From an uncultured Opitutaceae bacterium (GTDB lineage Bacteria > Verrucomicrobiota > Verrucomicrobiia > Opitutales > Opitutaceae), in NCBI GenBank assembly GCA_903862935.1, contig CAIOZY010000013.1, positions 62,001-126,000 on the forward strand: a stretch of 64,000 bases of DNA. Direction: 5' to 3'. The translations under genes were made by a program, and so were the position numbers. This document shows positions 1 to 64,000 of the stretch, piece by piece. The notes under the pieces were generated by a model that made no database searches, was not told the DNA's origin, and was given only the letters and a program-made list of their open reading frames with translations. Numbering within the stretch: the stretch's first letter is position 1; every line of letters starts with the position of its first letter.

Positions 1-298
1 CTCCTACGGCGAGCCCCTCGAGCTTGCTCTCCTTGGTGGTCCTGGCGGTGATGAAGATGACCGGGATCGCTCGCGTGTCCTCCTGGGCCTGCAGGCGCTT
101 GCAGATTTCGATGCCATCCATGTCGGGCATCATGACGTCGAGCAGAATCAAGTCGGGCTTCTCACTGGCGACCTTCTCCAGGCCTTCCCTCCCGCTGAGG
201 GCCGTGGCGACCTGGAGTCCCTCCCGCTCGAGCTTGCGCTTGAGGAGCTGGACATTGATGGGCTGGTCGTCGATGACCAGGATCTTCGGGAGGCGCAT
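1..298 (-). CDS. Response regulator receiver domain protein (3' end outside window)
   Basis: The first 99 residues of a CheY-like receiver domain are visible; the rest lies beyond the left edge. The acidic pair D10-D11 (VIDDQ), the phospho-acceptor D54 (LLDVMMPDMDG) and the FITA strand carrying the switch Thr are present. The conserved Lys and any output domain are off the window, so the output (single-domain, DNA-binding or GGDEF) cannot be told. It starts 22 bases after folD on the same strand and is probably the last visible gene of the pseudouridine synthase-SH3 protein-folD operon. No kinase is adjacent. Confidence 0.85.
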   Translation of the reverse strand, partial: MRLPKILVIDDQPINVQLLKRKLEREGLQVATALSGREGLEKVASEKPDLILLDVMMPDMDGIEICKRLQAQEDTRAIPVIFITARTTKESKLEGLAVG

Positions 299-320
299 GG
301 ATTTTCTCGGGGGCGGGGGT

Positions 321-1196
321 TCAGCCTTCGCGTGCCTGCTTGCGCGCCTTCACGGTGTTTCGCATGAGCATCGCCACCGTCATCGGGCCGACGCCTCCAG
401 GAACCGGGGTGATCTTCGAGGCCAGGGGGGCCACCGAGGCGAAGTGCACGTCGCCCACCAGGCGGAAGCCGCTTTTCTTACTCGGGTCCGGGACCCGGTT
501 GATGCCCACGTCGATCACGACCACCCCGGGGGTCACCATCGAGGCCGTGACGAACTCGGGCCGGCCGATCGCCGCTATCAGGATGTCGGCCTGCCGCGTG
601 TAGCGGGGCAGGTCCGCGGTCGCCGAGTGGCATATGGTCACCGTGGCGTTCGCCCCGGAGCGCTTCTGCAGCGCAAGCAGCGCCGCGGGCCGGCCCACGA
701 GAAGAGACCGGCCGAGCACAACGACATGGCGGCCGGCAAGGGGCACATGGCTGCGCGCCAAAAGCTCCATCACGCCCGCCGGCGTGCACGAAACAAATCC
801 GCTCGGGTCGTCCTGGGCGATCTTGCCGAGGTTCATGGGGTGCAGGCCGTCCACATCCTTGGACGGTGCGATCCGCCGGAAGATGGCCCCCTCGTCGAGG
901 GGTTTCGGCAAAGGCGACTGGACCAGGATGCCGTCGACCGCGGGATCGAGGTTGAGCTGGTCGACGAGCCCCTCGAGCTGGGCCTGGGTTGTCCCCACCG
1001 GAGGCAAGATGACCCGGCCGTCGATCCCGATCAGGGCCGCGGTCTGCTCCTTTTTGCGCACATACGAGACCGAGGCCGGATCCTCGCCCACGCGCACGAG
1101 GGCCAGGCAGGGCCTCCTTCCGGACAGCGCTGCGACCTCGGCCTTCAGTTCCGCGATGATCTCCGCTGCAATGCCGTTGCCGTCGATGAGCTCCAT
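321..1196 (-). CDS. folD: Bifunctional methylenetetrahydrofolate dehydrogenase/cyclohydrolase FolD
   Basis: A 291-residue protein of normal FolD length. It interconverts 5,10-methylene-, methenyl- and 10-formyl-tetrahydrofolate with NADP in the cytoplasm. The catalytic Tyr-x3-Lys pair is Y45/K49 (SYVRKKE). Other family signatures are [31 protein letters not shown], the nucleotide-binding GRSLLVGRP loop and the C-terminal [11 protein letters not shown]. The ATG start lies 15 bases after the stop of the SH3-domain protein, so the two are probably cotranscribed. Confidence 0.97.
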
Positions 1197-1211
1197 GGCG
1201 GCCTTGGAGAT

Positions 1212-2036
1212 CTAGCGCAGCTGCAGGTTCTCGACGTTGATCACGATGTCGCGCGTGCCGGGGACCGGATTTACGGCGCCAAAGACCTCGACCGTGTGGC
1301 CGGCGTAGCTGTCGGCCTGCTCCGTGAGGAGGAGCTTGGACAGGTCGAGATAGGCGATCCGGGTGCCGGCGGCGTCCTCGATCTGCCAATCGTAGGGGCG
1401 GCGGGGGGAGAGGAGATGGCGGGTCGAGACGAATTTGCCCTCGAGGTAGCGGAAAGCCGATCCCGGGGCGTCCGCAGCCGGGCCTGCCGCGGGCTTGCCT
1501 GCGTCGGTGACGGGGGCGGAGGAGGAGGCCGCAGCGGCCGCCTCGGGGACCGCCTGGGCCACCGTCTGGGGTGTCTCAGCGGTTTGGCCGGCGGGGGTGA
1601 TTGGGCCGAGGTGGATGAAGCCGACCACGGTGCGGTCGAGACGGACCTGGGTCCATTTTCCGCGCAGCCCCGTTATCGAGATCTTGTCGCCCTTGGCTGC
1701 GGTGGCCAGGACACCCGAGTCGGCGCTCGGCGCCAGATAGATTCCGCTTCCCGGCTTCACGTCCAGGCTCTTGGACAGGTCCGCGTTCTGGACGTAGCCC
1801 TCAAAGGGGCCGGGGACATTCACGGCAAGCCAGCCGGTCGGCGCGACGACCTCCGCGGCCGAGGGCTCTGCACCGGCCTTGATGACGCCGATAGCCGGGG
1901 CTGAAAGCTCGGGCCGGGTCTGGATCGCGGTGGTTTCGGTTAGGGGGGCGGCTTGCCCGGAAACCGCCGCCAGGCACACGACAGCGATAAAGCGGGCGGC
2001 GGGCGCAAGCCCGGCTAGTGTTCGGGAGGCATTCAT
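1212..2036 (-). CDS. Secreted SH3-domain protein, probably envelope-associated
   Basis: 274 residues. Residues 1-29 form a signal peptide (basic start, hydrophobic AVVCLAAVSG core, AQA-like cleavage site). Two bacterial SH3-like segments follow at about 35-90 (GWLAVNVPGPFEGYV) and 95-145 (GKWTQVRLDRTVVGFIHLG). After an Ala/Pro-rich linker comes a C-terminal beta-rich segment (about 190-274) resembling an OB fold. Such proteins usually bind peptidoglycan or sit in the periplasm, but the exact role is unknown. Its ATG overlaps the TGA of the upstream pseudouridine synthase gene (ATGA), which implies translational coupling. Confidence 0.75.
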   Translation of the reverse strand: MNASRTLAGLAPAARFIAVVCLAAVSGQAAPLTETTAIQTRPELSAPAIGVIKAGAEPSAAEVVAPTGWLAVNVPGPFEGYVQNADLSKSLDVKPGSGIYLAPSADSGVLATAAKGDKISITGLRGKWTQVRLDRTVVGFIHLGPITPAGQTAETPQTVAQAVPEAAAAASSSAPVTDAGKPAAGPAADAPGSAFRYLEGKFVSTRHLLSPRRPYDWQIEDAAGTRIAYLDLSKLLLTEQADSYAGHTVEVFGAVNPVPGTRDIVINVENLQLR

Positions 2037-2821
2037 GGGCGATCGGGGGATTTGGCGGTGGCGAAGAAGGGTGCGTGTGGAACGCTCGGGGAGCGGAAAA
2101 ACGACTCAATCTCCTTATTAGAAAGTTGTTTGCCGCCGCGCAACGGGATTCCCTGCAGCCGGAGAGAGCCAATCTGGTAGCGCCGGAGGCGGCGGACCTC
2201 GTAACCGAGAACGGCGAAGAGCTGGCGGATCTCTCGCTTGCGCCCATGCTGCATATGGACGTCGAGCTCGCGGCTTGCGGCGTCGGGGCCGGCGTTAACC
2301 AAGGCCGCCCGCTCGACCTTGAGCCGGTCGCCCTCGACCACGACCCCCTTGATGAGGGTTCCCAGGCGAGCCGCGGGAAATTGATCCTTAAGACTTATAT
2401 GGTAACGTTTTATAACCCCGGCTGCCGGGCGCATCAGGCGGTTGGCGAGATCTCCGTCCGTCGTAAGGATGACAAGCCCCTCGCTGTCTTTGTCCAGGCG
2501 TCCGGCGCAGAAGAAACGAAGCTTCGCAAGCTCCCGGGGCAGCAGGGCGAAGACCGTTTCCGGGTTGTATGGATCGTCGTTGGAGCAGATGAGCCCGCGG
2601 GGCTTGTTCACGGCAACGGTGATGCGCGGCTGGGACACTGAGCGGATCGGCTTGCCGCTGACCACAACCTTGTCGACCCCGGGCGTGACCGGCTGGCCGG
2701 GCTTGGCGCAAACACCGTTCACCCAGACCTCGCTCGCGGCGACCAGGGCCTCAGCGGCCCGGCGCGAGCATACGCCCGCGTCGGCGAGGAACTTTTGCAC
2801 GCGGACAGTTTGGGCTTCCAT
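2033..2821 (-). CDS. RsuA/RluB-family pseudouridine synthase
   Basis: 262 residues from the ATG at 2821. A longer reading starts at a TTG (2857) and adds 12 residues without family character. The N-terminal S4 RNA-binding domain (about residues 6-60, VQKFLADAGVCSRRAAE) precedes the catalytic domain, with the active-site Asp at D110 in GRLDKDSEGL. KPRGLICS and the C-terminal HGRKREIRQLF are typical of the RsuA/RluB/E/F group. It modifies a uridine in rRNA. RluB (23S) is the likeliest member, but the subgroup cannot be fixed by eye. It heads the leftmost minus-strand operon. Confidence 0.92.
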   Translation of the reverse strand: MEAQTVRVQKFLADAGVCSRRAAEALVAASEVWVNGVCAKPGQPVTPGVDKVVVSGKPIRSVSQPRITVAVNKPRGLICSNDDPYNPETVFALLPRELAKLRFFCAGRLDKDSEGLVILTTDGDLANRLMRPAAGVIKRYHISLKDQFPAARLGTLIKGVVVEGDRLKVERAALVNAGPDAASRELDVHMQHGRKREIRQLFAVLGYEVRRLRRYQIGSLRLQGIPLRGGKQLSNKEIESFFRSPSVPHAPFFATAKSPDRP

Positions 2822-2947
2822 GGCTCGAAGAGCACAGCGTGGCGGTTCCGTTGTCAAAGAGCAAGGAGCGCCGCGCCGCCGGGCGGAGCAAAGGGGTGAA
2901 GAATTCGCTTTTCCTTGGCCCCGGTGCCCTTAGGGTCGGCCTCCTCC

Positions 2948-3697
2948 ATGCTTACCTTCAATTCCCGCACGGCAGTCGTCACCGGGGCCGGCCGCGGCAT
3001 CGGCCGGGCCATAGCCGAGACCCTAGCCCGGAACGGCGTCACGGTCGTCTGCGTATCCAAGAGCCCAGAGTCCTGCGGGGCGGCGGCCGCGGCGATAACC
3101 GCGGCGGGTGGAAAGGCCAAGGCCCTGGCGGTCGATGTGGCCGACGGACAGGCCATTGCCCAGGCCTGCACCGCCCTTTTGGCCGAGTTTCCGGTGATCG
3201 ACATTCTGGTCAACAACGCCGGCATCACCCGGGACGGGCTCCTGTTTCGCATGAGCGAGGCGGACTGGAGTGACGTGCTGGCGACGAACCTCACCAGCTG
3301 CTTCCATTGGACCAAACTCCTGGCCCGGCCGATGACCCGGGCCCGCTGGGGCCGCATCGTGAACATTGCCTCGGTAAGCGGGATTCTCGGGAATGCGGGG
3401 CAGGCGAACTATTCCGCCGCAAAGGCGGGCATGATTGGGCTGACCAAGACCTTGGCCCGTGAATTTGCCTCCCGGTCGGTGACCGTGAACGCCGTCGCTC
3501 CAGGGTTCATTCGGACCGACATGACCGCCGAGTTCGTGGGCAATCCCGAGGTGTCTGCAAAAATCCTTGAAGCGGTGCCGCTTAAGCGCTTCGGGGAGGC
3601 AAACGACATCGCCAACATGGCCGCCTACCTCTGTTCTGAGGAGGCCGGCTACGTCACCGGCCAAGTTTTTACCGTTGACGGCGGCATGGCGATGTGA
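2948..3697 (+). CDS. fabG: 3-oxoacyl-[acyl-carrier-protein] reductase FabG
   Basis: 249 residues from ATG 2948; the longer frame would need a TTG at 2915 and adds unconserved residues. A short-chain dehydrogenase that reduces 3-oxoacyl-ACP with NADPH in fatty-acid elongation. The cofactor loop TGAGRGIG (13-20), NNAG (89-92), N114 and the catalytic S142, Y155 and K159 are all present, as is the C-terminal VDGGMAM. First gene of fabG-acpP-fabF. It diverges from the pseudouridine synthase gene across about 126 bases that must hold both promoters. Confidence 0.97.
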
Positions 3698-3726
3698 AGC
3701 CTCCGTTTACACCCCTCTTCTCAAAA

Positions 3727-3990
3727 ATGGCTGACCAAAAAACAATCGAGCAACGCGTTAAAGAGATTATCGTCAATCAACTTAACGTGAATGAAGAGCA
3801 GATTACTCCGACGGCGTCGTTCCTCGACGATCTGGGGGCGGATTCGCTTGATACGGTCGAGTTGATCATGGCCTTTGAGGAGGAGTTCAAGGATGAGATC
3901 AAGGGTGAGATTCCCGAGTCCGACGCCGAAAAGCTGCAGACGGTCGGACAGGTGATCGATTACATCAAAGCCAAGGCGGGCCCGTCCTGA
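3727..3990 (+). CDS. acpP: Acyl carrier protein
   Basis: 87 residues, small and strongly acidic. The 4'-phosphopantetheine attachment serine is S40 in the GADSLD motif. Helix II ([14 protein letters not shown]) is the usual recognition helix for fatty-acid synthase enzymes. The ATG at 3727 gives the usual ACP start ([15 protein letters not shown]). An in-frame GTG at 3694 overlapping the fabG stop would add 11 unrelated residues. It lies 29 bases after fabG and 39 bases before fabF. Confidence 0.97.
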
Positions 3991-4029
3991 GGGGCGGACC
4001 AACCCGCGAGACAATAAGTTCTGCCCATT

Positions 4030-5280
4030 TTGGAAACGGCTAGAGCCCACCGTCGGGTTGTCATTACTGGATTGGGCGCGGTCACGGCCATCGGCCATGA
4101 CGTACCCTCGTTCTGGGCGAGCCTGCTTGCAGGCCGCAGCGGCATCCACCGCGTGACCGAATTCGACGTCACGGACTACCCCTGCAAGATCGGCGGCGAG
4201 GTCCGCGACTGGGACCCGGCCAAGCACATGGACCCAAAGGAGGCCCGCCGCAACGACCGCTACACGCACTTTGGATTCGTCGCGGCAGGGCAGGCGGTCA
4301 AGGACGCGGGGCTCGAACTCAAGCGCGAGAACGGGGATCGGGTCGGGGTCATCATCGGCTCGGGCATCGGGGGCATGCACACCTATGAGACCCAGCTGAG
4401 GAACCTCTTCGAGCGCGGGCCCCGCAAGGTCTCGCCCTTCACGATTCCGGCCCTGATCGGCAACATGTGCTCGGGCTTGGTGGCGATCGCCCACGGGGCG
4501 CGGGGTCCCAACTTCGGGGTCGTCTCCGCATGCGCCTCCGGGACCCATGCCCTCGGTGAGGCCTCCCACGCGATCCGCCGGGGCGAGGCCGACATCATGA
4601 TCGCCGGGGGGGCTGAGGCCGCGATCACGCCGTTCTCGTACGCAAGCTTCTGCTCGATGAAGGCCATGAGCACCCGCAACGACGAGCCGGAGAAGGCCTG
4701 CCGGCCCTTCGACCTGAACCGGGACGGCTTTGTCATGGGGGAGGGCGCCGGAGTCCTGGTCTTGGAGTCCCTGGAGCACGCCCGCGCGCGCGGGGCGCGC
4801 ATCTACTGCGAACTGGCCAGCTACGCAGCCACGAGCGACGCCTTTCACATCACGCAGCCCGATCCCGAGGGCAAGGGGCTGTCGCTGGCGATGCACCGGG
4901 CGCTGACCTATGCGGGGATCGAGCCCGGCGCGATCGACTACATCAACGCGCACGGCACATCGACCCCCTACAACGACCGCTTCGAGACCCTGGCGATCAA
5001 GCGCGTTTTCGGAGCGCACGCCCGCCACCTTGCTGTGAGTTCGACCAAGTCGATGACGGGCCACCTCCTGGGGGCCGCCGGGGGGATTGAGTCGGTGATC
5101 TGCGCCAAGGTGATCGAGTCCGGCTGGATCCCGCCTACGATCAACCTGGATACGCCCGACCCGGAGTGCGACCTGGACTATGTCCCGAACAAGGCCCGCC
5201 ACCGGCACGTCCGGTGCGTGCTCAGCAACAATCTCGGGTTCGGCGGGCAAAACGCGACTGCCGTGTTCCGCGCACTCTGA
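4030..5280 (+). CDS. fabF: 3-oxoacyl-[acyl-carrier-protein] synthase II FabF
   Basis: 416 residues. A condensing enzyme that extends acyl-ACP with malonyl-ACP. The Cys-His-His triad is C168 (SACASG), H308 (NAHGTSTP) and H345 (MTGHLLGAAGG), each five residues later than in the E. coli enzyme. An in-frame TAA at 4015 limits the start. The first standard start codon after it is TTG 4030, giving a short lead before VVITGLG. No clear Shine-Dalgarno sequence is seen. It is last in fabG-acpP-fabF and converges on the histidine kinase gene with 26 bases between stops. Confidence 0.96.
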   Translation: METARAHRRVVITGLGAVTAIGHDVPSFWASLLAGRSGIHRVTEFDVTDYPCKIGGEVRDWDPAKHMDPKEARRNDRYTHFGFVAAGQAVKDAGLELKRENGDRVGVIIGSGIGGMHTYETQLRNLFERGPRKVSPFTIPALIGNMCSGLVAIAHGARGPNFGVVSACASGTHALGEASHAIRRGEADIMIAGGAEAAITPFSYASFCSMKAMSTRNDEPEKACRPFDLNRDGFVMGEGAGVLVLESLEHARARGARIYCELASYAATSDAFHITQPDPEGKGLSLAMHRALTYAGIEPGAIDYINAHGTSTPYNDRFETLAIKRVFGAHARHLAVSSTKSMTGHLLGAAGGIESVICAKVIESGWIPPTINLDTPDPECDLDYVPNKARHRHVRCVLSNNLGFGGQNATAVFRAL

Positions 5281-5306
5281 GCGCGCGCGGCTCGGCCGCC
5301 TGCCTC

Positions 5307-7133
5307 TCAGCCCCGCTTGGCGGGCAGCCAGCGCGCCAGGCAGTCCCTGAGCTGCTCGATGCGGACCGGCTTTGTCAGGAAGTCGTCCATCCCCGCCGCC
5401 TCGCAGACAATGCGTTCGTCGCCCATCGCGTTTGCCGTGAGGGCTATGATGGGCAGCGGACGGCCGCCGAGGCGCTCGCGCATGCGGCGGGTCGTCTCGT
5501 AACCGTCCATCCCCGGAAGCTGGCAGTCCATGAGGACAGCGCTCAGCGGCGTCCCAGCCAGGACCTCGAGCGCCGCGTTGCCGGTGCCGACAACCTCGGG
5601 CTCGAGGCCGAGCCGAGTGAGCATCATCCGAATGACGCCCTGGCTGACGCGGTCATCCTCGACGACGAGGATCCGCCCGCTCAAGGGACGCAGCAGGGCG
5701 TCCGGCTCGGCCTGGGACCCGCTCCCCCGGGTCGCAGGGACCTCGGGATTCGCCAAGGGATAGCCGAGGGTGAAGATGAACACCGACCCCTCGCCGGGAA
5801 TGCTGCGGACATCGATTTTTCCCCCCATGCGTTGCACGAGCCGCTGCGAAATCGCCAGCCCGAGACCCGTGCCGCCAAACCGCCGGCTCATCGAGCTGTC
5901 GCCCTGCCTGAACGCTTGGAATAGGTTCTCCTGCGTCTGAGGATCCATCCCGATCCCGGTGTCGCGAACCTGGAAATCCAGCTCGGCGCGCTCCGTTCCC
6001 CGGATGTGGTGGGTGACGATCAGTTCGACTCGACCTTGGGAGGTGAACTTTATGGCGTTCCCCGTGAGATTCAGCAGCACCTGCTTCAGCCGCACGGCGT
6101 CGCCGACCACGAGGTCGGGCAGATCGGCCGGGACCTCGGTCGCAAATGCGATTCCCTTCTCGGCGGCGCGGGGCGCCATGAGGGTGGCCACCTCGCGGAC
6201 AGCCTCCGCCGGGGAAAACGGCAGGTCCTCAAAATCCAACCGCCCACTCTCCACCTTGGACAGATCCAGAATGTCGTTGAGCAGGCGCAGGAGCGAGTCG
6301 GCTGCGCCGGATGCGACTGCCACCTGGCCCCGCTGCTCCTCGTCGAGCCTCGAGTCGTGGAGCAGCTGCAGCATCCCGATGATCCCATTCATGGGGGTGC
6401 GGATCTCGTGGCTCATCGTCGCCAGGAACTCGCTCTTCGCCGCGTTGGCGGCCTCGGCCTGGGTCTTGGCCGTCCGAAGGACCTTCACGAGATCCTCGTT
6501 CTCGCAGATCAGCCGGTGGAGCTTGCGCAGGTCCTCGTGGTGGAGCCGGGCTGTGTTGAGAAGGAAAAGCGCGTAGGTGACGGTGATCAGGCCCAGCATC
6601 AGGCCGTCGGGCCAGGGCATCAGCCAGAAGCGGACCACCAAGGGGCCCATGGTGCACAGCACGTAGATCCAATATCCCGGCTGGACGGAGGCGAGGGACC
6701 GCGCGGCTCCCGCGTTCATCCCGGCAATGATCAGCAGAGGCAGGGCGGCCGGCAGCAGGGCGATGGGATTGAAGAAAGCCAATCCTCCCGCTCCCCATGC
6801 GATCCCGGCCACGATGGTTCCGGCAATGAAAGCCAGGCGCCATGCGGGGAGCCTTTCGATTGACGGCTGGCGCCGCGCGAAGGCCAGGTTGAGCAAAAGC
6901 CGGCAAAGGGAGACCAGCAGGATTGAGGCGAGCCACAGCAGGGCCACCCGGCCGGAAACAAACGGCTCCATCGCGACCGTCAGGAGCAGGGCCAGGGCGA
7001 CGTTTGAGAACAGGCCGAACGGGGCGGCCCGATAAAGCAAGCGAGTCAGTTCCGCCTCGACACGTGTATCGAGGGCCGCTCCGGCGTTCGAGTGAGCGGT
7101 CTTTGGGTCGGTCGCCACGGGATAGTTTAGCAC
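5307..7133 (-). CDS. Membrane-bound hybrid histidine kinase with C-terminal receiver domain
   Basis: About 608 residues. Six hydrophobic segments fall between residues 40 and 195, with almost no extracytoplasmic loop. Then come a short coiled coil, a HisKA domain with phospho-His H242 ([10 protein letters not shown]), a HATPase domain (N359 in the N box, [17 protein letters not shown]) and a receiver domain (E492-D494, D536 in [12 protein letters not shown]588). No HPt domain is fused, and no partner regulator is adjacent. The start is uncertain: GTG 7133 or GTG 7118. A reading from 7271 would run back through the rpmB terminator and into rpmB, and is rejected. The signal sensed is unknown; it may lie in or at the membrane. 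Confidence 0.9.
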
Positions 7134-7164
7134 CCTAGGGAGTATTACGGGGGGCCGGAAAGAC

Positions 7165-7193
7165 AAAAAGCCGCGGCATAGAGCCGCGGCTTT
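7165..7193 (-). terminator. Rho-independent terminator downstream of rpmB
   Basis: Two copies of the self-complementary octamer GCCGCGGC, extended by AAA/TTT, form an 11-bp stem around a 5-base loop. On the minus strand it is followed directly by a T run. It lies 26 bases after the rpmB stop and separates rpmB from the histidine kinase gene, which argues that the kinase has its own start and promoter downstream. Confidence 0.8.
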
Positions 7194-7218
7194 GAAGCAA
7201 ACGAGGGCAGTAAGCCGG

Positions 7219-7449
7219 TTAGGCTTTCTGCAACATATTGGCTTTAAGGGCCTTGACCGATACCCAGACACGCTTTGTGCCGCCGTTGGGCAGCTTGACG
7301 CGAACGCGCTGGAGATTGGGCCGGAATTTGCGGCGGGTGATGCTCGTCACGTGGGTGCCGATGCCTCCGCTCTTCTTGCTCTGGCCCTTGCGGTTGATGA
7401 TGTTGCCCTTTACGGGGCGCCTTCCGGTGTATGCACAGACTCTGGCCAT
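7219..7449 (-). CDS. rpmB: 50S ribosomal protein L28 (bL28)
   Basis: 76 residues from ATG 7449, with the typical [12 protein letters not shown] start. Central KGNIINRK and [19 protein letters not shown] and the C-terminal [12 protein letters not shown] match bL28. The longer open frame back to 7602 would overlap hpt and adds unrelated sequence. It lies 76 bases after hpt and is followed by a strong terminator. Confidence 0.97.
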
Positions 7450-7525
7450 GGTGGGTCGATTTCTATTGGTTAAAGGGTCTACGGTAGGGGTTGCTGGGCG
7501 CTGAGCGCAAGGAAAATGGCGGGCC

Positions 7526-8104
7526 TCAGGCCCATTCTGGTGGATTTTGTAGCTCGGCCTTGAGAACGCCGATGCACGGGAGGTTCCGATACCGCTCGGC
7601 AAAGTCCAGGCCGTAGCCGACCACGAACTTGTCCGGGATCTTGAATCCCACGAAATCGGCCTCGTAGGGGACCTCGCGCCGGCCCTGCTTGTCGAGCAGC
7701 ACGCACACGCGCAGGCTCGCCGGGTTGAGCTTGCGGATCAGCCCGTCGACCAGGGCGAGGGTCTTGCCCGTGTCCAGGATGTCGTCGATTAGCAGCACAT
7801 GGCGCTTGGCCACGTCGAGGGTCAGGCTGTGGACGATCTGGGGGGTTCCTGAAGACTGGGTCTTCTCTCCGTAGCTGGAGATCCGGATGCAGTCCAGGCG
7901 CACCGGGTTCTCGATCTCGCGCATGAGGTCGGCGGTGAACAAGACCGCCCCATTGATGATCGAGACAATCGTGAACTCCCCATCGCCGTAGACCGCCTTG
8001 ATCTCCCTGCTCAGGCTCTTCACCCGAGTCTTGATTTCGCCCTCCGTGAACATCACGGACTCAAGATCGGGATGAAAGTTCGCACTGCTCTTCTTTAGAG
8101 TCAT
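7526..8104 (-). CDS. hpt: Hypoxanthine phosphoribosyltransferase
   Basis: 192 residues. A purine-salvage enzyme that converts hypoxanthine (and usually guanine) with PRPP to the nucleotide. The PRPP-binding loop is LLIDDILDTGKT (104-115). Other family marks are SIINGAVLFTADLMREI, SSYGEKTQSSG and FKIPDKFVVGYGLDFAERYRN. ATG 8104 is chosen; 14 upstream in-frame residues do not resemble the family. It diverges from the ABC ATPase gene at 8240 across 135 bases. Confidence 0.93.
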   Translation of the reverse strand: MTLKKSSANFHPDLESVMFTEGEIKTRVKSLSREIKAVYGDGEFTIVSIINGAVLFTADLMREIENPVRLDCIRISSYGEKTQSSGTPQIVHSLTLDVAKRHVLLIDDILDTGKTLALVDGLIRKLNPASLRVCVLLDKQGRREVPYEADFVGFKIPDKFVVGYGLDFAERYRNLPCIGVLKAELQNPPEWA

Positions 8105-8239
8105 GGTCGGTAAGTGCAGCCAGACAAAGGGAGGGTAGGGACGCAACTCTTAAGCCGCCGCTGGAGTGGCGGGCGCTTATTCCTTTGACTCGATTCGCCC
8201 TGAAATCTTGGCTGAGTTTTCCAACTCCCGCCGGTCCCC

Positions 8240-9310
8240 ATGATATCGATCCGCATTCAAAAACTCACCAAGCGGTTCGGGGCGTCGACGGCGATCAGCG
8301 CGCTCGACCTGGAAATCAACCCCGGAGAGCTATTCTTCCTTCTCGGGGCGAGCGGGTGCGGCAAGACCACCCTCCTGCGATGCCTGGCCGGCTTCTACCA
8401 TCCCGAGGAGGGATCGATCTACTTCGGCAGCCAGGACGTGACGCAGCTTGCCCCGCACCTTAGGAACACGGGGATGATGTTCCAAAGCTACGCCCTGTGG
8501 CCCCACATGACCGTGGCCGAAAATGTGGCTTTCGGACTGCAGGAGAGGCGGGTCCCCAAACCCGAGATCCGAAGGCGGGTGGCCGAGACCCTTGAGTCGG
8601 TCCACATGGGCCCCTACGCGGATCGGCGCCCCGCGCAGCTCTCCGGCGGCCAGCAGCAGCGCGTGGCTCTGGCCCGGGCCCTGGTCATCCGGCCGAGCTG
8701 CCTGCTCTTGGACGAACCTCTGTCTAACCTGGACGCGAAGCTGCGCCTGGAGATGCGCGGCGAGATCAGGCGCGTGTGCAAGGACTTCAACCTGACAACC
8801 GTCTACGTGACCCACGACCAAAAGGAGGCCCTGTCGATCTCCGACCGGATGGCGATCCTCGAGGCCGGGCGCATCCTGCAGGTCGGCACCCCGAGGGAGA
8901 TCTACCGCAGGCCGTGCAGCCGGTCGGTCGCGCACTTCATCGGTGAGACAAACTTCATCGACGGGCGCCTGCTGGGCTCGGAAAACGGCCGCGCGGTCGC
9001 CGAGACCTCCGCCGGAAAATTCGAGGGCATCCTGGGCGACCCGGGGGCGCGCCCCGCGCCCGGCACGCCGGTGACGGTGGCGATCCATCCGGAGTGCTGG
9101 ACCCTTAGCCGGGAGGCCCCCGCGGGCAACTGCGTGCGGGGGAGGATCGGCGACTCGATCTACCTGGGGGAACTCGCGCAGTACGAGTTTGTGGCCGGGC
9201 AGGCCCGCTTCAAGGTGTTCGAGCTCAATCCCAGGTTCCTCGGCCCGAGCGCCGGGGGCGAACTGTACGCGGGGGTGGATCCCGAGGACGTGGTGATCCT
9301 GACCGGGTGA
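8240..9310 (+). CDS. ABC transporter ATP-binding protein, ferric/putrescine-type importer
   Basis: 356 residues. Walker A GASGCGKT (36-43), Q-loop MFQSYALWPHMTV, signature LSGGQQQR (133-140), Walker B LLLDEP (154-159) and switch H191 are intact, so it should be active. The C-terminal third is a TOBE-like beta domain, as in FbpC, PotA and CysA. It lies 27 bases before a binding-protein gene. No permease follows; the best partner is the FbpB-type permease at 17995-19689 on the other strand. FbpC (iron) is the nearest type, but the substrate is not established. Confidence 0.92.
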   Translation: MISIRIQKLTKRFGASTAISALDLEINPGELFFLLGASGCGKTTLLRCLAGFYHPEEGSIYFGSQDVTQLAPHLRNTGMMFQSYALWPHMTVAENVAFGLQERRVPKPEIRRRVAETLESVHMGPYADRRPAQLSGGQQQRVALARALVIRPSCLLLDEPLSNLDAKLRLEMRGEIRRVCKDFNLTTVYVTHDQKEALSISDRMAILEAGRILQVGTPREIYRRPCSRSVAHFIGETNFIDGRLLGSENGRAVAETSAGKFEGILGDPGARPAPGTPVTVAIHPECWTLSREAPAGNCVRGRIGDSIYLGELAQYEFVAGQARFKVFELNPRFLGPSAGGELYAGVDPEDVVILTG

Positions 9311-9337
9311 CCGGCCGGGGAACGCCCGCTTCCGAGC

Positions 9338-10924
9338 ATGAAGCGCCTGCTCATCGCCGTTTTGCTTGGCGCCATCGTCGGCCTGCCCTTCCTGCTGCGG
9401 CCGTCGCGGGTCGAAGGGCGACAGGCCGCCGACACGGTCGTCGTCGTGACCCCGCACAACGAGTCGATCCGCCACGAGTTCGCCGTGGGGTTCGAGCGGT
9501 GGTACCGGGAGCGCACGGGAAGGACCGTTGCCGTGGACTGGAGGGTCCTGGGGGGGACAAGCGAAATCTCCCGGTACCTCGCCGGCGAGTATGTCGCCGC
9601 GTTCGAGAACTTTTGGACCGCCAAGTTGAACCGCCCGTGGAGCGCCGAGGTCCAGGCCGGATTCCAGGACGGGCGCCTGGCGCCGGACGCCCCGCGCGCG
9701 GCCCTCGAGGCACGGGCGGCATTTGTGGGTTCCGAGGTCGGCTGCGGAATCGACGTTTTCTTCGGCGGAGGGGCCTTCGACTTTGACCAGCAGGCGCTGG
9801 CCGGGCGGATTGTCCCAAGCGAAGTCCTGCGGAGGCATCCCGACTGGTTTTCCGACGCGGTGATCCCGCAGCATTTCGGGGGCGAGGAATTCTGGGGCAA
9901 GGGAGGGGTTTGGTTCGGGAGCGTGATCAGCTCCTACGGGATAATCTACAACCGGGACGCGCTGCGGCGGCGGGGCATAGACCGGGAGCCCCGCCAATGG
10001 GAGGATCTCGCAGACCCGCGGCTACTGGGGGCTGTGGCGCTGTGCGACCCCACCAAGAGCGGGTCGATCGCCATGGCCTTTGAGAACGTGATCCAGCAGC
10101 AGATGCAAGCAAGGCTGGGCTCGGTCCCCGAGCCGCAAGCGGTCCGCCAGGGGTGGAGCGCCGGGCTCGCGCTGCTTCAACGGATCGGGGCCAACGCCCG
10201 ATACTTCACCGACTCCTCGCAGAAGCCGCCGATCGACGTGGCCGACGGCAACTGCGCGGCCGGAATGTGCATCGATTTTTACGGAGGTCAGCAGCAAGAG
10301 GCGATCCGGAGGCGGGGGGACGCCCGGCGCCTGGGCTTTGCTTCCCCTCCGGGCGGCACCTCGTACGCCGTGGATCCGATCGCCCTCCTGCGCGGGGCCC
10401 CGCACCGCGGGCCCGCGGAGGCGTTTATCGAGTACGTCCTGTCTCCCGAGGGGCAGAAGTTGTGGGGCTTCGAGCCGGGATCCCCGGGCGGCCCGGAGAG
10501 TTTCGCCCTGCGCCGGCTCCCGGTCCGGCGGGACTTTTACCAGCAGCAGGGCTGGAAGCAGTGGCGCACGGATCCGGCGCTGGATCCTTACATCCAGGAG
10601 AACCTGCTGGTCTACCGGCCCCAGTGGACCGGGCCCGTGTTCCGGGAGATGGCGCTCATCATCCGCGTGATGTGCCACGATACGCACGACGAACTCGTCC
10701 GGGCCTGGCGGGCCGCTCTCGCCGCACCGGAGCCTCGGCGCTCGGAGGCGCTCGCGATCATGCAGGACCTGGCCTTCGTCGACTATGACCAGGCCCTGGG
10801 GCCGATCAAGCGGGCCGTGCAGTCCAAGGCCCGGGTCGACGAGATCCGGCTGGCGAACGAGCTGGCAGCCCGCTTCCGCTCGCAGTACGCGAGGGCTGAG
10901 GCCGCCGCCGGGCCGGGGTCCTAG
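9338..10924 (+). CDS. Extracellular solute-binding protein of ABC importer
   Basis: 528 residues with an N-terminal signal peptide (about 1-28). The core resembles FbpA/AfuA-type periplasmic binding proteins: TVVVVTPHNESIRHEF near the start, SSYGIIYNRDAL and QWEDLADPRLLGAVALCDPTKSGS in the middle, and SPEGQKLWG later. It is clearly longer than the usual 330-350 residues; the C-terminal 130 residues are extra and mostly helical. Iron is the default guess for the ligand, but it is unproved. Its TAG stop overlaps the rpe stop inside a shared CTAG. Confidence 0.88.
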   Translation: MKRLLIAVLLGAIVGLPFLLRPSRVEGRQAADTVVVVTPHNESIRHEFAVGFERWYRERTGRTVAVDWRVLGGTSEISRYLAGEYVAAFENFWTAKLNRPWSAEVQAGFQDGRLAPDAPRAALEARAAFVGSEVGCGIDVFFGGGAFDFDQQALAGRIVPSEVLRRHPDWFSDAVIPQHFGGEEFWGKGGVWFGSVISSYGIIYNRDALRRRGIDREPRQWEDLADPRLLGAVALCDPTKSGSIAMAFENVIQQQMQARLGSVPEPQAVRQGWSAGLALLQRIGANARYFTDSSQKPPIDVADGNCAAGMCIDFYGGQQQEAIRRRGDARRLGFASPPGGTSYAVDPIALLRGAPHRGPAEAFIEYVLSPEGQKLWGFEPGSPGGPESFALRRLPVRRDFYQQQGWKQWRTDPALDPYIQENLLVYRPQWTGPVFREMALIIRVMCHDTHDELVRAWRAALAAPEPRRSEALAIMQDLAFVDYDQALGPIKRAVQSKARVDEIRLANELAARFRSQYARAEAAAGPGS

Positions 10925-11577
10925 AGGCGGGCCACCGCGGCGGCCAGGGCCGGCCGGTCCTTGGACCCGAAAAAGGAGGTCCCCACAACGAAGGTGTCCG
11001 CCCCGGCCTGCCGGCATTCGGTCGCGGTTGCCAGGCCGATTCCTCCGTCGACTTCCAGGCGGAAGGGCAGGTTTTGGGCGCGGCGCCAGCCGTCGATTTC
11101 GGCAATCTTCGTGAGCATGTCCCGCCGGAAGGGCTGGCCGCCGAAGCCGGGCTGCACGGTCATCACCAGGACCAGATCGACGACGGGCAACAGGGGCGCG
11201 ACGGAGCGGGCCGGAGTCCCCGGGTTGAGCACGATCCCGCATTGGCACCCCAGGGCGCGGATCCTCTCGAGGGTCGCGCGGTGGTCGTAGTCGGGCTCGA
11301 TGTGGATGCTGATCAGGTTCGCGCCGGCCTTTGCGAAGGCCTCGATATGGGGCGCGGGCTCGGCAAGCATCAGGTGCGTGTCGAAGAACAGTTTTGAGCC
11401 GTGGCGCCGCAGCGCCTGGAGCGTCCCGGGCCCGAACGTCAGGTTCGGCACGAAGCGGCCGTCCATGATATCGAGGTGGATCCAGGTGAGGCCCAGGGCG
11501 GCGACATCGGCCGCGCTGGCGGCCAGGTGTGCGTGGTCTCCGGCAAGGATCGAGGGTGCGAGAATCGCGGGGAGCAT
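10921..11577 (-). CDS. rpe: Ribulose-phosphate 3-epimerase
   Basis: 218 residues from ATG 11577. A TIM-barrel enzyme that interconverts ribulose-5-P and xylulose-5-P. Signatures are LAPSILAGDHAHL, WIHLDIMDGRFVPNLTFG (metal-binding His and Asp), THLMLAEP, VMTVQPGFGGQ, LEVDGGI and the phosphate-binding VVGTSFF. The open frame extends to 11718 but would overlap lptE. Last gene of rpmF-plsX-fabH-bamD-lptE-rpe, 13 bases after lptE. Confidence 0.96.
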   Translation of the reverse strand: MLPAILAPSILAGDHAHLAASAADVAALGLTWIHLDIMDGRFVPNLTFGPGTLQALRRHGSKLFFDTHLMLAEPAPHIEAFAKAGANLISIHIEPDYDHRATLERIRALGCQCGIVLNPGTPARSVAPLLPVVDLVLVMTVQPGFGGQPFRRDMLTKIAEIDGWRRAQNLPFRLEVDGGIGLATATECRQAGADTFVVGTSFFGSKDRPALAAAVARL

Positions 11578-11590
11578 CAGGGGGTGGGTC

Positions 11591-12127
11591 TCACCACACG
11601 TCGAGGACTGTGTGGGCAACGCGGTCGGCCAGGGACTGCGCCAGCAAAGGGACCGTGTTGTATTCGGACTGGAGCTGGTCTCCGACAAGCGAGGAGTGGG
11701 GGTCGCCGCTGTCGACAAAGACGTCCCGGTGGGTGCTCACAGGCCGGTTCTCGAAGAAAAATCGGTTGCCCCGGTTGTCGCGAAGGGAGCAGAGGGCGCC
11801 GAGCGTCTCGGAAAACTCGCCCGCAAGCCCGGTGTCTTGCTCCCGGACGGCCGCAACCTCCCGGTGGAAGTCCACTAACACGACGGTCAGCGTCGCATCG
11901 GCTGACTCGGGGGAGTTGGCGAGGCTCATCCGGCCGTCGTTTGCGAGAGCCGTGCGCACCTGCTCCGAAATCGCAGCCTGGGCCTGGGGCAGGCGGGTCC
12001 GGTTTTGGACCGGGGCGACATATACGGTGGTGAACGGCAGGCGCCCCTGGGTCCCGAGCTGGTAGTGCGAGCAGCCCGCGGCTGCCGCCAGGGCCAGCAC
12101 ACAGGTAAAGAAGCACGCCCAGCGCAT
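11591..12127 (-). CDS. lptE: LPS-assembly lipoprotein LptE-like
   Basis: 178 residues. A lipoprotein signal is clear: a hydrophobic stretch, then lipobox AAGC with the acylated Cys at 19. The mature part (YQLGTQGRLPFTTVYVAPVQNRT, then SEQVRTALANDGRM and SADATLTVVLVDF) follows the LptE/RlpB pattern, the plug of the LptD translocon that inserts LPS in the outer membrane. Family divergence is high, so this rests on pattern, topology and context. ATG 12127 is preferred over an in-frame start at 12178 because the signal peptide begins there and bamD ends 10 bases upstream. Confidence 0.75.
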   Translation of the reverse strand: MRWACFFTCVLALAAAAGCSHYQLGTQGRLPFTTVYVAPVQNRTRLPQAQAAISEQVRTALANDGRMSLANSPESADATLTVVLVDFHREVAAVREQDTGLAGEFSETLGALCSLRDNRGNRFFFENRPVSTHRDVFVDSGDPHSSLVGDQLQSEYNTVPLLAQSLADRVAHTVLDVW

Positions 12128-12137
12128 AGGCCAGACC

Positions 12138-13178
12138 TCAGAAGAACAGGAAGTGCTTGGGCTTCGGCTGGCCGCCACCCTCAGTCGCGGCTTTCGCCTT
12201 CGCTTCGACCTGGTTGAGACGCTGACGGGCCTGCTTGGCGACGTCGGAATCCGGGTAGGAGGTGATCGCCTCGTTGTAGAAGACCCGAGCCGCCGTATAG
12301 TTGTCCCGATTCAGGAAATAAAAGTCGCCGATCTTCATTTTGCTCAGGGCGAGCATCTTCTTCATCGAGTCCAGACCCTGGGCCGCATCGGCGATCTTGG
12401 GGTCATTCGGGAAGAGGATCATGAAGTCCTCGTTGTAGCTGATCGCCTGCTTGGTTTCGGCCTGGTCGTAGTAGGGGCCCTCGACGAGCGAGGCGTGGAG
12501 CTTGGAGAGCCTCAGGTAGGCCTCGGGCGAGAGCACGCTCTGGCCGTAGCTGTTGACCATGCGGTCCAGGGTGTCGATCGCCTCCTCCGATTGGCCCAGG
12601 TAGATCTGTCCGCGGGCGCACTCCATGAGGGCGAGGGGGGCGTAATCGCTGTAGGGGGCCTCCGACACAATCACAGCCATGTACTGGACGGCCTTCTCCC
12701 GGTTCACGAACCCCGGGAAGATGCCCCAGATCCGGCTGCGCCCGCCGTCCAGGAGGAAGCTTGCGATCCGGAACTGGTTTTCAATCAGCTGGTTGAAGCG
12801 TTTTACATTCGGATACCGACCCAGGATCTGCTGGTACGCATCGAAGGCCTTGAAGTATTGCTTTTTCGCCTCGTAGATCTTGGCCGTGTGGTAGTAGGCC
12901 TCGGGGGCGTAGATGGACGTCGGGTACTTCTTGGTGACCTTGGTGTAGGCGCTCAGCGCCGCGCGGTAGCTGTGGGCCTCCTCGGCCTGCCGGGCCTTGT
13001 TCATCAGGTCGAGGGCCGTGCGCCCCTCGGTCCCGGTCAACCCCGACAGGGCGCCGCCCTCCACACGCCAGCCGCCTTGCTGGTTCCAGACGAGGTCAGC
13101 CCGCGCCGCGGCGCAGAGCAGTCCGAGCAGTACCGGAAGGAGGAGGATGCGGCGCAGCGCGGCGGGCGGGAGTAGCAT
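12138..13178 (-). CDS. bamD: BamD-like TPR protein, outer-membrane assembly
   Basis: 346 residues from ATG 13178; GTG 13190, overlapping the fabH stop as GTGA, is an alternative. A signal peptide (1-27) is followed by a TPR array (RAALSAYTKVTKKYPTS, QYFKAFDAYQQILGRYP, DNYTAARVFYNEAITSYPDS) as in BamD/YfiO. The signal lacks a lipobox Cys (LLCAAARA fits ordinary cleavage better), which is unusual because BamD is normally a lipoprotein. A YbgF/CpoB-like periplasmic TPR protein is the alternative. The adjoining lptE supports an outer-membrane role. Confidence 0.75.
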   Translation of the reverse strand: MLLPPAALRRILLLPVLLGLLCAAARADLVWNQQGGWRVEGGALSGLTGTEGRTALDLMNKARQAEEAHSYRAALSAYTKVTKKYPTSIYAPEAYYHTAKIYEAKKQYFKAFDAYQQILGRYPNVKRFNQLIENQFRIASFLLDGGRSRIWGIFPGFVNREKAVQYMAVIVSEAPYSDYAPLALMECARGQIYLGQSEEAIDTLDRMVNSYGQSVLSPEAYLRLSKLHASLVEGPYYDQAETKQAISYNEDFMILFPNDPKIADAAQGLDSMKKMLALSKMKIGDFYFLNRDNYTAARVFYNEAITSYPDSDVAKQARQRLNQVEAKAKAATEGGGQPKPKHFLFF

Positions 13179-13186
13179 GTGGCAGT

Positions 13187-14176
13187 TCACCAGCGAATCA
13201 GCGCGCTCCCGTAGGTCAAGCCCGCCCCAAAGGCCACAAGCAGCGTCAGATCGCCGCTACGGATCCGCCCGGCCTTCCGGGCCTCGTCCAGCGCAAGGGG
13301 TACGGAAGCCCCGGAGGTGTTGCCGTAGTGCTGGACATTGACGAAGACCCGGTCGGCGGGCAGCCGCAGCTGCTGCGAGAGGGCCTCGATGATACGCAGG
13401 TTCGCCTGGTGGGGGATCACAAGGGCAATCTGATCGGCTGTGAGCCCGTGTTGTTCCAAAATTTCTCGAGCAGCATCGCCCATGATGCGAACGGCCACCT
13501 TGAAGACCTCCTTGCCCTTCATCTTGATGAAGTGATCTCCATTGGCCACGGACTCGGGCGAGGCGGGGCTGGTGGAGCCCCCGCCAGGGATGAACAATAG
13601 CTCCGTGTTGCCCACGGCCCCAAGCCGGGTGCCCAGCAGCCCTCGGCCGGCCTCGGAGGAGGTCCCCACCACGGCGGCCCCCGCGGCATCGCCGAACAGA
13701 ACGCAGGTCGACCGATCCTTCCAGTCCACCACAGAGGATAGTTTCTCCACGGCCACGACCAGGGCCTTCCGATACCGTCCCGTCGCCACCATCGAGGCCG
13801 CGACGTCCAGGGCGTAGATGAACCCGGAGCAGGCCGCATTCAGGTCGAAGCAGGCGGCCGCCGTGGGAATCCCCAGTTTCTGCTGGATGACGCAGGCGAC
13901 GGCGGGGATGCGCATGTCGGGTGTGAACGTGGCAACGACCAGCAGATCGATGTCGGCCGCCTTCAGCCCGGAGTCCTCAAGGGCGCGCTTGGCCGCATGG
14001 ACCGCCATGTCCGAGGTTTCCTCCTCGGGGGCGGCGATGCGCCGCTCGCGGATTCCGCTCCGCGTCACGATCCACTCGTCGGAGGTGTCCACCATCCGCG
14101 ACAGCTCTTCGTTGGTGAGGATCCGCTCGGGGGTGTACGACCCAGTGCCCAGGATGACGGTGGAGCGGGGGACCAT
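13187..14176 (-). CDS. fabH: 3-oxoacyl-[acyl-carrier-protein] synthase III FabH
   Basis: 329 residues. Starts fatty-acid synthesis by condensing acetyl-CoA with malonyl-ACP. The Cys-His-Asn triad is C116 (NAACSGF), H256 (IPHQAN) and N286 (YGNTSGAS). GTGSYTPERILTNEEL at the start and FGAGLTYGSALIRW at the end are typical. It lies 10 bases after plsX in the usual rpmF-plsX-fabH order. Its TGA overlaps a possible GTG start of bamD. Confidence 0.97.
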   Translation of the reverse strand: MVPRSTVILGTGSYTPERILTNEELSRMVDTSDEWIVTRSGIRERRIAAPEEETSDMAVHAAKRALEDSGLKAADIDLLVVATFTPDMRIPAVACVIQQKLGIPTAAACFDLNAACSGFIYALDVAASMVATGRYRKALVVAVEKLSSVVDWKDRSTCVLFGDAAGAAVVGTSSEAGRGLLGTRLGAVGNTELLFIPGGGSTSPASPESVANGDHFIKMKGKEVFKVAVRIMGDAAREILEQHGLTADQIALVIPHQANLRIIEALSQQLRLPADRVFVNVQHYGNTSGASVPLALDEARKAGRIRSGDLTLLVAFGAGLTYGSALIRW

Positions 14177-14186
14177 GCGGGAGCCC

Positions 14187-15245
14187 TCAGGAAACCACGA
14201 CCGGCTGGCTTATCAGCTCGTTGGCCCGGGCGATATCGGACTCGGCGAGGCGATTCACCTCGGCGTTGATGATCTCGTGCGCGGCCCGGATTGCGCTCTT
14301 GATGGCGTGGCGGTTCGACGAGCCGTGGGCCTTGAGCACGTTGCCGCGCAGGCCCAAGAGCGGCGCCCCGCCGTAGCGCTCCGGATTGATCCGGTTGCGC
14401 AGCGCCCGGAAGGCGCCCTGAGAGAGCAGGGCCCCGGTCGCCCGCATCGGGTTCGCCCCGAGCTCCTGGCGGAGCACGTCGGAGAAAAACCGGACCAGGG
14501 ACTCCCAGCTCTTGATCATGATGTTGCCCACAAAACCGTCGCAGACAACAACATCAACATGTTCTGCAAAAACGTGAAATCCCTCGATCGGGCCGAGGTA
14601 GTTGATCAGGGGGCCGATTCGCCTGAGCAGCTCGTTTGTCTCCGTGATCAGCGCGTTGCCCTTGCCCTCCTCGGTCCCGATCGTCATCAGGCCGACCCTC
14701 GGGGAGGCGATGCCCAGGGTGACGCGGCAGTAGTGGCTCCCCAGGATCGCGTTGTGCACGAGGTGCTCGGGCTTCGCGTCGGGATTGGCTCCGGCGTCAA
14801 CGAGCACAAAATGCCCCCCTTCACGGGGGACGACGGCGGCAAGCCCCGGGCGGGCGACCCCGGGCATGGTCCTCAGGCGGAGGGTTCCCCCGGCCATCAG
14901 GGCCCCCGTGTTGCCGCAGCTGACGACGCCGCCCGCCTCTCCGTTTTTGACCAGATCGATCGCGCGGAGCATGGATGAGTCCTTTTTGCGCTTCAGCGCC
15001 ATCAAAGGCTTGTCATCCATAGTGATAACTTCCGAGGCGTGGTAGACCGTCAGCCTCTGGCCGCGGTGCAAGCCCGCGTGCGCAAGCAGCGGGTTAAGCA
15101 CAGCCTCATCCCCGACCAGGATGATCGGGTTGAGTTGGGGGTATTGGTGCAGCGCCAGCTTCACCGCCGCAACCACCTCGGCTGGGCCGAGGTCGCCGCC
15201 CATGGCGTCGACCGCGATCCGTCCGGATCCTTCCGCTGGTATCAC
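14187..15245 (-). CDS. plsX: Phosphate acyltransferase PlsX
   Basis: 352 residues. Makes acyl-phosphate from acyl-ACP for phospholipid synthesis by the PlsX/PlsY route. Family marks are IAVDAMGGDLGP, ASEVITMDDKP, KKDSSMLRAIDLVK, VSCGNTGALMA, VLVDAGANPDAKPEHL and CDGFVGNIMIK. Translation probably begins at GTG 15245, since only a few residues precede the conserved IAVDAMGGD. It lies 21 bases after rpmF. Confidence 0.96.
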   Translation of the reverse strand: MIPAEGSGRIAVDAMGGDLGPAEVVAAVKLALHQYPQLNPIILVGDEAVLNPLLAHAGLHRGQRLTVYHASEVITMDDKPLMALKRKKDSSMLRAIDLVKNGEAGGVVSCGNTGALMAGGTLRLRTMPGVARPGLAAVVPREGGHFVLVDAGANPDAKPEHLVHNAILGSHYCRVTLGIASPRVGLMTIGTEEGKGNALITETNELLRRIGPLINYLGPIEGFHVFAEHVDVVVCDGFVGNIMIKSWESLVRFFSDVLRQELGANPMRATGALLSQGAFRALRNRINPERYGGAPLLGLRGNVLKAHGSSNRHAIKSAIRAAHEIINAEVNRLAESDIARANELISQPVVVS

Positions 15246-15266
15246 GATCCGTTGCGGCGCTGTCGA

Positions 15267-15446
15267 TCAGGTCTCTACGTTGAGCACCTGGCGACCGCGG
15301 TAGATGCCCGACTTGGGGTTGACACGATGGGGCCTGAACAGGGAGCCGTCGGACGAATCCGAGGCGAACTGAGGTGCCTTGAAGGCGTTGGCAGCGCGAC
15401 GGTTAGCGCTGCGACGTTTGGACTGTTTGCGTTTCGGATTGGCCAT
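15267..15446 (-). CDS. rpmF: 50S ribosomal protein L32 (bL32)
   Basis: A 59-residue basic protein. The MANPKRKQSKRRSANRR start is the bL32 signature (usually MAVPKRKTSKSR). The rest (FKAPQF, FRPHRVNPKSGIYRGRQVL) fits the HRV..GxYxGR tail. It carries no Cys, so it is the zinc-free form. First gene of the operon leading to plsX and fabH, the order found in many bacteria. The DUF177/YceD gene that often precedes it is not here. Confidence 0.93.
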   Translation of the reverse strand: MANPKRKQSKRRSANRRAANAFKAPQFASDSSDGSLFRPHRVNPKSGIYRGRQVLNVET

Positions 15447-15470
15447 GGAATACGGTGGTCAAAGGGTGAG

Positions 15471-15498
15471 AAGTTAAGCCCGCCCCCCCGGGCGTCAA
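15471..15498 (-). promoter_or_regulatory. Putative sigma-70-type promoter of rpmF operon
   Basis: On the minus strand a TTGACG hexamer (15493-15498) is separated by 16 bases from TAACTT (15471-15476), about 25 bases before the rpmF start. The -35 is close to consensus and the -10 is weak. The position is right, in the only gap between rpmF and the divergent trpD. Confidence 0.4.
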
Positions 15499-15588
15499 GC
15501 GCCATTGCTCGGGATCGGGGACGCGCGGCCCGTCCGGCTAATTTTCATTGCGGCTTCGCTGGAGCACAGGCTCTATGCGGGTGGAGCC

Positions 15589-16641
15589 ATGCCGAACCTC
15601 GAACCGCTAACAGCCAAACTCCGGGCCCGGCACCATCTGGAACCCGCGGAGGTTGCCGCTGCGGCCGCGGATCTGGCCTCGGCCGAGGTTGACGAGGATG
15701 TGAAGGGCGCGTTCCTGGCGGCCCTATCCGAGAAGGGGGAGAGCGCGGCCGAAGTGGCCGCCTTCGCCAAGGCCTTCAGGGAGAGGTCCGTAGATCCGGG
15801 AGTGGGGGCCTGGTCGGCCCGGGCGGTCGACATCGTCGGGACGGGCGGCGACCACCAGGGCGCCTTCAACATTTCGAGCCTGGTCGTCCTGGTGCTCGCC
15901 TGCGCCGGCGTGCCTGTGATGAAGCACGGCAATCGGGGCGTGACCTCCCGCTGCGGCAGTGCCGACCTGCTCGCCGCCCTCGGCGTGGACCTCGAGGCCG
16001 CCCCGGAGCGGCAGCGCGCCGCCCTGGAGCAGCTCGGGTACGCCTTTTTCTTCGCGCCGGCCTACCATCCGGCCTTCCGGCACATCGCCCCGGCGCGCAA
16101 GGCCCTGGCGGCCCGCGGCCAGCGGACGATCTTCAATATCCTCGGGCCCCTGATCAATCCGGGGCGGCCGGCCCATATCATCCTCGGGGTCTTTGCCTCC
16201 CCGTGGGTGCCGCGCCTTGCCTCGGCGCTCGATACGCTGGGAATTGGGGCGGGCCTGGCCGTGCACGGGATCCTGGGGCCCCACCACGGGGTGGACGAGC
16301 TGACGACGGCGGCCGTCAACGAGGTGCGGGGCGCCGGGCGCCTGCGCCATATTTCCGGCGAATGGCGAGCGGCCGACTTCGGGCTGGCGCAAGCCCCCTT
16401 CGCCGAGCTGCTCGGCGGGGACCTGGCAGCAAACCTCGGGATCACGGAGGCGATCCTTGCGGGCCGGGCTCCATCCGGCCTCGTGGACACGATCTGCTTG
16501 AATGCGGCCGCTGCCCTCTGGGTGTGCGGCCGCACGGCCTCGGTGCGGGAGGGCCTAAAGCCTGCCCGCGAAATCCTGCTCGGAGGCGCCGTGGCGGAGA
16601 AGATCGCCGCGACCCGGGAGTTCTATCAATCCAAGCGATGA
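15589..16641 (+). CDS. trpD: Anthranilate phosphoribosyltransferase
   Basis: 350 residues from ATG 15589, which has a GGTGGAG sequence just upstream; the longer frame to 15505 adds unrelated residues. Transfers phosphoribose from PRPP to anthranilate in tryptophan synthesis. Signatures are VGTGGD (substrate loop), MKHGNRGVTSRCGSAD, FFFAPAYHPAFRHIAPAR and FNILGPLINP. No other trp gene is in the window. It overlaps glmM by four bases (ATGA). Confidence 0.96.
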   Translation: MPNLEPLTAKLRARHHLEPAEVAAAAADLASAEVDEDVKGAFLAALSEKGESAAEVAAFAKAFRERSVDPGVGAWSARAVDIVGTGGDHQGAFNISSLVVLVLACAGVPVMKHGNRGVTSRCGSADLLAALGVDLEAAPERQRAALEQLGYAFFFAPAYHPAFRHIAPARKALAARGQRTIFNILGPLINPGRPAHIILGVFASPWVPRLASALDTLGIGAGLAVHGILGPHHGVDELTTAAVNEVRGAGRLRHISGEWRAADFGLAQAPFAELLGGDLAANLGITEAILAGRAPSGLVDTICLNAAAALWVCGRTASVREGLKPAREILLGGAVAEKIAATREFYQSKR

Positions 16642-17993
16642 ACCGACGCTATTTTGGAACCGACGGGATCCGGGGGCCCTACGGGGGTCCCGTGATCAAC
16701 GAGTCGTTCGTCTCGCGGCTGGGAGCTGCGGTCGGGCGCTGGCTGAAGGGCAGGCTGCCCGCCGGGGCCTCGCCGCTCGTCCTGATCGGCCGGGACACGC
16801 GCGCCTCCGGACCGGCCTTGGCGCGGGCGCTTGCCGCCGGACTTGCCTCGGAGGGCCGGACGGCCCGCTCCCTCGGAGTCTTGCCGACCCCGGCCTTGGC
16901 CCGGGCGATGCGGCGCCCGGGGGCCTCGCTTGGCGTGATGATCACCGCCTCGCACAACCCGGCCTGCGATAACGGAATCAAGTTCTTCCGCTCCGGCGGC
17001 GCGAAACTGACCGATGCCGAGGAGCTCCAGATCGAGTCCCTGCTTCCCGGCGCTGCGGACCCGGCCTGGTTGCCCCCGGGCCTGGATGACGGGGAGGGCG
17101 GCGGCGCGATCGAGGACTACGTCGCCGCCGAGCAGGCCATCCTTCCCGCCGGTTCCCTCCGGGGGTGGCGGATCGTAGTCGACACGGCCAACGGCGCGGC
17201 GTGCGCGACAAGCCCTCGGGTTTTCCGCTCGCTCGGGGCCGAGGTTGTCGGTGTCGGGGACGCCCCGGACGGGCGCAACATCAACGCCGGGGTGGGCGGG
17301 GAGCACCCTGAAAAACTTTCCGCAGCGGTTCGCGCCGCCGGCGCCAGGCTCGGTGTGGCCCACGACGGGGACGGAGACCGCTGCATCCTGTGCGACGAGG
17401 CGGGCGGGATCCTCGACGGAGACGAGATCCTCGCGATTCTCGCAACCCATGCCCTCAAGGGCGGCCATCTGGCCGCTCGCACGCTCGTCGTCACCGTCCA
17501 CAGCAACGGGGGCCTTGACGAGGCGGTGGCCGCCTTGGGGGGGCGGGTCGTGCGGACATCCGTCGGGGACCGCTACGTTGCCGAGGCGATGGCTGCCGCC
17601 GGGGCCAGTCTCGGAGGTGAGTCCTCCGGGCACATCATCTTGCCGCAGATCTCGCCTTCGGCCGACGGGCTCGCCGCAGCACTCAAGGTGATCGAAGTCA
17701 TGCGCGACACCGGGCTGTCCCTGTCGGAACTGCGGAGGGTCCTCGTCAAGTATCCGCAGGCCACCACCGCCGTGGCGGTAAAGGAGAAGCGGCCCCTGGA
17801 GGGGCTGAGCGGGCTCCGGGAGGCGATCCGGGCAGTCGAGGCGCAGACCCAGGGCCGGGGCCGGGTCCTCGTGCGCTACTCGGGGACCGAGTCGAAGCTG
17901 AGGATCCTCGTTGAGGCCCGCGACCAAGCCGCGGCCCGCGCCGGGCTGAGCCGGATCGAGACCGCCGCGCGGGCGGAGCTGGAGGCCGTCTAG
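16638..17993 (+). CDS. glmM: Phosphoglucosamine mutase
   Basis: 451 residues. Converts glucosamine-6-P to glucosamine-1-P for peptidoglycan and LPS precursors. The start MNRRYFGTDGIRG is typical of GlmM. The active phosphoserine is S105 in TASHNP, the metal loop is DGDGDR, the sugar loop is GGESSGHI and the phosphate-binding loop is RYSGTESKLR. The ATG overlaps the trpD stop, so the true start is here and not the open frame back to 16203. It converges on the permease gene with one base between stops. Confidence 0.95.
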   Translation: MNRRYFGTDGIRGPYGGPVINESFVSRLGAAVGRWLKGRLPAGASPLVLIGRDTRASGPALARALAAGLASEGRTARSLGVLPTPALARAMRRPGASLGVMITASHNPACDNGIKFFRSGGAKLTDAEELQIESLLPGAADPAWLPPGLDDGEGGGAIEDYVAAEQAILPAGSLRGWRIVVDTANGAACATSPRVFRSLGAEVVGVGDAPDGRNINAGVGGEHPEKLSAAVRAAGARLGVAHDGDGDRCILCDEAGGILDGDEILAILATHALKGGHLAARTLVVTVHSNGGLDEAVAALGGRVVRTSVGDRYVAEAMAAAGASLGGESSGHIILPQISPSADGLAAALKVIEVMRDTGLSLSELRRVLVKYPQATTAVAVKEKRPLEGLSGLREAIRAVEAQTQGRGRVLVRYSGTESKLRILVEARDQAAARAGLSRIETAARAELEAV

Positions 17994-17994
17994 G

Positions 17995-19689
17995 CTAGAT
18001 GCGGAAGATCGCGCCCAGGCGCTTGCCCAACAGCAGCGTCATCCCGACGATCGTCACCCCGAGAAACGCCATCGCCCAAACGCCCAGTGCGCTCGCGATG
18101 AACTTGCCGTCGCCAAGCAGCTGGAACAGCTCCAGGATCGCCTTGGTGATCGGGTAGTAGAGCTGCTTTTGCGCCAGGATCAGCGAGTCGCTGACCTCGA
18201 GCATCGCGAAGGCGAAGGCCAGCAGTCCCCCGGCGATCAGGTTGGCCGAGATCAGGGGCAGGGTGATCTTAATCAGAGCCTTCAGCGGCGGGCTGCCCAG
18301 GTTCTGCGCCGCCTCCTCGAGGGTCTCACTCGTTTGCTGGAAGCCGGACACGGCCGAGCGCACCACGTAGGAGAGCCTCCGCACGGAGTAGGCGACGATC
18401 AGTAGCACAGTCGGGTTGCGCACCGGGTTGATGAACGCAAAGAAGCGGCCCTCCTGGGCCATGGCCAGGTACCCGAACGCCAGGACCAGGCCGGGCACCG
18501 CAAGCGGGAGCATCGACAGGACATCCAGCAGCTGCCGTCCGACGATCCGCGTGCGGACGACGACGTAGGCGATGGCGACTCCGAGCACGAGGTCGACCAG
18601 GGTCGACAGGCTCGCAAACTTCAGGCTGTTGGCGATCGCCGGCACGGTGAGCTGATGGCTGAGGGCAGCCCTGAAGTTGTCGGCCGTCCAGTGCTGGGGA
18701 AGGACGGTGGCGTACCAGTCCCTTGAGCAGGCTACGAGGATAACGCCCAGGTGGGGAAGGACCGCGCACAGGGTGATTCCGGTGAACAGCGCCGTGCACA
18801 GCCAGGCCCGGGCACGGGGCAGCTCGCGTGCCCCGTCGCTCCCGGTGGACTTGTTCGTGACCACAAGGTGGCTGCGGCCGAAAAGGCCCTTGCCCAGACC
18901 GTAGAGCAGCACGGAGACGGCCAGCATGACCGCCACCAGGGTGTAGGGAAACGGGTTGGCTCCGATGTCTTGCAGCCCGTAGTAGATCTGGACGCTGGTC
19001 ACCTTGGCGTAGTCGAAGATCAGCGGGGTTCCGAGATCGGTGAAGGCCCAGATGAAGACAAGGGTGCCTCCGGCGAAAAGCCCCGACTTGATCAGCGGCA
19101 GGGTGATCTTCCAGAAGCGCCTCAGGCCCGTGCAGCCCAGGTTCTGCGCCGCTTCCTCCATTGCCGGGTCTATGTTCGCAAGGCCCGCCACGGCGTTCAG
19201 GTAGATCAGGGGGTAGAGCGAGAAGCCGTCGACGATGGCGACCCCCCAGAACTGGTCGGCCGCGATCCAGTCGAAGGTCCATCCGGGCGGGTGGAGCCCC
19301 AGGGCGATCAGCAGCGCGTTCAGCGCCCCGTACTGGCCGAAGATCTGCCGGATCCCGATGGCCCCGACGAAAGGGGGTAGGATCATCGGCACGAGGATCA
19401 GAGACCCGAAGAGGGTCTTACCGGGAAAGCGGAAGCGATCAGCGACGAAGGCAAGCGGCAGGGCAATCGCCATGGCCAGGGCCGTTGTCGCACAGGCCAG
19501 AAGGAAGGAGTTGCGCAGGCCCTCGAGGTAGGTCGGGTCCGCCAGCAGCGCCACCAGGTAGGCGAATGTCGGCTTGCCGTCAGCGTCCAAGAAGCCGCCC
19601 TTGATGATCTGCAGGATCGGCCACACGAAGAATGCTGCGAAAAATGCGAGCGTCAGTCCGAAGACCAGACGCGCGAACGGCTTTGACAT
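17995..19689 (-). CDS. ABC transporter permease, ferric-type (two fused permease domains)
   Basis: 564 residues with about twelve transmembrane segments. Two copies of the ATPase-contacting EAA loop (EEAAQNLGCTGLRRFWKITLPL and EEAAQNLGSPPLKALIKITLPL) show it is an FbpB-like fusion of two permease units. This form matches the FbpC-type ATPase at 8240 and the FbpA-type binding protein at 9338, and no other ATPase or binding protein is next to it. I infer that the three make one importer split across about 7 kb. The substrate is unproved; iron is the family default. Confidence 0.9.
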   Translation of the reverse strand: MSKPFARLVFGLTLAFFAAFFVWPILQIIKGGFLDADGKPTFAYLVALLADPTYLEGLRNSFLLACATTALAMAIALPLAFVADRFRFPGKTLFGSLILVPMILPPFVGAIGIRQIFGQYGALNALLIALGLHPPGWTFDWIAADQFWGVAIVDGFSLYPLIYLNAVAGLANIDPAMEEAAQNLGCTGLRRFWKITLPLIKSGLFAGGTLVFIWAFTDLGTPLIFDYAKVTSVQIYYGLQDIGANPFPYTLVAVMLAVSVLLYGLGKGLFGRSHLVVTNKSTGSDGARELPRARAWLCTALFTGITLCAVLPHLGVILVACSRDWYATVLPQHWTADNFRAALSHQLTVPAIANSLKFASLSTLVDLVLGVAIAYVVVRTRIVGRQLLDVLSMLPLAVPGLVLAFGYLAMAQEGRFFAFINPVRNPTVLLIVAYSVRRLSYVVRSAVSGFQQTSETLEEAAQNLGSPPLKALIKITLPLISANLIAGGLLAFAFAMLEVSDSLILAQKQLYYPITKAILELFQLLGDGKFIASALGVWAMAFLGVTIVGMTLLLGKRLGAIFRI

Positions 19690-19774
19690 CGGGGCACAAT
19701 CAAGGCGCTCAAACGGTTGCGCTCAACGCGAAACTGCTGTTGGATCCCGGGTAGGCTATCCGCACCCCAACCCC

Positions 19775-20209
19775 ATGTACCGCCACATCCTCGTCGCCTT
19801 GGAGAACAGTTCCGCGGACGAGTCCCTCGTGCCGCACGTCACCGAACTTGCGAAGACCTGTGGGGCTGCGCTGCTGCTCGTCCACGTGGCCGACGGATGG
19901 GCGGCGCGGCACTTCGACGACCTGAAGCTTGCGGAGTCGGCTGAGATGAAGGCGGACCGAGCCTATCTCGACGGGCTCGCCGCGAAGATCCGGGCCTCGG
20001 GCCTCGGGGTGGAGGTGGAGCTGGCCCTGGGAAACCCGCCGACGGAAATCGTGCGCACCGCGGAGTCGCGGGGATGCGACCTGATCGCCATGGCCTCGCA
20101 CGGCCACAAGCTGATCGGCGACGTCTTTCTAGGCAGCACGATCGACCGGGTGCGGCACAACACCGCGATCCCGATCCTGGTCGTGCGCGGCCGACTGCGC
20201 GCGGGCTAG
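19775..20209 (+). CDS. Universal stress protein UspA family
   Basis: 144 residues from ATG 19775. A single Usp domain: [13 protein letters not shown] strand, [18 protein letters not shown] and the nucleotide-loop remnant [15 protein letters not shown] followed by IPILVVR. The GS pair of the ATP-binding pattern is present, so it may bind ATP. Its TAG stop overlaps the rpmA stop in a CTAG. It diverges from the permease gene across 85 bases. Confidence 0.9.
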
Positions 20210-20445
20210 ACGACCGACACGGTGCGGTGCACCTTGTCGAATTGGACCACGCCCTGCTTCAACGCGAAGAGCGTCCAGTCCCGGCCGACTCCGACATTGG
20301 TACCCGGGTGAAGTTTGGTTCCGCGCTGCCTGACAATGATGCCTCCGGCTAGGACTGCTTGTCCCCCGAAAAGCTTGATGCCGAGGCGCTTGGATTGGCT
20401 CTCGCGACCGTTCGTTGATGTTCCCTGACCCTTCTTGTGCGCCAT
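20206..20445 (-). CDS. rpmA: 50S ribosomal protein L27 (bL27)
   Basis: 79 residues. [16 protein letters not shown] start, [22 protein letters not shown] core and [10 protein letters not shown] are diagnostic. The N-terminal tail reaches the peptidyl-transferase centre in the ribosome. It has the Gram-negative type of N-terminus that needs no protease removal. It lies 13 bases after rplU, forming the usual rplU-rpmA pair. Confidence 0.98.
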
Positions 20446-20458
20446 GGCGATTGTCTCC

Positions 20459-20773
20459 TTAAAGCTTTATTGATTCGATCTTTATGACTGATAGATCCTG
20501 ACGGTGACCCTGCTTGCGCTCGTATCCCTTGCGTTTCCTCTTCTTGAAGACGACGACCTTGTCGCCGCGCTTGTTTTCGAGAATCCGCGCCGAAACCGAG
20601 GCGCCTGCCAGCATAGGGCGGCCGACCTTGAAGTTCTCGCCCTCTCCGGCCGCGAGAACCTGCGTGATCTCGACCGTCGCGCCTTTTTCCGTGTTCGGAT
20701 AGCGATCCACGACGAGGATGTCCCCCTCGGAAACCGTGAACTGCTGGCCCTGGGTCTTGATGGTGGCTTTCAT
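20459..20773 (-). CDS. rplU: 50S ribosomal protein L21 (bL21)
   Basis: 104 residues. [18 protein letters not shown] at the start, [15 protein letters not shown] in the middle and the basic [24 protein letters not shown] tail are typical of bL21. It pairs with rpmA downstream. The MFS gene upstream ends 46 bases away, so a promoter may lie in that gap or within the MFS gene. Confidence 0.98.
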
Positions 20774-20819
20774 AAAAAAGGGTTAGTTGAGCAGTGGGCC
20801 CCGGGGCAAGGCAAGGAAT

Positions 20820-22265
20820 TTATTTGCGTTCGCTCGAATCCCGGTTCGGCCGGGCGGCCGTTCCCGTGGGCTGAGGCTTGAGAAACAGGTAACTGATGAG
20901 AAAGTCCAGCCCGAGCACGCCGCTCAGGGTACGGATATTGCGCATCGCCCCGACGACGACCGAAAGGGGGCTGGCGGCCGGCTCCCGAACGCGCAATAGC
21001 AGCACCAGACCCGCCAGGGAGAGGACCGGCTGCACCAGAAAGCAGGCGTGGTAGACGGCCAGGCCGTCGTTTGTCCGGGCGAGCGCCCACTCGAGCAGGT
21101 AGCCGCCCGCAATCGGGGCCGCTGCCGCGAAGATCGAGGTGATCGCCAGGTTGAAGCCGATCGCCAGGTTCTTGGCCTCCAGGGGAATGAGCCTCAGAAG
21201 GATTGTGAACTGGCCCAGGACGAACCCGGCCCCGGTCGCCCCGGACCAAAGCCACAGAACGAACAGGACAGCCCGATTTTCCGGGACGAGGAAGCACCAG
21301 AAAAAATTAGAGAGCTGCCAGAAGATCAGCGATACCACCATGACCGGCTTGTTCCCGTAGCGGTCGAGCAACTGGCCCCAGACCGGAAGGGACAGGGCGC
21401 CGCCGAGCTGGGCCAGGGTCGCCGTGAGGCCGACCTCGAAGGCCGACATGCCCATCTGGTCAAACATGAACACCTGGTAGAACGGACCGAAACAGTTAGC
21501 CGCGAAAAACCACACGCAGCCGAAGCCGACAAACAGCAGAAACGAGTGCGAGCGCATCAGGACGGCGAACTTGTCGGCCAAGGTCAGGTCCGAATCGGGC
21601 TCCGGCCGGCGGATCGGGGACGGGTTGATGCGCATGCAGCGAAGCGACACGGCGCGCATGAGCACGGCGCCGGCGATGATCGCCTGCAGCGCGAGGATCG
21701 CGTACTGCCAATGGCCCAGGACCCATCCGGCGACGAGCAGGAAGCTCAGGGCCGAAAACTGGACCAGGCGGTTGCGCCGGCCGAAGAACTTTCCCCGGAG
21801 CCGGGCCGGCACCCACTCCTGGGTCCAGGAGTTCCAGGCAACGGCGTTGAGTGCACCGAACAGGCTCGACACGAGGAACCAAGCCAAGAGCCAGCGGCCC
21901 GCGCGCAGCGGGTCGGACTGGGGGAACCACGGTAGGATGACGGCCAGGACGACCCAGCTCGCCAGATGCGCTGCAGCCGACAGGAAGGTCAGCGCCTTCG
22001 ACGGGCGCCACTGCGCGAGGGCGGGCATGGCGAACAGCTGCAGGAAGTTCGCGATGAAGGGCAGCGCCATGAACAACCCGATCGTGGAACTGGGCAGGTG
22101 GAAGGCCTGGCTGACAAGCGCGATCAAAAATACGTTCGACGGCAGGGAGATCGTGCCGATCGGCACCGAGAAGATCCCGTCGAGCGTGCTCAGGACGAAG
22201 CTGCGCATCAGGTCCTGTTTCCTGGCGGCGGCTGGCGTGGGCTGGCTCGGGGGGGGCTCGACCAT
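20820..22265 (-). CDS. Major facilitator superfamily transporter
   Basis: 481 residues with about twelve hydrophobic segments in two halves and a hydrophilic loop near residues 215-235. The loop-2/3 region reads like MFS permeases (PALAQWRPSKAL) and the second half carries WGQLLDRYGNKPVM, the repeated MFS loop motif. There is no clue to the substrate. The protein faces no related enzyme genes; rplU lies downstream. Confidence 0.85.
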   Translation of the reverse strand: MVEPPPSQPTPAAARKQDLMRSFVLSTLDGIFSVPIGTISLPSNVFLIALVSQAFHLPSSTIGLFMALPFIANFLQLFAMPALAQWRPSKALTFLSAAAHLASWVVLAVILPWFPQSDPLRAGRWLLAWFLVSSLFGALNAVAWNSWTQEWVPARLRGKFFGRRNRLVQFSALSFLLVAGWVLGHWQYAILALQAIIAGAVLMRAVSLRCMRINPSPIRRPEPDSDLTLADKFAVLMRSHSFLLFVGFGCVWFFAANCFGPFYQVFMFDQMGMSAFEVGLTATLAQLGGALSLPVWGQLLDRYGNKPVMVVSLIFWQLSNFFWCFLVPENRAVLFVLWLWSGATGAGFVLGQFTILLRLIPLEAKNLAIGFNLAITSIFAAAAPIAGGYLLEWALARTNDGLAVYHACFLVQPVLSLAGLVLLLRVREPAASPLSVVVGAMRNIRTLSGVLGLDFLISYLFLKPQPTGTAARPNRDSSERK

Positions 22266-22418
22266 GAAACTTAAATTTTCAGCGCCCCGTGGGCCATTGA
22301 CAATGAAACTCCTGAGGCGCTCGGGTGCAGCGCTGGGGTTTCACTGGGGCGTTTCCCGGGAAGGGCGGAGGCGGCACGAACTGGCAGGGTGATGGGGCGC
22401 CGCGATTTGCTGGCCTGG

Positions 22419-22745
22419 TTACAGTCCTCCATGGAACCGTCCAAAGGATTGAGCCAGGATCAGCGAAAAGAGCACAAAACCCGTACCTGCGACAACGACG
22501 TGCCAGCTGTTGCGTAGCTCGAATTTTCCGACCCGGCACAAAAGTAAGTAGGCGACTGCAAGATTGAAGAGGCCCCAAAGGACATTGATCGTTGCGGAGG
22601 ACAAGCCCTGCCCGGGTGGGCTCGCAAAGGGGCTTTGGAAGGGATGGCCCGAAATCCCGTTGCCGAGATGGGGGAGCGCGTTTGCGAGGAAGGCTCCTCC
22701 GAGGAAGTAGGCAAGGTAGTGGTACCAGCGCATGATAATCTCCAT
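22419..22745 (-). CDS. Small conserved-looking membrane protein of unknown function
   Basis: 108 residues (104 if ATG 22733 is used). Three hydrophobic segments: HYLAYFLGGAFLANALPH, TINVLWGLFNLAVAYLLLC and WHVVVAGTGFVLFSLILAQ. The loop GNGISGHPFQSPFASPPGQGLSS between the first two looks like a conserved family signature that I recall from unnamed proteins in other Gram-negative bacteria. I do not know its function. It stands alone between the MFS transporter and the DNA glycosylase. Confidence 0.65.
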   Translation of the reverse strand: MEIIMRWYHYLAYFLGGAFLANALPHLGNGISGHPFQSPFASPPGQGLSSATINVLWGLFNLAVAYLLLCRVGKFELRNSWHVVVAGTGFVLFSLILAQSFGRFHGGL

Positions 22746-22756
22746 TTAGGTTCCTT

Positions 22757-22801
22757 TGCCGCGGCAGTCACCTCAAAACCAAGCCGCGGCACCCCCCCCC
22801 C
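22757..22801. repeat. Inverted repeat followed by a ten-C tract
   Basis: TGCCGCGGC (22757-22765) and GCCGCGGCA (22783-22791) form a 9-bp stem with a 17-base loop, next to a run of ten C (22792-22801). It lies between the stop of the glycosylase gene and the start of the small membrane protein, so it may end glycosylase transcription on the minus strand, but it lacks a T run. Confidence 0.5.
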
Positions 22802-22922
22802 AACTGTGCTCTTTTCGGAGCGCCTGCGCGCCGGGTTTACCGGGTAGAAAACCCCGGGGCCGTGCTCAACCTAGCAGGCGGGAATCTTGGGGGCGAGAAA
22901 CGGCGCTGCCTTCAACCGAGTG

Positions 22923-23513
22923 CTAGGGCGCTTTTGCGCCGCGTGCCTTCGCCTCGGAGCGCGGGCGCCACCGTTCGCCCTTCCCAGCCACGAATCGGTA
23001 GGCCTTCTTCGACCAGACCGGGCCTGCATAGGCGACCCCGATGCGCGGCGTAGCGGCTATCTTGGGCCTGGGTGCGTCAGCCTTGGGCGGCTCAACCCAG
23101 AGCCCGTTTTGGCGGGAGAGCGTCGTTCCATTTAGGTCGCCTGCGATGCCCAGCGCCTTGGTGAGCTTCCCCGGCCCGTCGTAGAGGGTCTTGCCGTCGG
23201 ACGACTCGGCTCCCCTCAGGAGCACAGCGGCGGGATAGCCGGCTGGTCCGGTGACGACATTGAGCATCCAATGCATCCCGTATACAAAATACACGTAGAT
23301 GTGGCCTGCCTCGCGGAACATGATCTGGTTGCGCTGAGTCAGCCCGCGCGCCGCGTGCGACGCCAGGTCGTCGAATCCGTCGTAGGCCTCGGCCTCGGTC
23401 ACCCGGAAGCGCCGGATCTTGCCGCCGCGCCTGACGACAAGATAGCAGCCGATCAAGTCGCGGGCGACCTTGGGGGCCGGCCGGTTGAAGAAGGCCTTGG
23501 GGAGGGTGTTCAC
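22923..23513 (-). CDS. DNA-3-methyladenine glycosylase (AAG/MPG family)
   Basis: 196 residues, GTG start. Removes alkylated purines in base-excision repair. The family pattern is present: VARDLIGCYLVVR, the catalytic Glu region VTEAEAYDGFDDLASHA, the intercalating-loop region AGHIYVYFVYGMHWMLNVV and the substrate loop DGPGKLTKALGI. The C-terminus is Lys/Arg-rich. It lies 101 bases after the DUF3108 gene on the same strand. Confidence 0.93.
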   Translation of the reverse strand: MNTLPKAFFNRPAPKVARDLIGCYLVVRRGGKIRRFRVTEAEAYDGFDDLASHAARGLTQRNQIMFREAGHIYVYFVYGMHWMLNVVTGPAGYPAAVLLRGAESSDGKTLYDGPGKLTKALGIAGDLNGTTLSRQNGLWVEPPKADAPRPKIAATPRIGVAYAGPVWSKKAYRFVAGKGERWRPRSEAKARGAKAP

Positions 23514-23614
23514 ACCGGGTGAGGAACGGAGTTCATCTCGATCGGGCGCTCAGCGCAGCACCTTTTGCGGAGGGAGCGGAGCCGCGCGGCCTTGAGCGCG
23601 GGCGCCGAGGCAGC

Positions 23615-24382
23615 TCACTTGGCTTCCACCGGAGGGCGGTAGGCCGAGAGCGTGGCCACACCGGAGCCGAACTTGAACTGCACGTGGAAGCGAACGGGCA
23701 GGCGCCGGGCGTCCTGGGCCACCCAGACCCGGACTGTCGATCCGCGCTTGAACATGCCCTTCGGCGGGGTCTTCTCCATGCGGGGCTCCAGGACGAGCGT
23801 GTTGAAGGTACCCAGGGGCGTGTCCACGGACTCGTAGCCGGTGGCATGCACGGTGAGCTGGTAAAACTCGTCCTCGAATAGCACCAGGGCATCTCGGGCC
23901 TGCCCGGGCTTGAGGTCCCAGGTCCGCGCGTGGAGCAGGCAGGTGATCAGGTCCGTCGGGTACCCCGGGGGCATCGGCAGGTTCCGGGGCGGGGAGGAGG
24001 CCTCCGTGTAGACGGCCCGGGAATTGGGGTAGTCGAAGGCGACGGTGTGGGACTGGTACTTGGTCCGGGTCGTGCTCGTCTCGGAAAGCCACAGCAGCCG
24101 CTCGCTCTCCTTGTCGAAAAGCGACTCGGCGTTCGCCTCGAAGGGCAGGATCAGGTGGGCGAGCCCCCGGGTCGCCGTCCTCGTCACGACCCGCAACATC
24201 GGCTTGCCCGCGGGTCCGAGCACGTCGCCCGCGTTCACGGTGATGGAGCCGACCCCCGGAAGGACGGCCCAGGAGACGTGGTAGGTGAGCGACTCCTCGT
24301 TGCCCAGGCCGAGGTCCGGATTGGCCCGGGCGAGCACGGGGCTGGCCAGGACGGCGGCGAGGAGAAGCTTCCGGAGGGACAT
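23615..24382 (-). CDS. DUF3108 secreted protein
   Basis: 255 residues from ATG 24382. Signal peptide at 1-19 (LRKLLLAAVLASPVLARA). The mature part fits the DUF3108 pattern: LTYHVSWAVLPGVGSITV, then SLFDKESERLLWLSETS, LPMPPGYPTDLITCLLHARTWDL, GYESVDTPLGTFNTLVLEP and a final VRVWVAQDARRLPVRFHVQF. The function of this periplasmic beta-rich family is unknown. An upstream ATG at 24625 would overlap uvrA and is rejected. Confidence 0.85.
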   Translation of the reverse strand: MSLRKLLLAAVLASPVLARANPDLGLGNEESLTYHVSWAVLPGVGSITVNAGDVLGPAGKPMLRVVTRTATRGLAHLILPFEANAESLFDKESERLLWLSETSTTRTKYQSHTVAFDYPNSRAVYTEASSPPRNLPMPPGYPTDLITCLLHARTWDLKPGQARDALVLFEDEFYQLTVHATGYESVDTPLGTFNTLVLEPRMEKTPPKGMFKRGSTVRVWVAQDARRLPVRFHVQFKFGSGVATLSAYRPPVEAK

Positions 24383-24485
24383 GGGCCAGCGACGCTGGCC
24401 TCCCCAGACCCGGGTCGTCAAGGCGAGACCGGGCTCGCTTCCTCCTTTCATGCCGGGGGATTTCGGATAGATTGCCGGTTCGAAC

Positions 24486-27365
24486 ATGGAGGCTGTGACC
24501 CACATCCACATCAAAGGTGCCCGGGAGCACAACCTGAAGAACCTCGAACTGAAGATTCCTCGGGGAAAACTCGTTGCGATCACCGGGCCCAGCGGCTCTG
24601 GCAAGTCCTCGCTCGCCTTCGACACCCTCTACGCCGAGGGCTACCGCAAGTACATGGAGAGCCTGTCCACGCAGGCGCGGCAGGTGCTCGACCAGCTCCG
24701 GCGGCCCGACGTGGATTTCATTCACGGCCTCTCCCCGGTCCTGGCGATCGAGCAGAGGACCGGGGGTAGTTCCCCGCGCAGCACGATTGCGACCGTGACC
24801 GAGATCGCCGACTACGCCCGTCTTCTCTGGGCCCTGGCCGGGGAGGCGCACTGTCCGAAGGACGGCGGGCGCGTTGTGCGGCGCTCGCTCGATGAGAATG
24901 TCAAGCGGGTTCTGGCCGAGTGCGCGGGCGAGCGCGTGCAGCTGCTCGCCCCGTTCATGCGAGCCAAACCCAGCGTCCTGCGCGACGAGCTCCCCCGCCT
25001 GCGCCAGAGGGGGTTCCAGCGGGTGAGAATCGCCGGAACAGTGCGAAATCTCGACGAGCCCCAGCTCGTTCCCACCGGCACGCGAGAGTTGGAGGTCGAA
25101 ATCGTCGTGGACCGCTTGGTGGCGGAAGCCGCCCAGAGGGCGCGCCTGGCCGACTCGCTGGAACTGTCTTTCCGCGAGGGCCGAGACCGGGCGATCGTCC
25201 TGTCGCAATCGGCCGCGGACGGGCCGTGGAGGGAGTTGCGCCTGAGTCAATCGCTCGCCTGCGAGGTCTGCGGGGACACCTTCGATCGGCTGACCCCGCG
25301 GCACTTTTCCTTCAACCACACCGAAGGCGCCTGCCCCAGCTGCGGCGGGCTCGGCCGGCAGCTGCGCTTCGCCCCTGAGCTTCTCGTTCCCGATCCTGCA
25401 AAGTCCATCCGCCAAGGCGCCCTGAAGGCCTGGCGAATCGGCGGGAAAAACCTCATCATTAAGCACAACGCCCTCCTTAAGCAGCTGGCCGAGCAGCTGC
25501 CCTTCGACGCAGACCGGCCGTGGGGGGATCTCCCCGAGGAGACCCGCAAGATTGTGCTCCACGGGGCAGGGGAGCGGTTGTTTGCTTTCAAGCTGCGCCG
25601 GATGAGGGAGCCGAAGGCGCAGCCCTTCGACGGGATGATCGCCGACCTCGAGTCGAGTTTCCACAAGACTGACAGCGACGGGTTCCGGGCCCGCCTCACC
25701 ACATTCATGATCAGCGGGGAGTGCCCCGAGTGCCGCGGGACGCGCCTGAACGCGCGGAGCGGGGCCGTTGTCGTCGCGCGGGGGCCTGGCGGCGGGGCCC
25801 CGCTGAGCTACCCCGAATTCATGGCCCTGGACGTCTCCTCGGCCCTCGTCGCCTCCCGCGGATTCGCAACCGCCTGCGGGCAGAACCCGGCGCTCCGGGA
25901 TGTCCTAGCCGGGATCGAGCAGCGCCTGCACTTCCTCGTGGAGACCGGGCTCGGCTACCTGACGCTCGACCGCGATTACGCGACCGTGTCCGGGGGGGAG
26001 GCCCAGCGGATCCGCTTGGCGACCCAGCTCGGAATGGGACTGACCGGGGTCATCTACGTCCTGGACGAACCGAGCATCGGGTTGCACCCGCACGACAACG
26101 GCCGGCTGCTCTCCCAGCTTGCTGCGCTGCGGGACCGCGGCAACACGGTGGTGGTCGTCGAGCACGACGAGGAGACCCTGCGGGTGGCCGACGAGGTGAT
26201 CGAATTGGGGCCAGGAGCCGGGACGGAGGGCGGCGAGATCCTCTTTCAGGGCACGCCGGCCGCCTGCGCCCGGCAGCCCGCCTCCGCCTCGAGGACGGGC
26301 CCGTATCTGGCCCGCAAGGCGAGCGTCGCAAAGGACGCGGCGACAAAGGTGCCGGACGGCGCGTGGCTCACGGTGCGGGAGGCCCGCGAGCACAACCTGA
26401 AGGGAATCGACGTTAAGTTTCCGGTGGGGCTGCTCACGTGCGTGACGGGGGTGTCGGGGTCGGGCAAGAGCACCCTGGTTAACGACGTCCTGGCCGCCGA
26501 GGCCGCGCGTCGGCTCAACGGGGCGAAGGTCATCCCCGGCCGGCACAGGCACATTGAGAACCTGGACTTCTTCGAGAAGCTGGTCCGGGTGGACCAGGAG
26601 CCGATCGGCCGCAGCCCACGGTCCAACCCGGCGACCTTCGTTGGCCTGCTCGACCACCTGCGCGACCTCTACGCACGGGTCCCGCTGGCGAAGGTGCGCG
26701 GCTACAAGGCGAGCCGCTTCTCCTTCAATGTCCGGGGCGGCCGGTGCGAGCGCTGCCAGGGCGACGGGGTCATCAAGCTCGACATGCAGTTCATGGCGGA
26801 CGCCTACGCTCCGTGCCCCGGATGCGCGGGGCGGCGCTTCAACCGCGAGACCCTGGAGATCCTCTTCCACGGCAAGTCGATCGCCGACGTTCTCGCGCTG
26901 ACGGTGCGCGAGGCGATCCAGCTGTTCCGGAATATCCCGAAGGTTATGGACAAGCTGGCCACCCTGGACGCCGTGGGGCTGGGTTACCTCGCGCTCGGGC
27001 AGCCGGCGACGACCCTGTCCGGAGGCGAGGCCCAGCGGCTGAAGCTCTCCCTGGAACTCAGCCGCAAGCAGCACGGCGCCACCCTCTACGTCCTGGACGA
27101 GCCCACGACCGGGCTGCACTGGGTCGACATCCAGAGGCTGATGGACCTGCTCTTCCAGCTGCGAGACGCGGGCAACACCGTGATCGTCATCGAGCACAAC
27201 CTGAGCGTGGTGAACCTGGCCGACTGGATTATCGATCTGGGCCCCGGAGGCGGGGCTGAGGGAGGGGGCCTGGTGTACGCCGGACCCAGGGAGGGAGTCG
27301 AGCAGGCGGCCGACTCGATGACCGGGCAGGCCCTCGCTGCCTGGAGGGCGGAGCCCCCACTATAG
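24486..27365 (+). CDS. uvrA: Excinuclease ABC subunit UvrA
   Basis: 959 residues, close to the usual 940. Damage-recognition ATPase of nucleotide-excision repair. Two ABC ATPase units: Walker A GPSGSGKS (34-41) and GVSGSGKS (655-662), signatures [12 protein letters not shown] and [12 protein letters not shown], and Walker [12 protein letters not shown] and [11 protein letters not shown]. Zinc-binding CxxC pairs occur near 259-290 (CEVC, CPSC) and 755-780 (CERC, CPGC). The UvrB-binding insert is recognisable around 130-240. ATG 24486 is preceded by 103 bases shared with the divergent DUF3108 gene. Confidence 0.97.
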
Positions 27366-27389
27366 CGCTGCATGCTGATTGTGAAACGG

Positions 27390-27413
27390 TTCCGCTTCGA
27401 AACGGAAACTTTT
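27390..27413 (+). terminator. Possible terminator after uvrA
   Basis: A 5-bp stem TTCCG/CGGAA with an 8-base loop, followed by ACTTTT, lies 25 bases after the uvrA stop. The stem is short for such GC-rich DNA, so this is a weak call. Confidence 0.35.
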
Positions 27414-27495
27414 CGAGCCGCTTGCCGATTGGCCTCGCACCTGCTTTACTGGGAGCTTACCGGAGACACTGCCAACCGGTCCACACACGAACGCC

Positions 27496-27948
27496 ATGAA
27501 GAAAACGACTAAGAAGACACCGTCGCCCGCCCCAGCGACACGAAGGGCCTCAGCGCCCACAACTGCGCCCAAGGCGGCACCTGCCGCCCCAAAAGCCAGC
27601 CGGTCCGGGGCGACGCTCGCCCCCGCGGCAAGCCCGAAGGCGCTCTCGACGGGGCCCATTCTGGGTCTTGGATCTCAGGTGGCCCCTCCGCGGCCCCGCA
27701 CGGTGATCAACGCCCGGACCGATGTCGGCTTTGGTAACACCCTGTTTATCCGCGGCGACGGCCCCGGGTTGAATTGGGAGAAGGGCGCCCGGCTTGACTG
27801 CATTGCGAGCGACCACTGGAAGATCGAACTCGAGGCGGGCAGCCGGCCCGTCGTGTTCAAGCTTCTGATCAACGACGAGCAGTGGAACAGCGGACCGGAC
27901 TACACGGCCGATGTCAGCTCCACGGTCACGGTCCATCCCGAGTTCTAA
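27496..27948 (+). CDS. Starch-binding-like domain (CBM20/CBM48 type) protein with basic tail
   Basis: 150 residues, no signal peptide. The first 65 residues are rich in Lys, Ala, Pro and Thr (MKKTTKKTPSPAPATRR, KAAPAAPKASRSG), like a histone-H1 tail, and must be unstructured. Residues 70-150 form a beta-sandwich pattern with the carbohydrate-binding look of CBM20/CBM48: LFIRGDGPGLNWEKGARL, DHWKIELE and FKLLINDEQWNSGPDYTADV. A glycogen- or glucan-binding or regulatory role in the cytoplasm is inferred. The stop overlaps that of the convergent acyltransferase gene. Confidence 0.75.
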   Translation: MKKTTKKTPSPAPATRRASAPTTAPKAAPAAPKASRSGATLAPAASPKALSTGPILGLGSQVAPPRPRTVINARTDVGFGNTLFIRGDGPGLNWEKGARLDCIASDHWKIELEAGSRPVVFKLLINDEQWNSGPDYTADVSSTVTVHPEF

Positions 27949-28571
27949 TCGGGATTGATCGCCCGCAGGCGGGCCGGCACGTCGGCCCCCGGATCGGAGA
28001 TCAGCTCGCAGCGCACCCGGACCCGCGAAAAGGGCCTGGGCAGGTAGAATCCATCCCAGCTCTTAAGCCTCCAGGCGGAGGGGAACTGAGCGCCGATAAG
28101 CACGAACGGCGCGCCGGTCACCTTTGCCAGCAGGAGCGCACCGGGCTTGAAATCATAGCGCGGCCCGCGGGGGCCGTCCGGGGTGATTGCCGCGTCGTGG
28201 CCCGAGCGAACCATTTCGATCAGGGCCGAGGCCGCCTCCCGGCCCCGGTTGCTGCTGGACCCCCGCACCGACCTCATTCCCACGAGCGAGAGGAAGGCGG
28301 TGAGCCAGGCTCCATCGCGGCTTGCGCTGACCAGGGCATAGACCGGGCGCGGCGCGCGGTAGCGGCGGTAGAACTCGGGGCTGAGGAAGAGCCGGTTGTG
28401 CCAGAGCACCAGGATCACAGGGCGGTCTTTGGTTTCGAAGGCCCGCTTGTCCTCCGGCGCGATCTCAAAGCGGAGGGTTCGCGCCCAGGCGCGCGCAAAG
28501 ATCGCCAGGGGCAACAGGACCAGCCATCGCCATCCGGAAAGGGCATTCGGTGCGGATGATTCGGCGGGCAT
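27945..28571 (-). CDS. Lysophospholipid acyltransferase family protein (DUF374)
   Basis: 208 residues. An N-terminal hydrophobic helix (about 13-30) is followed by the DUF374 acyltransferase pattern: VLWHNRLFL (WHN 57-59), LVSASRDGAWL, RGSSSNRGREAASAL and ITPDGPRGPRYDFKPGALLLAKVTGAPFVLIG. Members acylate lysophospholipid or lipid A precursors at the inner membrane. Which substrate applies here is unknown. TAG stop at 27945 overlaps the TAA of the convergent gene. Confidence 0.85.
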   Translation of the reverse strand: MPAESSAPNALSGWRWLVLLPLAIFARAWARTLRFEIAPEDKRAFETKDRPVILVLWHNRLFLSPEFYRRYRAPRPVYALVSASRDGAWLTAFLSLVGMRSVRGSSSNRGREAASALIEMVRSGHDAAITPDGPRGPRYDFKPGALLLAKVTGAPFVLIGAQFPSAWRLKSWDGFYLPRPFSRVRVRCELISDPGADVPARLRAINPD

Positions 28572-28777
28572 GCGGGATTTGGGAAGGCCCGGGTTTTAGC
28601 CGATCGCCTGCCGATAATCCAGTGATAAGCAAGCTCCTCCGACGGCAGTTAATGGCTCCGGACCGGGAAAATCGCTTGCGCCGGGCGGGCTTACCGTGAA
28701 ACTGTCCGCCAAGCGTGTCCTAACCACGCGGCACCAAGCAACCATCGCGGGCCCAGGCGCCCGCTCTACCGGAATAA

Positions 28778-30835
28778 ATGGACGACAATCCCCCTAAGGA
28801 GACCCCGCCAGCAAGTGATTCGCCGGCGGTCTTCAACAAGATCGACCTGACCCAACTGCAGGGCTTTAGCTTTGGCACGCAGTGGACGCAGGACAAGAAC
28901 CAGCCCTCGGACAGGCGCGATCGGGGCGAACCCCGCCGCTACCGGGATGGCCCGGGCGACGGCCCTTCGGAGCGCAGGGACAGGAGGCCTTCCCGCAGGC
29001 CGGAGGGCGCTCCGCCTGGAGGCGGGGGCGCGGCTCCAGCCCGCCGCGATGGCGATCGGGGCGAACGCCAGGCAGGGGACGGCCCCGGCGCAGGCGCGCG
29101 GCGCGCAGCCCCCTACGGGAGGGGAAATGTGCCGGAGAGGATCCCGTACGAGAGCCCGTACTTTGCGGTCACGTTCTATCCGGAGGATACCAGCTTCACC
29201 GCCCTGGTCAAAACGATCAGGGCCTCCTGCCGCACGATTGAACTCTTCGAGATCGCCCGCACCGTGGTCGCAAAGGCGGAGCGTTTCACGGTCCTGATTA
29301 ACCGCAGGGACGCCCAGGAGCCCGAGCCGCGCAAGCCTGCGCCGGCGCCGGCTCCCGCCGGATCCGAGCCGGCCGCTGGCGAGGCGGCTTCCGTCCGCGC
29401 CCCCGCGCCGACCCGCGCCCCACTGTGGATCTCGATCCCGGACGGGCTGCCCTTCGAGAGCGAGGAGGCCGCGCTGGCCCATGTCCTCCAGAGGCATATC
29501 GGGCTTTTCTTCGACCTGAGCGAGGCCGAGGTCGAGCCGCCCAAGGGAAACTACCTGGTCATCAGCCGCTGCGGCATGACCGGAACCCTACTCGGGCCGC
29601 CCAATTACCACCGTTATGCGCAGATCGTGCAGCAGCACTATGCCGCGGCCGGCTTGCGCATGCCGTTCGAGGCCTTCAAGGCGCGGATCGAGTCGGTCCG
29701 GGACCCCGAGGTGGTGAAGCAGTGGCAGGAGAAGATGCGCAAGGTGACCCGCTACACTTGGAAGGGGCCTGCCGAGGCCGCTCCCGCCCTAGAGAAGCCT
29801 GCGGCCCCGCCGCAGGCCCCGGCCCCCGCGCCGGAGGCCCCGGCCCCAGCGCCAGAGGCAGCGGCTCCCGCGGCCGACGCCCCGGTGCCCGCCGCCGAGT
29901 CCCAGGCCCCTGTGGCCGAGGCGGCCCCGCCTCAGGAGAAGGCGGCCGAGCAGCCCCAGAGGCTCTTCTTCGATTCCTTCGAGGATGCGAAGACCTACCT
30001 GATGGTGCAGGCCCGCGATCGGCTCGTGCGCACCGCCTCCCACGCCCGGTTCCACGGGCGCGAGGTTGAGTCCCTTCCCTCCGGGGAGGTCCGCCGGGCT
30101 GTCGAGGGCGCCCTTGAGCGCCAGCGGCGCTTCCCCCTCGATACGGCCAACGCCCTCCGGGGACGACTGAGAAGGGAGCACTTCACGATCTTCAAGAAGG
30201 GGTCCAAGGGGATCTCCTACGTCTGCGCCGTGAAGCCCAAGTTCAGGATTCCGGGGCAGACCTTTGCCGAGAGCATCGGCGCCCTGACCGCCTTCATCGA
30301 GGGCCATCCCATGGTTAAGGCCGGGGACCTTGTGAAGGGTTTCCTGGGTATCGAGCCGGCTGCACCTCCGCCTCCTGAAGGCGAGGCGGCCGCCGCTGAG
30401 CCCAAGGAAGCGGCCGCCCCCACCGGGGTTCTGTCCATCGAGCAGCGCGAGAAAATCGCCCGCATGCAGAGCGATCTGCTGTGGCTAGTCCGAGAGGGCT
30501 ACGTCACGGAGTTGATCGACGGACGGCTGTACGCGCCGCCGCCGATGGTCGAGGCACGCAAACGCGAGGTCGAGCGCGAGGAGCACGACCCGGAGAATTT
30601 CCCCGGGGCCGACACCGCCGCGGAGACACCGCCTGCGGAGGGTCAGGAGCCCGAGGGCGAGGTGGGCTTTGCCGAGGCGGCACCGCCGCCGGAGCCCGCG
30701 CTGGAGGCCCCGGTTCCCGAAGCCCCCGCGGCCCCGGAGATCGCGCCGGAGCCCCCGTCTGCTGAGGTCGCCCCGCAACCAGAGCCGTCCCCAGAGCCGG
30801 CGCCCAAGCCCGACGAGCCCGCGCCGCAGGCCTAG
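28778..30835 (+). CDS. Large, mostly disordered protein of unknown function
   Basis: 685 residues, no signal peptide or membrane segment. Regions: a short N-terminal motif (NKIDLTQLQGFSFGTQW, 20-37); an Arg/Gly/Asp-rich basic stretch (about 40-120) like RGG-type RNA-binding regions; a folded block (about 122-175, YFAVTFYPEDTSFTALVKTIRASCRTIELFEIAR); a second (about 215-330, with VLQRHIGLFFDLSEAEVEPPKGNYLVISRCG and LGPPNYHRYAQIVQQHY); a Pro/Ala/Glu linker; a third (about 395-520, FFDSFEDAKTYLMVQARDR, HFTIFKKGSKGISYVCAVKPKF); and an acidic Pro/Glu tail. I do not recognise a family, though I suspect conservation in related verrucomicrobia. The charge layout suggests nucleic-acid or ribosome contact. 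ATG 28778 lies about 200 bases from the divergent acyltransferase gene. Confidence 0.8.
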   Translation: MDDNPPKETPPASDSPAVFNKIDLTQLQGFSFGTQWTQDKNQPSDRRDRGEPRRYRDGPGDGPSERRDRRPSRRPEGAPPGGGGAAPARRDGDRGERQAGDGPGAGARRAAPYGRGNVPERIPYESPYFAVTFYPEDTSFTALVKTIRASCRTIELFEIARTVVAKAERFTVLINRRDAQEPEPRKPAPAPAPAGSEPAAGEAASVRAPAPTRAPLWISIPDGLPFESEEAALAHVLQRHIGLFFDLSEAEVEPPKGNYLVISRCGMTGTLLGPPNYHRYAQIVQQHYAAAGLRMPFEAFKARIESVRDPEVVKQWQEKMRKVTRYTWKGPAEAAPALEKPAAPPQAPAPAPEAPAPAPEAAAPAADAPVPAAESQAPVAEAAPPQEKAAEQPQRLFFDSFEDAKTYLMVQARDRLVRTASHARFHGREVESLPSGEVRRAVEGALERQRRFPLDTANALRGRLRREHFTIFKKGSKGISYVCAVKPKFRIPGQTFAESIGALTAFIEGHPMVKAGDLVKGFLGIEPAAPPPPEGEAAAAEPKEAAAPTGVLSIEQREKIARMQSDLLWLVREGYVTELIDGRLYAPPPMVEARKREVEREEHDPENFPGADTAAETPPAEGQEPEGEVGFAEAAPPPEPALEAPVPEAPAAPEIAPEPPSAEVAPQPEPSPEPAPKPDEPAPQA

Positions 30836-31300
30836 CTAGAGGCCGAGCGCAGGTCTCAGGCGCAGGGAATGACTGCCCGAGGCGCCCAGGGCCAGATCGA
30901 GGTGCCATGCCCCCTCGGGGAGCCAGCCTGCAATTTTGTCGGGCCACTCGACGGCCAAGCAGTACGGCGTCGTGAGAAAATCGTCGAGCAGGAGTCCCTC
31001 CATCTGGGCAGCCGAATCCAGCCGATAGGCGTCCAGGTGGACCAGGGTGAAGCCGGGCGGCCCGCCGGAGCTGCTGCGGTACAGGGTGTAGATGGTGAAG
31101 GTGGGGCTGGTGACCTCGGCGTCGATCCCGAAGCCGCGGGCAAGCCCCTGGACAAAGGTCGTCTTCCCAACCCCCAAGTCCCCGTGTAGAGCGAGCGCCG
31201 AATCGGCCGGAAGGAGCGCGGACAGCTCCGCCGCCACGGTCCGGGTCTCCGCGGCCGAGCGGGTCGTAACGCCGCGGTGCAGGCGATCGATGAGGGTCAT
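30836..31300 (-). CDS. tsaE: tRNA threonylcarbamoyladenosine biosynthesis ATPase TsaE
   Basis: 154 residues. The P-loop GDLGVGKTT (40-48), SPTFTI, HLDAYRLD and the VEWPDKI motif define TsaE, the ATPase that drives the TsaB-TsaD complex in t6A37 modification of tRNAs. It is the last gene of pyrB-pyrC-CPBP-thiL-tsaE, 15 bases after thiL. Its stop abuts that of the disordered-protein gene. Confidence 0.95.
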   Translation of the reverse strand: MTLIDRLHRGVTTRSAAETRTVAAELSALLPADSALALHGDLGVGKTTFVQGLARGFGIDAEVTSPTFTIYTLYRSSSGGPPGFTLVHLDAYRLDSAAQMEGLLLDDFLTTPYCLAVEWPDKIAGWLPEGAWHLDLALGASGSHSLRLRPALGL

Positions 31301-31315
31301 GGGATGCGGGCCCGT

Positions 31316-32245
31316 CTAGCGCAGATGCTCGTAGCCGTGGTAGTCCCGCAGCCGCAGTGAGCCCGGCGCGATTCGTGCGGGCCTCTCGAAGCGCCCGATG
31401 CAGCTGAGGCGGGTCCGGGGAAACGCCCGCTTGAACGCCCGCTCGAAGGCAGCCCGCGGCGAGCGGGCGCCGACCACCAGAACAAGTTCGTAGTCCTCGC
31501 CCTCGCCTAGGGCCTCGGCCAGTCCGGCGCCGCGGCGCAGCGGAACGGCGGCCCCTTCCAGCGCCGGCTCTGTCCCCGGGGGTGCCAGGGCCCAAAGGTC
31601 TTTGGCGAGGCCGTCGCTGACGTCCATCATCGAGCGCACCTCGGCCCGGCGCGCAAGCCAGGCGCCCTCGGCGAGCCGCGGGGTGAAAGACCAGTGGTGT
31701 CCGCTTCGTTCACTCGCCCCGAGGGAACCGGTGACGTAGATCCAGTCTCCCGGCCGTGCGCCGCGGCGCTCGAGGAAACGGCCGCCCGTAGAGCACCCCA
31801 GCAGCGTGAGGCTCGCCGCAAGGACCCCGTTGGCCTGGGCGACGTCGCCCCCGACGATCGAGACCCCGAAGCGCCGGGCGCAGAGAGCCAAGCCGCGATG
31901 GAATCTCCGGAGCCAGTCGATCCGCACCCGGGGGTCCAGCGTGAGCGCGATCACCGCCGCGGTCGGCCGGCCGCCCATCGCGGCGATATCGCTCAGATTG
32001 CGCTTGAGGAGCTTCGCCCCCGCGCGCTCGGGGGCGAGGCCCGCGTCGAAATGCCGCCCATAGATCAGGGGATCGACCGTGATCAGCTGGGGTCGGCGCG
32101 AGGCGGGGAGGACGGCGCAGTCGTCGCCCATGCCCCGGGGTGAGGGCGGGGAAACAGGGGCGAGCCAACGGCCGAGCCGGCGGATAAGCTCCACCTCGCC
32201 CAAGGCTGCCACCGATTCGGAGCGGACTGCGGTGAAGGGCTTCAC
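31316..32245 (-). CDS. thiL: Thiamine-monophosphate kinase
   Basis: 309 residues. Phosphorylates thiamine-P to thiamine-PP. Family motifs are MGDDCAVL (39-46), NLSDIAAMGGRP, VGGDVAQANG, MMDVSDGLAKDL and GEGEDYELVLV. GTG start overlapping the CPBP stop (GTGA). The N-terminus has the usual VELIRRL helix. Confidence 0.93.
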   Translation of the reverse strand: MKPFTAVRSESVAALGEVELIRRLGRWLAPVSPPSPRGMGDDCAVLPASRRPQLITVDPLIYGRHFDAGLAPERAGAKLLKRNLSDIAAMGGRPTAAVIALTLDPRVRIDWLRRFHRGLALCARRFGVSIVGGDVAQANGVLAASLTLLGCSTGGRFLERRGARPGDWIYVTGSLGASERSGHHWSFTPRLAEGAWLARRAEVRSMMDVSDGLAKDLWALAPPGTEPALEGAAVPLRRGAGLAEALGEGEDYELVLVVGARSPRAAFERAFKRAFPRTRLSCIGRFERPARIAPGSLRLRDYHGYEHLR

Positions 32246-33069
32246 GTGTTAATGCCCAGCAGGAGCGCGACCAGGGTGTTCAGGTTGAAGAGCGCGTGGG
32301 CGACAATCGTCGTGCCGATCTTGCCGGTCCGCTCGTAGGCGAGCGAGAAGATCACGCCGAGCAGCACCAGGGGCACGAAGGCCGCCAGGCCGTCGGCGAG
32401 GGACCGGGTGAGGTGGGAGGCCCCGAATACGACGGATGGGGCGAGGATCGCGATCCACCGGGGCACCCTCCCGCGCAGGAAGCGGAACAGCCCGGCCCGG
32501 AAGATGAGCTCCTCGGTTATGGGTGCCACGACGAGCGCGGCCAGGGCAAAGACGACCCGCAAAGTCGGGGAGTGGATCTTCTCGAACAGCTCCACCACAT
32601 CCTGCCGGTGGACGGGTAGGCCGCAGGCGCTCAGCGCGCCCTGCCAAAGGAGCGCGAGTCCGAAGACCAGGGGCAGGCAGATCAGGAAGGTCAGTGCGCC
32701 CGTCCGCAGGCTTTCCCCGAGGTTTTCCCAGACTCGGGCCACAACCGGCACAAGGCGCACGTTGAAGAGCGCAATCCCCGCCAGCAGCCCCGCCTGGAAG
32801 GCCGCGGCGTCCCAAACGGTGCGACCGACCAGGTCGATCCCGGTGCGGCGCAGAGCAAAGTCGGCAACGAGCGGCAGAGCCAGGCCGCCCGCGACGGCAA
32901 AAATAAGGAAAAGCAGCAACTCAGCCCCGCCGGAAGGCCAAGGCTCCAGACGAGCCGGCTCCGCGGCGGAGCGGGCGAGCGGGCTCAGCGCCCGGTCCCA
33001 GAGCAGGCGCAGGCCGAGGATTGCGAGGGCAGCCTCCAGGCAGATGCCAAGCAGTTGCAGGGAAGCCAT
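32242..33069 (-). CDS. CPBP family intramembrane metalloprotease
   Basis: 275 residues with about seven transmembrane segments. The CPBP/Abi signature is complete: EELIFRAGLFRFL (EExxxR), FGASHL and HALFNLN. These membrane proteases are related to Rce1 and some act in bacteriocin immunity or stress, but the substrate here is unknown. It overlaps thiL by four bases and sits 10 bases after pyrC, an odd but tight operon position. Confidence 0.92.
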   Translation of the reverse strand: MASLQLLGICLEAALAILGLRLLWDRALSPLARSAAEPARLEPWPSGGAELLLFLIFAVAGGLALPLVADFALRRTGIDLVGRTVWDAAAFQAGLLAGIALFNVRLVPVVARVWENLGESLRTGALTFLICLPLVFGLALLWQGALSACGLPVHRQDVVELFEKIHSPTLRVVFALAALVVAPITEELIFRAGLFRFLRGRVPRWIAILAPSVVFGASHLTRSLADGLAAFVPLVLLGVIFSLAYERTGKIGTTIVAHALFNLNTLVALLLGINT

Positions 33070-33079
33070 TGCGCAGCGC

Positions 33080-34369
33080 TCACACGATCCGGGCCCCGTC
33101 GAACACGATCCGGCCGCCGACGACCGTCAGCCTCACCTTTCCCGTGAGCGTCTGGCCGTGCCACGGTGAATTGCTCGACTTGCTGAAGCCGGCCTTGGCG
33201 TCGTACGTCCAGCGCCCCTTCGGATCGAACAGGCAGATGTCGGCCGGTGCCCCGACTGCGAGGGTGCCGGCCCGGAGCCCGACGATCGAGGCAGGCCGTC
33301 GGGTGAGCAGGTCGACGACCCGGGGGATCGAAAACCGGTTCTGGCGGACGAGCACCTCGAGGGAGACCGCCAGCGCGGTCTCCAGGCCGATCACCCCGAA
33401 GGGCGCCGAGTCGAACTCCCGGTCCTTCTCATAGTTGGTGTGCGGGGCGTGGTCGGTGGCGATGCAGTCGAGCGTTCCATCGCGCAGCCCCGCGATGATG
33501 GCCTTCCGGTCCGCCTCGGTCCTGAGAGGCGGGTTCATCTTGAAGGCCGTGTCGTAGGAGGCGAGGGCGTCGTCGGTCAGGGCAAAGTGGTGGGGCGAGG
33601 CCTCGGCCGTAATCCGCAGGCCATCGGCCTTCGCGCGGCGGATGATCTCCACGGCCCCGGCCGAGGAGATGTGCTGCAGGTGGATGTGCGCGCCCGTGTA
33701 GCCCGACAGGATCGCATTGCGGGCGACAACCAGGTCCTCGGCCGCGTTAGTCCACCCGCGCAGGCCCAGCCGGGTTGACATCACGCCCTCGTTCATGACC
33801 GCACCTGCCGTCATCGACTGGTCCTGGCAGTGGTCCATGATCGGCAGGTCGAACATGCGGGCGTATTCGGCGGCGCGCCGCATGAGTTCGTTCGACTGCA
33901 CGCAGTCGCCGTCATCGGTAAGGGCGACAACTCCGGCCCGCTTCAGGGACCCGAAGGGGGCGAGGGCCTGCCCGCTGCGCCCGACCGTGATGCAGCCGGT
34001 CGGGTAGACCCGCACGACGGCGTCGCGCGCGGCGGCGTCCTTGATGAACTGGATCGTGCCGGCGTTGTCGGCCGGCGGCGCGGTGTTGGGCATGCACACA
34101 ACGGTCGTGAAACCGCCGGCTGCCGCGGCGCGGGTGCCGGTTCCGATTGACTCCTTGTGGGTCTGACCGGGCTCGCGGAAGTGGACGTGAATGTCCACCA
34201 GGCCCGGGCAGGCCACGAGGCCGCCCGCCTCGATCTTCTTCGCGCGCTTGCGCTCGGCGGCACTCAGCGAGGGCACGACGAGGCCGTCCCGCACGAAGAG
34301 GTCGCCGACGGCGTTGCGCCGGGAGGCGGGGTCAATCACCTGGGCGTGGGAAATCCAGAGTGCGGGCAT
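33080..34369 (-). CDS. pyrC: Dihydroorotase
   Basis: 429 residues from ATG 34369; the frame extends to 34423 but would overlap pyrB. Third step of pyrimidine synthesis, an amidohydrolase. Metal site HVH (H61, H63) in DIHVHFREPG, and ATDHAPHTNYEK, HLQHISS and NPPLR are all present. This is the long class of dihydroorotase, here with intact catalytic residues. It starts 8 bases after pyrB. Confidence 0.95.
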   Translation of the reverse strand: MPALWISHAQVIDPASRRNAVGDLFVRDGLVVPSLSAAERKRAKKIEAGGLVACPGLVDIHVHFREPGQTHKESIGTGTRAAAAGGFTTVVCMPNTAPPADNAGTIQFIKDAAARDAVVRVYPTGCITVGRSGQALAPFGSLKRAGVVALTDDGDCVQSNELMRRAAEYARMFDLPIMDHCQDQSMTAGAVMNEGVMSTRLGLRGWTNAAEDLVVARNAILSGYTGAHIHLQHISSAGAVEIIRRAKADGLRITAEASPHHFALTDDALASYDTAFKMNPPLRTEADRKAIIAGLRDGTLDCIATDHAPHTNYEKDREFDSAPFGVIGLETALAVSLEVLVRQNRFSIPRVVDLLTRRPASIVGLRAGTLAVGAPADICLFDPKGRWTYDAKAGFSKSSNSPWHGQTLTGKVRLTVVGGRIVFDGARIV

Positions 34370-34377
34370 GGGAAAAA

Positions 34378-35325
<948 letters not shown>

Positions 35326-35405
35326 GATGCGAGCAAAGCCTCAATTACTGAAAGCGAAAAGCGAAAACTGCATCCCTCGGCGCCCGGCGCTGCGCACCGG
35401 CGCCG

Positions 35406-38400
35406 CTAGCGCAGCTCGTAGAGCTCGGCCAGGGAGATCCCCGTGAGGCCTCCGACGCCGCTAACCTGGGCGGTGTACTGGCCCGGGGGAAGCGTCACAA
35501 CCATCGCGCAGTCGGCCGAGCCGGTCGGGAGCGAAAAGGCATAGACACTCGAAAACACGGACGCTGTCGCAGGAAGCAGCCCAGTCTGGGCGGCCATGGC
35601 GGAAGGTCCTTTGGTTGAGGGGTTTCCCCATCCGACGTTGGTTGCGATGATCGCGTTGTTGCTGTCGTAAAGGTCGAGCTGAGGCCGGGAGAGAGGCGAA
35701 GTGACCCCGTACTGGCCGAGGGTGGGGCCAACCGCGCGGATGAGCACCGTTTGGGAGGTCGTGCCCGAGACCACAAAACCGGCCACCATGACCTGGGTGC
35801 CGGTGCCGACGAAAGCCCGCGAGGACAGGTTCGCAAGCCGGGCGGCGCCCGAGGAAAGATCGGCATCGTAGAGTTCGGCAAGGGCGACACCGGTGCTCGT
35901 GGACGCCGGCGTGATCTGGGCAGTGTAGGAGGCGGCGCCCAGTCCGGCCATCATCGCGCAGTCGGCCGAACCGCCGGGAAGGGCGAAGGCGTTCAGCGGG
36001 GTGAAGTCCGCCGTCACCGCTGCGCGGAGGGCGGCCGTGACCGAGGATGCGCCCCGGGCGGGCGCCGTGGCCCAGCCGGTTTGGGAGCCGATGACGGCCG
36101 AGGCCGAGTCGTAGAGGGTGAGCGTAGGGTTCTGCAGGGCTCCGGACACGGAATAGGCGCTAAGGGTCGGGCCCACTCCGCGGATGAGAACTTGTTTTGT
36201 CGATGAACCGCTCACCACGAAGCCGGCTACGAGGGCCTGCAACGGGGTCGATCCGACGAAGGCCCGGGCGGAGACATTCATCAGTCGCGCGGCGGTGGTC
36301 ACCGCGAGGGTAGCCGCGGCGGAAGCCGAGCCGGCGCCGTTGGAGACGACGACCGAATAGGTTCCGGCTTGTATGGAGGCGACGTTGGCCAGGGTCAGGG
36401 ATGCGGATGCGGCCCCGGAGATGGCCACCCCGTTGAAGTACCACTGGTAGGCCAGGGCCCCTCCCGTCGCCGAGACGCTGAAGACGGGCGAGGATCCCGC
36501 AGCTGCGGTCTGGGCCTGGGGAGGGGTGGCAATTGAGGGCGGGGATATGATCGAGACCGTGCTTGCGCTCGAGGTCGTGGTTCCCTGGGGCCCCGAGACC
36601 TTCAGAGTGTATACGCCGGCGGCCGCCGAGCCGGCGTTCGCAAGGACATAAGTCGAGTCGTTCGCACCCGGAATGGCGACGCCGTTGAGCTGCCACTGGA
36701 ACGAAAGCGGACCCTGGCCGACTGCGGCGGCGGTCAGGGTGAGCAAACCCCCGGGCTGGACCGAGACGGTCGCTGCGGGCTGCAGGGTGACCGCCAGGGC
36801 ATCCGTCGTGAGGCGCCCGGACCGCAGGGGGTTGGCCTGGTACATCGGCCACGGCGTCCCGGCCAGGGCCAGCCCGGTGTCGACTGCGGCAAGCTTGTGG
36901 TCGTTGCTGCCGAAATAAAGCGTTGTGCCGAATATCGCCGGCGAGGACCTGACCCAATCGCCAGCGGCGAAGATCCGGTTGAGGGTGCCGTCCGAGTTGA
37001 TGGCGTACAGCTTGTCATCGTAGGTGCCGACCAGGACGACCTCGGAGCCGTTCTGGCCCGCCGCCACCAGGGGAGAGCTCGCGCGGATCTCGCCCCCGGT
37101 CCCGTATGCCCACTTCAGGGCCCCTGTGGCCATGTTCAGGGCGTAGAGCTTGTGGTCGTAGCTGGCGACATAGACCGTTCCGGACGATCCCAGGGCAGGG
37201 GACGAACTGATGCTGTTTGCGGTCTGGTAGGACCAGAGCTTTGCCCCAGCTGAGGTGACCGCGTAGACCGTGCCCCCGAGGGTCCCAAAATAGAGGTTGC
37301 CGGCGGCATCGATCGCGGGGGCCGTATAGATCGCATCATTGGCGATCGTCTGGTTAGCCGCGAAGGTCCATTTCTGCGTGGCCCCCGTCCCGGCCGGCGT
37401 GATCGCGTAGAGCGACCCGTTGTCGGAGCCGATGTAGATCGTGCCGTCGGAGGCCACCACGGGCGCGCCGTACGAGGCGCCGGGTATGGAGAAGGTCCAC
37501 TTGGCCGCCCCGGTCGCCGGGTTCAGGGCCGAGAACGTGCCGCCGGAGTCCCGGATGTAGATCGTTCCGTCGGAGGCGACTGCAGGCGAGCAGGCGGGGG
37601 CTGCCCCGAAGGTGTGCGCCCAAAGGACGGAGCCGGTCGATGTGGACAACGCGTAGAGGTTCTGGTCGCCGCAGCCGGCGTAGACAGCCGCCCCGTCCGA
37701 GCTGATCGCCGCCGAGGACGTGTCAAACGACCCGGAGGTCGGGGAGGCGTAGCTCCATTTCTTGGTCCCGTCGGGATTGTACGCGTAGAACGTTCCGCTG
37801 ACGCTCCCGGCATAGACAGTGCCGTCCTTGCCGACTGCCGGCGAGCACGTGATACTGTCATCGGTGATCGCCTGCCAGCGGGAGTCCAGGGTGGACAGGG
37901 CGAACTGGCCACCGCCGACCGGCAGGCCGCTCGAGTCGAGGGCTCCGGAAAGGCTGTTTGCGTCGCCGACTCCGTCCACGGTGAAGGTGTAGGTGGTTCC
38001 GGCGGTTGCCCAGAAGGTGCACAGGCAGGCCGTCGAGGCCGTCGAGGCGTTGGCCCCGATGGTGGCGGCCGTGCTCCGGGCGACCTGGGTTAGCGCCGAG
38101 GCGCTCGAGCCGGTGTAGACCGTCAGGCGCGGGTCAAAGTCGTAGCTCGAGGCCGACACTTGGAACTGCGCGGACTTTGGCGCCGTCCACGAAAACCAGA
38201 CGAGGTAGTCGGAAAGATGGCTCAGGCTGGCGGGGGAGGCCGACGCAAAGGTGGTGCCGGTGATCGCCGTACTCGCCCCGGACAGCGTGATCGCCGACGC
38301 AAAGGCCGTGTTGGTGTAATGAAGGTTGAGCGCCGTCAGGCCTGTTGCCGCGTTCTGCCCGTCGACCGCGATCGCGTAGGTGGTTCCCGCCTGCGCGGTG

Positions 38401-40022
38401 AAGGTGACGTTGCTCGCCCCGGCGCCGCTCGCGGCGCTCGCCGCCACCGGCGAAAGGGTCCCCAGCGAGGTTCCCGTGTAGACGCCCAAGAGCGTCGCGT
38501 AGGCGCTGCCTGCCGTCGTCGCCGTCACCGCGCCGGTAGCAGGGGCTGTCCAGTCCCACCACAGCGAGGCCCCGCCGGACGAACCGCCGATCACCGGCTC
38601 GGCGCCTTCGCGGGTGGCTCCCGCGTTGTTGGAGCGCACCGTGACACTCGTTCCCGCGAGGTGGGCGCGGCCCGCGAAATTGTCGTTGAACGGGCGGTTG
38701 GCCGAGGAGGCGAGGGCCCGGGCGAGGTTGAGGCGTCCACCGGTCTGCGCCTTGCCGAGCAGGTTCGCATTGGTGTCCACCGCACTCAGCAGGCGGTTGA
38801 TCAGCTGCCGGTAGGTGTCGCTTGGGAACTGGGCCTTCAGAAGCGCCAGGGAGCCGGTCACGAACGGGGTGGACATCGACGTGCCGGACAATACGGCCGT
38901 CGCCGTGGCTCCGGTGTTGTAAAGCGACAGGATCTTGTAACCGGGAGCGTAGAGATCGACGAGCCCGGAGCCGTAGCAGGTGAAAAACACCGAGTCGTCC
39001 CGGTTGTCGGAGCAGGCCACGGCGACAATATTGTCGAGCAGGTACCCGGCCGGATAGCTCGGGGTCAGGTCGTTGTCCTCGGCGCTGTTGCCGGCCGCTG
39101 CGACAAAGATGATCCCCGCGGCGGCGGCCTGCTGAATGGCGGTGTACTCGGCTGACGAGTAGGAGGAGCTTCCGTAGCTGGCGTTGATGACGCTCACCCC
39201 GTGGGCGATCGCGTAATCGATGCAGGTGATCTCGGCGACCGTGTCCCCGGCCCCGGTGCTGTCCAGGAACTTGAGTTCCATCAGCTGGACGGACCAGGCG
39301 ACCCCGGCAATGCCGAGGTTGTTGTTGGGAACGGCCCCGATGATCCCCGACACATGGGTTCCGTGCCCGTTGTCGTCGTTGGGGGGGCCGCTGCCCACCA
39401 CCGCGTTCAGGCCGTTCAGGCTGTCGGTGACGGTCCGGTTTCGGCCGCTCACATTGTAGGTGAGCCTCTGCCCGGGGTTTGAATTGACCCAGAGGTTTCC
39501 GGCGAGGTCCTGGTGGGCGAGGTAGCCGCCTGAGTCGATTACCCCGACAATGACCCCGGAGGCACTCGTCCGGATGTCCCAGCCGGCCTCGGCTCGAATG
39601 TCCGCCCCCGACAGGCCCGGCCCGGGAACGTTCGGATTAACGCCGGTGTTGTTGAGGCCCCACTGCTGCGAAAACAACGGATCGCTCGGAGCGATGAAGG
39701 CGCGCCGGATGTAGTCGGGCTCGACGTACTCGTAGCGGCCGCTCGAACGCAGGCGCCGGACGGCGTTGTCGGCGGTGTCGCCGGCGGCAACCTCAAGGAC
39801 TCGCAGGCCCCCGAACCGGCTGAACTTGCGAGCCGGGCTCCAGCCCTCGGCCGACTCCTCCGTGTCGACGCTTGCCTGCTTTGCCGCCTTCGGCTTGGCG
39901 AGGATCCAGCCGTCCCGGTAGCCCTGCGCAAGCTCCTTGGCTGTGAACGGGGTAGACTCCTGAGCCCGGGCCGCCGTTCCAAGGAGGGCGGCCGCGATGA
40001 GCAGGAGGGCTAGGCGGAGCAT
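35406..40022 (-). CDS. Giant secreted subtilase (S8) with PQQ propeller, Ig domains and C-terminal repeats
   Basis: 1538 residues from ATG 40022; the frame back to 40121 adds non-signal residues. Order: signal peptide (1-20); I9-like propeptide (about 25-107); S8 peptidase with D163, H220 (NGHGTHVSG), N312 and S382 (GTSMSTP); two PPC-like beta domains (about 445-700); a beta-propeller of PQQ-like blades (about 715-1065, repeated DGTVYAGS and LYALN units); two Ig-like domains (about 1080-1244, FQWQLNGVAIPGA and YQWYFNGVAISGA); two tandem repeats (1245-1393, 1394-1538) with RAFVGT, VLIRAVGPTL and YTAQV. All catalytic residues are present. Probably exported to the surface or medium to degrade protein. 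The repeats may anchor or display it. Confidence 0.92.
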   Translation of the reverse strand: MLRLALLLIAAALLGTAARAQESTPFTAKELAQGYRDGWILAKPKAAKQASVDTEESAEGWSPARKFSRFGGLRVLEVAAGDTADNAVRRLRSSGRYEYVEPDYIRRAFIAPSDPLFSQQWGLNNTGVNPNVPGPGLSGADIRAEAGWDIRTSASGVIVGVIDSGGYLAHQDLAGNLWVNSNPGQRLTYNVSGRNRTVTDSLNGLNAVVGSGPPNDDNGHGTHVSGIIGAVPNNNLGIAGVAWSVQLMELKFLDSTGAGDTVAEITCIDYAIAHGVSVINASYGSSSYSSAEYTAIQQAAAAGIIFVAAAGNSAEDNDLTPSYPAGYLLDNIVAVACSDNRDDSVFFTCYGSGLVDLYAPGYKILSLYNTGATATAVLSGTSMSTPFVTGSLALLKAQFPSDTYRQLINRLLSAVDTNANLLGKAQTGGRLNLARALASSANRPFNDNFAGRAHLAGTSVTVRSNNAGATREGAEPVIGGSSGGASLWWDWTAPATGAVTATTAGSAYATLLGVYTGTSLGTLSPVAASAASGAGASNVTFTAQAGTTYAIAVDGQNAATGLTALNLHYTNTAFASAITLSGASTAITGTTFASASPASLSHLSDYLVWFSWTAPKSAQFQVSASSYDFDPRLTVYTGSSASALTQVARSTAATIGANASTASTACLCTFWATAGTTYTFTVDGVGDANSLSGALDSSGLPVGGGQFALSTLDSRWQAITDDSITCSPAVGKDGTVYAGSVSGTFYAYNPDGTKKWSYASPTSGSFDTSSAAISSDGAAVYAGCGDQNLYALSTSTGSVLWAHTFGAAPACSPAVASDGTIYIRDSGGTFSALNPATGAAKWTFSIPGASYGAPVVASDGTIYIGSDNGSLYAITPAGTGATQKWTFAANQTIANDAIYTAPAIDAAGNLYFGTLGGTVYAVTSAGAKLWSYQTANSISSSPALGSSGTVYVASYDHKLYALNMATGALKWAYGTGGEIRASSPLVAAGQNGSEVVLVGTYDDKLYAINSDGTLNRIFAAGDWVRSSPAIFGTTLYFGSNDHKLAAVDTGLALAGTPWPMYQANPLRSGRLTTDALAVTLQPAATVSVQPGGLLTLTAAAVGQGPLSFQWQLNGVAIPGANDSTYVLANAGSAAAGVYTLKVSGPQGTTTSSASTVSIISPPSIATPPQAQTAAAGSSPVFSVSATGGALAYQWYFNGVAISGAASASLTLANVASIQAGTYSVVVSNGAGSASAAATLAVTTAARLMNVSARAFVGSTPLQALVAGFVVSGSSTKQVLIRGVGPTLSAYSVSGALQNPTLTLYDSASAVIGSQTGWATAPARGASSVTAALRAAVTADFTPLNAFALPGGSADCAMMAGLGAASYTAQITPASTSTGVALAELYDADLSSGAARLANLSSRAFVGTGTQVMVAGFVVSGTTSQTVLIRAVGPTLGQYGVTSPLSRPQLDLYDSNNAIIATNVGWGNPSTKGPSAMAAQTGLLPATASVFSSVYAFSLPTGSADCAMVVTLPPGQYTAQVSGVGGLTGISLAELYELR

Positions 40023-40128
40023 GGGCGCAGGTTGCGTTGGCCTCGGGAAGCGGGCAAGCGGGAAGCCGCTTGCCCTAGGTACGGACGCTCCGGGGCGAGA
40101 ATGGTTCCGCCGCCCCGGCAAGATTCTC

Positions 40129-42477
40129 TCACCCGAGCCAGCTGCGCAGATCGGCCTCCTCGCGGATCAAGACCCCGGATCGGTACACCGGCTCAAGGAG
40201 CGCGGCGTAGCTTTCCTCGGCGAATCGGCGGCAGTGCAGCAAGACGCTGGCCCTCTGCCCCGGGCCCCTGACAAGCCGGCCCAGGGCCTGGTTCACCTTC
40301 TGCATCCCCGGGACCTGGTAGACCCTCCGGAACGACTCGGCCCTTCCAAGGCTGGACAAGGCCGCCATCCGGGCCCGCTGGACGGGGTTGACCTCGGGTA
40401 GCGCCGGGCCGACGACCATGGCGCGTGTGACACGGCCGCCGAGAAGGTCCACGCTCTCGGCGAAACTGGAGCCCAGGATCAGGAAGATCGCATTGGCCGA
40501 GGCCAGGGAGCGCTCGACCCACGCCGCCTGCGCGGAAAGTTCCGACATCCGCGGCTGGACGGCGACCCCGAAACCCGGCTCGCGCCACCCCAGCTCCGAG
40601 GCGACGGCCTCCGCGTAGGCATAGCTGGGGAAGAAGACGGCGACAGGCCCCTGGACGCCGCGGGCTGAACGCCACAGGGCGGCCACGGTTTCGGCAGTGA
40701 CCCCATAATAGCGCTCCCGATGCTGGAAGGTCGTGTCGACCCTCAGGTCCACGGCGACATCGTAGGCCTGATCGCGCCACGGGGTGGCCGCGCGGATCGC
40801 GTGCAGCGGCGTGGCGCAGGCCTCGGCGAAGACGTCGATCGGGCCGGGGGTGGCGCTGGCCAGGACGACTCCGCCGAACTCCCCCAGGGCGGCCCCGATG
40901 ACCGGCGCGGCGTCGAGGCAGGTGATCGCGAGCTCCCCGGGAGCCGGGCACCACCACAGCCGGGGCAGGTCCGCCTCGCGCAGCTGCTGGGCGACCTCGG
41001 GGATCTTCCACAGTCCCGTGGCAGCCGCCGGCCCCAGAGCCCCGAAGTCAAGGGGTAGGGATGACACCAAGTCGGCGATCATCTCGAGGTGACGGCGCCC
41101 CTCCTCTTCCTCCTCCGGCCTGAGGGCAGGGCCCGGTCTCATCGCCTCCAGGAACCGGGTCCACTCGGCCCAGGCCGCGGCGAGGGAGGGGGGGGCGTCC
41201 GCCTGCCAGAACCCTCCGGCGACCTCAGCGGCCCCGGCCGCCGTAAACGCATGCGAGTAGGACCCGGCGACCCGCCCCGGCAGGTTGTGTGCCTCGTCGA
41301 TCACCAGCAGTGTCCGGCCGGGCTGGAAGCCGGGCCGTTCGTAGAAAACGCTGCGCACCGACGGGGCGAACACATAGTTGTAGTCGCCAATCCACACGTC
41401 CTGGAAGGCGAGCGCGGTGCGGGTGATCTCGTAAGGGCAGATTCGTGCGGACCGGCCCGCCTCCCTGAGGGTCTCGAGGTCCCGCGGCTGCCCGTCGAAC
41501 AGGTAGAAGCGGGCGAGGCCGCTGTCCGCCCAGCGTCCCTCGACGTCTTCGATGAAGCCGCAGCTGTCCCTCACGCAGTGGAACACCGAGTTAACGCAGT
41601 GCTCGGCCTTGTTGCGCACGTGCCAGGTGGCGAGCGGCGTTCCTCCAAGCCCCCCACTGGTCTCCGGGGCGGTCATGGCCCCCAGGGTGCGCACGACCTG
41701 CAGCTGCCCCGTGGATTTACCCGTCAGGTAGACCACCCGCTCAAAGTGCCCCGATTGCAGCCCACCCAGGGCGCACTCCAAGATTACGCCCGTCTTCCCA
41801 AAGCCCGTCGGGGCCTCGAGCACCAGGGCGGACTGCCGGAGCCCGAGGGCCTGCCCGAGTTCCGACAAAGCGGCTCCCTGGCCCGCACGGAGGACCTCGA
41901 ACGCCGGGCGAAACCGGAGGCTCCGCCGGCGGGTGCCGGCCTTGAGCCTGAGGTCGAGGAACTCCGCAACCAGGTCGAGCTGCCGGTCCAGGGCCGCCCG
42001 GTCCGCGCCGCCCATCTCCACGGTCTGGACGAGCCCGCTGTCGACCTCCACAAAGACAAGCTCCCCCCGGACCTCGGGCCTTCCGCCCCCGCCCCGCCAC
42101 AGGGCCGCGTAGGCCGCCAGCTGGACAAAGTATCCGGGGTAGTCTGAGCGCAGGCGCGCCTCATCCTCGGGAAGCCTGACCGCGACAGTCTTGATCTCCC
42201 TCAGGGTGGGGCCTGCCTCCCGGGCCATGACCTGGTCGATCCGGCCGCTCAGCTCGATCGCCCAGGGCCCGCGCTGAAGCACGCCGTCGACTTGAACCTC
42301 GAACTGGGCCCCCGGCTCGCCCTCCGCGGCGGCCCGCAGCTGCCGGTGCCACTGGGTGCCCAGGCGCGCCCGCCACAGCCCCGAGCCCCCTTCGCCCGGA
42401 TCACGGGGCCCCACGAGAAATCCGGCCAGTTCGCCCACGCTGAGGCGGGCGCGCCGTTTCTCGAGGTCGAAGTGCAT
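40129..42477 (-). CDS. PD-(D/E)XK nuclease fused to Rad3/XPD-type (DinG-like) helicase
   Basis: 782 residues. Residues about 40-150 look like a Cas4/RecB-type nuclease: H44 (WHRQL), D81 (SGRID), E94-x-K96 (REIK) and Q119-x3-Y123. The helicase follows: Walker A APTGFGKT (222-229), DEAH (394-397), four Cys (C294, C301, C306, C347) spaced as for the XPD 4Fe-4S domain, SATP at motif III, and a C-terminal QALGRLVRG (motif VI). It should be a 5'-3' DNA helicase with a nuclease arm, probably in repair. It lies 50 bases after recO, which fits a repair role. Confidence 0.85.
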   Translation of the reverse strand: MHFDLEKRRARLSVGELAGFLVGPRDPGEGGSGLWRARLGTQWHRQLRAAAEGEPGAQFEVQVDGVLQRGPWAIELSGRIDQVMAREAGPTLREIKTVAVRLPEDEARLRSDYPGYFVQLAAYAALWRGGGGRPEVRGELVFVEVDSGLVQTVEMGGADRAALDRQLDLVAEFLDLRLKAGTRRRSLRFRPAFEVLRAGQGAALSELGQALGLRQSALVLEAPTGFGKTGVILECALGGLQSGHFERVVYLTGKSTGQLQVVRTLGAMTAPETSGGLGGTPLATWHVRNKAEHCVNSVFHCVRDSCGFIEDVEGRWADSGLARFYLFDGQPRDLETLREAGRSARICPYEITRTALAFQDVWIGDYNYVFAPSVRSVFYERPGFQPGRTLLVIDEAHNLPGRVAGSYSHAFTAAGAAEVAGGFWQADAPPSLAAAWAEWTRFLEAMRPGPALRPEEEEEGRRHLEMIADLVSSLPLDFGALGPAAATGLWKIPEVAQQLREADLPRLWWCPAPGELAITCLDAAPVIGAALGEFGGVVLASATPGPIDVFAEACATPLHAIRAATPWRDQAYDVAVDLRVDTTFQHRERYYGVTAETVAALWRSARGVQGPVAVFFPSYAYAEAVASELGWREPGFGVAVQPRMSELSAQAAWVERSLASANAIFLILGSSFAESVDLLGGRVTRAMVVGPALPEVNPVQRARMAALSSLGRAESFRRVYQVPGMQKVNQALGRLVRGPGQRASVLLHCRRFAEESYAALLEPVYRSGVLIREEADLRSWLG

Positions 42478-42527
42478 GGGCAGCTAGCTGACGAGCACTT
42501 GCCGCCGATTTCAATCCCGGGCTCCCA

Positions 42528-43145
42528 CTAATCGAGCAGGATCTCGGTGCTGGTTCGCAAGTACTCCTCGAGCAGCGCCTGCACCCGGGCCACATCGGCC
42601 GCGGCCGATGTCTGGGCCGCCAGGGGCAGGTTGATCAGCGCCAGGGCGATCTCCCGGTCCGCCGGCGCAAGGGCCGGGAGCCATTCCTGCTTCACCGGGT
42701 AGCCCTCGTCCCTGGCGAAGCGGTACAGGCACTTGAAGTGGACTACATCCGGCCGGACGCCGCCTGCGAAAGCCTCGAAGGCGGAGCGGAGCAGCCCGGC
42801 AACGGTTGCGCGGTCTTCCGGGGAGACCGGGTTTCGCGCAATCACCCGGGCGAAGGCAGAGGCACCCCGGAGCCCCTCGTAGCTCCGCCCGATGTCGGTC
42901 CGGCGCGCAATCAGCCGCGCCTCGCGCACAAACCAGGTCCGCCCCTGGTTGGCGCTCTCCAGGCCGAGCGAAACCTCGTCAAAGAGGTCGAGGGTCACCT
43001 GGCTCTTGCTCGGGCGCTTCGGCAGCCTCTGCAGCCCCAGCAGCGACCCGTGCTCGGGGGAAAACAGGGTCAGGGTGAGCCAGCCGTCGGCCGCCGCAGG
43101 GCGCTTGGCAAGAACGAAGGCGTCGGTCTGCAGCGCCTCGTTCAC
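42528..43145 (-). CDS. recO: DNA repair protein RecO-like
   Basis: 205 residues, shorter than the common 230-250. The N-terminal OB fold (TDAFVLAKRPAAADGWLTLTLFSPEHGSLLGLQRL) and FDEVSLGLESA fit RecO, which loads RecA with RecF/RecR. The four-Cys zinc knuckle of some RecO proteins is absent. GTG start overlapping the DUF502 stop (GTGA). Position near ybeY/phoH matches the recO neighbourhood in many bacteria. Confidence 0.82.
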   Translation of the reverse strand: MNEALQTDAFVLAKRPAAADGWLTLTLFSPEHGSLLGLQRLPKRPSKSQVTLDLFDEVSLGLESANQGRTWFVREARLIARRTDIGRSYEGLRGASAFARVIARNPVSPEDRATVAGLLRSAFEAFAGGVRPDVVHFKCLYRFARDEGYPVKQEWLPALAPADREIALALINLPLAAQTSAAADVARVQALLEEYLRTSTEILLD

Positions 43146-43810
43146 AGGACGGGATCACTGCCCGCGGGCCCTGTCCAGGGTGGGACCACGGCGCCGCCGG
43201 AAATGATCATCTTCATGCCCTCGCCGACCGTCATCTCCAGTTCGATGATGTCCTTTGGGGGCAGGATCAGGATGTAGCCGCTCGTCGGATTGGGGGTCGT
43301 CGGGACGAAGACGGTCCACGCCTCAGCGCCTGTGGCGAGCTGGGCCTCGCCCTGGGCCTTGTTCGTGAGGAAGCCCATCGTCCAGGCCCCTTTCCTCGGG
43401 AACTCAACGAGGACCACCTTCGTGAACATATTGCGGTTCTGGGTCCCGAAGGTGTCGACGAGCTGCTTGACGGTCGTGTAGACGGCGCCGACCCCGGGGA
43501 TACTTAGGATGGCGCGCTCGGCGAGCCGCACGAAGAACTTCCCGAAGACGTCCCGGGACACGTAGCCCAGGGCGGTCACCAGGATGAGCACCAGAAGGGT
43601 GGCTAGGATGTCCCAGACGACCTCCAGGCTCGGCCGGTCCCTCACCGGCTCCGGCAGGTAGAAAAAGAAGTAGGGGCGGAAGGTGCCCCCGATCAGTCCG
43701 ATGATCTTGCTGAACGCCCAGATGGTGACGATCAGGGGGGCGAGCAGCAGGGCTCCCGAGATGAAGGCATCCCGGAATGTGATGAAGCGGGATTGCGTAC
43801 TGTCGGCCAT
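43142..43810 (-). CDS. DUF502 family membrane protein
   Basis: 222 residues. Two transmembrane segments (about 15-45 and 65-90) and the DUF502 hallmarks SGALLLAPLIVTIWAF, IPGVGAVYTTVKQLVDTF and VFVPTTPNPTSGYILILP. Function unknown; the family is common in Gram-negative bacteria and chloroplasts. It sits 38 bases after ybeY and overlaps recO. Confidence 0.93.
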   Translation of the reverse strand: MADSTQSRFITFRDAFISGALLLAPLIVTIWAFSKIIGLIGGTFRPYFFFYLPEPVRDRPSLEVVWDILATLLVLILVTALGYVSRDVFGKFFVRLAERAILSIPGVGAVYTTVKQLVDTFGTQNRNMFTKVVLVEFPRKGAWTMGFLTNKAQGEAQLATGAEAWTVFVPTTPNPTSGYILILPPKDIIELEMTVGEGMKMIISGGAVVPPWTGPAGSDPVL

Positions 43811-43848
43811 GGCAGACGGATAAGGGTCGGCCGGGCCGTTGTCAGCCC

Positions 43849-44367
43849 CTATTCCCGCCGGGGCCCAAGGGCCAGGGCGGGCATCGCGCCGCAGGAGCGA
43901 AGGATTCCCAGGGCGCGGGCCTCGGCGCGGCGCATGGCGCGCTTCTTGTGCGGCATGAGGTCGTCATGGCCGGCCAGGTGCAGCCAGCCGTGCACGAGGT
44001 AGAGCGTGAGTTCGGCCGCGAAGGCGCCGCGCCGGGCCCCGGCCGAACGCTCGGCCGCATCGACCGACACGCAGATCTCCCCCGCCAGCCCCAGGGCCGG
44101 GTCTCCCGAGAAGGTGATCACGTCGGTTGCCGACGAGTCCCCGAGAAAACGGCCGTGGAGGCCCGCAAGCTCTTCGTCGCTGAGGAGGGCAATCGAGATC
44201 TCCCCTGAGTTGTCGAGGACCGAGCCGGCCAGTTCCAGGCTCGGCCTGTAGAGGTCCAGGACCCGCAGGGCCGCAGCGACGGAGCGTCGGTCGACTCTCA
44301 GCCGCGCGTGACGGGAGAGCACAGCGATCGGCCTGACCGCGTGGCCTGGGGCGGGCTTTTCAGGCAT
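43849..44367 (-). CDS. ybeY: Endoribonuclease YbeY
   Basis: 172 residues. Zn-dependent RNase in 16S rRNA maturation and ribosome quality control. The metal site HGWLHLAGHDD carries H126, H130 and H134. ATDVITF (80-86) and the LSDEEL segment are also typical. It lies 16 bases after pgpH and is preceded by phoH two genes upstream, the well-known phoH-ybeY pairing. Confidence 0.95.
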   Translation of the reverse strand: MPEKPAPGHAVRPIAVLSRHARLRVDRRSVAAALRVLDLYRPSLELAGSVLDNSGEISIALLSDEELAGLHGRFLGDSSATDVITFSGDPALGLAGEICVSVDAAERSAGARRGAFAAELTLYLVHGWLHLAGHDDLMPHKKRAMRRAEARALGILRSCGAMPALALGPRRE

Positions 44368-44383
44368 GGCGGCTGGAGCCCTC

Positions 44384-46804
44384 CTAGCTCGCCTCGGAAG
44401 GCGACCTCACCGGCCCCGGGTCCGCCTTGTGCTCGACGCGCTCTTGCGGACCGGCCTCTGCGGCGGGAAGGCCGGGGGAGGCGTACGAGATCCGGCTGTG
44501 CAGCATGTTGAGCAGCGTGAAGGTGAAGCTATTCTTGATCTTGGAGATGTCCTCGAGGGTAAGGGGAGCCTCGTTGAGTTCCCCCTGGGCAATGCGCTCG
44601 TTGACGATCCCATCGATCAGGTGGCCAAGCTGCTCGGGCGTGGCCGACCGCAGCGAGCGCGACGCGGCCTCGACTCCGTCGGCCAGCGAAATCACCGCGC
44701 TTTCCCGGAACTGGGGCCTGGGTCCCTCATAGCGAAACGCAGCCTCCTGCAGTGGGGGAAGGGCCGCCTCCGCGCCCGGCTCGCCCCGCCGCGCCTGCCC
44801 GGCGAGTTTCGCCTGGGCGGCGAGCGCCTTCTCGTAGAAGTAGCGGACCCGGGTTGTGCCGTGATGCTGCTGGATCGCGTCGATCACCGCGACGGGAAGG
44901 TCGTGTTTTCGGCCCAGTTCCACCCCGTCGGGAACGTGCTGCCGGATGATCCGGGCCGAGGCGGCCGGATCCTTGCCGTCGTGGGGGTTGGATCGGTCGC
45001 GCAGGTTCTCGGTGAAATAGGCCGGGTGGACCGTCTTGCCGATGTCGTGGAACAGGGCGCACACCCGGGCCAGGAGCGGATTGGCGCCGATCGCGTTGCA
45101 CGCATTCTCGGCGAGCTGGGCGACGACCAGGCAGTGGTGGTGGGTCCCCGGGGCCTCGAGCTGCATGCGGCGCAGCAGCGGGTGGTTGTAGTCGGTGAGT
45201 TCCAGCAGGGTGATGTCCGTGGTGCGGTTGAAAAGCGACTCAAGGACGGGCAGCAGCCCGACGACGGCGATTCCGGTGAGCAGCCCGGTCAGGAGCCCGG
45301 CGGAGGTCTCCCGGATGATGGTGTCGAGCGGGGTCTGCTCGACCAGGCCGATCAGCGCGGCAAAACAGGCCACCGTCAGCCCGCCCGCTCCCGCGGCCCG
45401 CACAACGCGCCCGCGCCGGCGCGCGTCCCGGCAAACGAAGACGGCGACCAGCGAGGCGAGGAAGGTCAGGACAAGCAGGTCGACCCGGTTCCCGTAGATG
45501 ACCCCGGTGAAGATCGAGATCAGCAGCGCCATGAAGATGGCGGAGCCGGTGTCGATGAGGATTGCGACGATCAGCGGGGCGAGCGCCGTCGGGGCAACAT
45601 AGGGCAGGGTCGCCGCCCAGGAGCCGTCCCGCATGAAGAAGTCGGCCCCTCCCAGGGAGTAGACGATGCGAACGAGCGCCAGGTTGGCGATGACCACCAG
45701 CGCGAGCAACCCCAGCCTCACATTGCTTCGCAGGGTCTCCGGATCCTCGAGCCGGATGTAAAGGAGCGAGGCGAGCACCATCGCTAGGACGAGCAGCACG
45801 CGGCCGAACAGCAGCAAGCCGGCGGCCTGCTCGGCGCCGCCGTGGCTGCTGAGGTACTCCTGCTCCGCGCGGAACAGCTCGTACTGAGCCGGGCTCACCC
45901 GGTCGCCGGCCTCGATGATGATCTGCCCCCGGGACACCGCCACGGAGACGGGCTTCACGCTCCGAAGGACCTCGGCCACACGCTGCTGGGTAGCCGCCCG
46001 GTCGTAGACCAGGTTGGGGGTCACTCCGTTGCGGAAGAACCGGAAGAGGGCCTGCGCAGTCGCCCGGGAGACGCCCTCGGTCGCGAGGCTGACCCTCAGG
46101 AAAGTGAGGGCGTCCTCCATGGACTGCACCGGCCTCAGGGCGACGTCCCCGCCCGGGCGGACGATCTGGAAGACGCCGACATTGTCGGCTGAGGAGCCGC
46201 CCAGCGAGGCGTCGTGGACGCCTTCGGCGTGGACCTGCCGGAGGGCGGCGATCGCGTTCTCGAAGAGGGCGGATCGGGCGGCGGCATCGCCGGAGGCAAC
46301 CAGGGCCGCGAAGTCCTCAGGGCTGACCCGGTAGGGCTCGCTTTCGTTGAAGGCGTCCGTGGCGGCCGCGACGGCGGCCGCCTTCTCCGCCGGGGCCGTG
46401 GAGCGGTGGCCGGCGTCGAACACGGCCAAGCGCGCGAGCAGGTCCCGGGCGGCAGCCTCGAACTGCCGCAGCGGCTCCGATTCCAGCCTGTAGACCGGGG
46501 GCACCCGCTCGGCCAATGCGTCGCGGGCCGCCCGGGTCTTCTCCTCGCTGAGGTAGGAAAAGGAGGCCGTGGCCACCACCCGCGTGGTCGCAATCTGGTT
46601 GGGGAGTACGGGCAGCTTGATCGTTGTCATCCCCAGGGAGCTGATGGCCACGATCGAGGCCACGGTCAGCACGAAGATCACGGCCGCCACGAGCCGGCTC
46701 CGATCGAGGAAACCGCGCAGCGCCGAACCGTCCCCGCGGCCCCTGTCGGCGCGCTGCGCCCCCAGGCCGCCGATCAGGAGCCGGAGCTGGTTGCGCACGC
46801 TCAC
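44384..46804 (-). CDS. pgpH: Cyclic-di-AMP phosphodiesterase PgpH-like (7TM-HD protein)
   Basis: 806 residues. One N-terminal transmembrane helix (about 38-57), an extracytoplasmic 7TMR-HDED domain (about 65-320), a block of seven helices (about 328-530) and a cytoplasmic HD domain with HHH (555-557) and HD (586-587, FHDIGKTVHPAYFTEN). In Listeria, PgpH of this layout hydrolyses c-di-AMP to pApA. The enzyme activity here is inferred from the intact HD residues. GTG start overlaps the phoH stop (GTGA). Confidence 0.92.
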   Translation of the reverse strand: MSVRNQLRLLIGGLGAQRADRGRGDGSALRGFLDRSRLVAAVIFVLTVASIVAISSLGMTTIKLPVLPNQIATTRVVATASFSYLSEEKTRAARDALAERVPPVYRLESEPLRQFEAAARDLLARLAVFDAGHRSTAPAEKAAAVAAATDAFNESEPYRVSPEDFAALVASGDAAARSALFENAIAALRQVHAEGVHDASLGGSSADNVGVFQIVRPGGDVALRPVQSMEDALTFLRVSLATEGVSRATAQALFRFFRNGVTPNLVYDRAATQQRVAEVLRSVKPVSVAVSRGQIIIEAGDRVSPAQYELFRAEQEYLSSHGGAEQAAGLLLFGRVLLVLAMVLASLLYIRLEDPETLRSNVRLGLLALVVIANLALVRIVYSLGGADFFMRDGSWAATLPYVAPTALAPLIVAILIDTGSAIFMALLISIFTGVIYGNRVDLLVLTFLASLVAVFVCRDARRRGRVVRAAGAGGLTVACFAALIGLVEQTPLDTIIRETSAGLLTGLLTGIAVVGLLPVLESLFNRTTDITLLELTDYNHPLLRRMQLEAPGTHHHCLVVAQLAENACNAIGANPLLARVCALFHDIGKTVHPAYFTENLRDRSNPHDGKDPAASARIIRQHVPDGVELGRKHDLPVAVIDAIQQHHGTTRVRYFYEKALAAQAKLAGQARRGEPGAEAALPPLQEAAFRYEGPRPQFRESAVISLADGVEAASRSLRSATPEQLGHLIDGIVNERIAQGELNEAPLTLEDISKIKNSFTFTLLNMLHSRISYASPGLPAAEAGPQERVEHKADPGPVRSPSEAS

Positions 46805-47772
46805 GAGCCTGCCCCCTCCATGGGGTTGCGGTACTGCTCGTACGCGTCGATGATGCGTTGCACCAGCGGATGGCGGACGACGTCGGAGCCGCTGAAGGTG
46901 TGGAATTCGATGTTGGGAACGTCCCGCAGGACCTCCCGGGCCTCGAGGAGCCCCGATTGCTTGGCCCTGGGCAGGTCGATCTGGGTCACGTCGCCGGTCA
47001 CCACCATGCGGGAGTCCTCCCCCAGGCGGGTCAAAAACATCATCATCTGCTCCGGGGTCGTGTTCTGCGCCTCGTCGAGAATCACGAAGGTGTGGGAGAG
47101 GGTGCGGCCCCGCATGTAGGCTAGCGGGGCAATCTCGATCACGCCCTTCTCGGTGAGGCGGGCGGCATCCTCCGGCCCCATCATGTCGTGGAGGGCGTCA
47201 TAGAGGGGCCTCAGGTACGGCAGGATCTTCTCCCGGAGGTCCCCGGGAAGGAATCCCAGGGCCTCTCCGGCCTCGACGGCGGGCCGGGTGAGGACGAGCC
47301 GCTGGACCTCGTTTTGCAGCAGAGCCGACACGGCGGCCGCCATGGCCAGGTACGTCTTTCCGGTCCCCGCCGGGCCTATCCCGAAGACGATCGGGTGCTT
47401 GAGCATCGACTTCAGGTAGAGCTTCTGGGCGAGCGTCTTCGGAACGATGCTCCGGCGGCTGGTGGCGATGACGACCGGCTCGTCCAGGAGCGCCCTCAGC
47501 TGCGGGCCCTCGCCCCGGGCGAAGGATTCCAGCAGCCGCGCGAAATCCGGCGAGCGAATCGCCATGCCCTGGCCGCGCGCCTCGCGCAGAAAGTCGAAAA
47601 AGTCCTCGGCAAGGGCCAACGCGGGCGCCGGCGCGTCGAGTTTCAGCCAGTCCTCCCGCGTGGCGATCTTCACCCCCAGGGCCCGCTCGGCGTGGGCGAG
47701 GTTTTCTTGCCGGTCCGCGTAGAGCTGGCTCAGGTGGCGGGGGCTGGGAAAATGGATCGTCTTGGTCGGCAT
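46801..47772 (-). CDS. phoH: PhoH-family ATPase (PhoL/YbeZ type)
   Basis: 323 residues. P-loop GPAGTGKT (133-140), LTRPAVEAGEALGFLPGDL, PLAYMRGRTLSH, the Walker B FVILDEAQNTTPEQM and VTGDVTQIDLP are all typical. A short N-terminal domain precedes the ATPase. Members act with YbeY in RNA processing. It lies 4 bases after the HIT gene and overlaps pgpH. Confidence 0.95.
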   Translation of the reverse strand: MPTKTIHFPSPRHLSQLYADRQENLAHAERALGVKIATREDWLKLDAPAPALALAEDFFDFLREARGQGMAIRSPDFARLLESFARGEGPQLRALLDEPVVIATSRRSIVPKTLAQKLYLKSMLKHPIVFGIGPAGTGKTYLAMAAAVSALLQNEVQRLVLTRPAVEAGEALGFLPGDLREKILPYLRPLYDALHDMMGPEDAARLTEKGVIEIAPLAYMRGRTLSHTFVILDEAQNTTPEQMMMFLTRLGEDSRMVVTGDVTQIDLPRAKQSGLLEAREVLRDVPNIEFHTFSGSDVVRHPLVQRIIDAYEQYRNPMEGAGS

Positions 47773-47776
47773 CCGG

Positions 47777-48259
47777 CTATGCCTTGGTCGCCTGGGTCAG
47801 CCGGGCCCAGACGGCATCGAGGGACTGGGGGAGAATCCGGGTGTGGCCGACGACGGGCATGAAGTTGGTGTCCCCGGTCCAGCGCGGAACGATGTGGGCG
47901 TGCAGGTGGGCGATGCTGCCGCCGGAGGCGGAACCCAAGTTGAAACCGACGTTGAAACCGTCGGGCTTCAGGACGGCGAGCATGCGCTTGCCGCGGACAA
48001 TCTCCTCCATCAGGTCGGAGCGCTCCTCCGCGGTAAGCTCCTCCAGGTCGGCGACCTCGCGGAACGGCACCGCTAGAAGGTGGCCGGGGTTGTACGGAAA
48101 ACGGTTGAGGAGCAGGTAGGAGAGGGCGGATCGGTGGACGATCAGGGCCGCCCGGTCATCCCCGAGGCCGGGTAGTTCGGAGAACGGCCGGAGCATCGAG
48201 GCCGGATAGCGCGGGGCCTCGATGTAGTCCATGCGCCAGTAAGGGTGCAGCTGATGCAT
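47777..48259 (-). CDS. HIT-domain nucleotide hydrolase/transferase
   Basis: 160 residues. The histidine triad is HLHAHIV (118-124). Earlier LLNRFPYNPGHLLAVPFREV and FNVGFNLGSASGGS match the Ap4A phosphorylase/hydrolase branch of HIT proteins. The exact nucleotide substrate is unknown. It is the first gene of HIT-phoH-pgpH-ybeY-DUF502-recO. Confidence 0.92.
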   Translation of the reverse strand: MHQLHPYWRMDYIEAPRYPASMLRPFSELPGLGDDRAALIVHRSALSYLLLNRFPYNPGHLLAVPFREVADLEELTAEERSDLMEEIVRGKRMLAVLKPDGFNVGFNLGSASGGSIAHLHAHIVPRWTGDTNFMPVVGHTRILPQSLDAVWARLTQATKA

Positions 48260-48364
48260 CGTGTCAAAGAGGCGAGATCAAAAGCACTTTCGGGGCCAAA
48301 GTCAAAGGCGGTCGGGCGGGGGCATTCCCTGGAGGAAAGGGGATAACGGATAGGCTTAACCCTC

Positions 48365-48370
48365 TATAAT
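48365..48370 (+). promoter_or_regulatory. Possible -10 element of waaA promoter
   Basis: A perfect TATAAT hexamer lies 42 bases before the waaA start, in an AT-rich patch that is rare in this DNA. The matching -35 (around GATAAC, 48342-48347) is poor. It falls in the 152-base divergent gap between waaA and the HIT-phoH operon. Confidence 0.4.
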
Positions 48371-48411
48371 TAATTGACTTACTTCGGGTTGGAGAGCACG
48401 CTCTGAGGCCC

Positions 48412-49710
48412 GTGATCTGGCTGTACCGCCTGCTCTTTCCGCTGATCGTGCTTGCGATGGCCCCGCATTACCTGTGGCGAATGCGGCGCCGCGGCGGCTA
48501 TGCGAAGCGTTTTGCGCAGCGGTTCGGAGCCCACCAGGTGCCCGCCCGCTCGCGAAAAGCCCGGCGAATCTGGCTTCAGGCGGTCAGCGTCGGGGAGATC
48601 CACGCGGTCGGGCCGGTCGTCAACGCCTTGGCGCGGGACGGGGTTGAGATCTACCTGACGACGACCACCAGCACGGGGTACCGGCTCGCCACGGAGCGCT
48701 ACTCTGGGCGGACCCTCGGAATCGGGTATTTTCCACTCGATTGGTGGCCGTTCTCGAGCTGGGCCTGGCGCCGCATCGCGCCGGACGTCGCCGTTTTGAT
48801 GGAGGGCGAGCGCTGGCCGGAGCACGTCCGCCAGGCCCGCATCCGCGGCGTCCCGGTGATCAACATCAACGCGCGGCTCTCCGACCGGACCTTCGCTCGG
48901 CTTTCCACCTGGGGAAAGCGGCTGCCCTCGTTGACGAGGCTTCTTCTCGGCGGGGTGACCCGGACCCTGCCGTGCTCGGCCCGCGACGAGGAGCGCTTCC
49001 GGCAGCTCGGCGTCGACCCGCGCAGCCTCACGACAACGGGAAACCTGAAGCTCGACGTCCCGCTGCCGCCGCTGGATCAGGCGGAGCGCGCCCGGCTCCG
49101 GAAAGGACTCGGGCTTCCCGAAGGGCCGATCCTGGTTGGCGCGTCGACCTGGCCCGGAGAGGAGGAGGCGCTTTTGGGTGTCCTGCGGGCTGTCCGCGAA
49201 GCCGGAATCGGTTGCACATTGCTGATCGTCCCGCGGCATGCAGAGCGGCGCTTTGGAATCGAGAAACTACTCAAGGCCAGCGGATTGCGGTTCCACTTTC
49301 GCTCGAAGGGCCCCGCCCCAGGGGAGGTCGACGTGGCGGTCGGGGACACGACCGGAGAACTCCGCAAATGGGTGCAACTGGCCGACCTGGTCTTTGTTGG
49401 GAAGAGTCTGCCTCCTCACACTGAGGGGCAGACCCCCGTCGAGGCCGCGGCGGCCGGAAAGCCGCTGCTGTTTGGGCCGGGCATGAGCAATTTCGCGGAC
49501 ATTGCCAAGGACCTGCTCGCACGCGGAGCGGCGCGGCGGGTCCAAACCCCCAAAGAACTCGAGGCTGCAGCAAAGGAGCTGCTCGGCGATCCCGAACGCT
49601 GCCGGGCGCTAGCGGCCGCCGGGGCGGCATGGCGGGCGGAGAACGGCGGAGCCGCGGCGCGGACCGTCGAGGTCATCAGGGAGTGCCTGGCTCGAGCTGG
49701 CCGGCGCTAG
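48412..49710 (+). CDS. waaA: 3-deoxy-D-manno-octulosonic acid transferase
   Basis: 432 residues with an N-terminal hydrophobic anchor (WLYRLLFPLIVLAMA). Transfers Kdo to lipid A precursor at the inner membrane. The catalytic Glu is E62 in the SVGEIHA motif. The GT-B halves show IYLTTTTSTGY, FPLDWWPF, MEGERWPE and the C-terminal DTTGELRKWVQLADLVFVGKSLPPHTEGQTPVEAAAAGKPL. GTG start. Its last 35 bases overlap the 3' end of the convergent plcP-like gene. Confidence 0.95.
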   Translation: MIWLYRLLFPLIVLAMAPHYLWRMRRRGGYAKRFAQRFGAHQVPARSRKARRIWLQAVSVGEIHAVGPVVNALARDGVEIYLTTTTSTGYRLATERYSGRTLGIGYFPLDWWPFSSWAWRRIAPDVAVLMEGERWPEHVRQARIRGVPVININARLSDRTFARLSTWGKRLPSLTRLLLGGVTRTLPCSARDEERFRQLGVDPRSLTTTGNLKLDVPLPPLDQAERARLRKGLGLPEGPILVGASTWPGEEEALLGVLRAVREAGIGCTLLIVPRHAERRFGIEKLLKASGLRFHFRSKGPAPGEVDVAVGDTTGELRKWVQLADLVFVGKSLPPHTEGQTPVEAAAAGKPLLFGPGMSNFADIAKDLLARGAARRVQTPKELEAAAKELLGDPERCRALAAAGAAWRAENGGAAARTVEVIRECLARAGRR

Positions 49711-50512
49711 GCAGGGAATCGCTGTCGAGGTGCTCCTCAGGAGGCTCCTCGTCGGGCAGGGGGTACTCCCGCTGGAAGGTCGTGAAGTCGATCATCTCGA
49801 AGCGCCCGTCCCAGTGCTCAACGATCGCGGTAAGGGACTCAACCCAGTCCCCGGAGTTCAGATAGTGGATGTCGCCGAGCATCTTGTCGGCCGGGGTGTG
49901 GATGTGCCCGCACATCACCCCCGTGCATCCGCGGTTCCGCGCAAGTTGGGCGATATGCTGCTCGAAGTTTGAAACGTGGTTAACCGCCTCTTTCACCCGA
50001 GCCTTGATGGCCTTGCTCAAAGACCAGTATTCCAGACCGCGCCAGGCCCGGTAGGCGTTGTACGCGCGGTTGATCCGCAACAGCAGGTTGTACCCCCAGT
50101 CGCCCAGCCGGGAAAGGAACAGGAAGTTCTTGGTGATCGAGTCGAAGACGTCCCCGTGCAGGACAAGGTAGCGGCCCTTCGGCCCCTCGTGGACATGCTC
50201 CTCCACGATCGAGAAGTTCTCAAAGTTGAGCGGCAGGAGCCGGGATAGGATATCGTCGTGGTTTCCCCGCAGGTAGACTACTTCCGTGCCCCGTTTCTCC
50301 AACTTTTTCAGGACGATGCGGATAAAGCGGGTGTGCGTTCCATCCCAGCGTCCGCCGCTGCGCAGCTGCCAGCCGTCGATGATGTCGCCGTTGAGGATCA
50401 ATTTTGCGCAGCGGACGTTGCGCAGAAAGTGGTTGACCTCTCGGACGCGGCTTCCGGGGGCGCCAAGGTGCACATCCGAGAGAATGACGGTTCTAACGCG
50501 GAGTTTCGTCAT
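49676..50512 (-). CDS. plcP: PlcP-like metallophosphoesterase (phospholipase C type; annotated elsewhere as LpxH-like)
   Basis: 278 residues. Calcineurin-type metal sites: D13/H15 (SDVHLG), D43 (GDIIDGW), N84/H85 (GNHDD), H118 (LHGD), and H202/H204 (CGHIHTP). LpxH has GNRD at the fourth site and about 240 residues; here GNHD, the middle segment GLEYWSLSKAIKARVKEAV and the C-terminal YLNSGDWVESLTAIVEHW match my recall of PlcP, which cuts phospholipids to diacylglycerol under phosphate limitation in rhizobia. LpxH2 activity cannot be excluded. Last gene of the six-gene operon, 6 bases after the lipid kinase. Confidence 0.82.
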   Translation of the reverse strand: MTKLRVRTVILSDVHLGAPGSRVREVNHFLRNVRCAKLILNGDIIDGWQLRSGGRWDGTHTRFIRIVLKKLEKRGTEVVYLRGNHDDILSRLLPLNFENFSIVEEHVHEGPKGRYLVLHGDVFDSITKNFLFLSRLGDWGYNLLLRINRAYNAYRAWRGLEYWSLSKAIKARVKEAVNHVSNFEQHIAQLARNRGCTGVMCGHIHTPADKMLGDIHYLNSGDWVESLTAIVEHWDGRFEMIDFTTFQREYPLPDEEPPEEHLDSDSLPSAGQLEPGTP

Positions 50513-50518
50513 GGCACA

Positions 50519-51448
50519 TCAAATGGGGGAATGGGGAACCGGGCTCAGCGGGCGGGCCGCACGAAACGCCGGGGCCGCGACCACCCGGAGGCTGGCCGGG
50601 GCGAGCCTGATGCCCAGGGACTCCCGCTCGAGATAGGGTTCCCCGTCCGTGTGGATCAGGCCCGGGGCCGGCCGCTCCATGAGGAAACGCCGACCCCGCA
50701 GTCGCAAGACCCTAGGGCTGCGGTCGAACGATCCCAGAAAGAGCCGCGCGCTAAGGATCGCGGCTCCGACTGGCCCCACCGGCCGAACCGCGATCAAGTC
50801 GAGCATTCCGTCATCGGCGCGCGCCTCCGGCGCTATCCGTGCGTTATTGCCGTATTGGTCGGAATTGGCCACCGCCACCAGGATGGCCTCGACCCATTCG
50901 GTCCGCCCGTCGGCGATGATCCGGCAACGCTGAGGCCTCTGCGCAAAAAAAGCGCCCAGGGCTGTTCGGGCGTAGGCCGGCAGCCCGCGCCGGGTCAGCT
51001 GGTTGAAGCGGTGGCTGACCTCCGCATCGAGCCCGAAGCCCATGGCGTTAAAGAACGGCCTTTCGTTCACGGCCGCGGTGTCGATCTCGGCAACGGGCGC
51101 CCGCGGATCGCAGGCGAGGGCCAGGGCCCTTTGGAAGTCAGCCGGCAGGCACAGATGCCGGGCGAGCCCGTTGCCCGAGCCGCACGGCACCAGTCCAAGC
51201 TCGGTGCCCGTGCCCGTAAGGGCCTGGGCTACCTCGTTCATCGTTCCATCGCCCCCGACGCAGATCACTCGGGCAGTGCCCGCCGCCACGGCCTGCCGGG
51301 CGAGGGCGGTGGCGTGCCCCCGAGCTTGGGTGATGGCCAGTTCGGTGCCGGGCGGTTGGGAAGCCGTGAATCGGTGCAGCAGCGGGCCCAAACGCGCGGT
51401 GCGGTCCGCACGGCCCGAGCGGGGATTATGGATCAGGAGAAGCCTCAT
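50519..51448 (-). CDS. Diacylglycerol kinase-like lipid kinase
   Basis: 309 residues from ATG 51448. DAGK catalytic domain: IHNPRSGRADRTARL, VGGDGTMNEV (64-73) and VPCGSGNGLAR (87-97). C-terminal half is the usual beta-rich domain (DGMLDLIAVRP, IHTDGEPYLERE). Phosphorylates diacylglycerol or a similar lipid at the membrane. Start overlaps the stop of the GT28 gene (ATGA). Placement next to plcP and two glycosyltransferases suggests that it recycles diacylglycerol to phosphatidic acid. Confidence 0.9.
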   Translation of the reverse strand: MRLLLIHNPRSGRADRTARLGPLLHRFTASQPPGTELAITQARGHATALARQAVAAGTARVICVGGDGTMNEVAQALTGTGTELGLVPCGSGNGLARHLCLPADFQRALALACDPRAPVAEIDTAAVNERPFFNAMGFGLDAEVSHRFNQLTRRGLPAYARTALGAFFAQRPQRCRIIADGRTEWVEAILVAVANSDQYGNNARIAPEARADDGMLDLIAVRPVGPVGAAILSARLFLGSFDRSPRVLRLRGRRFLMERPAPGLIHTDGEPYLERESLGIRLAPASLRVVAAPAFRAARPLSPVPHSPI

Positions 51449-52605
51449 GGCGCCGCCTCCCCGGCTTGGAGAACCGTGCGGACGATCACCCGCGCGGCGT
51501 CGGGGCGGCTGAGGGGTGCCATGGCTGCGTGCCAGCGCCGCCACAGCGCACCGCGTTGGGCGAATGCCTGGCGGAGGGCCGCGATCACCGCCTCGGTGCT
51601 CTCGGCGAGGTTCCCCGCACCATGGCGCAGGACCAGTTCGCAGTTGCCCTCCTCCTGGCCGGGAACGACTTGGCTGACGATCATCGGGCACTCCGCGGCG
51701 ATCGCCTCCTGGGTTGTGGCCCCGCCGGCCTTGCTGACGACGACATGGTGCGTCATGAGCAGTCGGGGGATCTCGTCAGTCCAGCCGAGGATGCGCGACG
51801 GCTTGGAGCGCCCGGCCGCCACGCGCTCCAGCCGCTTCCTCAGCTTTTCGTTCCGCCCCACCGCGCAGGTGACCTCGAACTCGGATCCCGACAAAAGCCG
51901 CTCCGCTGTGGCGGCGGCGTGGCGCGTGCCCGAATTGATGATATGGAGCACCCGCGGGGTCGCCCCGGAGCCGAGGTCGGGGCGGGTGAACTCCCCGGCG
52001 TGCCGCCTGAAATAGGGCGTGACCGGAAACCCGCTCACATTCAGCCGCTGCGGGTTGACACCCCGGCCCTCCATCACGGCCGCCGAGTCCGCGTTCGGCA
52101 CGAACCAGCCGTCGCAGGGGGAGCGCCACCACAGCGAGTGGATGCTGATTGAGTCGGTGACCACCGTGTAATGGGGAACCGGCAGCCGCCCCTGCTCGCG
52201 GAGCCTCTCGAGGAGGAACGGATAGACCGGGTAGGTGCTGCAGATCGCCCGGGGGCAGCCGGCCTCGAATCGCCTTGCAAGAAAGCGCACCTGGGGACGC
52301 AGGCTCGAGGAAAGCAGGCGCGGCAGCAGAGCGGAGCGGTCCATGAGCCCATAGATTCCGCGCCACAGGCGGGGCAGGCGGTTGATCAGCCCGATGTAGC
52401 CGGAGCGCACCAGAGCGGAGGTCCGGGGTGAGGTGAGCAGGAACAAGTCCAAGACCTCCGCCGAACCCTCGCCATGGAGCTCGTCGCACGCGGCGGCGAG
52501 GCCGCGGGCAGCGGCGTTGTGCCCCTCGCCGAAGCCGGCAGTAAGAATCAGCAAGTGCGGGCGCCCGCCGCCGATCGTCTCGCCTTCCTTATTCACCGGT
52601 TTCAT
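51445..52605 (-). CDS. GT28 glycosyltransferase, MGDG synthase/UgtP-like
   Basis: 386 residues. N-terminal GFGEGHNAAARGL is the MGDG-synthase motif (GxGHxxAA), STYPVYPFLLERL and VVTDSISIHSLWW fit its acceptor domain, and VVVSKAGGATTQEAIAAECPMIVSQVVPGQEEGN is the donor-binding loop shared with MurG. Such enzymes put glucose or galactose on diacylglycerol. The sugar is not predictable here. It lies 4 bases after the GT4 gene and overlaps the kinase. Confidence 0.9.
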   Translation of the reverse strand: MKPVNKEGETIGGGRPHLLILTAGFGEGHNAAARGLAAACDELHGEGSAEVLDLFLLTSPRTSALVRSGYIGLINRLPRLWRGIYGLMDRSALLPRLLSSSLRPQVRFLARRFEAGCPRAICSTYPVYPFLLERLREQGRLPVPHYTVVTDSISIHSLWWRSPCDGWFVPNADSAAVMEGRGVNPQRLNVSGFPVTPYFRRHAGEFTRPDLGSGATPRVLHIINSGTRHAAATAERLLSGSEFEVTCAVGRNEKLRKRLERVAAGRSKPSRILGWTDEIPRLLMTHHVVVSKAGGATTQEAIAAECPMIVSQVVPGQEEGNCELVLRHGAGNLAESTEAVIAALRQAFAQRGALWRRWHAAMAPLSRPDAARVIVRTVLQAGEAAP

Positions 52606-52609
52606 GGCG

Positions 52610-53827
52610 TCATGGCTCCCCGCAGCGGGCCTGTGCTGATGTGAGCTCTCCGGGCCCCTGAACAGCTGAGATTAGGTCGGCCTCAAAGCCGGATACCACC
52701 CTGTCCCACGAATGCCCGCGCACGGAAGCCGCCGCAGCGCCACGCAGACGTTTGCGCAGGTCCCTGTCTTCGGCAAGTCTTACTGCGGCCGCAACCAGAG
52801 CGTCCGGGTCTGCGCACGGGACCGACAGCCCGTTGTCATCGTTTCGAACGAAGGTCCGCGCAGCGGCGTAGTCAAAGGCCGCTACCGCCAGGCCGCTGGC
52901 CAGGGCCTCGGTCAGCACGTTTCCAAAGGTCTCCGAAAGGCTCGCGTGGACGTAGATGTCCGCCGAGGCGTAGGCCTGCGCCAGCTCTTCCGGGGGCACG
53001 AAGCCTGTGAAGATCCCATCCGGCATCTCCCGCTCAAGGTTGCGTCGAACCGGACCGTCCCCGACAAGCACAAAGCGGCAGCGCGGGTTGGTCTGCCTCA
53101 TCCCTCTGAAGGCCCGGAAGAGCAGGCCGTAGTTCTTCTCCGGGGCCATGCGGCCAGCGTGGAGCACCACCGGATCCTCCGGCCCGGCGCCCCAGCGGCC
53201 CCGCAGGGCGAGGGAGCGCAGCGCGGGGCTGAACTGGCCGGTGTCAATCCCTCGGGAGAGCACCCGGAGGTTCTCGAACCCGTCCGCCTCGAGTTCGGCG
53301 CACAGGGCCTTTGTCGGCGCGAACGTCAGGCGGGTTCGATTGTGCACCCAGCGGAGCCATCCAAGCGCAGCTCGCCTGAGAGGAGCGATCCCGTAGTGGC
53401 GGGTGTAGAGGTGGAAGTTTGTGTGAAAACTCGAGGTTACGGGGATCCCGGCGCCCCGCGCTGCTGAAACCGCCGAGGCGCCCAGCGGCCCCTCCGTGGC
53501 TACGTGCACCAGATCGGGTCGCCGCTCCCTCCAGGCGCGCTGGAGGCGCCGGCGGGCGGGAAGCCCGAGGCGCAGCATCGGATAGCCGGGGATCGGGACA
53601 CCGGGCATGGGCACCTGCCTATAGTCCGGGTGGGGCAGGGTCGGAAGGTCCCGGCGCCTGGGCCTGTAGACGGTAACCTCATGCCCCCTCCGGCCCAGTT
53701 CCCGCGCGATGACCCCAAAGGTCATGGCGACCCCGTTAATCTCGGGAGGAAAGGTTTCCGTTACCAGGTCGATTTTCAGGTGATGCGGGGGTGCGGCCGT
53801 TTGGACGACGGAGAATCGACGCCCCAC
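52610..53827 (-). CDS. GT4 family glycosyltransferase
   Basis: 405 residues. GT-B fold: IDLVTETFPPEINGVAMTFGVIARELGRRGHEVTV at the N-terminus, SSFHTNFHLYTRHYG, LHAGRMAPEKN and the C-terminal E-x7-E (SETFGNVLTEALASG). It resembles diacylglycerol- or mannolipid-glycosyltransferases of the type that follow MGDG synthase. GTG 53827 start; no ATG is available near the conserved start. Starts 23 bases after the EIIA gene, probably cotranscribed. Confidence 0.9.
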   Translation of the reverse strand: MGRRFSVVQTAAPPHHLKIDLVTETFPPEINGVAMTFGVIARELGRRGHEVTVYRPRRRDLPTLPHPDYRQVPMPGVPIPGYPMLRLGLPARRRLQRAWRERRPDLVHVATEGPLGASAVSAARGAGIPVTSSFHTNFHLYTRHYGIAPLRRAALGWLRWVHNRTRLTFAPTKALCAELEADGFENLRVLSRGIDTGQFSPALRSLALRGRWGAGPEDPVVLHAGRMAPEKNYGLLFRAFRGMRQTNPRCRFVLVGDGPVRRNLEREMPDGIFTGFVPPEELAQAYASADIYVHASLSETFGNVLTEALASGLAVAAFDYAAARTFVRNDDNGLSVPCADPDALVAAAVRLAEDRDLRKRLRGAAAASVRGHSWDRVVSGFEADLISAVQGPGELTSAQARCGEP

Positions 53828-53850
53828 GCTACAAGCCCGTGGCGATCAGG

Positions 53851-54717
53851 TTACGGTTTGGTTAATCCGGCGCTGGGTGCTGCGGCCGGCACCGGCAACT
53901 CCTGGACAGGCAGGATCGCCACGCACTGGTACAAAACCCGTCCGCCGGCATAAGACGTGGACCCGGCGACAAAACACTGCGCCCCGGCCGCAGCGAACGG
54001 CGCTCCGGCGGCGAGGCTCTGGGCAAGGGCGGACTCCTTTTCGAGCGCGACCGTCCATTCCGCCTCTGGGGCGAGGACGACGGGAGGAGCCCCCTGGGTG
54101 ACAAGCACGGAGAAAGTGACCCCGCGGGCGCCCCGAGGCCCCGGGGCCGCGGCCGCCTCCGCGGGCGCGGACACCGGCGCCGGAACCCCTTGCGCATGCT
54201 TAACCTCCAGGCGGATCATCCGCGCCACGGCCTCCGGGGCGGAGTCGCCCAGGCCAGAGCTCACCCAGTCCAGCAGTTGGTTGCGGACTGCGTTCAGGTC
54301 CGTGGCCCGCGCAATCGGCTCAATGCCGCCGCTCTTGCGGATGGCCTTAACCAGGGTGGAAATCTCCTTGAGGTAAACGTTCTTCTGGGCCCCGGGTATG
54401 TAGTACATCACCACCAGGTGCACCGGCATTGCGTCGGTGGCCCCGTAGTCAACCCCGCCCGAGGACCACCCGATCGCGCAGAACAGCTCGCCCTCGTCCC
54501 GGCGCGCCCGCACATGGGGCACGGCAACGCCAAGCCCGATGCCGGTGTTGCACTCCCGCTCCCGCCGGGTGACCTCCTCGCCCGCGTCCGTGCCGGCCTC
54601 GATGTCAGGATTGGCGTCGAGGATCCGAGCGAGGAACGCCAGGACCCTTTCCTTGTTCGCTCCTTCGGGCAGCTCGAAGAGCCTGCCGTCCTGGAGTGCG
54701 GTGAGGATGCTGCGCAT
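53851..54717 (-). CDS. PTS EIIA type-2 (fructose/nitrogen) domain protein with extra C-terminal domain
   Basis: 288 residues. EIIA-2 domain at about 1-150 with the phospho-His H68 in TGIGLGVAVPHVRA. Residues 200-288 form a second small domain after an Ala/Pro linker that I cannot name. No EI, HPr, EIIB or EIIC gene is visible, so a regulatory role like EIIA-Ntr is more likely than sugar uptake. It lies 3 bases after mgtA, which suggests it senses phosphorylation state and affects Mg2+ import or the genes behind it. Confidence 0.85.
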   Translation of the reverse strand: MRSILTALQDGRLFELPEGANKERVLAFLARILDANPDIEAGTDAGEEVTRRERECNTGIGLGVAVPHVRARRDEGELFCAIGWSSGGVDYGATDAMPVHLVVMYYIPGAQKNVYLKEISTLVKAIRKSGGIEPIARATDLNAVRNQLLDWVSSGLGDSAPEAVARMIRLEVKHAQGVPAPVSAPAEAAAAPGPRGARGVTFSVLVTQGAPPVVLAPEAEWTVALEKESALAQSLAAGAPFAAAGAQCFVAGSTSYAGGRVLYQCVAILPVQELPVPAAAPSAGLTKP

Positions 54718-54720
54718 AGG

Positions 54721-57309
54721 TCAGTCCGTCCCGAAGCGTCGGTAGAACCAAGTCTTAACGACATGCGTTAGCACGCTGTAGAGCAAGGCAAACAGCGCCA
54801 GCCACCCGAAGAACACTGCGGGAAGGGGCACCAGCCCGAGGAATGCGGCCATGGGCGAGAACGGCAGCCAGGCGCCAAGGGCCATGATCGTGATCGTCGT
54901 CAGCATCATCGTCCGGCTGGCGCGGCTCTGGAAGAAGGGGATCCGCTGGGTGCGGATAATGTGGACGATGAGGGTCTGAGTGATCAGCGACTCGACGAAC
55001 CAGCCGGTGTGGAAAAGCTGCTCCAGGTGGGCCTTGGCCGCCTCCGTCGTCCCCGCGGCGGAGAAGGCCACGCAGCGGAAACCGTAGAGCATGAGGAAAA
55101 AGGTCGCGTAGTCGAACAGCGAGCTGATCGGGCCGATGAAGAACATGAAGTTCTGGATGCTTCGAATGTTCCAGCGGCGCGGCCGCTCAAGGTATTCCTG
55201 GTCGACGTTGTCCAGCGGAATTCCGACCTGGGACATGTCGTAAAGCAGGTTGTTGACCAGAACCTGGATCGGCGCCATCGGCAGAAACGGCAATAGGAAG
55301 CTCGATCCCAGGTAGCTGAACATGTTCCCGAAGTTGGAGCTGGCCCCCATCTTGATGTACTTGATGATGTTGCCGAACACCTTGCGCCCCTCGAGGATTC
55401 CGTCCTCAAGGACGAGCAGGCTCTTCTCGAGCAGAATCAGGTCGGCTGACTCTTTGGCGACGTCGACGGCGGTGTCCACGGAGATCCCCACATCGGCGGC
55501 CTTCATCGCCAGAACGTCGTTGATGCCGTCCCCCATGAATCCGACCACGCGCCCGCCCGCCCTGAGGGTCTTGATGACCTTCTCCTTCTGGTCGGGCGTG
55601 AGCCGCGCGAAGACGTTTGCCTCCTCGACCTCGCGGGCGAAGGTGGCGTCGTCCATAGCCGCCAGCTGCGGCCCAATCAGGATTTTCGTGATCGGCATCG
55701 CCACGTCGTCGCAGACCTTCCGCGTGACCAGTTCGTTGTCCCCGGTGAGAATCTTGACCGCCACGCCCGACCGGCGGAGCGCGTCGATGGCGCGGGCCGA
55801 CGTCTCCTTTGGCGGGTCGAAAAACGCGATGTAGCCCAGCAGCACGAGCTCCGACTCGTCGGCCACGCTGAAGGTCAGCTTCGATCGGTCGAACTCCCGG
55901 TAGGCGATCGCCAGGACCCTGTAGCCCTGCGCGCTCAGGCTGCGGTATTCGTCCATCAGGTCATCGCGGATCAGCTGGATCAGCGGATTGATGTCCTCGT
56001 CGACCTGGTAGTTGTTGCAGGCCGAAGCCACTTCCTCGACCGCACCCTTGCAGATGAGAACGTGACGGTCCTCGTAGTCGATCACCACCGACATGCGCCG
56101 CCGCTTGAAGTCGAAGGGGATCTCGTCGACCTTCTTGCAGTTGCGCTCCACGTCGAGTTCGCTGTGCGCGAGGATGGCCCGGTCCAGCAGGTTGCGCAGT
56201 CCGGTCTGGTAGAAGCTGTTCATGTACGCGTACCGCAGCACGTCCTCGCTCGAGCGGCTCGTCACGTCGACATAGCGCTCGAGCACGACGTGGTCCTGCG
56301 TCAGCGTGCCCGTCTTGTCCGTGCACAGGACATCCATCGCTCCAAAGTTCTGGATCGCGTGAAGGTGCTTCACGATGACCTTCTTGCGGGACATGAGCAG
56401 CGCCCCCTTAGATAGGCACACCGTCATGATCATCGGCAGCATCTCCGGGGTGAGGCCGACGGCCACCGAAAGGGCAAAGAGCAGCGCCTCAAGCCAGTTG
56501 TGCTCCTTGAAGCCTACGATCAGGAATACCACCGACACCATCACGACCATGAAGCGGATCATCAGCCAGGTGAAGGCGCTGACGCCGCGGTCAAAGCTGG
56601 TCGGATCGCGCTTGGACAGGAGCTTAGCGGCCAGCGAGCCGAACTGGGTCTTCCCGCCGGTGGCCAAGACGACCGCCCGAGCGGAGCCGCTCAGCACGTT
56701 GCTTCCCATGAAGCAGGCGTTGCTGCACTCGAAGGGCACGCGGCTGGCCGGCTGGTTTGCGTCAGCGTTTTTCTCGACCGGCATCGATTCGCCGGTGAGG
56801 GCCGACTGCGTGACGAAGAAGTCCTTGGCGGACAGGATGCGCACGTCCGCCGGGATCAGGCTTCCGGCGGCGAGGACAACGACGTCTCCGGGGACGATGT
56901 CCTCGAGCGAAATCTCGGTCTCCCGCCCGTCGCGCAGGACAGTGACGGTGGTCTTGACGAGCTTCTGAAGTTTTTCGACCGCCCGGGAGGACCGGGTCTC
57001 CTGGAAGTAGGAGAGCACGACACTGAGAAACACCATTGCGGCGACGACGACGGTCGAGGCCGTGTCCCCGGTCACGTAGCACAGAACTGCGATGACGAGT
57101 AACTGGACGACCAGGGGGTTTCGGCACCGGTTGAGCAGATCCAGGACGGCCGAGTGGCGTTTGCCCCCGGCCACCGTATTGGGGCCGGCCTCGTCGAGCA
57201 GCTTCGCGGCGGCCTCGGAGCTGAGCCCGCCCACTGAGGTGCCGAGCCGGGCGAGTAGCTCGGCCTCGGGGAGGGCGTACAGCGTGGACGGGGGAGGCGA
57301 GGGGGGCAT
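54721..57309 (-). CDS. mgtA: Magnesium-importing P-type ATPase MgtA
   Basis: 862 residues from ATG 57309; the frame to 57555 adds a leader with no ATPase features. P-type ATPase with the phospho-Asp D331 (DKTGTLT), LTGES, GDGINDVLAMKAADVGISV and the P3B ion-channel motif VGLTPEMLPM (284-293). The C-terminal helices (FGNMFSYLGSSFLLPFLPMAPIQVLVNNLLYDMSQ and the EYLERPRRWNI) are typical of MgtA/MgtB. It imports Mg2+. First gene of the six-gene operon ending in plcP. Confidence 0.95.
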   Translation of the reverse strand: MPPSPPPSTLYALPEAELLARLGTSVGGLSSEAAAKLLDEAGPNTVAGGKRHSAVLDLLNRCRNPLVVQLLVIAVLCYVTGDTASTVVVAAMVFLSVVLSYFQETRSSRAVEKLQKLVKTTVTVLRDGRETEISLEDIVPGDVVVLAAGSLIPADVRILSAKDFFVTQSALTGESMPVEKNADANQPASRVPFECSNACFMGSNVLSGSARAVVLATGGKTQFGSLAAKLLSKRDPTSFDRGVSAFTWLMIRFMVVMVSVVFLIVGFKEHNWLEALLFALSVAVGLTPEMLPMIMTVCLSKGALLMSRKKVIVKHLHAIQNFGAMDVLCTDKTGTLTQDHVVLERYVDVTSRSSEDVLRYAYMNSFYQTGLRNLLDRAILAHSELDVERNCKKVDEIPFDFKRRRMSVVIDYEDRHVLICKGAVEEVASACNNYQVDEDINPLIQLIRDDLMDEYRSLSAQGYRVLAIAYREFDRSKLTFSVADESELVLLGYIAFFDPPKETSARAIDALRRSGVAVKILTGDNELVTRKVCDDVAMPITKILIGPQLAAMDDATFAREVEEANVFARLTPDQKEKVIKTLRAGGRVVGFMGDGINDVLAMKAADVGISVDTAVDVAKESADLILLEKSLLVLEDGILEGRKVFGNIIKYIKMGASSNFGNMFSYLGSSFLLPFLPMAPIQVLVNNLLYDMSQVGIPLDNVDQEYLERPRRWNIRSIQNFMFFIGPISSLFDYATFFLMLYGFRCVAFSAAGTTEAAKAHLEQLFHTGWFVESLITQTLIVHIIRTQRIPFFQSRASRTMMLTTITIMALGAWLPFSPMAAFLGLVPLPAVFFGWLALFALLYSVLTHVVKTWFYRRFGTD

Positions 57310-57427
57310 CGAGTCGGCGGGTTGCGGCTTCGCCCGCCAGATCCTCGGCCCAGCGGCGTCGCCACATCTATTTGCAATCCGACGCTGGGTCGGCCGCAAG
57401 CTGTAATCTCCGGTCGCCCGAAGTTTT

Positions 57428-57457
57428 ATTATGCCAGGCACTGGGCCGTTATGCGAA
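57428..57457 (-). promoter_or_regulatory. Putative mgtA operon promoter
   Basis: On the minus strand, TTCGCA (57452-57457) and CATAAT (57428-57433) are 18 bases apart. Transcription would start near 57421, giving a leader of about 110 bases before the mgtA ATG. The leader holds a CCGAC/GTCGG hairpin (57379-57393) and a competing CCCAGCG/CGCTGGG pairing (57349-57355 with 57383-57389). Confidence 0.45.
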
Positions 57458-57516
57458 GCGGAAAAATTTGGGTTGCGCAGCCGATAGCGTTCTCTAACTT
57501 TGAACTTTTTCAGCGG

Positions 57517-60141
57517 ATGCATTCGCACGGACCTAAGCGATTCTACACTCCACATTCGCTCGAATTTTGGTTCGAAAGGCTTTCCGATGAGTGGGCTGAC
57601 TCGTTTACTGCCAGCGAGTTAGAGGAGGGGCGCCGGATCTACCGCGCCGGCGAGGTTCGCGAATTGGAGCTCACTGCAAAGGATGCGATTGTGCACCGCC
57701 GAATCGACAAGAAGGACGAATATGCGGTGATCGAGTGGTCCCCAACCGGCCTTTCCGTGCGTTCCTCGTCCACGGACAGGGCGATTGCTCAAGCCCTCGC
57801 AGTGGCGGGCCTTCATGAAATCGAGGAACTCGTCGCCGACGAAATTCCTCCTATCCCGGGCGAGTTTCCTCAGGACGGGGAGGCGCCCGCCGACGGTGGT
57901 TCCGCTCCGGCCGGCCCGGACCGTCGGGAGCCGAGTCCGCCCTCCCGCCCGGCAGACCCTGAGAAGCACGCCGAGCGCGGCCCGGAGGCGCCGGTCCGGC
58001 AGGGCACCGGCCCATCCCGGGCTTTGCTCGTCGTCTTTAAGATCAAGCACGCGGGGCTCACCTTTCAGGCCTTTTGGTCGGAGAGCGGGGGCAAGACACG
58101 CCTGCCTGCGCTCGGTCCCGACACCCACGCCAACGGCAACGGGCACATCTCCAGCGGAGAGCGGGCTAAGCTGATCGGCCTGGCCGCCTATGCGCGGAAA
58201 GCCCACTTCCGCTACGACCAGGACACGGGGGTGTACCTGCTCGAGTCCCTGGTTGAGATACCCAATTTCCTGAAATCGACCCTGCCGGCATGGCGCAGGG
58301 TCTTTGCGATCGAATTGGACGAGAGGGCAGCGAACCTAACGCGCGGCACCCGCGCGGTGGAGATCGAGGCCGTCGCCGAGCGGGCGCCCGGCGGGCGCCC
58401 AGGGGCTGGCGGCGCCGAGGGTCTGAACCTGCGCTGGATCTTCCGTGCCGGCGAGCGGATGCTGACCGACCATGAGGTCAGCGCGCTGCTCAAGCGCGGC
58501 GGCCAGCCTGTCATTCTCCCCAACCTCGGCATTGTCTCGCTGGATGCTGCGCGCTGGGACTCCTACTGCGCCTGGAAAAAGGGCGCATCCGAGCATCCCG
58601 ATGGGGCGGCGCTGCCTCCGTACCTGATCTTCTCTCTGTTCAACGATTCGAGGCTCAAGGTCACCCTTTCTCCCGAGATCGAGGCCTGGCGCCAAAAGGT
58701 ACTGACCCATCCGGCGAACCCGCCCGAGGTGTCCGCGTGGGTGCGCCCCTACCAAAGGCGGGGAGTCGAGTGGCTTCATCACCTGTGCGAAGTGGGCTGC
58801 CACGGTCTGCTTGCCGACGAAATGGGTCTGGGAAAGACCCTCCAGGTGCTCTCGCTTCTTGTGGCGCGACCCATCACGGGCCGGCCCAGCCTGATCGTGT
58901 GCCCGGCGAGCGTGGTGCCCGTGTGGAGGGAGGAGATCGCTAAGTTCTTTCCCCATATTGTCTCGGACGTCCTGAAGGCGGGCCACGACTTCACGTCTCG
59001 CCAGGAGCCGGTTCTCTGGCTGGCCAGCTACACCCAGCTGCGAAAGCACCGGTCCCTGCTGGACGGGGTTGAGTTCGGGTACGCGATCCTCGACGAAGGG
59101 CAGTTCATCAAGAATCCCGACGCGAAGGTGACCCAGACCTGCTTCGCCGTGCGGGCCAGCCACCGGATCGTCCTAACCGGGACCCCGCTCGAGAACCGTC
59201 AGCTCGACCTGTGGAGCATCTTCCGCTTCTTGTTGCCAGGCCTGCTGGGCTCGCGGGCGGCGTTCGAGGCATCGCTTCAGGGGGACCGGGATGGAACGAT
59301 CACGCGCCTTCGGGCGCAGCTGGCCCCGTTCATCCTCCGCCGCACGAAGAGCGAGGTGGCCCAGGAGCTTCCCCCGAAAGTGGAGATGGACCTGATCTGC
59401 CCGCTGACCGATGTCCAGCGCTCCGAGTACGCGCGCATCTGCACCGAGGGGCTGGCTCGCCTGGGCGACGACGTGGGGGCAGCCATGCGGGAAAAATCGT
59501 TCGGCTTTCTCGCCCTTCTGACCCGGCTGCGGCAGACCTGCTGCGACCCGGACATGTTGCCCTGGCTCCACGCCCCCCTGTCCGACTCGGGCAAGATCAA
59601 TCTCTTGGTGGAGAAGCTGGCGGAGATCGTGGGCAGCGGCCACAAGGTCGTGATATTCTCCCAGTTCGTGCTCCTCCTGGGCAGGGTCCGCTCGGCTCTT
59701 GCCCAGCAATTCCCGGATCTTCCCCGTTATGAGCTGACCGGGATGACCCTGGATCGCCAGAAGCCGGTCCAGGAGTTCCAGGGCGCCCCCGGGGCGGCCG
59801 CCATGCTGGTGTCGCTGAAAGCCGCTGGGACCGGGATCACGCTCCATGCCGCCGACTATGTCTTTCTCCTGGATCCTTGGTGGAACCCTGCGGTCGAGGC
59901 CCAGGCTGTGGACCGCGTCCACCGGATCGGGCAGACCAACACGGTATTCGTGTATCGCATGGTCACCGCGGGCACGATCGAGGAACGGATCCAGGCCCTG
60001 AAGGCCTCGAAAAAGGACCTCTTTGACCGCCTGGTCGACGGGCTCGGCGGGGATTTCGATCTCAGCCGCCACTTCACCTCGCTCCGAAGTCTCGTTCAGC
60101 TCACCGCTCACGCCGAGCCCGAGGACAAGTCGGCGGGCTGA
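57517..60141 (+). CDS. SNF2-family DEAD/DEAH helicase
   Basis: 874 residues from ATG 57517 (an alternative ATG at 57451 would overlap the predicted mgtA -35). N-terminal about 150 residues contain a SWIM-like region that I cannot confirm as metal-binding. The SNF2 helicase has DEMGLGKT (434-441), DEGQ (526-529), LTGTPLENR, LLTRLRQTCCDP and, in the C-terminal lobe, SLKAAGTGITLHAADYVFLLDPWWNPAVEAQAVDRVHRIGQT. DNA-dependent translocase; role in repair, transcription or defence is unknown. Confidence 0.9.
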   Translation: MHSHGPKRFYTPHSLEFWFERLSDEWADSFTASELEEGRRIYRAGEVRELELTAKDAIVHRRIDKKDEYAVIEWSPTGLSVRSSSTDRAIAQALAVAGLHEIEELVADEIPPIPGEFPQDGEAPADGGSAPAGPDRREPSPPSRPADPEKHAERGPEAPVRQGTGPSRALLVVFKIKHAGLTFQAFWSESGGKTRLPALGPDTHANGNGHISSGERAKLIGLAAYARKAHFRYDQDTGVYLLESLVEIPNFLKSTLPAWRRVFAIELDERAANLTRGTRAVEIEAVAERAPGGRPGAGGAEGLNLRWIFRAGERMLTDHEVSALLKRGGQPVILPNLGIVSLDAARWDSYCAWKKGASEHPDGAALPPYLIFSLFNDSRLKVTLSPEIEAWRQKVLTHPANPPEVSAWVRPYQRRGVEWLHHLCEVGCHGLLADEMGLGKTLQVLSLLVARPITGRPSLIVCPASVVPVWREEIAKFFPHIVSDVLKAGHDFTSRQEPVLWLASYTQLRKHRSLLDGVEFGYAILDEGQFIKNPDAKVTQTCFAVRASHRIVLTGTPLENRQLDLWSIFRFLLPGLLGSRAAFEASLQGDRDGTITRLRAQLAPFILRRTKSEVAQELPPKVEMDLICPLTDVQRSEYARICTEGLARLGDDVGAAMREKSFGFLALLTRLRQTCCDPDMLPWLHAPLSDSGKINLLVEKLAEIVGSGHKVVIFSQFVLLLGRVRSALAQQFPDLPRYELTGMTLDRQKPVQEFQGAPGAAAMLVSLKAAGTGITLHAADYVFLLDPWWNPAVEAQAVDRVHRIGQTNTVFVYRMVTAGTIEERIQALKASKKDLFDRLVDGLGGDFDLSRHFTSLRSLVQLTAHAEPEDKSAG

Positions 60142-60150
60142 GGCCGCCGC

Positions 60151-61983
60151 TCAGCCCATGTCGGCTTCCTGGGGTCGGTCGTAGAAGATCCGCACCTGCG
60201 GGGCCTGCTCGGGGAGAAGCTGCTGTGCGCGCCGCAGGGCGTTGCGCGTGGAGACCGTCGGATTCTGCTCGGCCGGGAAGATGTTCTCCGAGCCGATCAG
60301 CCCGAGCAGCCCGCTGCGCCGCAGGACCGTCGTGACCTCCGGGTTGCTCCCGCTGATCAGCAGGTGCCGGCCGGTCGCCCGGAGGTAGTCGTAGAGATTC
60401 TCCATGGCCATTACTGTGGAGGCGTCCAGGTGCCGGGCGTTCTTCATCCGCAGGATGAAGACGCGTATGTTCTGGTCCTCGGCGAGCCGCCTCACCTCCT
60501 CCTGGAAGAGATCGGCCGCGCCGAAGAAGAGCTCGCCCTCGACATGGATGATCGAGATTTGGGGATGGGGCCGCTTGGAGGGGTCCTCCAATTCCGCCAA
60601 GTTGCCGCTCTCGTTGATGCTGTACTCGACGAGGGTGGGGGTGCTCGTCTTCTGCAGGAATAGGGCCAGGGCCACCCCGATGCCGACGTAGATCGCCGTG
60701 TCCAGCTTGAACAACAGGCAGGACGAAAAGGTGACCAGGAAGACGATTGCGTCGGAGCGGGTCGACCTGCAGGCCACCCGAATCTGGTGCCTGTTGATCA
60801 TCTTCACGCCGACCCGGATCAGATGGGCGGCGAGGGCGGCGACCGGGATAAAGTTGAACACCGGTGTGACGAAAAGGAGCACCACCAGGACGATGACGCT
60901 GCTCAGCATCGAGGACAGTTGGGAGGCCGCCCCACTTTGAAAATTGACGGCGGACCGGGCGAACGAGGAGGAACCAGGCACGGCGCCGAACAGGCCGCAG
61001 GCCACGTTTGCGGCGCCCATTCCCATGAGCTCCTGGTTCGGCTCGATCTTCTGGCCGCTCTTGGCGGCCAGCGACTTGGTGATCGAGGCAGCCTCGAGCA
61101 TCCCGAGGATCGCGATTGCGACCGCCGTCCCGGCCAGTTCCGGCAGCAAGTGCAACTTGCGGGAGCCGAAATGAAACCCGGCAAAGGCGGGTATGACCGC
61201 GGTCAGCGCCCCCTCATCCCGGACCATCCGGAAGTGAGCCTGAAGATCGAACGCCGTCAAAACCCGGGCTGCGACGGCAAGAACGGCCAAACCGATCAGG
61301 GCCTCGGGCCAGCTGGGCCGGAGGCGGCGGACGGCGATGAAGATACCGAGCGTGGCGGCGCCGATCCCGAGGGCCCACAGCTGGAACTGGCCGGCGGCGA
61401 GGTACTCGATCGCCTGCCAGATATTGGTGATGAAGCTCTGGCTCGGCTGCACGTCGTAGCCCAAGAGGTTGTGGAGCTGGGTCGCGATGAGCAGGACACC
61501 GATCCCGGTCGTGTAGCCGACCACCACCGATCGGGAGATGAACTTCGTGATCTCCCCGAAGTTGAGGAGGCCCGCGAGGAACTGGATCAGCCCGATCAAG
61601 AATGCCAGATAGACGGCCAACTGGAGCGGCTCTAGCCCCGTGGCGCTGGTGTAGCGGGCGATCGTCAGGGCGACGATTAGGCTGATCGAGCTCGTCGGCC
61701 CGAAGACGTGGTGGTGGGACGAGAAGAACAGCGCGCCGACAAAGCCGCCGATGATGACGGAGGCGATCACCGGCGCCGGCGGAAGGTTGAGGATGAGCGA
61801 GAAGCCGATCGCCTGCGGGATCGATACCAGGGTGAGGGTGGCCCCAGCGATGAGGTCGCTTCTGAGTTTGGCCCATGAGTACCGCCTCAGCTCGCCGACG
61901 AAGGGAAAGCGGACTTTGAACATCTGGGAGCCGATTGCAGCGACCTCCCCAGTCAGTTCGTTGAACTCGGAAATCGGGTTCAT
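60151..61983 (-). CDS. SulP-family anion transporter with STAS domain
   Basis: 610 residues from ATG 61983; GTG 62001 would add six residues. About ten to twelve transmembrane segments starting DLIAGATLTLVSIPQAIGFSLI, then AAGNVACGLF-type and NFQSGAASQLSSMLSS loops. The C-terminal STAS domain (about 480-590) has LDASTVMAMENL, carrying the usual phosphorylatable Ser. Members carry sulfate, bicarbonate or other anions; the substrate is unknown. It converges on the SNF2 gene and diverges from the porin gene across 198 bases. Confidence 0.92.
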   Translation of the reverse strand: MNPISEFNELTGEVAAIGSQMFKVRFPFVGELRRYSWAKLRSDLIAGATLTLVSIPQAIGFSLILNLPPAPVIASVIIGGFVGALFFSSHHHVFGPTSSISLIVALTIARYTSATGLEPLQLAVYLAFLIGLIQFLAGLLNFGEITKFISRSVVVGYTTGIGVLLIATQLHNLLGYDVQPSQSFITNIWQAIEYLAAGQFQLWALGIGAATLGIFIAVRRLRPSWPEALIGLAVLAVAARVLTAFDLQAHFRMVRDEGALTAVIPAFAGFHFGSRKLHLLPELAGTAVAIAILGMLEAASITKSLAAKSGQKIEPNQELMGMGAANVACGLFGAVPGSSSFARSAVNFQSGAASQLSSMLSSVIVLVVLLFVTPVFNFIPVAALAAHLIRVGVKMINRHQIRVACRSTRSDAIVFLVTFSSCLLFKLDTAIYVGIGVALALFLQKTSTPTLVEYSINESGNLAELEDPSKRPHPQISIIHVEGELFFGAADLFQEEVRRLAEDQNIRVFILRMKNARHLDASTVMAMENLYDYLRATGRHLLISGSNPEVTTVLRRSGLLGLIGSENIFPAEQNPTVSTRNALRRAQQLLPEQAPQVRIFYDRPQEADMG

Positions 61984-62095
61984 CGGGACCCCTAGACTCA
62001 CACCCGGCCAGCCCGCTTGGGCAAGTGATTTGTGGGGGTAGGCCGGGCTTTGCAGGGAGAGAGAGGGGGGGCGTTAAGGCTCTATTTGCCGTCTT

Positions 62096-62139
62096 GTGAC
62101 CTCACCGTCACGAAATCGTCACATTTGGGGTACATTGTG
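62096..62139 (+). promoter_or_regulatory. Putative Pho box upstream of phosphate porin
   Basis: Four units at exact 11-base spacing: GTGAC (62096), GTCAC (62107), GTCAC (62118) and a weaker GGTAC (62129). PhoB sites are 11-base direct repeats with a TGTCA core, so the fit is good. A TACATT (62131-62136) could serve as -10, as PhoB promoters often lack a -35. The porin ATG is at 62182 and pstS follows. Regulation by PhoB-type protein is inferred. Confidence 0.65.
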
Positions 62140-62181
62140 CGCCAACTTCTAACTCAGCCAACCAAACGTAACAAACGATCC

Positions 62182-63477
62182 ATGTCTCCAATCAAGTTCT
62201 TTAGGTTCTCGCTACTCAGCGGTGCAGCACTCGCCGTAGGCTCCGCGTTCGCGCAGACGACCGACTCGAGCCAGGCCATCCTTAACGCCCTTGTCCGGAA
62301 GGGTGTCCTGTCCGCCGATGAGGCGAAGCAGGTCGCCGCCGACGCAGCGAAGGCGGTTGCCGGGGATGACGTCGTCACCAACCCGGCCGACAAGTACATC
62401 AAGCGGCTCACCCTGACCGGTCGCTTCCAGGTGCAGTTCGCTGACCTCGGCACGGGCATCGCCAATGCCGCCGCGAATCCCGCGGCAACGCAGCACTTCC
62501 TGCTCCGCCGAATCTACCTGGGGACCCGGGTCGACTTCACGAACAGCCTCTCCGGCTATGTGAACTACGATTTCGCGAACGTCTCTTTTGACGCCGCCTT
62601 CATCGAGTGGAAACAAAGCGACGCTTTCGTGCTCGATGCGGGCCTGAAGAAGGTTCCGTTCAACTATGAAGAGGTCACCTCCAGCGGTTCGCTCAAGGCG
62701 ATTGAGCGCTCTACGGTGACCCGATTCTTCGACGAGCCGAACAACGGCCGGCGCCTGGGTGCTGCCAGCTACCGCACCGGACTGTATCTGAGCGGCACCG
62801 AGGGAGGCCTCTTTTACAGCGTGGCCGCGACCAACCCCGAACGCAACGAATACAGCGGCGATGGCACCAGCGGGCCGACGATCAACGGTAACGTTGGCGT
62901 AAACGGTGCGAGCACCAACACCAACAACAACATCGCCTACTTCGGCTGGGCCGGCTACGGCGACAAGTTCTCGGGCGGCACCTACAAGGTCGGAGTTGAA
63001 GGCGGCTTCCTGCCCGACCAGGGCGGTCCGGGCACCACGCTCGGGCAGGGCAACAACATCTCCGAGTACGGCGTCTTCGCGGACGTCGCGGCCGGGGATT
63101 TCAACATCCAGGCTGAATATCTGTCCGCCAAGGACGACCACGGCGTGTCCGCCACGCAGGATGCCAAGCCCACCGGTTATTGGGTCCAGCCCTCCTACTA
63201 CGTCATTCCGAAAGTCCTCGAGGCGGTTGTCCGCTACAGCTACATCGACTCCGATCATCGCGGCGTGGCGATCTCCGACGGAATCCGCTCGGCTCCGAGC
63301 GGCGGCACCATGGACAAGCTCTCCGAGTGGTATATCGGCGGCAACTGGTACATCCAAGGAAACGACGTGAAGCTGCAGGCCGGCTACATCCACGGAGAGT
63401 CCAAGGACACGGTTACGGGCGCCAGCGCCTCGGCCAAGACCGACGGCCTCCGCTCGCAGATGCAGATTAACTTCTGA
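62182..63477 (+). CDS. OprP/OprO-like phosphate-selective porin
   Basis: 431 residues from ATG 62182. Signal peptide (about 1-24, ends SAFAQ). A short helical coiled-coil stretch (LVRKGVLSADEAKQVAADAAK) precedes the beta-barrel. The pattern LRRIYLGTRVDFTNSLSGYVNYDF, DAFVLDAGLKKVPFNYEEVTSSGSLKAIERS and YFGWAGYGDKF is that of phosphate porins (PF07396-like). C-terminus ends in F (QMQINF) as outer-membrane proteins do. Directly upstream of pstS and behind a Pho-box-like site. Confidence 0.9.
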   Translation: MSPIKFFRFSLLSGAALAVGSAFAQTTDSSQAILNALVRKGVLSADEAKQVAADAAKAVAGDDVVTNPADKYIKRLTLTGRFQVQFADLGTGIANAAANPAATQHFLLRRIYLGTRVDFTNSLSGYVNYDFANVSFDAAFIEWKQSDAFVLDAGLKKVPFNYEEVTSSGSLKAIERSTVTRFFDEPNNGRRLGAASYRTGLYLSGTEGGLFYSVAATNPERNEYSGDGTSGPTINGNVGVNGASTNTNNNIAYFGWAGYGDKFSGGTYKVGVEGGFLPDQGGPGTTLGQGNNISEYGVFADVAAGDFNIQAEYLSAKDDHGVSATQDAKPTGYWVQPSYYVIPKVLEAVVRYSYIDSDHRGVAISDGIRSAPSGGTMDKLSEWYIGGNWYIQGNDVKLQAGYIHGESKDTVTGASASAKTDGLRSQMQINF

Positions 63478-63499
63478 GAACGTTTAACCCAAAAACATC

Positions 63500-64000
63500 A
63501 TGAATAAGCTAAGCTCCCTCCCGGCCATCGCAGCCTGCCTGCTGGCTCTGTCCGCGCCCGCCGTAAACACGGCGTCTGCGCAGCTCCTGATCAACGGCGC
63601 TGGGGCAACGTTCCCGCAGCCGATCTATACTAAGTGGTTCTCCGAATACGCGAAGGTCGACCCCTCCGTCCGTTTTAACTACCAAGGGATTGGTTCCGGG
63701 GGCGGCCAGAAGCAGATTCTCTCTGAGACGGTCGACTTCGGCGCCTCCGATGGACCGATGTCCGATGCGAATCTGGCGACGGCTCCCCGAAAACTCTGGC
63801 ACATCCCGACGGTGGCCGGAGCGGTGGTGATCAGCTACAACCTGCCGGGCAATCCGCACCTGCATCTCGACGGCCCGACCCTTGCGGCCATTTACTTGGG
63901 GAAGGTAACAAAGTGGAATGATCCGGCCATCGCCGGGCAGAACCCCGGTATCAGCCTCCCAGCACAGGACATCTTGGTCGTCCACCGCTCCGACGGCAGT
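63500..64000 (+). CDS. pstS: Phosphate ABC transporter substrate-binding protein PstS (3' end outside window)
   Basis: First 167 residues are visible. Signal peptide (about 1-28, ending SAQ). Binding motifs INGAGATFPQPIY, GIGSGGGQKQI, DFGASDGPM, IYLGKVTKWNDPAI and VHRSDGS are typical of high-affinity phosphate binding. ATG 63500 lies 22 bases after the porin stop. pstC, pstA and pstB probably follow beyond the right edge. Confidence 0.95.
   Translation, partial: MNKLSSLPAIAACLLALSAPAVNTASAQLLINGAGATFPQPIYTKWFSEYAKVDPSVRFNYQGIGSGGGQKQILSETVDFGASDGPMSDANLATAPRKLWHIPTVAGAVVISYNLPGNPHLHLDGPTLAAIYLGKVTKWNDPAIAGQNPGISLPAQDILVVHRSDGS

What the first reader, a model, noticed from the sequence alone, without database searches (positions are those of the whole stretch)
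49676..57309. Six-gene operon joins Mg2+ import, a PTS EIIA protein and phospholipid-to-glycolipid conversion
The genes mgtA, EIIA, GT4, GT28, lipid kinase and plcP-like run on one strand with gaps of 3, 23, 4, -4 and 6 bases, and one promoter candidate precedes mgtA. Together they can cut phospholipid to diacylglycerol (PlcP), glycosylate it (GT28, then GT4) or return it to phosphatidic acid (kinase). Mg2+ normally bridges anionic phospholipid heads, so coupling import of Mg2+ to head-group replacement is a coherent physiological unit. The EIIA could be its sensor. I know PlcP plus glycosyltransferase pairs from rhizobia and marine bacteria, but not this full arrangement.
Basis: partly seen in the sequence, partly recalled or inferred. 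Interest (0 to 1): 0.8.

Follow-up and report, generated by a model that had tools for sequence, protein, structure and literature searches.

The report
Mg2+ importer beside Pho-controlled glycolipid genes
The six genes are real, but they look like two units side by side: a magnesium-import pair placed next to a set of lipid-remodelling genes that keeps its own predicted phosphate-starvation switch; in some related bacteria an ABC transporter that also looks like a magnesium importer stands there instead.

Summary
Genes, strand and gaps are as described, but the one-operon reading is not supported. A direct-repeat operator (period 11, Pho-box-like) lies at 53827-53867, between EIIA and GT4; the only stronger hit in the window (62083) precedes a phosphate porin and pstS. 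The lipid genes (GT4-GT28-kinase-PlcP) thus have their own predicted phosphate-starvation promoter, found widely in the family. mgtA-EIIA is a separate pair (24 of 24 close EIIA homologues lie beside mgtA). The Mg link is still probably not chance: in the window's genus 9 of 13 genomes carry mgtA-EIIA here, and the other 4 carry a fused-permease ABC transporter at this locus (one rearranged). In a second genus, at the other end of the lipid genes, one genome has mgtA-EIIA, two the ABC pair, two neither. Distant relatives of the ABC pair follow an M-box Mg2+ riboswitch in 5 of 5 Firmicute loci scanned, so it is probably a Mg2+ importer; but 49 of 56 ABC loci scanned show no such RNA upstream. 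Best reading: a Pho-controlled glycolipid cassette that more than once recruited an exchangeable Mg2+-import module. Expression, regulator binding and transport are untested.

The parts
54721..57309 (-). mgtA: P-type Mg2+-transporting ATPase (862 aa)
   Evidence: TIGR01524 1094.8 bits over cut-off 610.75; PDB MgtA 8uy7 E 1.2e-264; TGES, DKTGT, GDGIND
53851..54717 (-). EIIA-like protein (288 aa): EIIA type 2 domain at residues 17-148 with Pro67-His68, then a linker and a small C-terminal domain
   Evidence: PF00359 64.6 bits; PDB PtsN 3urr E 3.8e-5; P67-H68 invariant in 20 of 20 aligned; beside mgtA in 24 of 24 family genomes with a close homologue
53827..53867 (-). Pho-box-like operator of the lipid cassette: direct repeats, period 11; overlaps the last codons of EIIA
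   Evidence: matrix score 24.6, window site not in training; second-best hit of the 64 kb; motif
52610..53827 (-). GT4 glycosyltransferase; probable true start CTG at 53779
   Evidence: PF13439/PF00534; best named models are lipid glycosyltransferases, below their cut-offs; PDB PimA 2gej E 2.8e-20; start by comparison
51445..52605 (-). GT28-type diacylglycerol glycosyltransferase homologue
   Evidence: PF06925; PDB 9wde processive diacylglycerol beta-glucosyltransferase E 6.6e-21, 4wyi MGD1 E 2.3e-19; below NCBIfam cut-off
50519..51448 (-). YegS/BmrU-type lipid kinase
   Evidence: PF00781, PF19279; TIGR00147 123 bits over cut-off 118.65; GGDGT
49676..50512 (-). PlcP-like calcineurin-type phosphoesterase; 3' end overlaps the end of kdtA by 35 bases
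   Evidence: PF00149; SDVH, GNHD, GHIH; LpxH model PRK05340 35.6 bits against cut-off 134; overlap
62083..62123 (+). second copy of the operator, before the phosphate porin and pstS
   Evidence: score 27.5, best hit of the window
62182..63477 (+). phosphate-selective porin O/P, followed by pstS from 63500 (runs off the window)
   Evidence: PF07396 95.7 bits; PF12849 match G000:C13:125569-126429, ORF from 63500
57517..60141 (+). divergent SNF2-family helicase (hel): border of the slot that holds mgtA-EIIA or the ABC pair
   Evidence: PF00176; next to GT4 in many relatives without a transporter
48412..49710 (+). kdtA (waaA), convergent with plcP; border of the second slot seen in genus g6
   Evidence: PF04413

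Best explanation
The locus is two adjoining modules. Module 1 is a phospholipid-to-glycolipid cassette (GT4, GT28, YegS-type kinase, PlcP) behind its own Pho-box-like operator: when phosphate runs short a PhoB-type regulator switches it on, PlcP cuts phospholipids to diacylglycerol, GT28 and GT4 add sugars, and the kinase can return surplus diacylglycerol to phosphatidic acid. Module 2 is a Mg2+-import unit, MgtA plus an EIIA-type partner that probably tunes MgtA through its phosphorylation state. Mg2+ import has been joined to the lipid cassette at least twice, at different ends, and inside the genus the unit alternates, probably by recombination, with an ABC transporter that is itself probably a Mg2+ importer. 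Shown here by sequence: gene content, module boundary, the shared operator, repeated linkage, and Mg2+-responsive leaders before some ABC homologues. Inferred: enzyme products, PhoB binding, EIIA action on MgtA, the ABC substrate, and the physiological reason.
For: Operator: one-site-per-region motif search on 23 hel-GT4 regions gave log-likelihood 245.2 against 52.1-60.7 in ten shuffled sets; self-match at lag 11 of 0.51 against 0.18-0.31 at other lags. Outside the training sites it scores 13 or more at 24 of 43 family loci, at the window, and upstream of pstS in 9 of 12 loci of the genus. In all 13 genomes of the genus it lies with the lipid genes (scores 24.4-47.6; 10 of the 13 were training sites). 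Linkage: mgtA-EIIA in 9 of 13 and the ABC pair in 4 of 13 of the genus; second genus G166 mgtA-EIIA, G225 and G242 ABC, G080 and G208 neither; two further named Opitutaceae records fit the second arrangement (L162; L240, cut by its contig end). Separate origin: the nine mgtA and nine EIIA of the genus form starred clades without G166. Exchange: ABC-bearing G245 is sister to mgtA-bearing G226 in the flank tree at 99/98. ABC and Mg2+: M-box 56-195 bases upstream in two genomes of the Clostridium class, the only two carriers among 391 searched, and in three Enterococcus plasmids; M-box before MgtC-ABC in Tsukamurella, mgtC leader 610 bases upstream in Escherichia albertii; MgtC next door in Aureimonas; MgtA convergent in an acidobacterium. 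EIIA-mgtA pairing 24 of 24.
Against: No expression, binding or transport data. Search sequences are related, shuffles were mononucleotide, and the motif model places one site in every region by construction. The window's copy is among the three weakest of the genus (24.6). Three of 12 pstS loci of the genus lack the site in the stretch held (L270, L272, L274), and only 2 of 35 loci of other families of the order reach 13. Outside the genus mgtA-EIIA is not seen at the cassette in 17 of 18 genomes (some contigs are short) nor the close ABC pair in 7 of 9. 49 of 56 ABC loci scanned have no Mg2+-responsive RNA upstream, a few with little upstream sequence; 48 of 50 ABC-bearing genomes have no M-box at all, Opitutaceae included. 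The Clostridium and Enterococcus homologues measured are 33-42% identical to the Opitutaceae permease. mgtA itself has no such operator, so one shared switch is suggested only for G225. Three genomes (G115, G181, G203) carry both mgtA-EIIA and a 44-46% identical ABC permease. The flank tree does not keep the genus apart from the outgroups.
Confidence: 0.6

Rival explanations
1. The ends of the lipid cassette are only permissive recombination sites; mgtA-EIIA and the ABC pair are passengers with no functional tie to the lipids.
For: In the genus the two modules alternate at one site like alleles. The lipid cassette keeps its own operator. Most mgtA-EIIA and ABC copies outside the genus are not at the cassette. 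In L133 ppk1 and a phosphatase fill the hel-GT4 slot.
Against: The same two alternatives occur in a second genus at the other end of the cassette. Under a rough model (27 carrier genomes outside the genus treated as independent, two adjacent positions among 3000 genes) two or more adjacencies have P about 2e-4. Both alternatives point to Mg2+.
Confidence: 0.26
2. One six-gene operon from one promoter upstream of mgtA, with EIIA as sensor of the whole unit.
For: Same strand, short gaps. No terminator-like site on the minus strand in the EIIA-GT4 gap; the nearest upstream one, 53995-53975, lies inside EIIA. Read-through is possible.
Against: Own operator with the lipid genes in all 13 genomes of the genus; called gap of 56-137 bases in the other eight mgtA-bearing genomes; promoter candidate at chance level; EIIA goes with mgtA also where no lipid genes are near.
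Confidence: 0.1
3. The PlcP-like gene is a UDP-2,3-diacylglucosamine diphosphatase (LpxH) and the cassette serves LPS synthesis, as its neighbour kdtA suggests.
For: Plasmid records name similar proteins UDP-2,3-diacylglucosamine diphosphatase; weak LpxH model match; kdtA next door.
Against: 35.6 bits against the LpxH cut-off 134. No match at E 1e-30 in 33 of 150 family genomes, among them single-contig G035 and G146, though whether these make LPS was not tested. It sits with diacylglycerol glycosyltransferase homologues and a Pho-like operator.
Confidence: 0.08

Closest known systems
PlcP-Agt phospholipid remodelling of marine bacteria and Pseudomonas aeruginosa (PMC4796936, PMC8528852; passages read)
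   Same: calcineurin-type phosphoesterase beside lipid glycosyltransferases, behind a Pho-box-like operator; PMC4796936 lists Verrucomicrobia among PlcP carriers
MgtA Mg2+ P-type ATPase
   Same: whole-length match over the curated cut-off, solved MgtA structures as nearest PDB relatives
   Different: paired with an EIIA-like protein; no Mg2+ riboswitch match in 46000-61000
EIIA-Ntr (PtsN) as regulator of cation transport; the discussion of PMC9239213 (passage read) cites its binding to KdpD and TrkA
   Same: EIIA domain with conserved Pro-His, gene tied to a cation transporter
   Different: below the PtsN cut-off, extra C-terminal domain, tied to MgtA rather than K+ systems
M-box-linked ABC transporter of Bifidobacterium breve, Bbr_0406-07 (PMC5746004; passage read)
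   Same: two-gene ABC transporter behind a Mg2+-sensing leader; its permease is filed there under COG4986
   Different: one genome, claimed only as metal homeostasis; whether our fused permease belongs to COG4986 was not tested
Coupling of Mg2+ shortage to PhoB/PhoR in Salmonella (PMC12351708, PMC9239213; passages read)
   Same: Mg2+ limitation and the Pho response are physiologically linked
   Different: there through MgtC, PhoU and PhoR; here suggested by gene linkage only

Membership tests
PlcP-Agt lipid remodelling pathway | PlcP-type phosphoesterase next to a lipid glycosyltransferase | tested here: met
   GT4 near plcP on the same strand in 12 of 13 genus, 56 of 66 other-genus and 20 of 35 other-family loci; that the GTs act on lipids is by homology
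PlcP-Agt lipid remodelling pathway | Pho-box control | tested here: inconclusive
   shared operator before GT4 and before porin/pstS; binding by PhoB not tested
PlcP-Agt lipid remodelling pathway | phospholipase C activity and glycolipid product | not testable with these tools
   needs enzymology and lipidomics
LpxH | curated NCBIfam cut-off | tested here: not met
   35.6 bits against 134
MgtA (TIGR01524) | curated equivalog cut-off and P-type motifs | tested here: met
   1094.8 bits against 610.75; motifs
PtsN / EIIA-Ntr | PtsN equivalog cut-off | tested here: not met
   TIGR01419 30.4 bits against 138.7
PTS EIIA type 2 domain | Pfam cut-off and conserved His | tested here: met
   PF00359 64.6 bits against 27; Pro-His invariant in 20 of 20
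PTS EIIA type 2 domain | EI and HPr in the genome to phosphorylate it | not tested
   no genome search was left for it
Mg2+-regulated ABC transporter (alternative occupant) | Mg2+-responsive leader RNA upstream | tested here: inconclusive
   7 of 56 loci scanned, including 5 of 5 loci known to be Firmicute; M-box in 2 of 50 ABC-bearing genomes, in one of the two upstream of the ABC pair
NrtB/CmpB-type ABC permease | solved relatives by profile | tested here: met
   CmpB 9u9z E 1.9e-15, nitrate permease 8w9m E 5.6e-13, each covering the C-terminal half of the fused permease; a periplasmic binding-protein gene was not searched for

The most novel reading that the evidence does not exclude
The fused-permease ABC pair is a widespread, so far unassigned class of Mg2+ importer that can stand in for MgtA; in Opitutaceae it and MgtA-EIIA are exchangeable parts of a Mg2+-phosphate-lipid homeostasis locus.
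Probability: 0.5. Interest if true: 0.8.

Novelty: new variant of a known kind. Interest (0 to 1): 0.65.

Why it matters
If true it ties two nutrient problems, Mg2+ and phosphate, to membrane lipids at one locus in bacteria outside the usual models, and shows that the link arose more than once. The alternation also gives a gene-context argument, joined by leader RNAs in other phyla, for the substrate of an ABC transporter whose ATPase public records name after nitrate/sulfonate/bicarbonate. Both claims can be tested directly by complementation and RNA-seq.

Tried and rejected
Promoter upstream of mgtA: chance level. Rfam in window 46000-61000: three matches, all below gathering scores. E. coli-type Pho box by plain consensus: no clear signal above shuffles. 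The first motifs found sit at fixed distance from the helicase gene hel and were masked (first 62 bases) before the search that gave the operator; six of 29 hel-GT4 regions, 100 bases or shorter, were dropped there. Genome-wide exclusion of mgtA-EIIA (24 of 150) and the close ABC pair (10 of 150): no overlap, but P = 0.16, not significant; three genomes carry mgtA-EIIA and a 44-46% identical permease. P-type ATPases near the ABC pair in L224 and L239 are KdpB, not MgtA. EIIA model: mean pLDDT 65.8, C-terminal domain about 95; no PDB match with E below 0.001. PDB relatives of PlcP by sequence: none at E 0.1. EIIA on plasmids: none at E 1e-8. The random-segment background contained training loci and is not used; those are.

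Loci read: 40 of the 47 other plcP genomes of the order sample (G001, G003, G048, G062, G064, G076, G100 not read) and 66 loci of 65 of the 110 plcP genomes outside the genus in the family sample. L067 starts inside mgtA, so its hel side is unseen; L141 starts inside GT4. Paper searches. Searches found no paper; one search found two, one of them the B. breve paper. Eight papers were seen as passages, the rest as listings. I make no wider claim of absence from print.
Full report
What is there. The six genes stand on the minus strand as described, with open frames and expected motifs. MgtA is clear by family cut-off and nearest solved structures. The EIIA-like protein has a Pro-His at 67-68, invariant in 20 of 20 aligned relatives. 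GT28 matches processive diacylglycerol glucosyltransferase and MGD1 structures. GT4 is nearest to PimA among solved structures, and no named model shown reaches its cut-off. PlcP-like misses the LpxH cut-off by far.

The lipid cassette is the older part. In the order sample 48 of 103 genomes have the PlcP-like gene; in 40 loci read, none has mgtA or EIIA near it. By script: of 35 loci of other families 20 have GT4, 3 GT28 and 2 a kinase near plcP; of 66 loci of other genera of the family 56, 50 and 34; of 13 loci of the genus 12, 13 and 12. In many relatives hel and GT4 are direct neighbours, so mgtA-EIIA most likely entered between them.

mgtA-EIIA is its own unit. Close EIIA homologues (E below 1e-60) occur in 24 of 150 family genomes and each lies beside an mgtA match. 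Of the 18 such genomes outside the genus only G166 has the pair at the lipid cassette; some of the other contigs are short. Neighbours elsewhere include a CorA-like gene (L087) and HlyD-type genes (L074, L077, L080).

The module boundary. A motif search on 23 hel-GT4 regions, hel end masked, found direct repeats with period 11; best sites score 14.3-26.9, against at most 10.7 in regions upstream of mgtA or the ABC permease. The model places one site per region by construction, so the support lies in the likelihood (245.2 against 52.1-60.7 shuffled) and the tests that follow. A 41-column matrix was made from 33 sites (23 of other genera, 10 of the genus, not the window). In the window two separate places exceed 15: 62083-62123, before a phosphate-selective porin and pstS, and 53827-53867, before GT4. 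In the PstS loci of the genus it hits in 9 of 12; of the three misses G189 has a hit about 1.5 kb upstream of pstS, in L069, and the 13th genome has no PstS match. Weaker PBP_like_2 loci (L276-L279) have no hit. Loci of the family not used in training: 24 of 43 reach 13. Control: 0.45% of 2000 random 410-base segments reach 13; 3 of 2,093,480 background positions reach 24. In other families of the order 2 of 35 reach 13. In the genus the site stays on the lipid side of the inserted module; in G189 it stands before GT28. Upstream of mgtA there is none. The name Pho box rests on the repeat geometry, recalled from E. coli, and on the shared porin/pstS sites.

The exchange. Of 13 genomes of the genus nine have mgtA-EIIA upstream of GT4 (hel is seen on the other side in eight; the ninth contig ends there) and four have an ABC pair: a fused permease of about 580 residues and an ATPase, in L065 with an AAA_assoc_C domain. 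In three of the four the pair lies between hel and GT4; in G189 it lies beside hel but the lipid genes are turned round and GT4 and kinase are not found there. In L061 the permease frame is in pieces, with ambiguous bases in the sequence. In genus g6 (five plcP-bearing genomes in the sample) the other end, between GT28 and kdtA, holds mgtA-EIIA in G166, the ABC pair in G225 and G242, and neither in G080 and G208. Two more named records fit this: L162 (hel, GT4, plcP, GT28, ABC permease) and L240 (ABC pair, kdtA; cut at the contig end). In G225 the genes GT4, plcP, GT28, permease and ATPase follow with gaps of -4, 3, 18 and 4. Trees: the nine mgtA and nine EIIA of the genus are starred clades (99/96, 100/97) that exclude G166; G166 goes with G133 and G202 in the EIIA tree at 94/89, below starring, and is unplaced in the mgtA tree. 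In the flank tree G245 (ABC) is sister to G226 (mgtA) at 99/98; that tree, rooted at the midpoint, does not separate the whole genus from the outgroups. So: alternation at one site inside the genus, and a separate linkage in g6.

The ABC pair and Mg2+. Searches scanned 56 distinct ABC loci of other organisms; seven have a Mg2+-responsive RNA upstream on the same strand. An M-box lies 56-195 bases before the permease in Clostridium sp. OS1-26, G636, Enterococcus gilvus and two E. raffinosus plasmids, and 286 bases before MgtC in the MgtC-ABC run of Tsukamurella; an mgtC leader lies 610 bases before the permease of Escherichia albertii with a small frame between. These include all five loci known to be Firmicute. 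In 391 genomes of the Clostridium's class only two carry the homologue, both with the M-box. The other three M-boxes of that Clostridium precede an MgtE match (TIGR00400, below cut-off, cut by the locus end), ApbE, and an MgtC-like frame (by eye) with a P-type ATPase. MgtC is also adjacent in Aureimonas; transporters annotated as Nramp or divalent-metal lie nearby in Thermus and Mycolicibacterium; MgtA is convergent in acidobacterium L198. Of 50 ABC-bearing genomes only two have any M-box; in the second it precedes an Nramp-like gene, not the ABC pair. M-boxes being rare outside a few phyla, this test says little for most carriers. A B. breve transcription map already places an M-box before a two-gene ABC transporter (PMC5746004, passage).

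How it would work. By the named pathways, low phosphate turns on the lipid cassette and glycolipid replaces phospholipid, as PlcP-Agt does in P. aeruginosa (PMC8528852, passages). Mg2+ shortage activates PhoB/PhoR in Salmonella (PMC12351708 and PMC9239213, passages). Cells that shed anionic phospholipid and cells short of Mg2+ thus meet in one response, which would favour placing a Mg2+ importer at the cassette. EIIA most likely regulates MgtA, by strict pairing and by the precedent of EIIA-Ntr on K+ transport cited in PMC9239213. This paragraph is inference.

Verdict. The coordinates hold; the single-operon reading does not. The Mg2+-lipid link is supported by repeated, alternating linkage and points to a candidate Mg2+ ABC importer. 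After checking, the odds of the main and the bold reading were lowered slightly (0.62 to 0.60, 0.55 to 0.50) because the flank tree, the constructed site counts and the genomes carrying both transporters are now told in full.

Noticed in passing
window:62083-64000: Phosphate-selective porin and pstS lie about 5 kb from mgtA with the same operator; a phosphate-response neighbourhood.
   Followed up: yes
window, upstream of hel, about 57309-57516: A conserved leader motif at fixed distance from hel in most loci read, perhaps its promoter.
   Followed up: no
L133:5151-8014: The slot between hel and GT4 holds ppk1 and a metallophosphatase on the other strand; L134 has a similar pair by eye.
   Followed up: partly
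G000 (own genome): 24 matches to PBP_like_2, where the other genomes of the genus have 0 to 2.
   Followed up: no
window:60151-62001: SulP-type sulfate permease with STAS domain between hel and the porin.
   Followed up: partly
L224, L239: K+-importing Kdp genes near the ABC pair in two acidobacterial loci.
   Followed up: partly
L189, L190, L206, L209, L214, L216: In these Acidobacteria loci the ABC pair follows a PPIase-like and a 4-alpha-glucanotransferase-like gene.
   Followed up: no
L087:11982-13070: CorA-like gene directly upstream of mgtA on the same strand in G178.
   Followed up: no
L242:1501-1694: M-box upstream of an Nramp-like gene in the genome of L196, titled Solibacteraceae.
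   Followed up: partly
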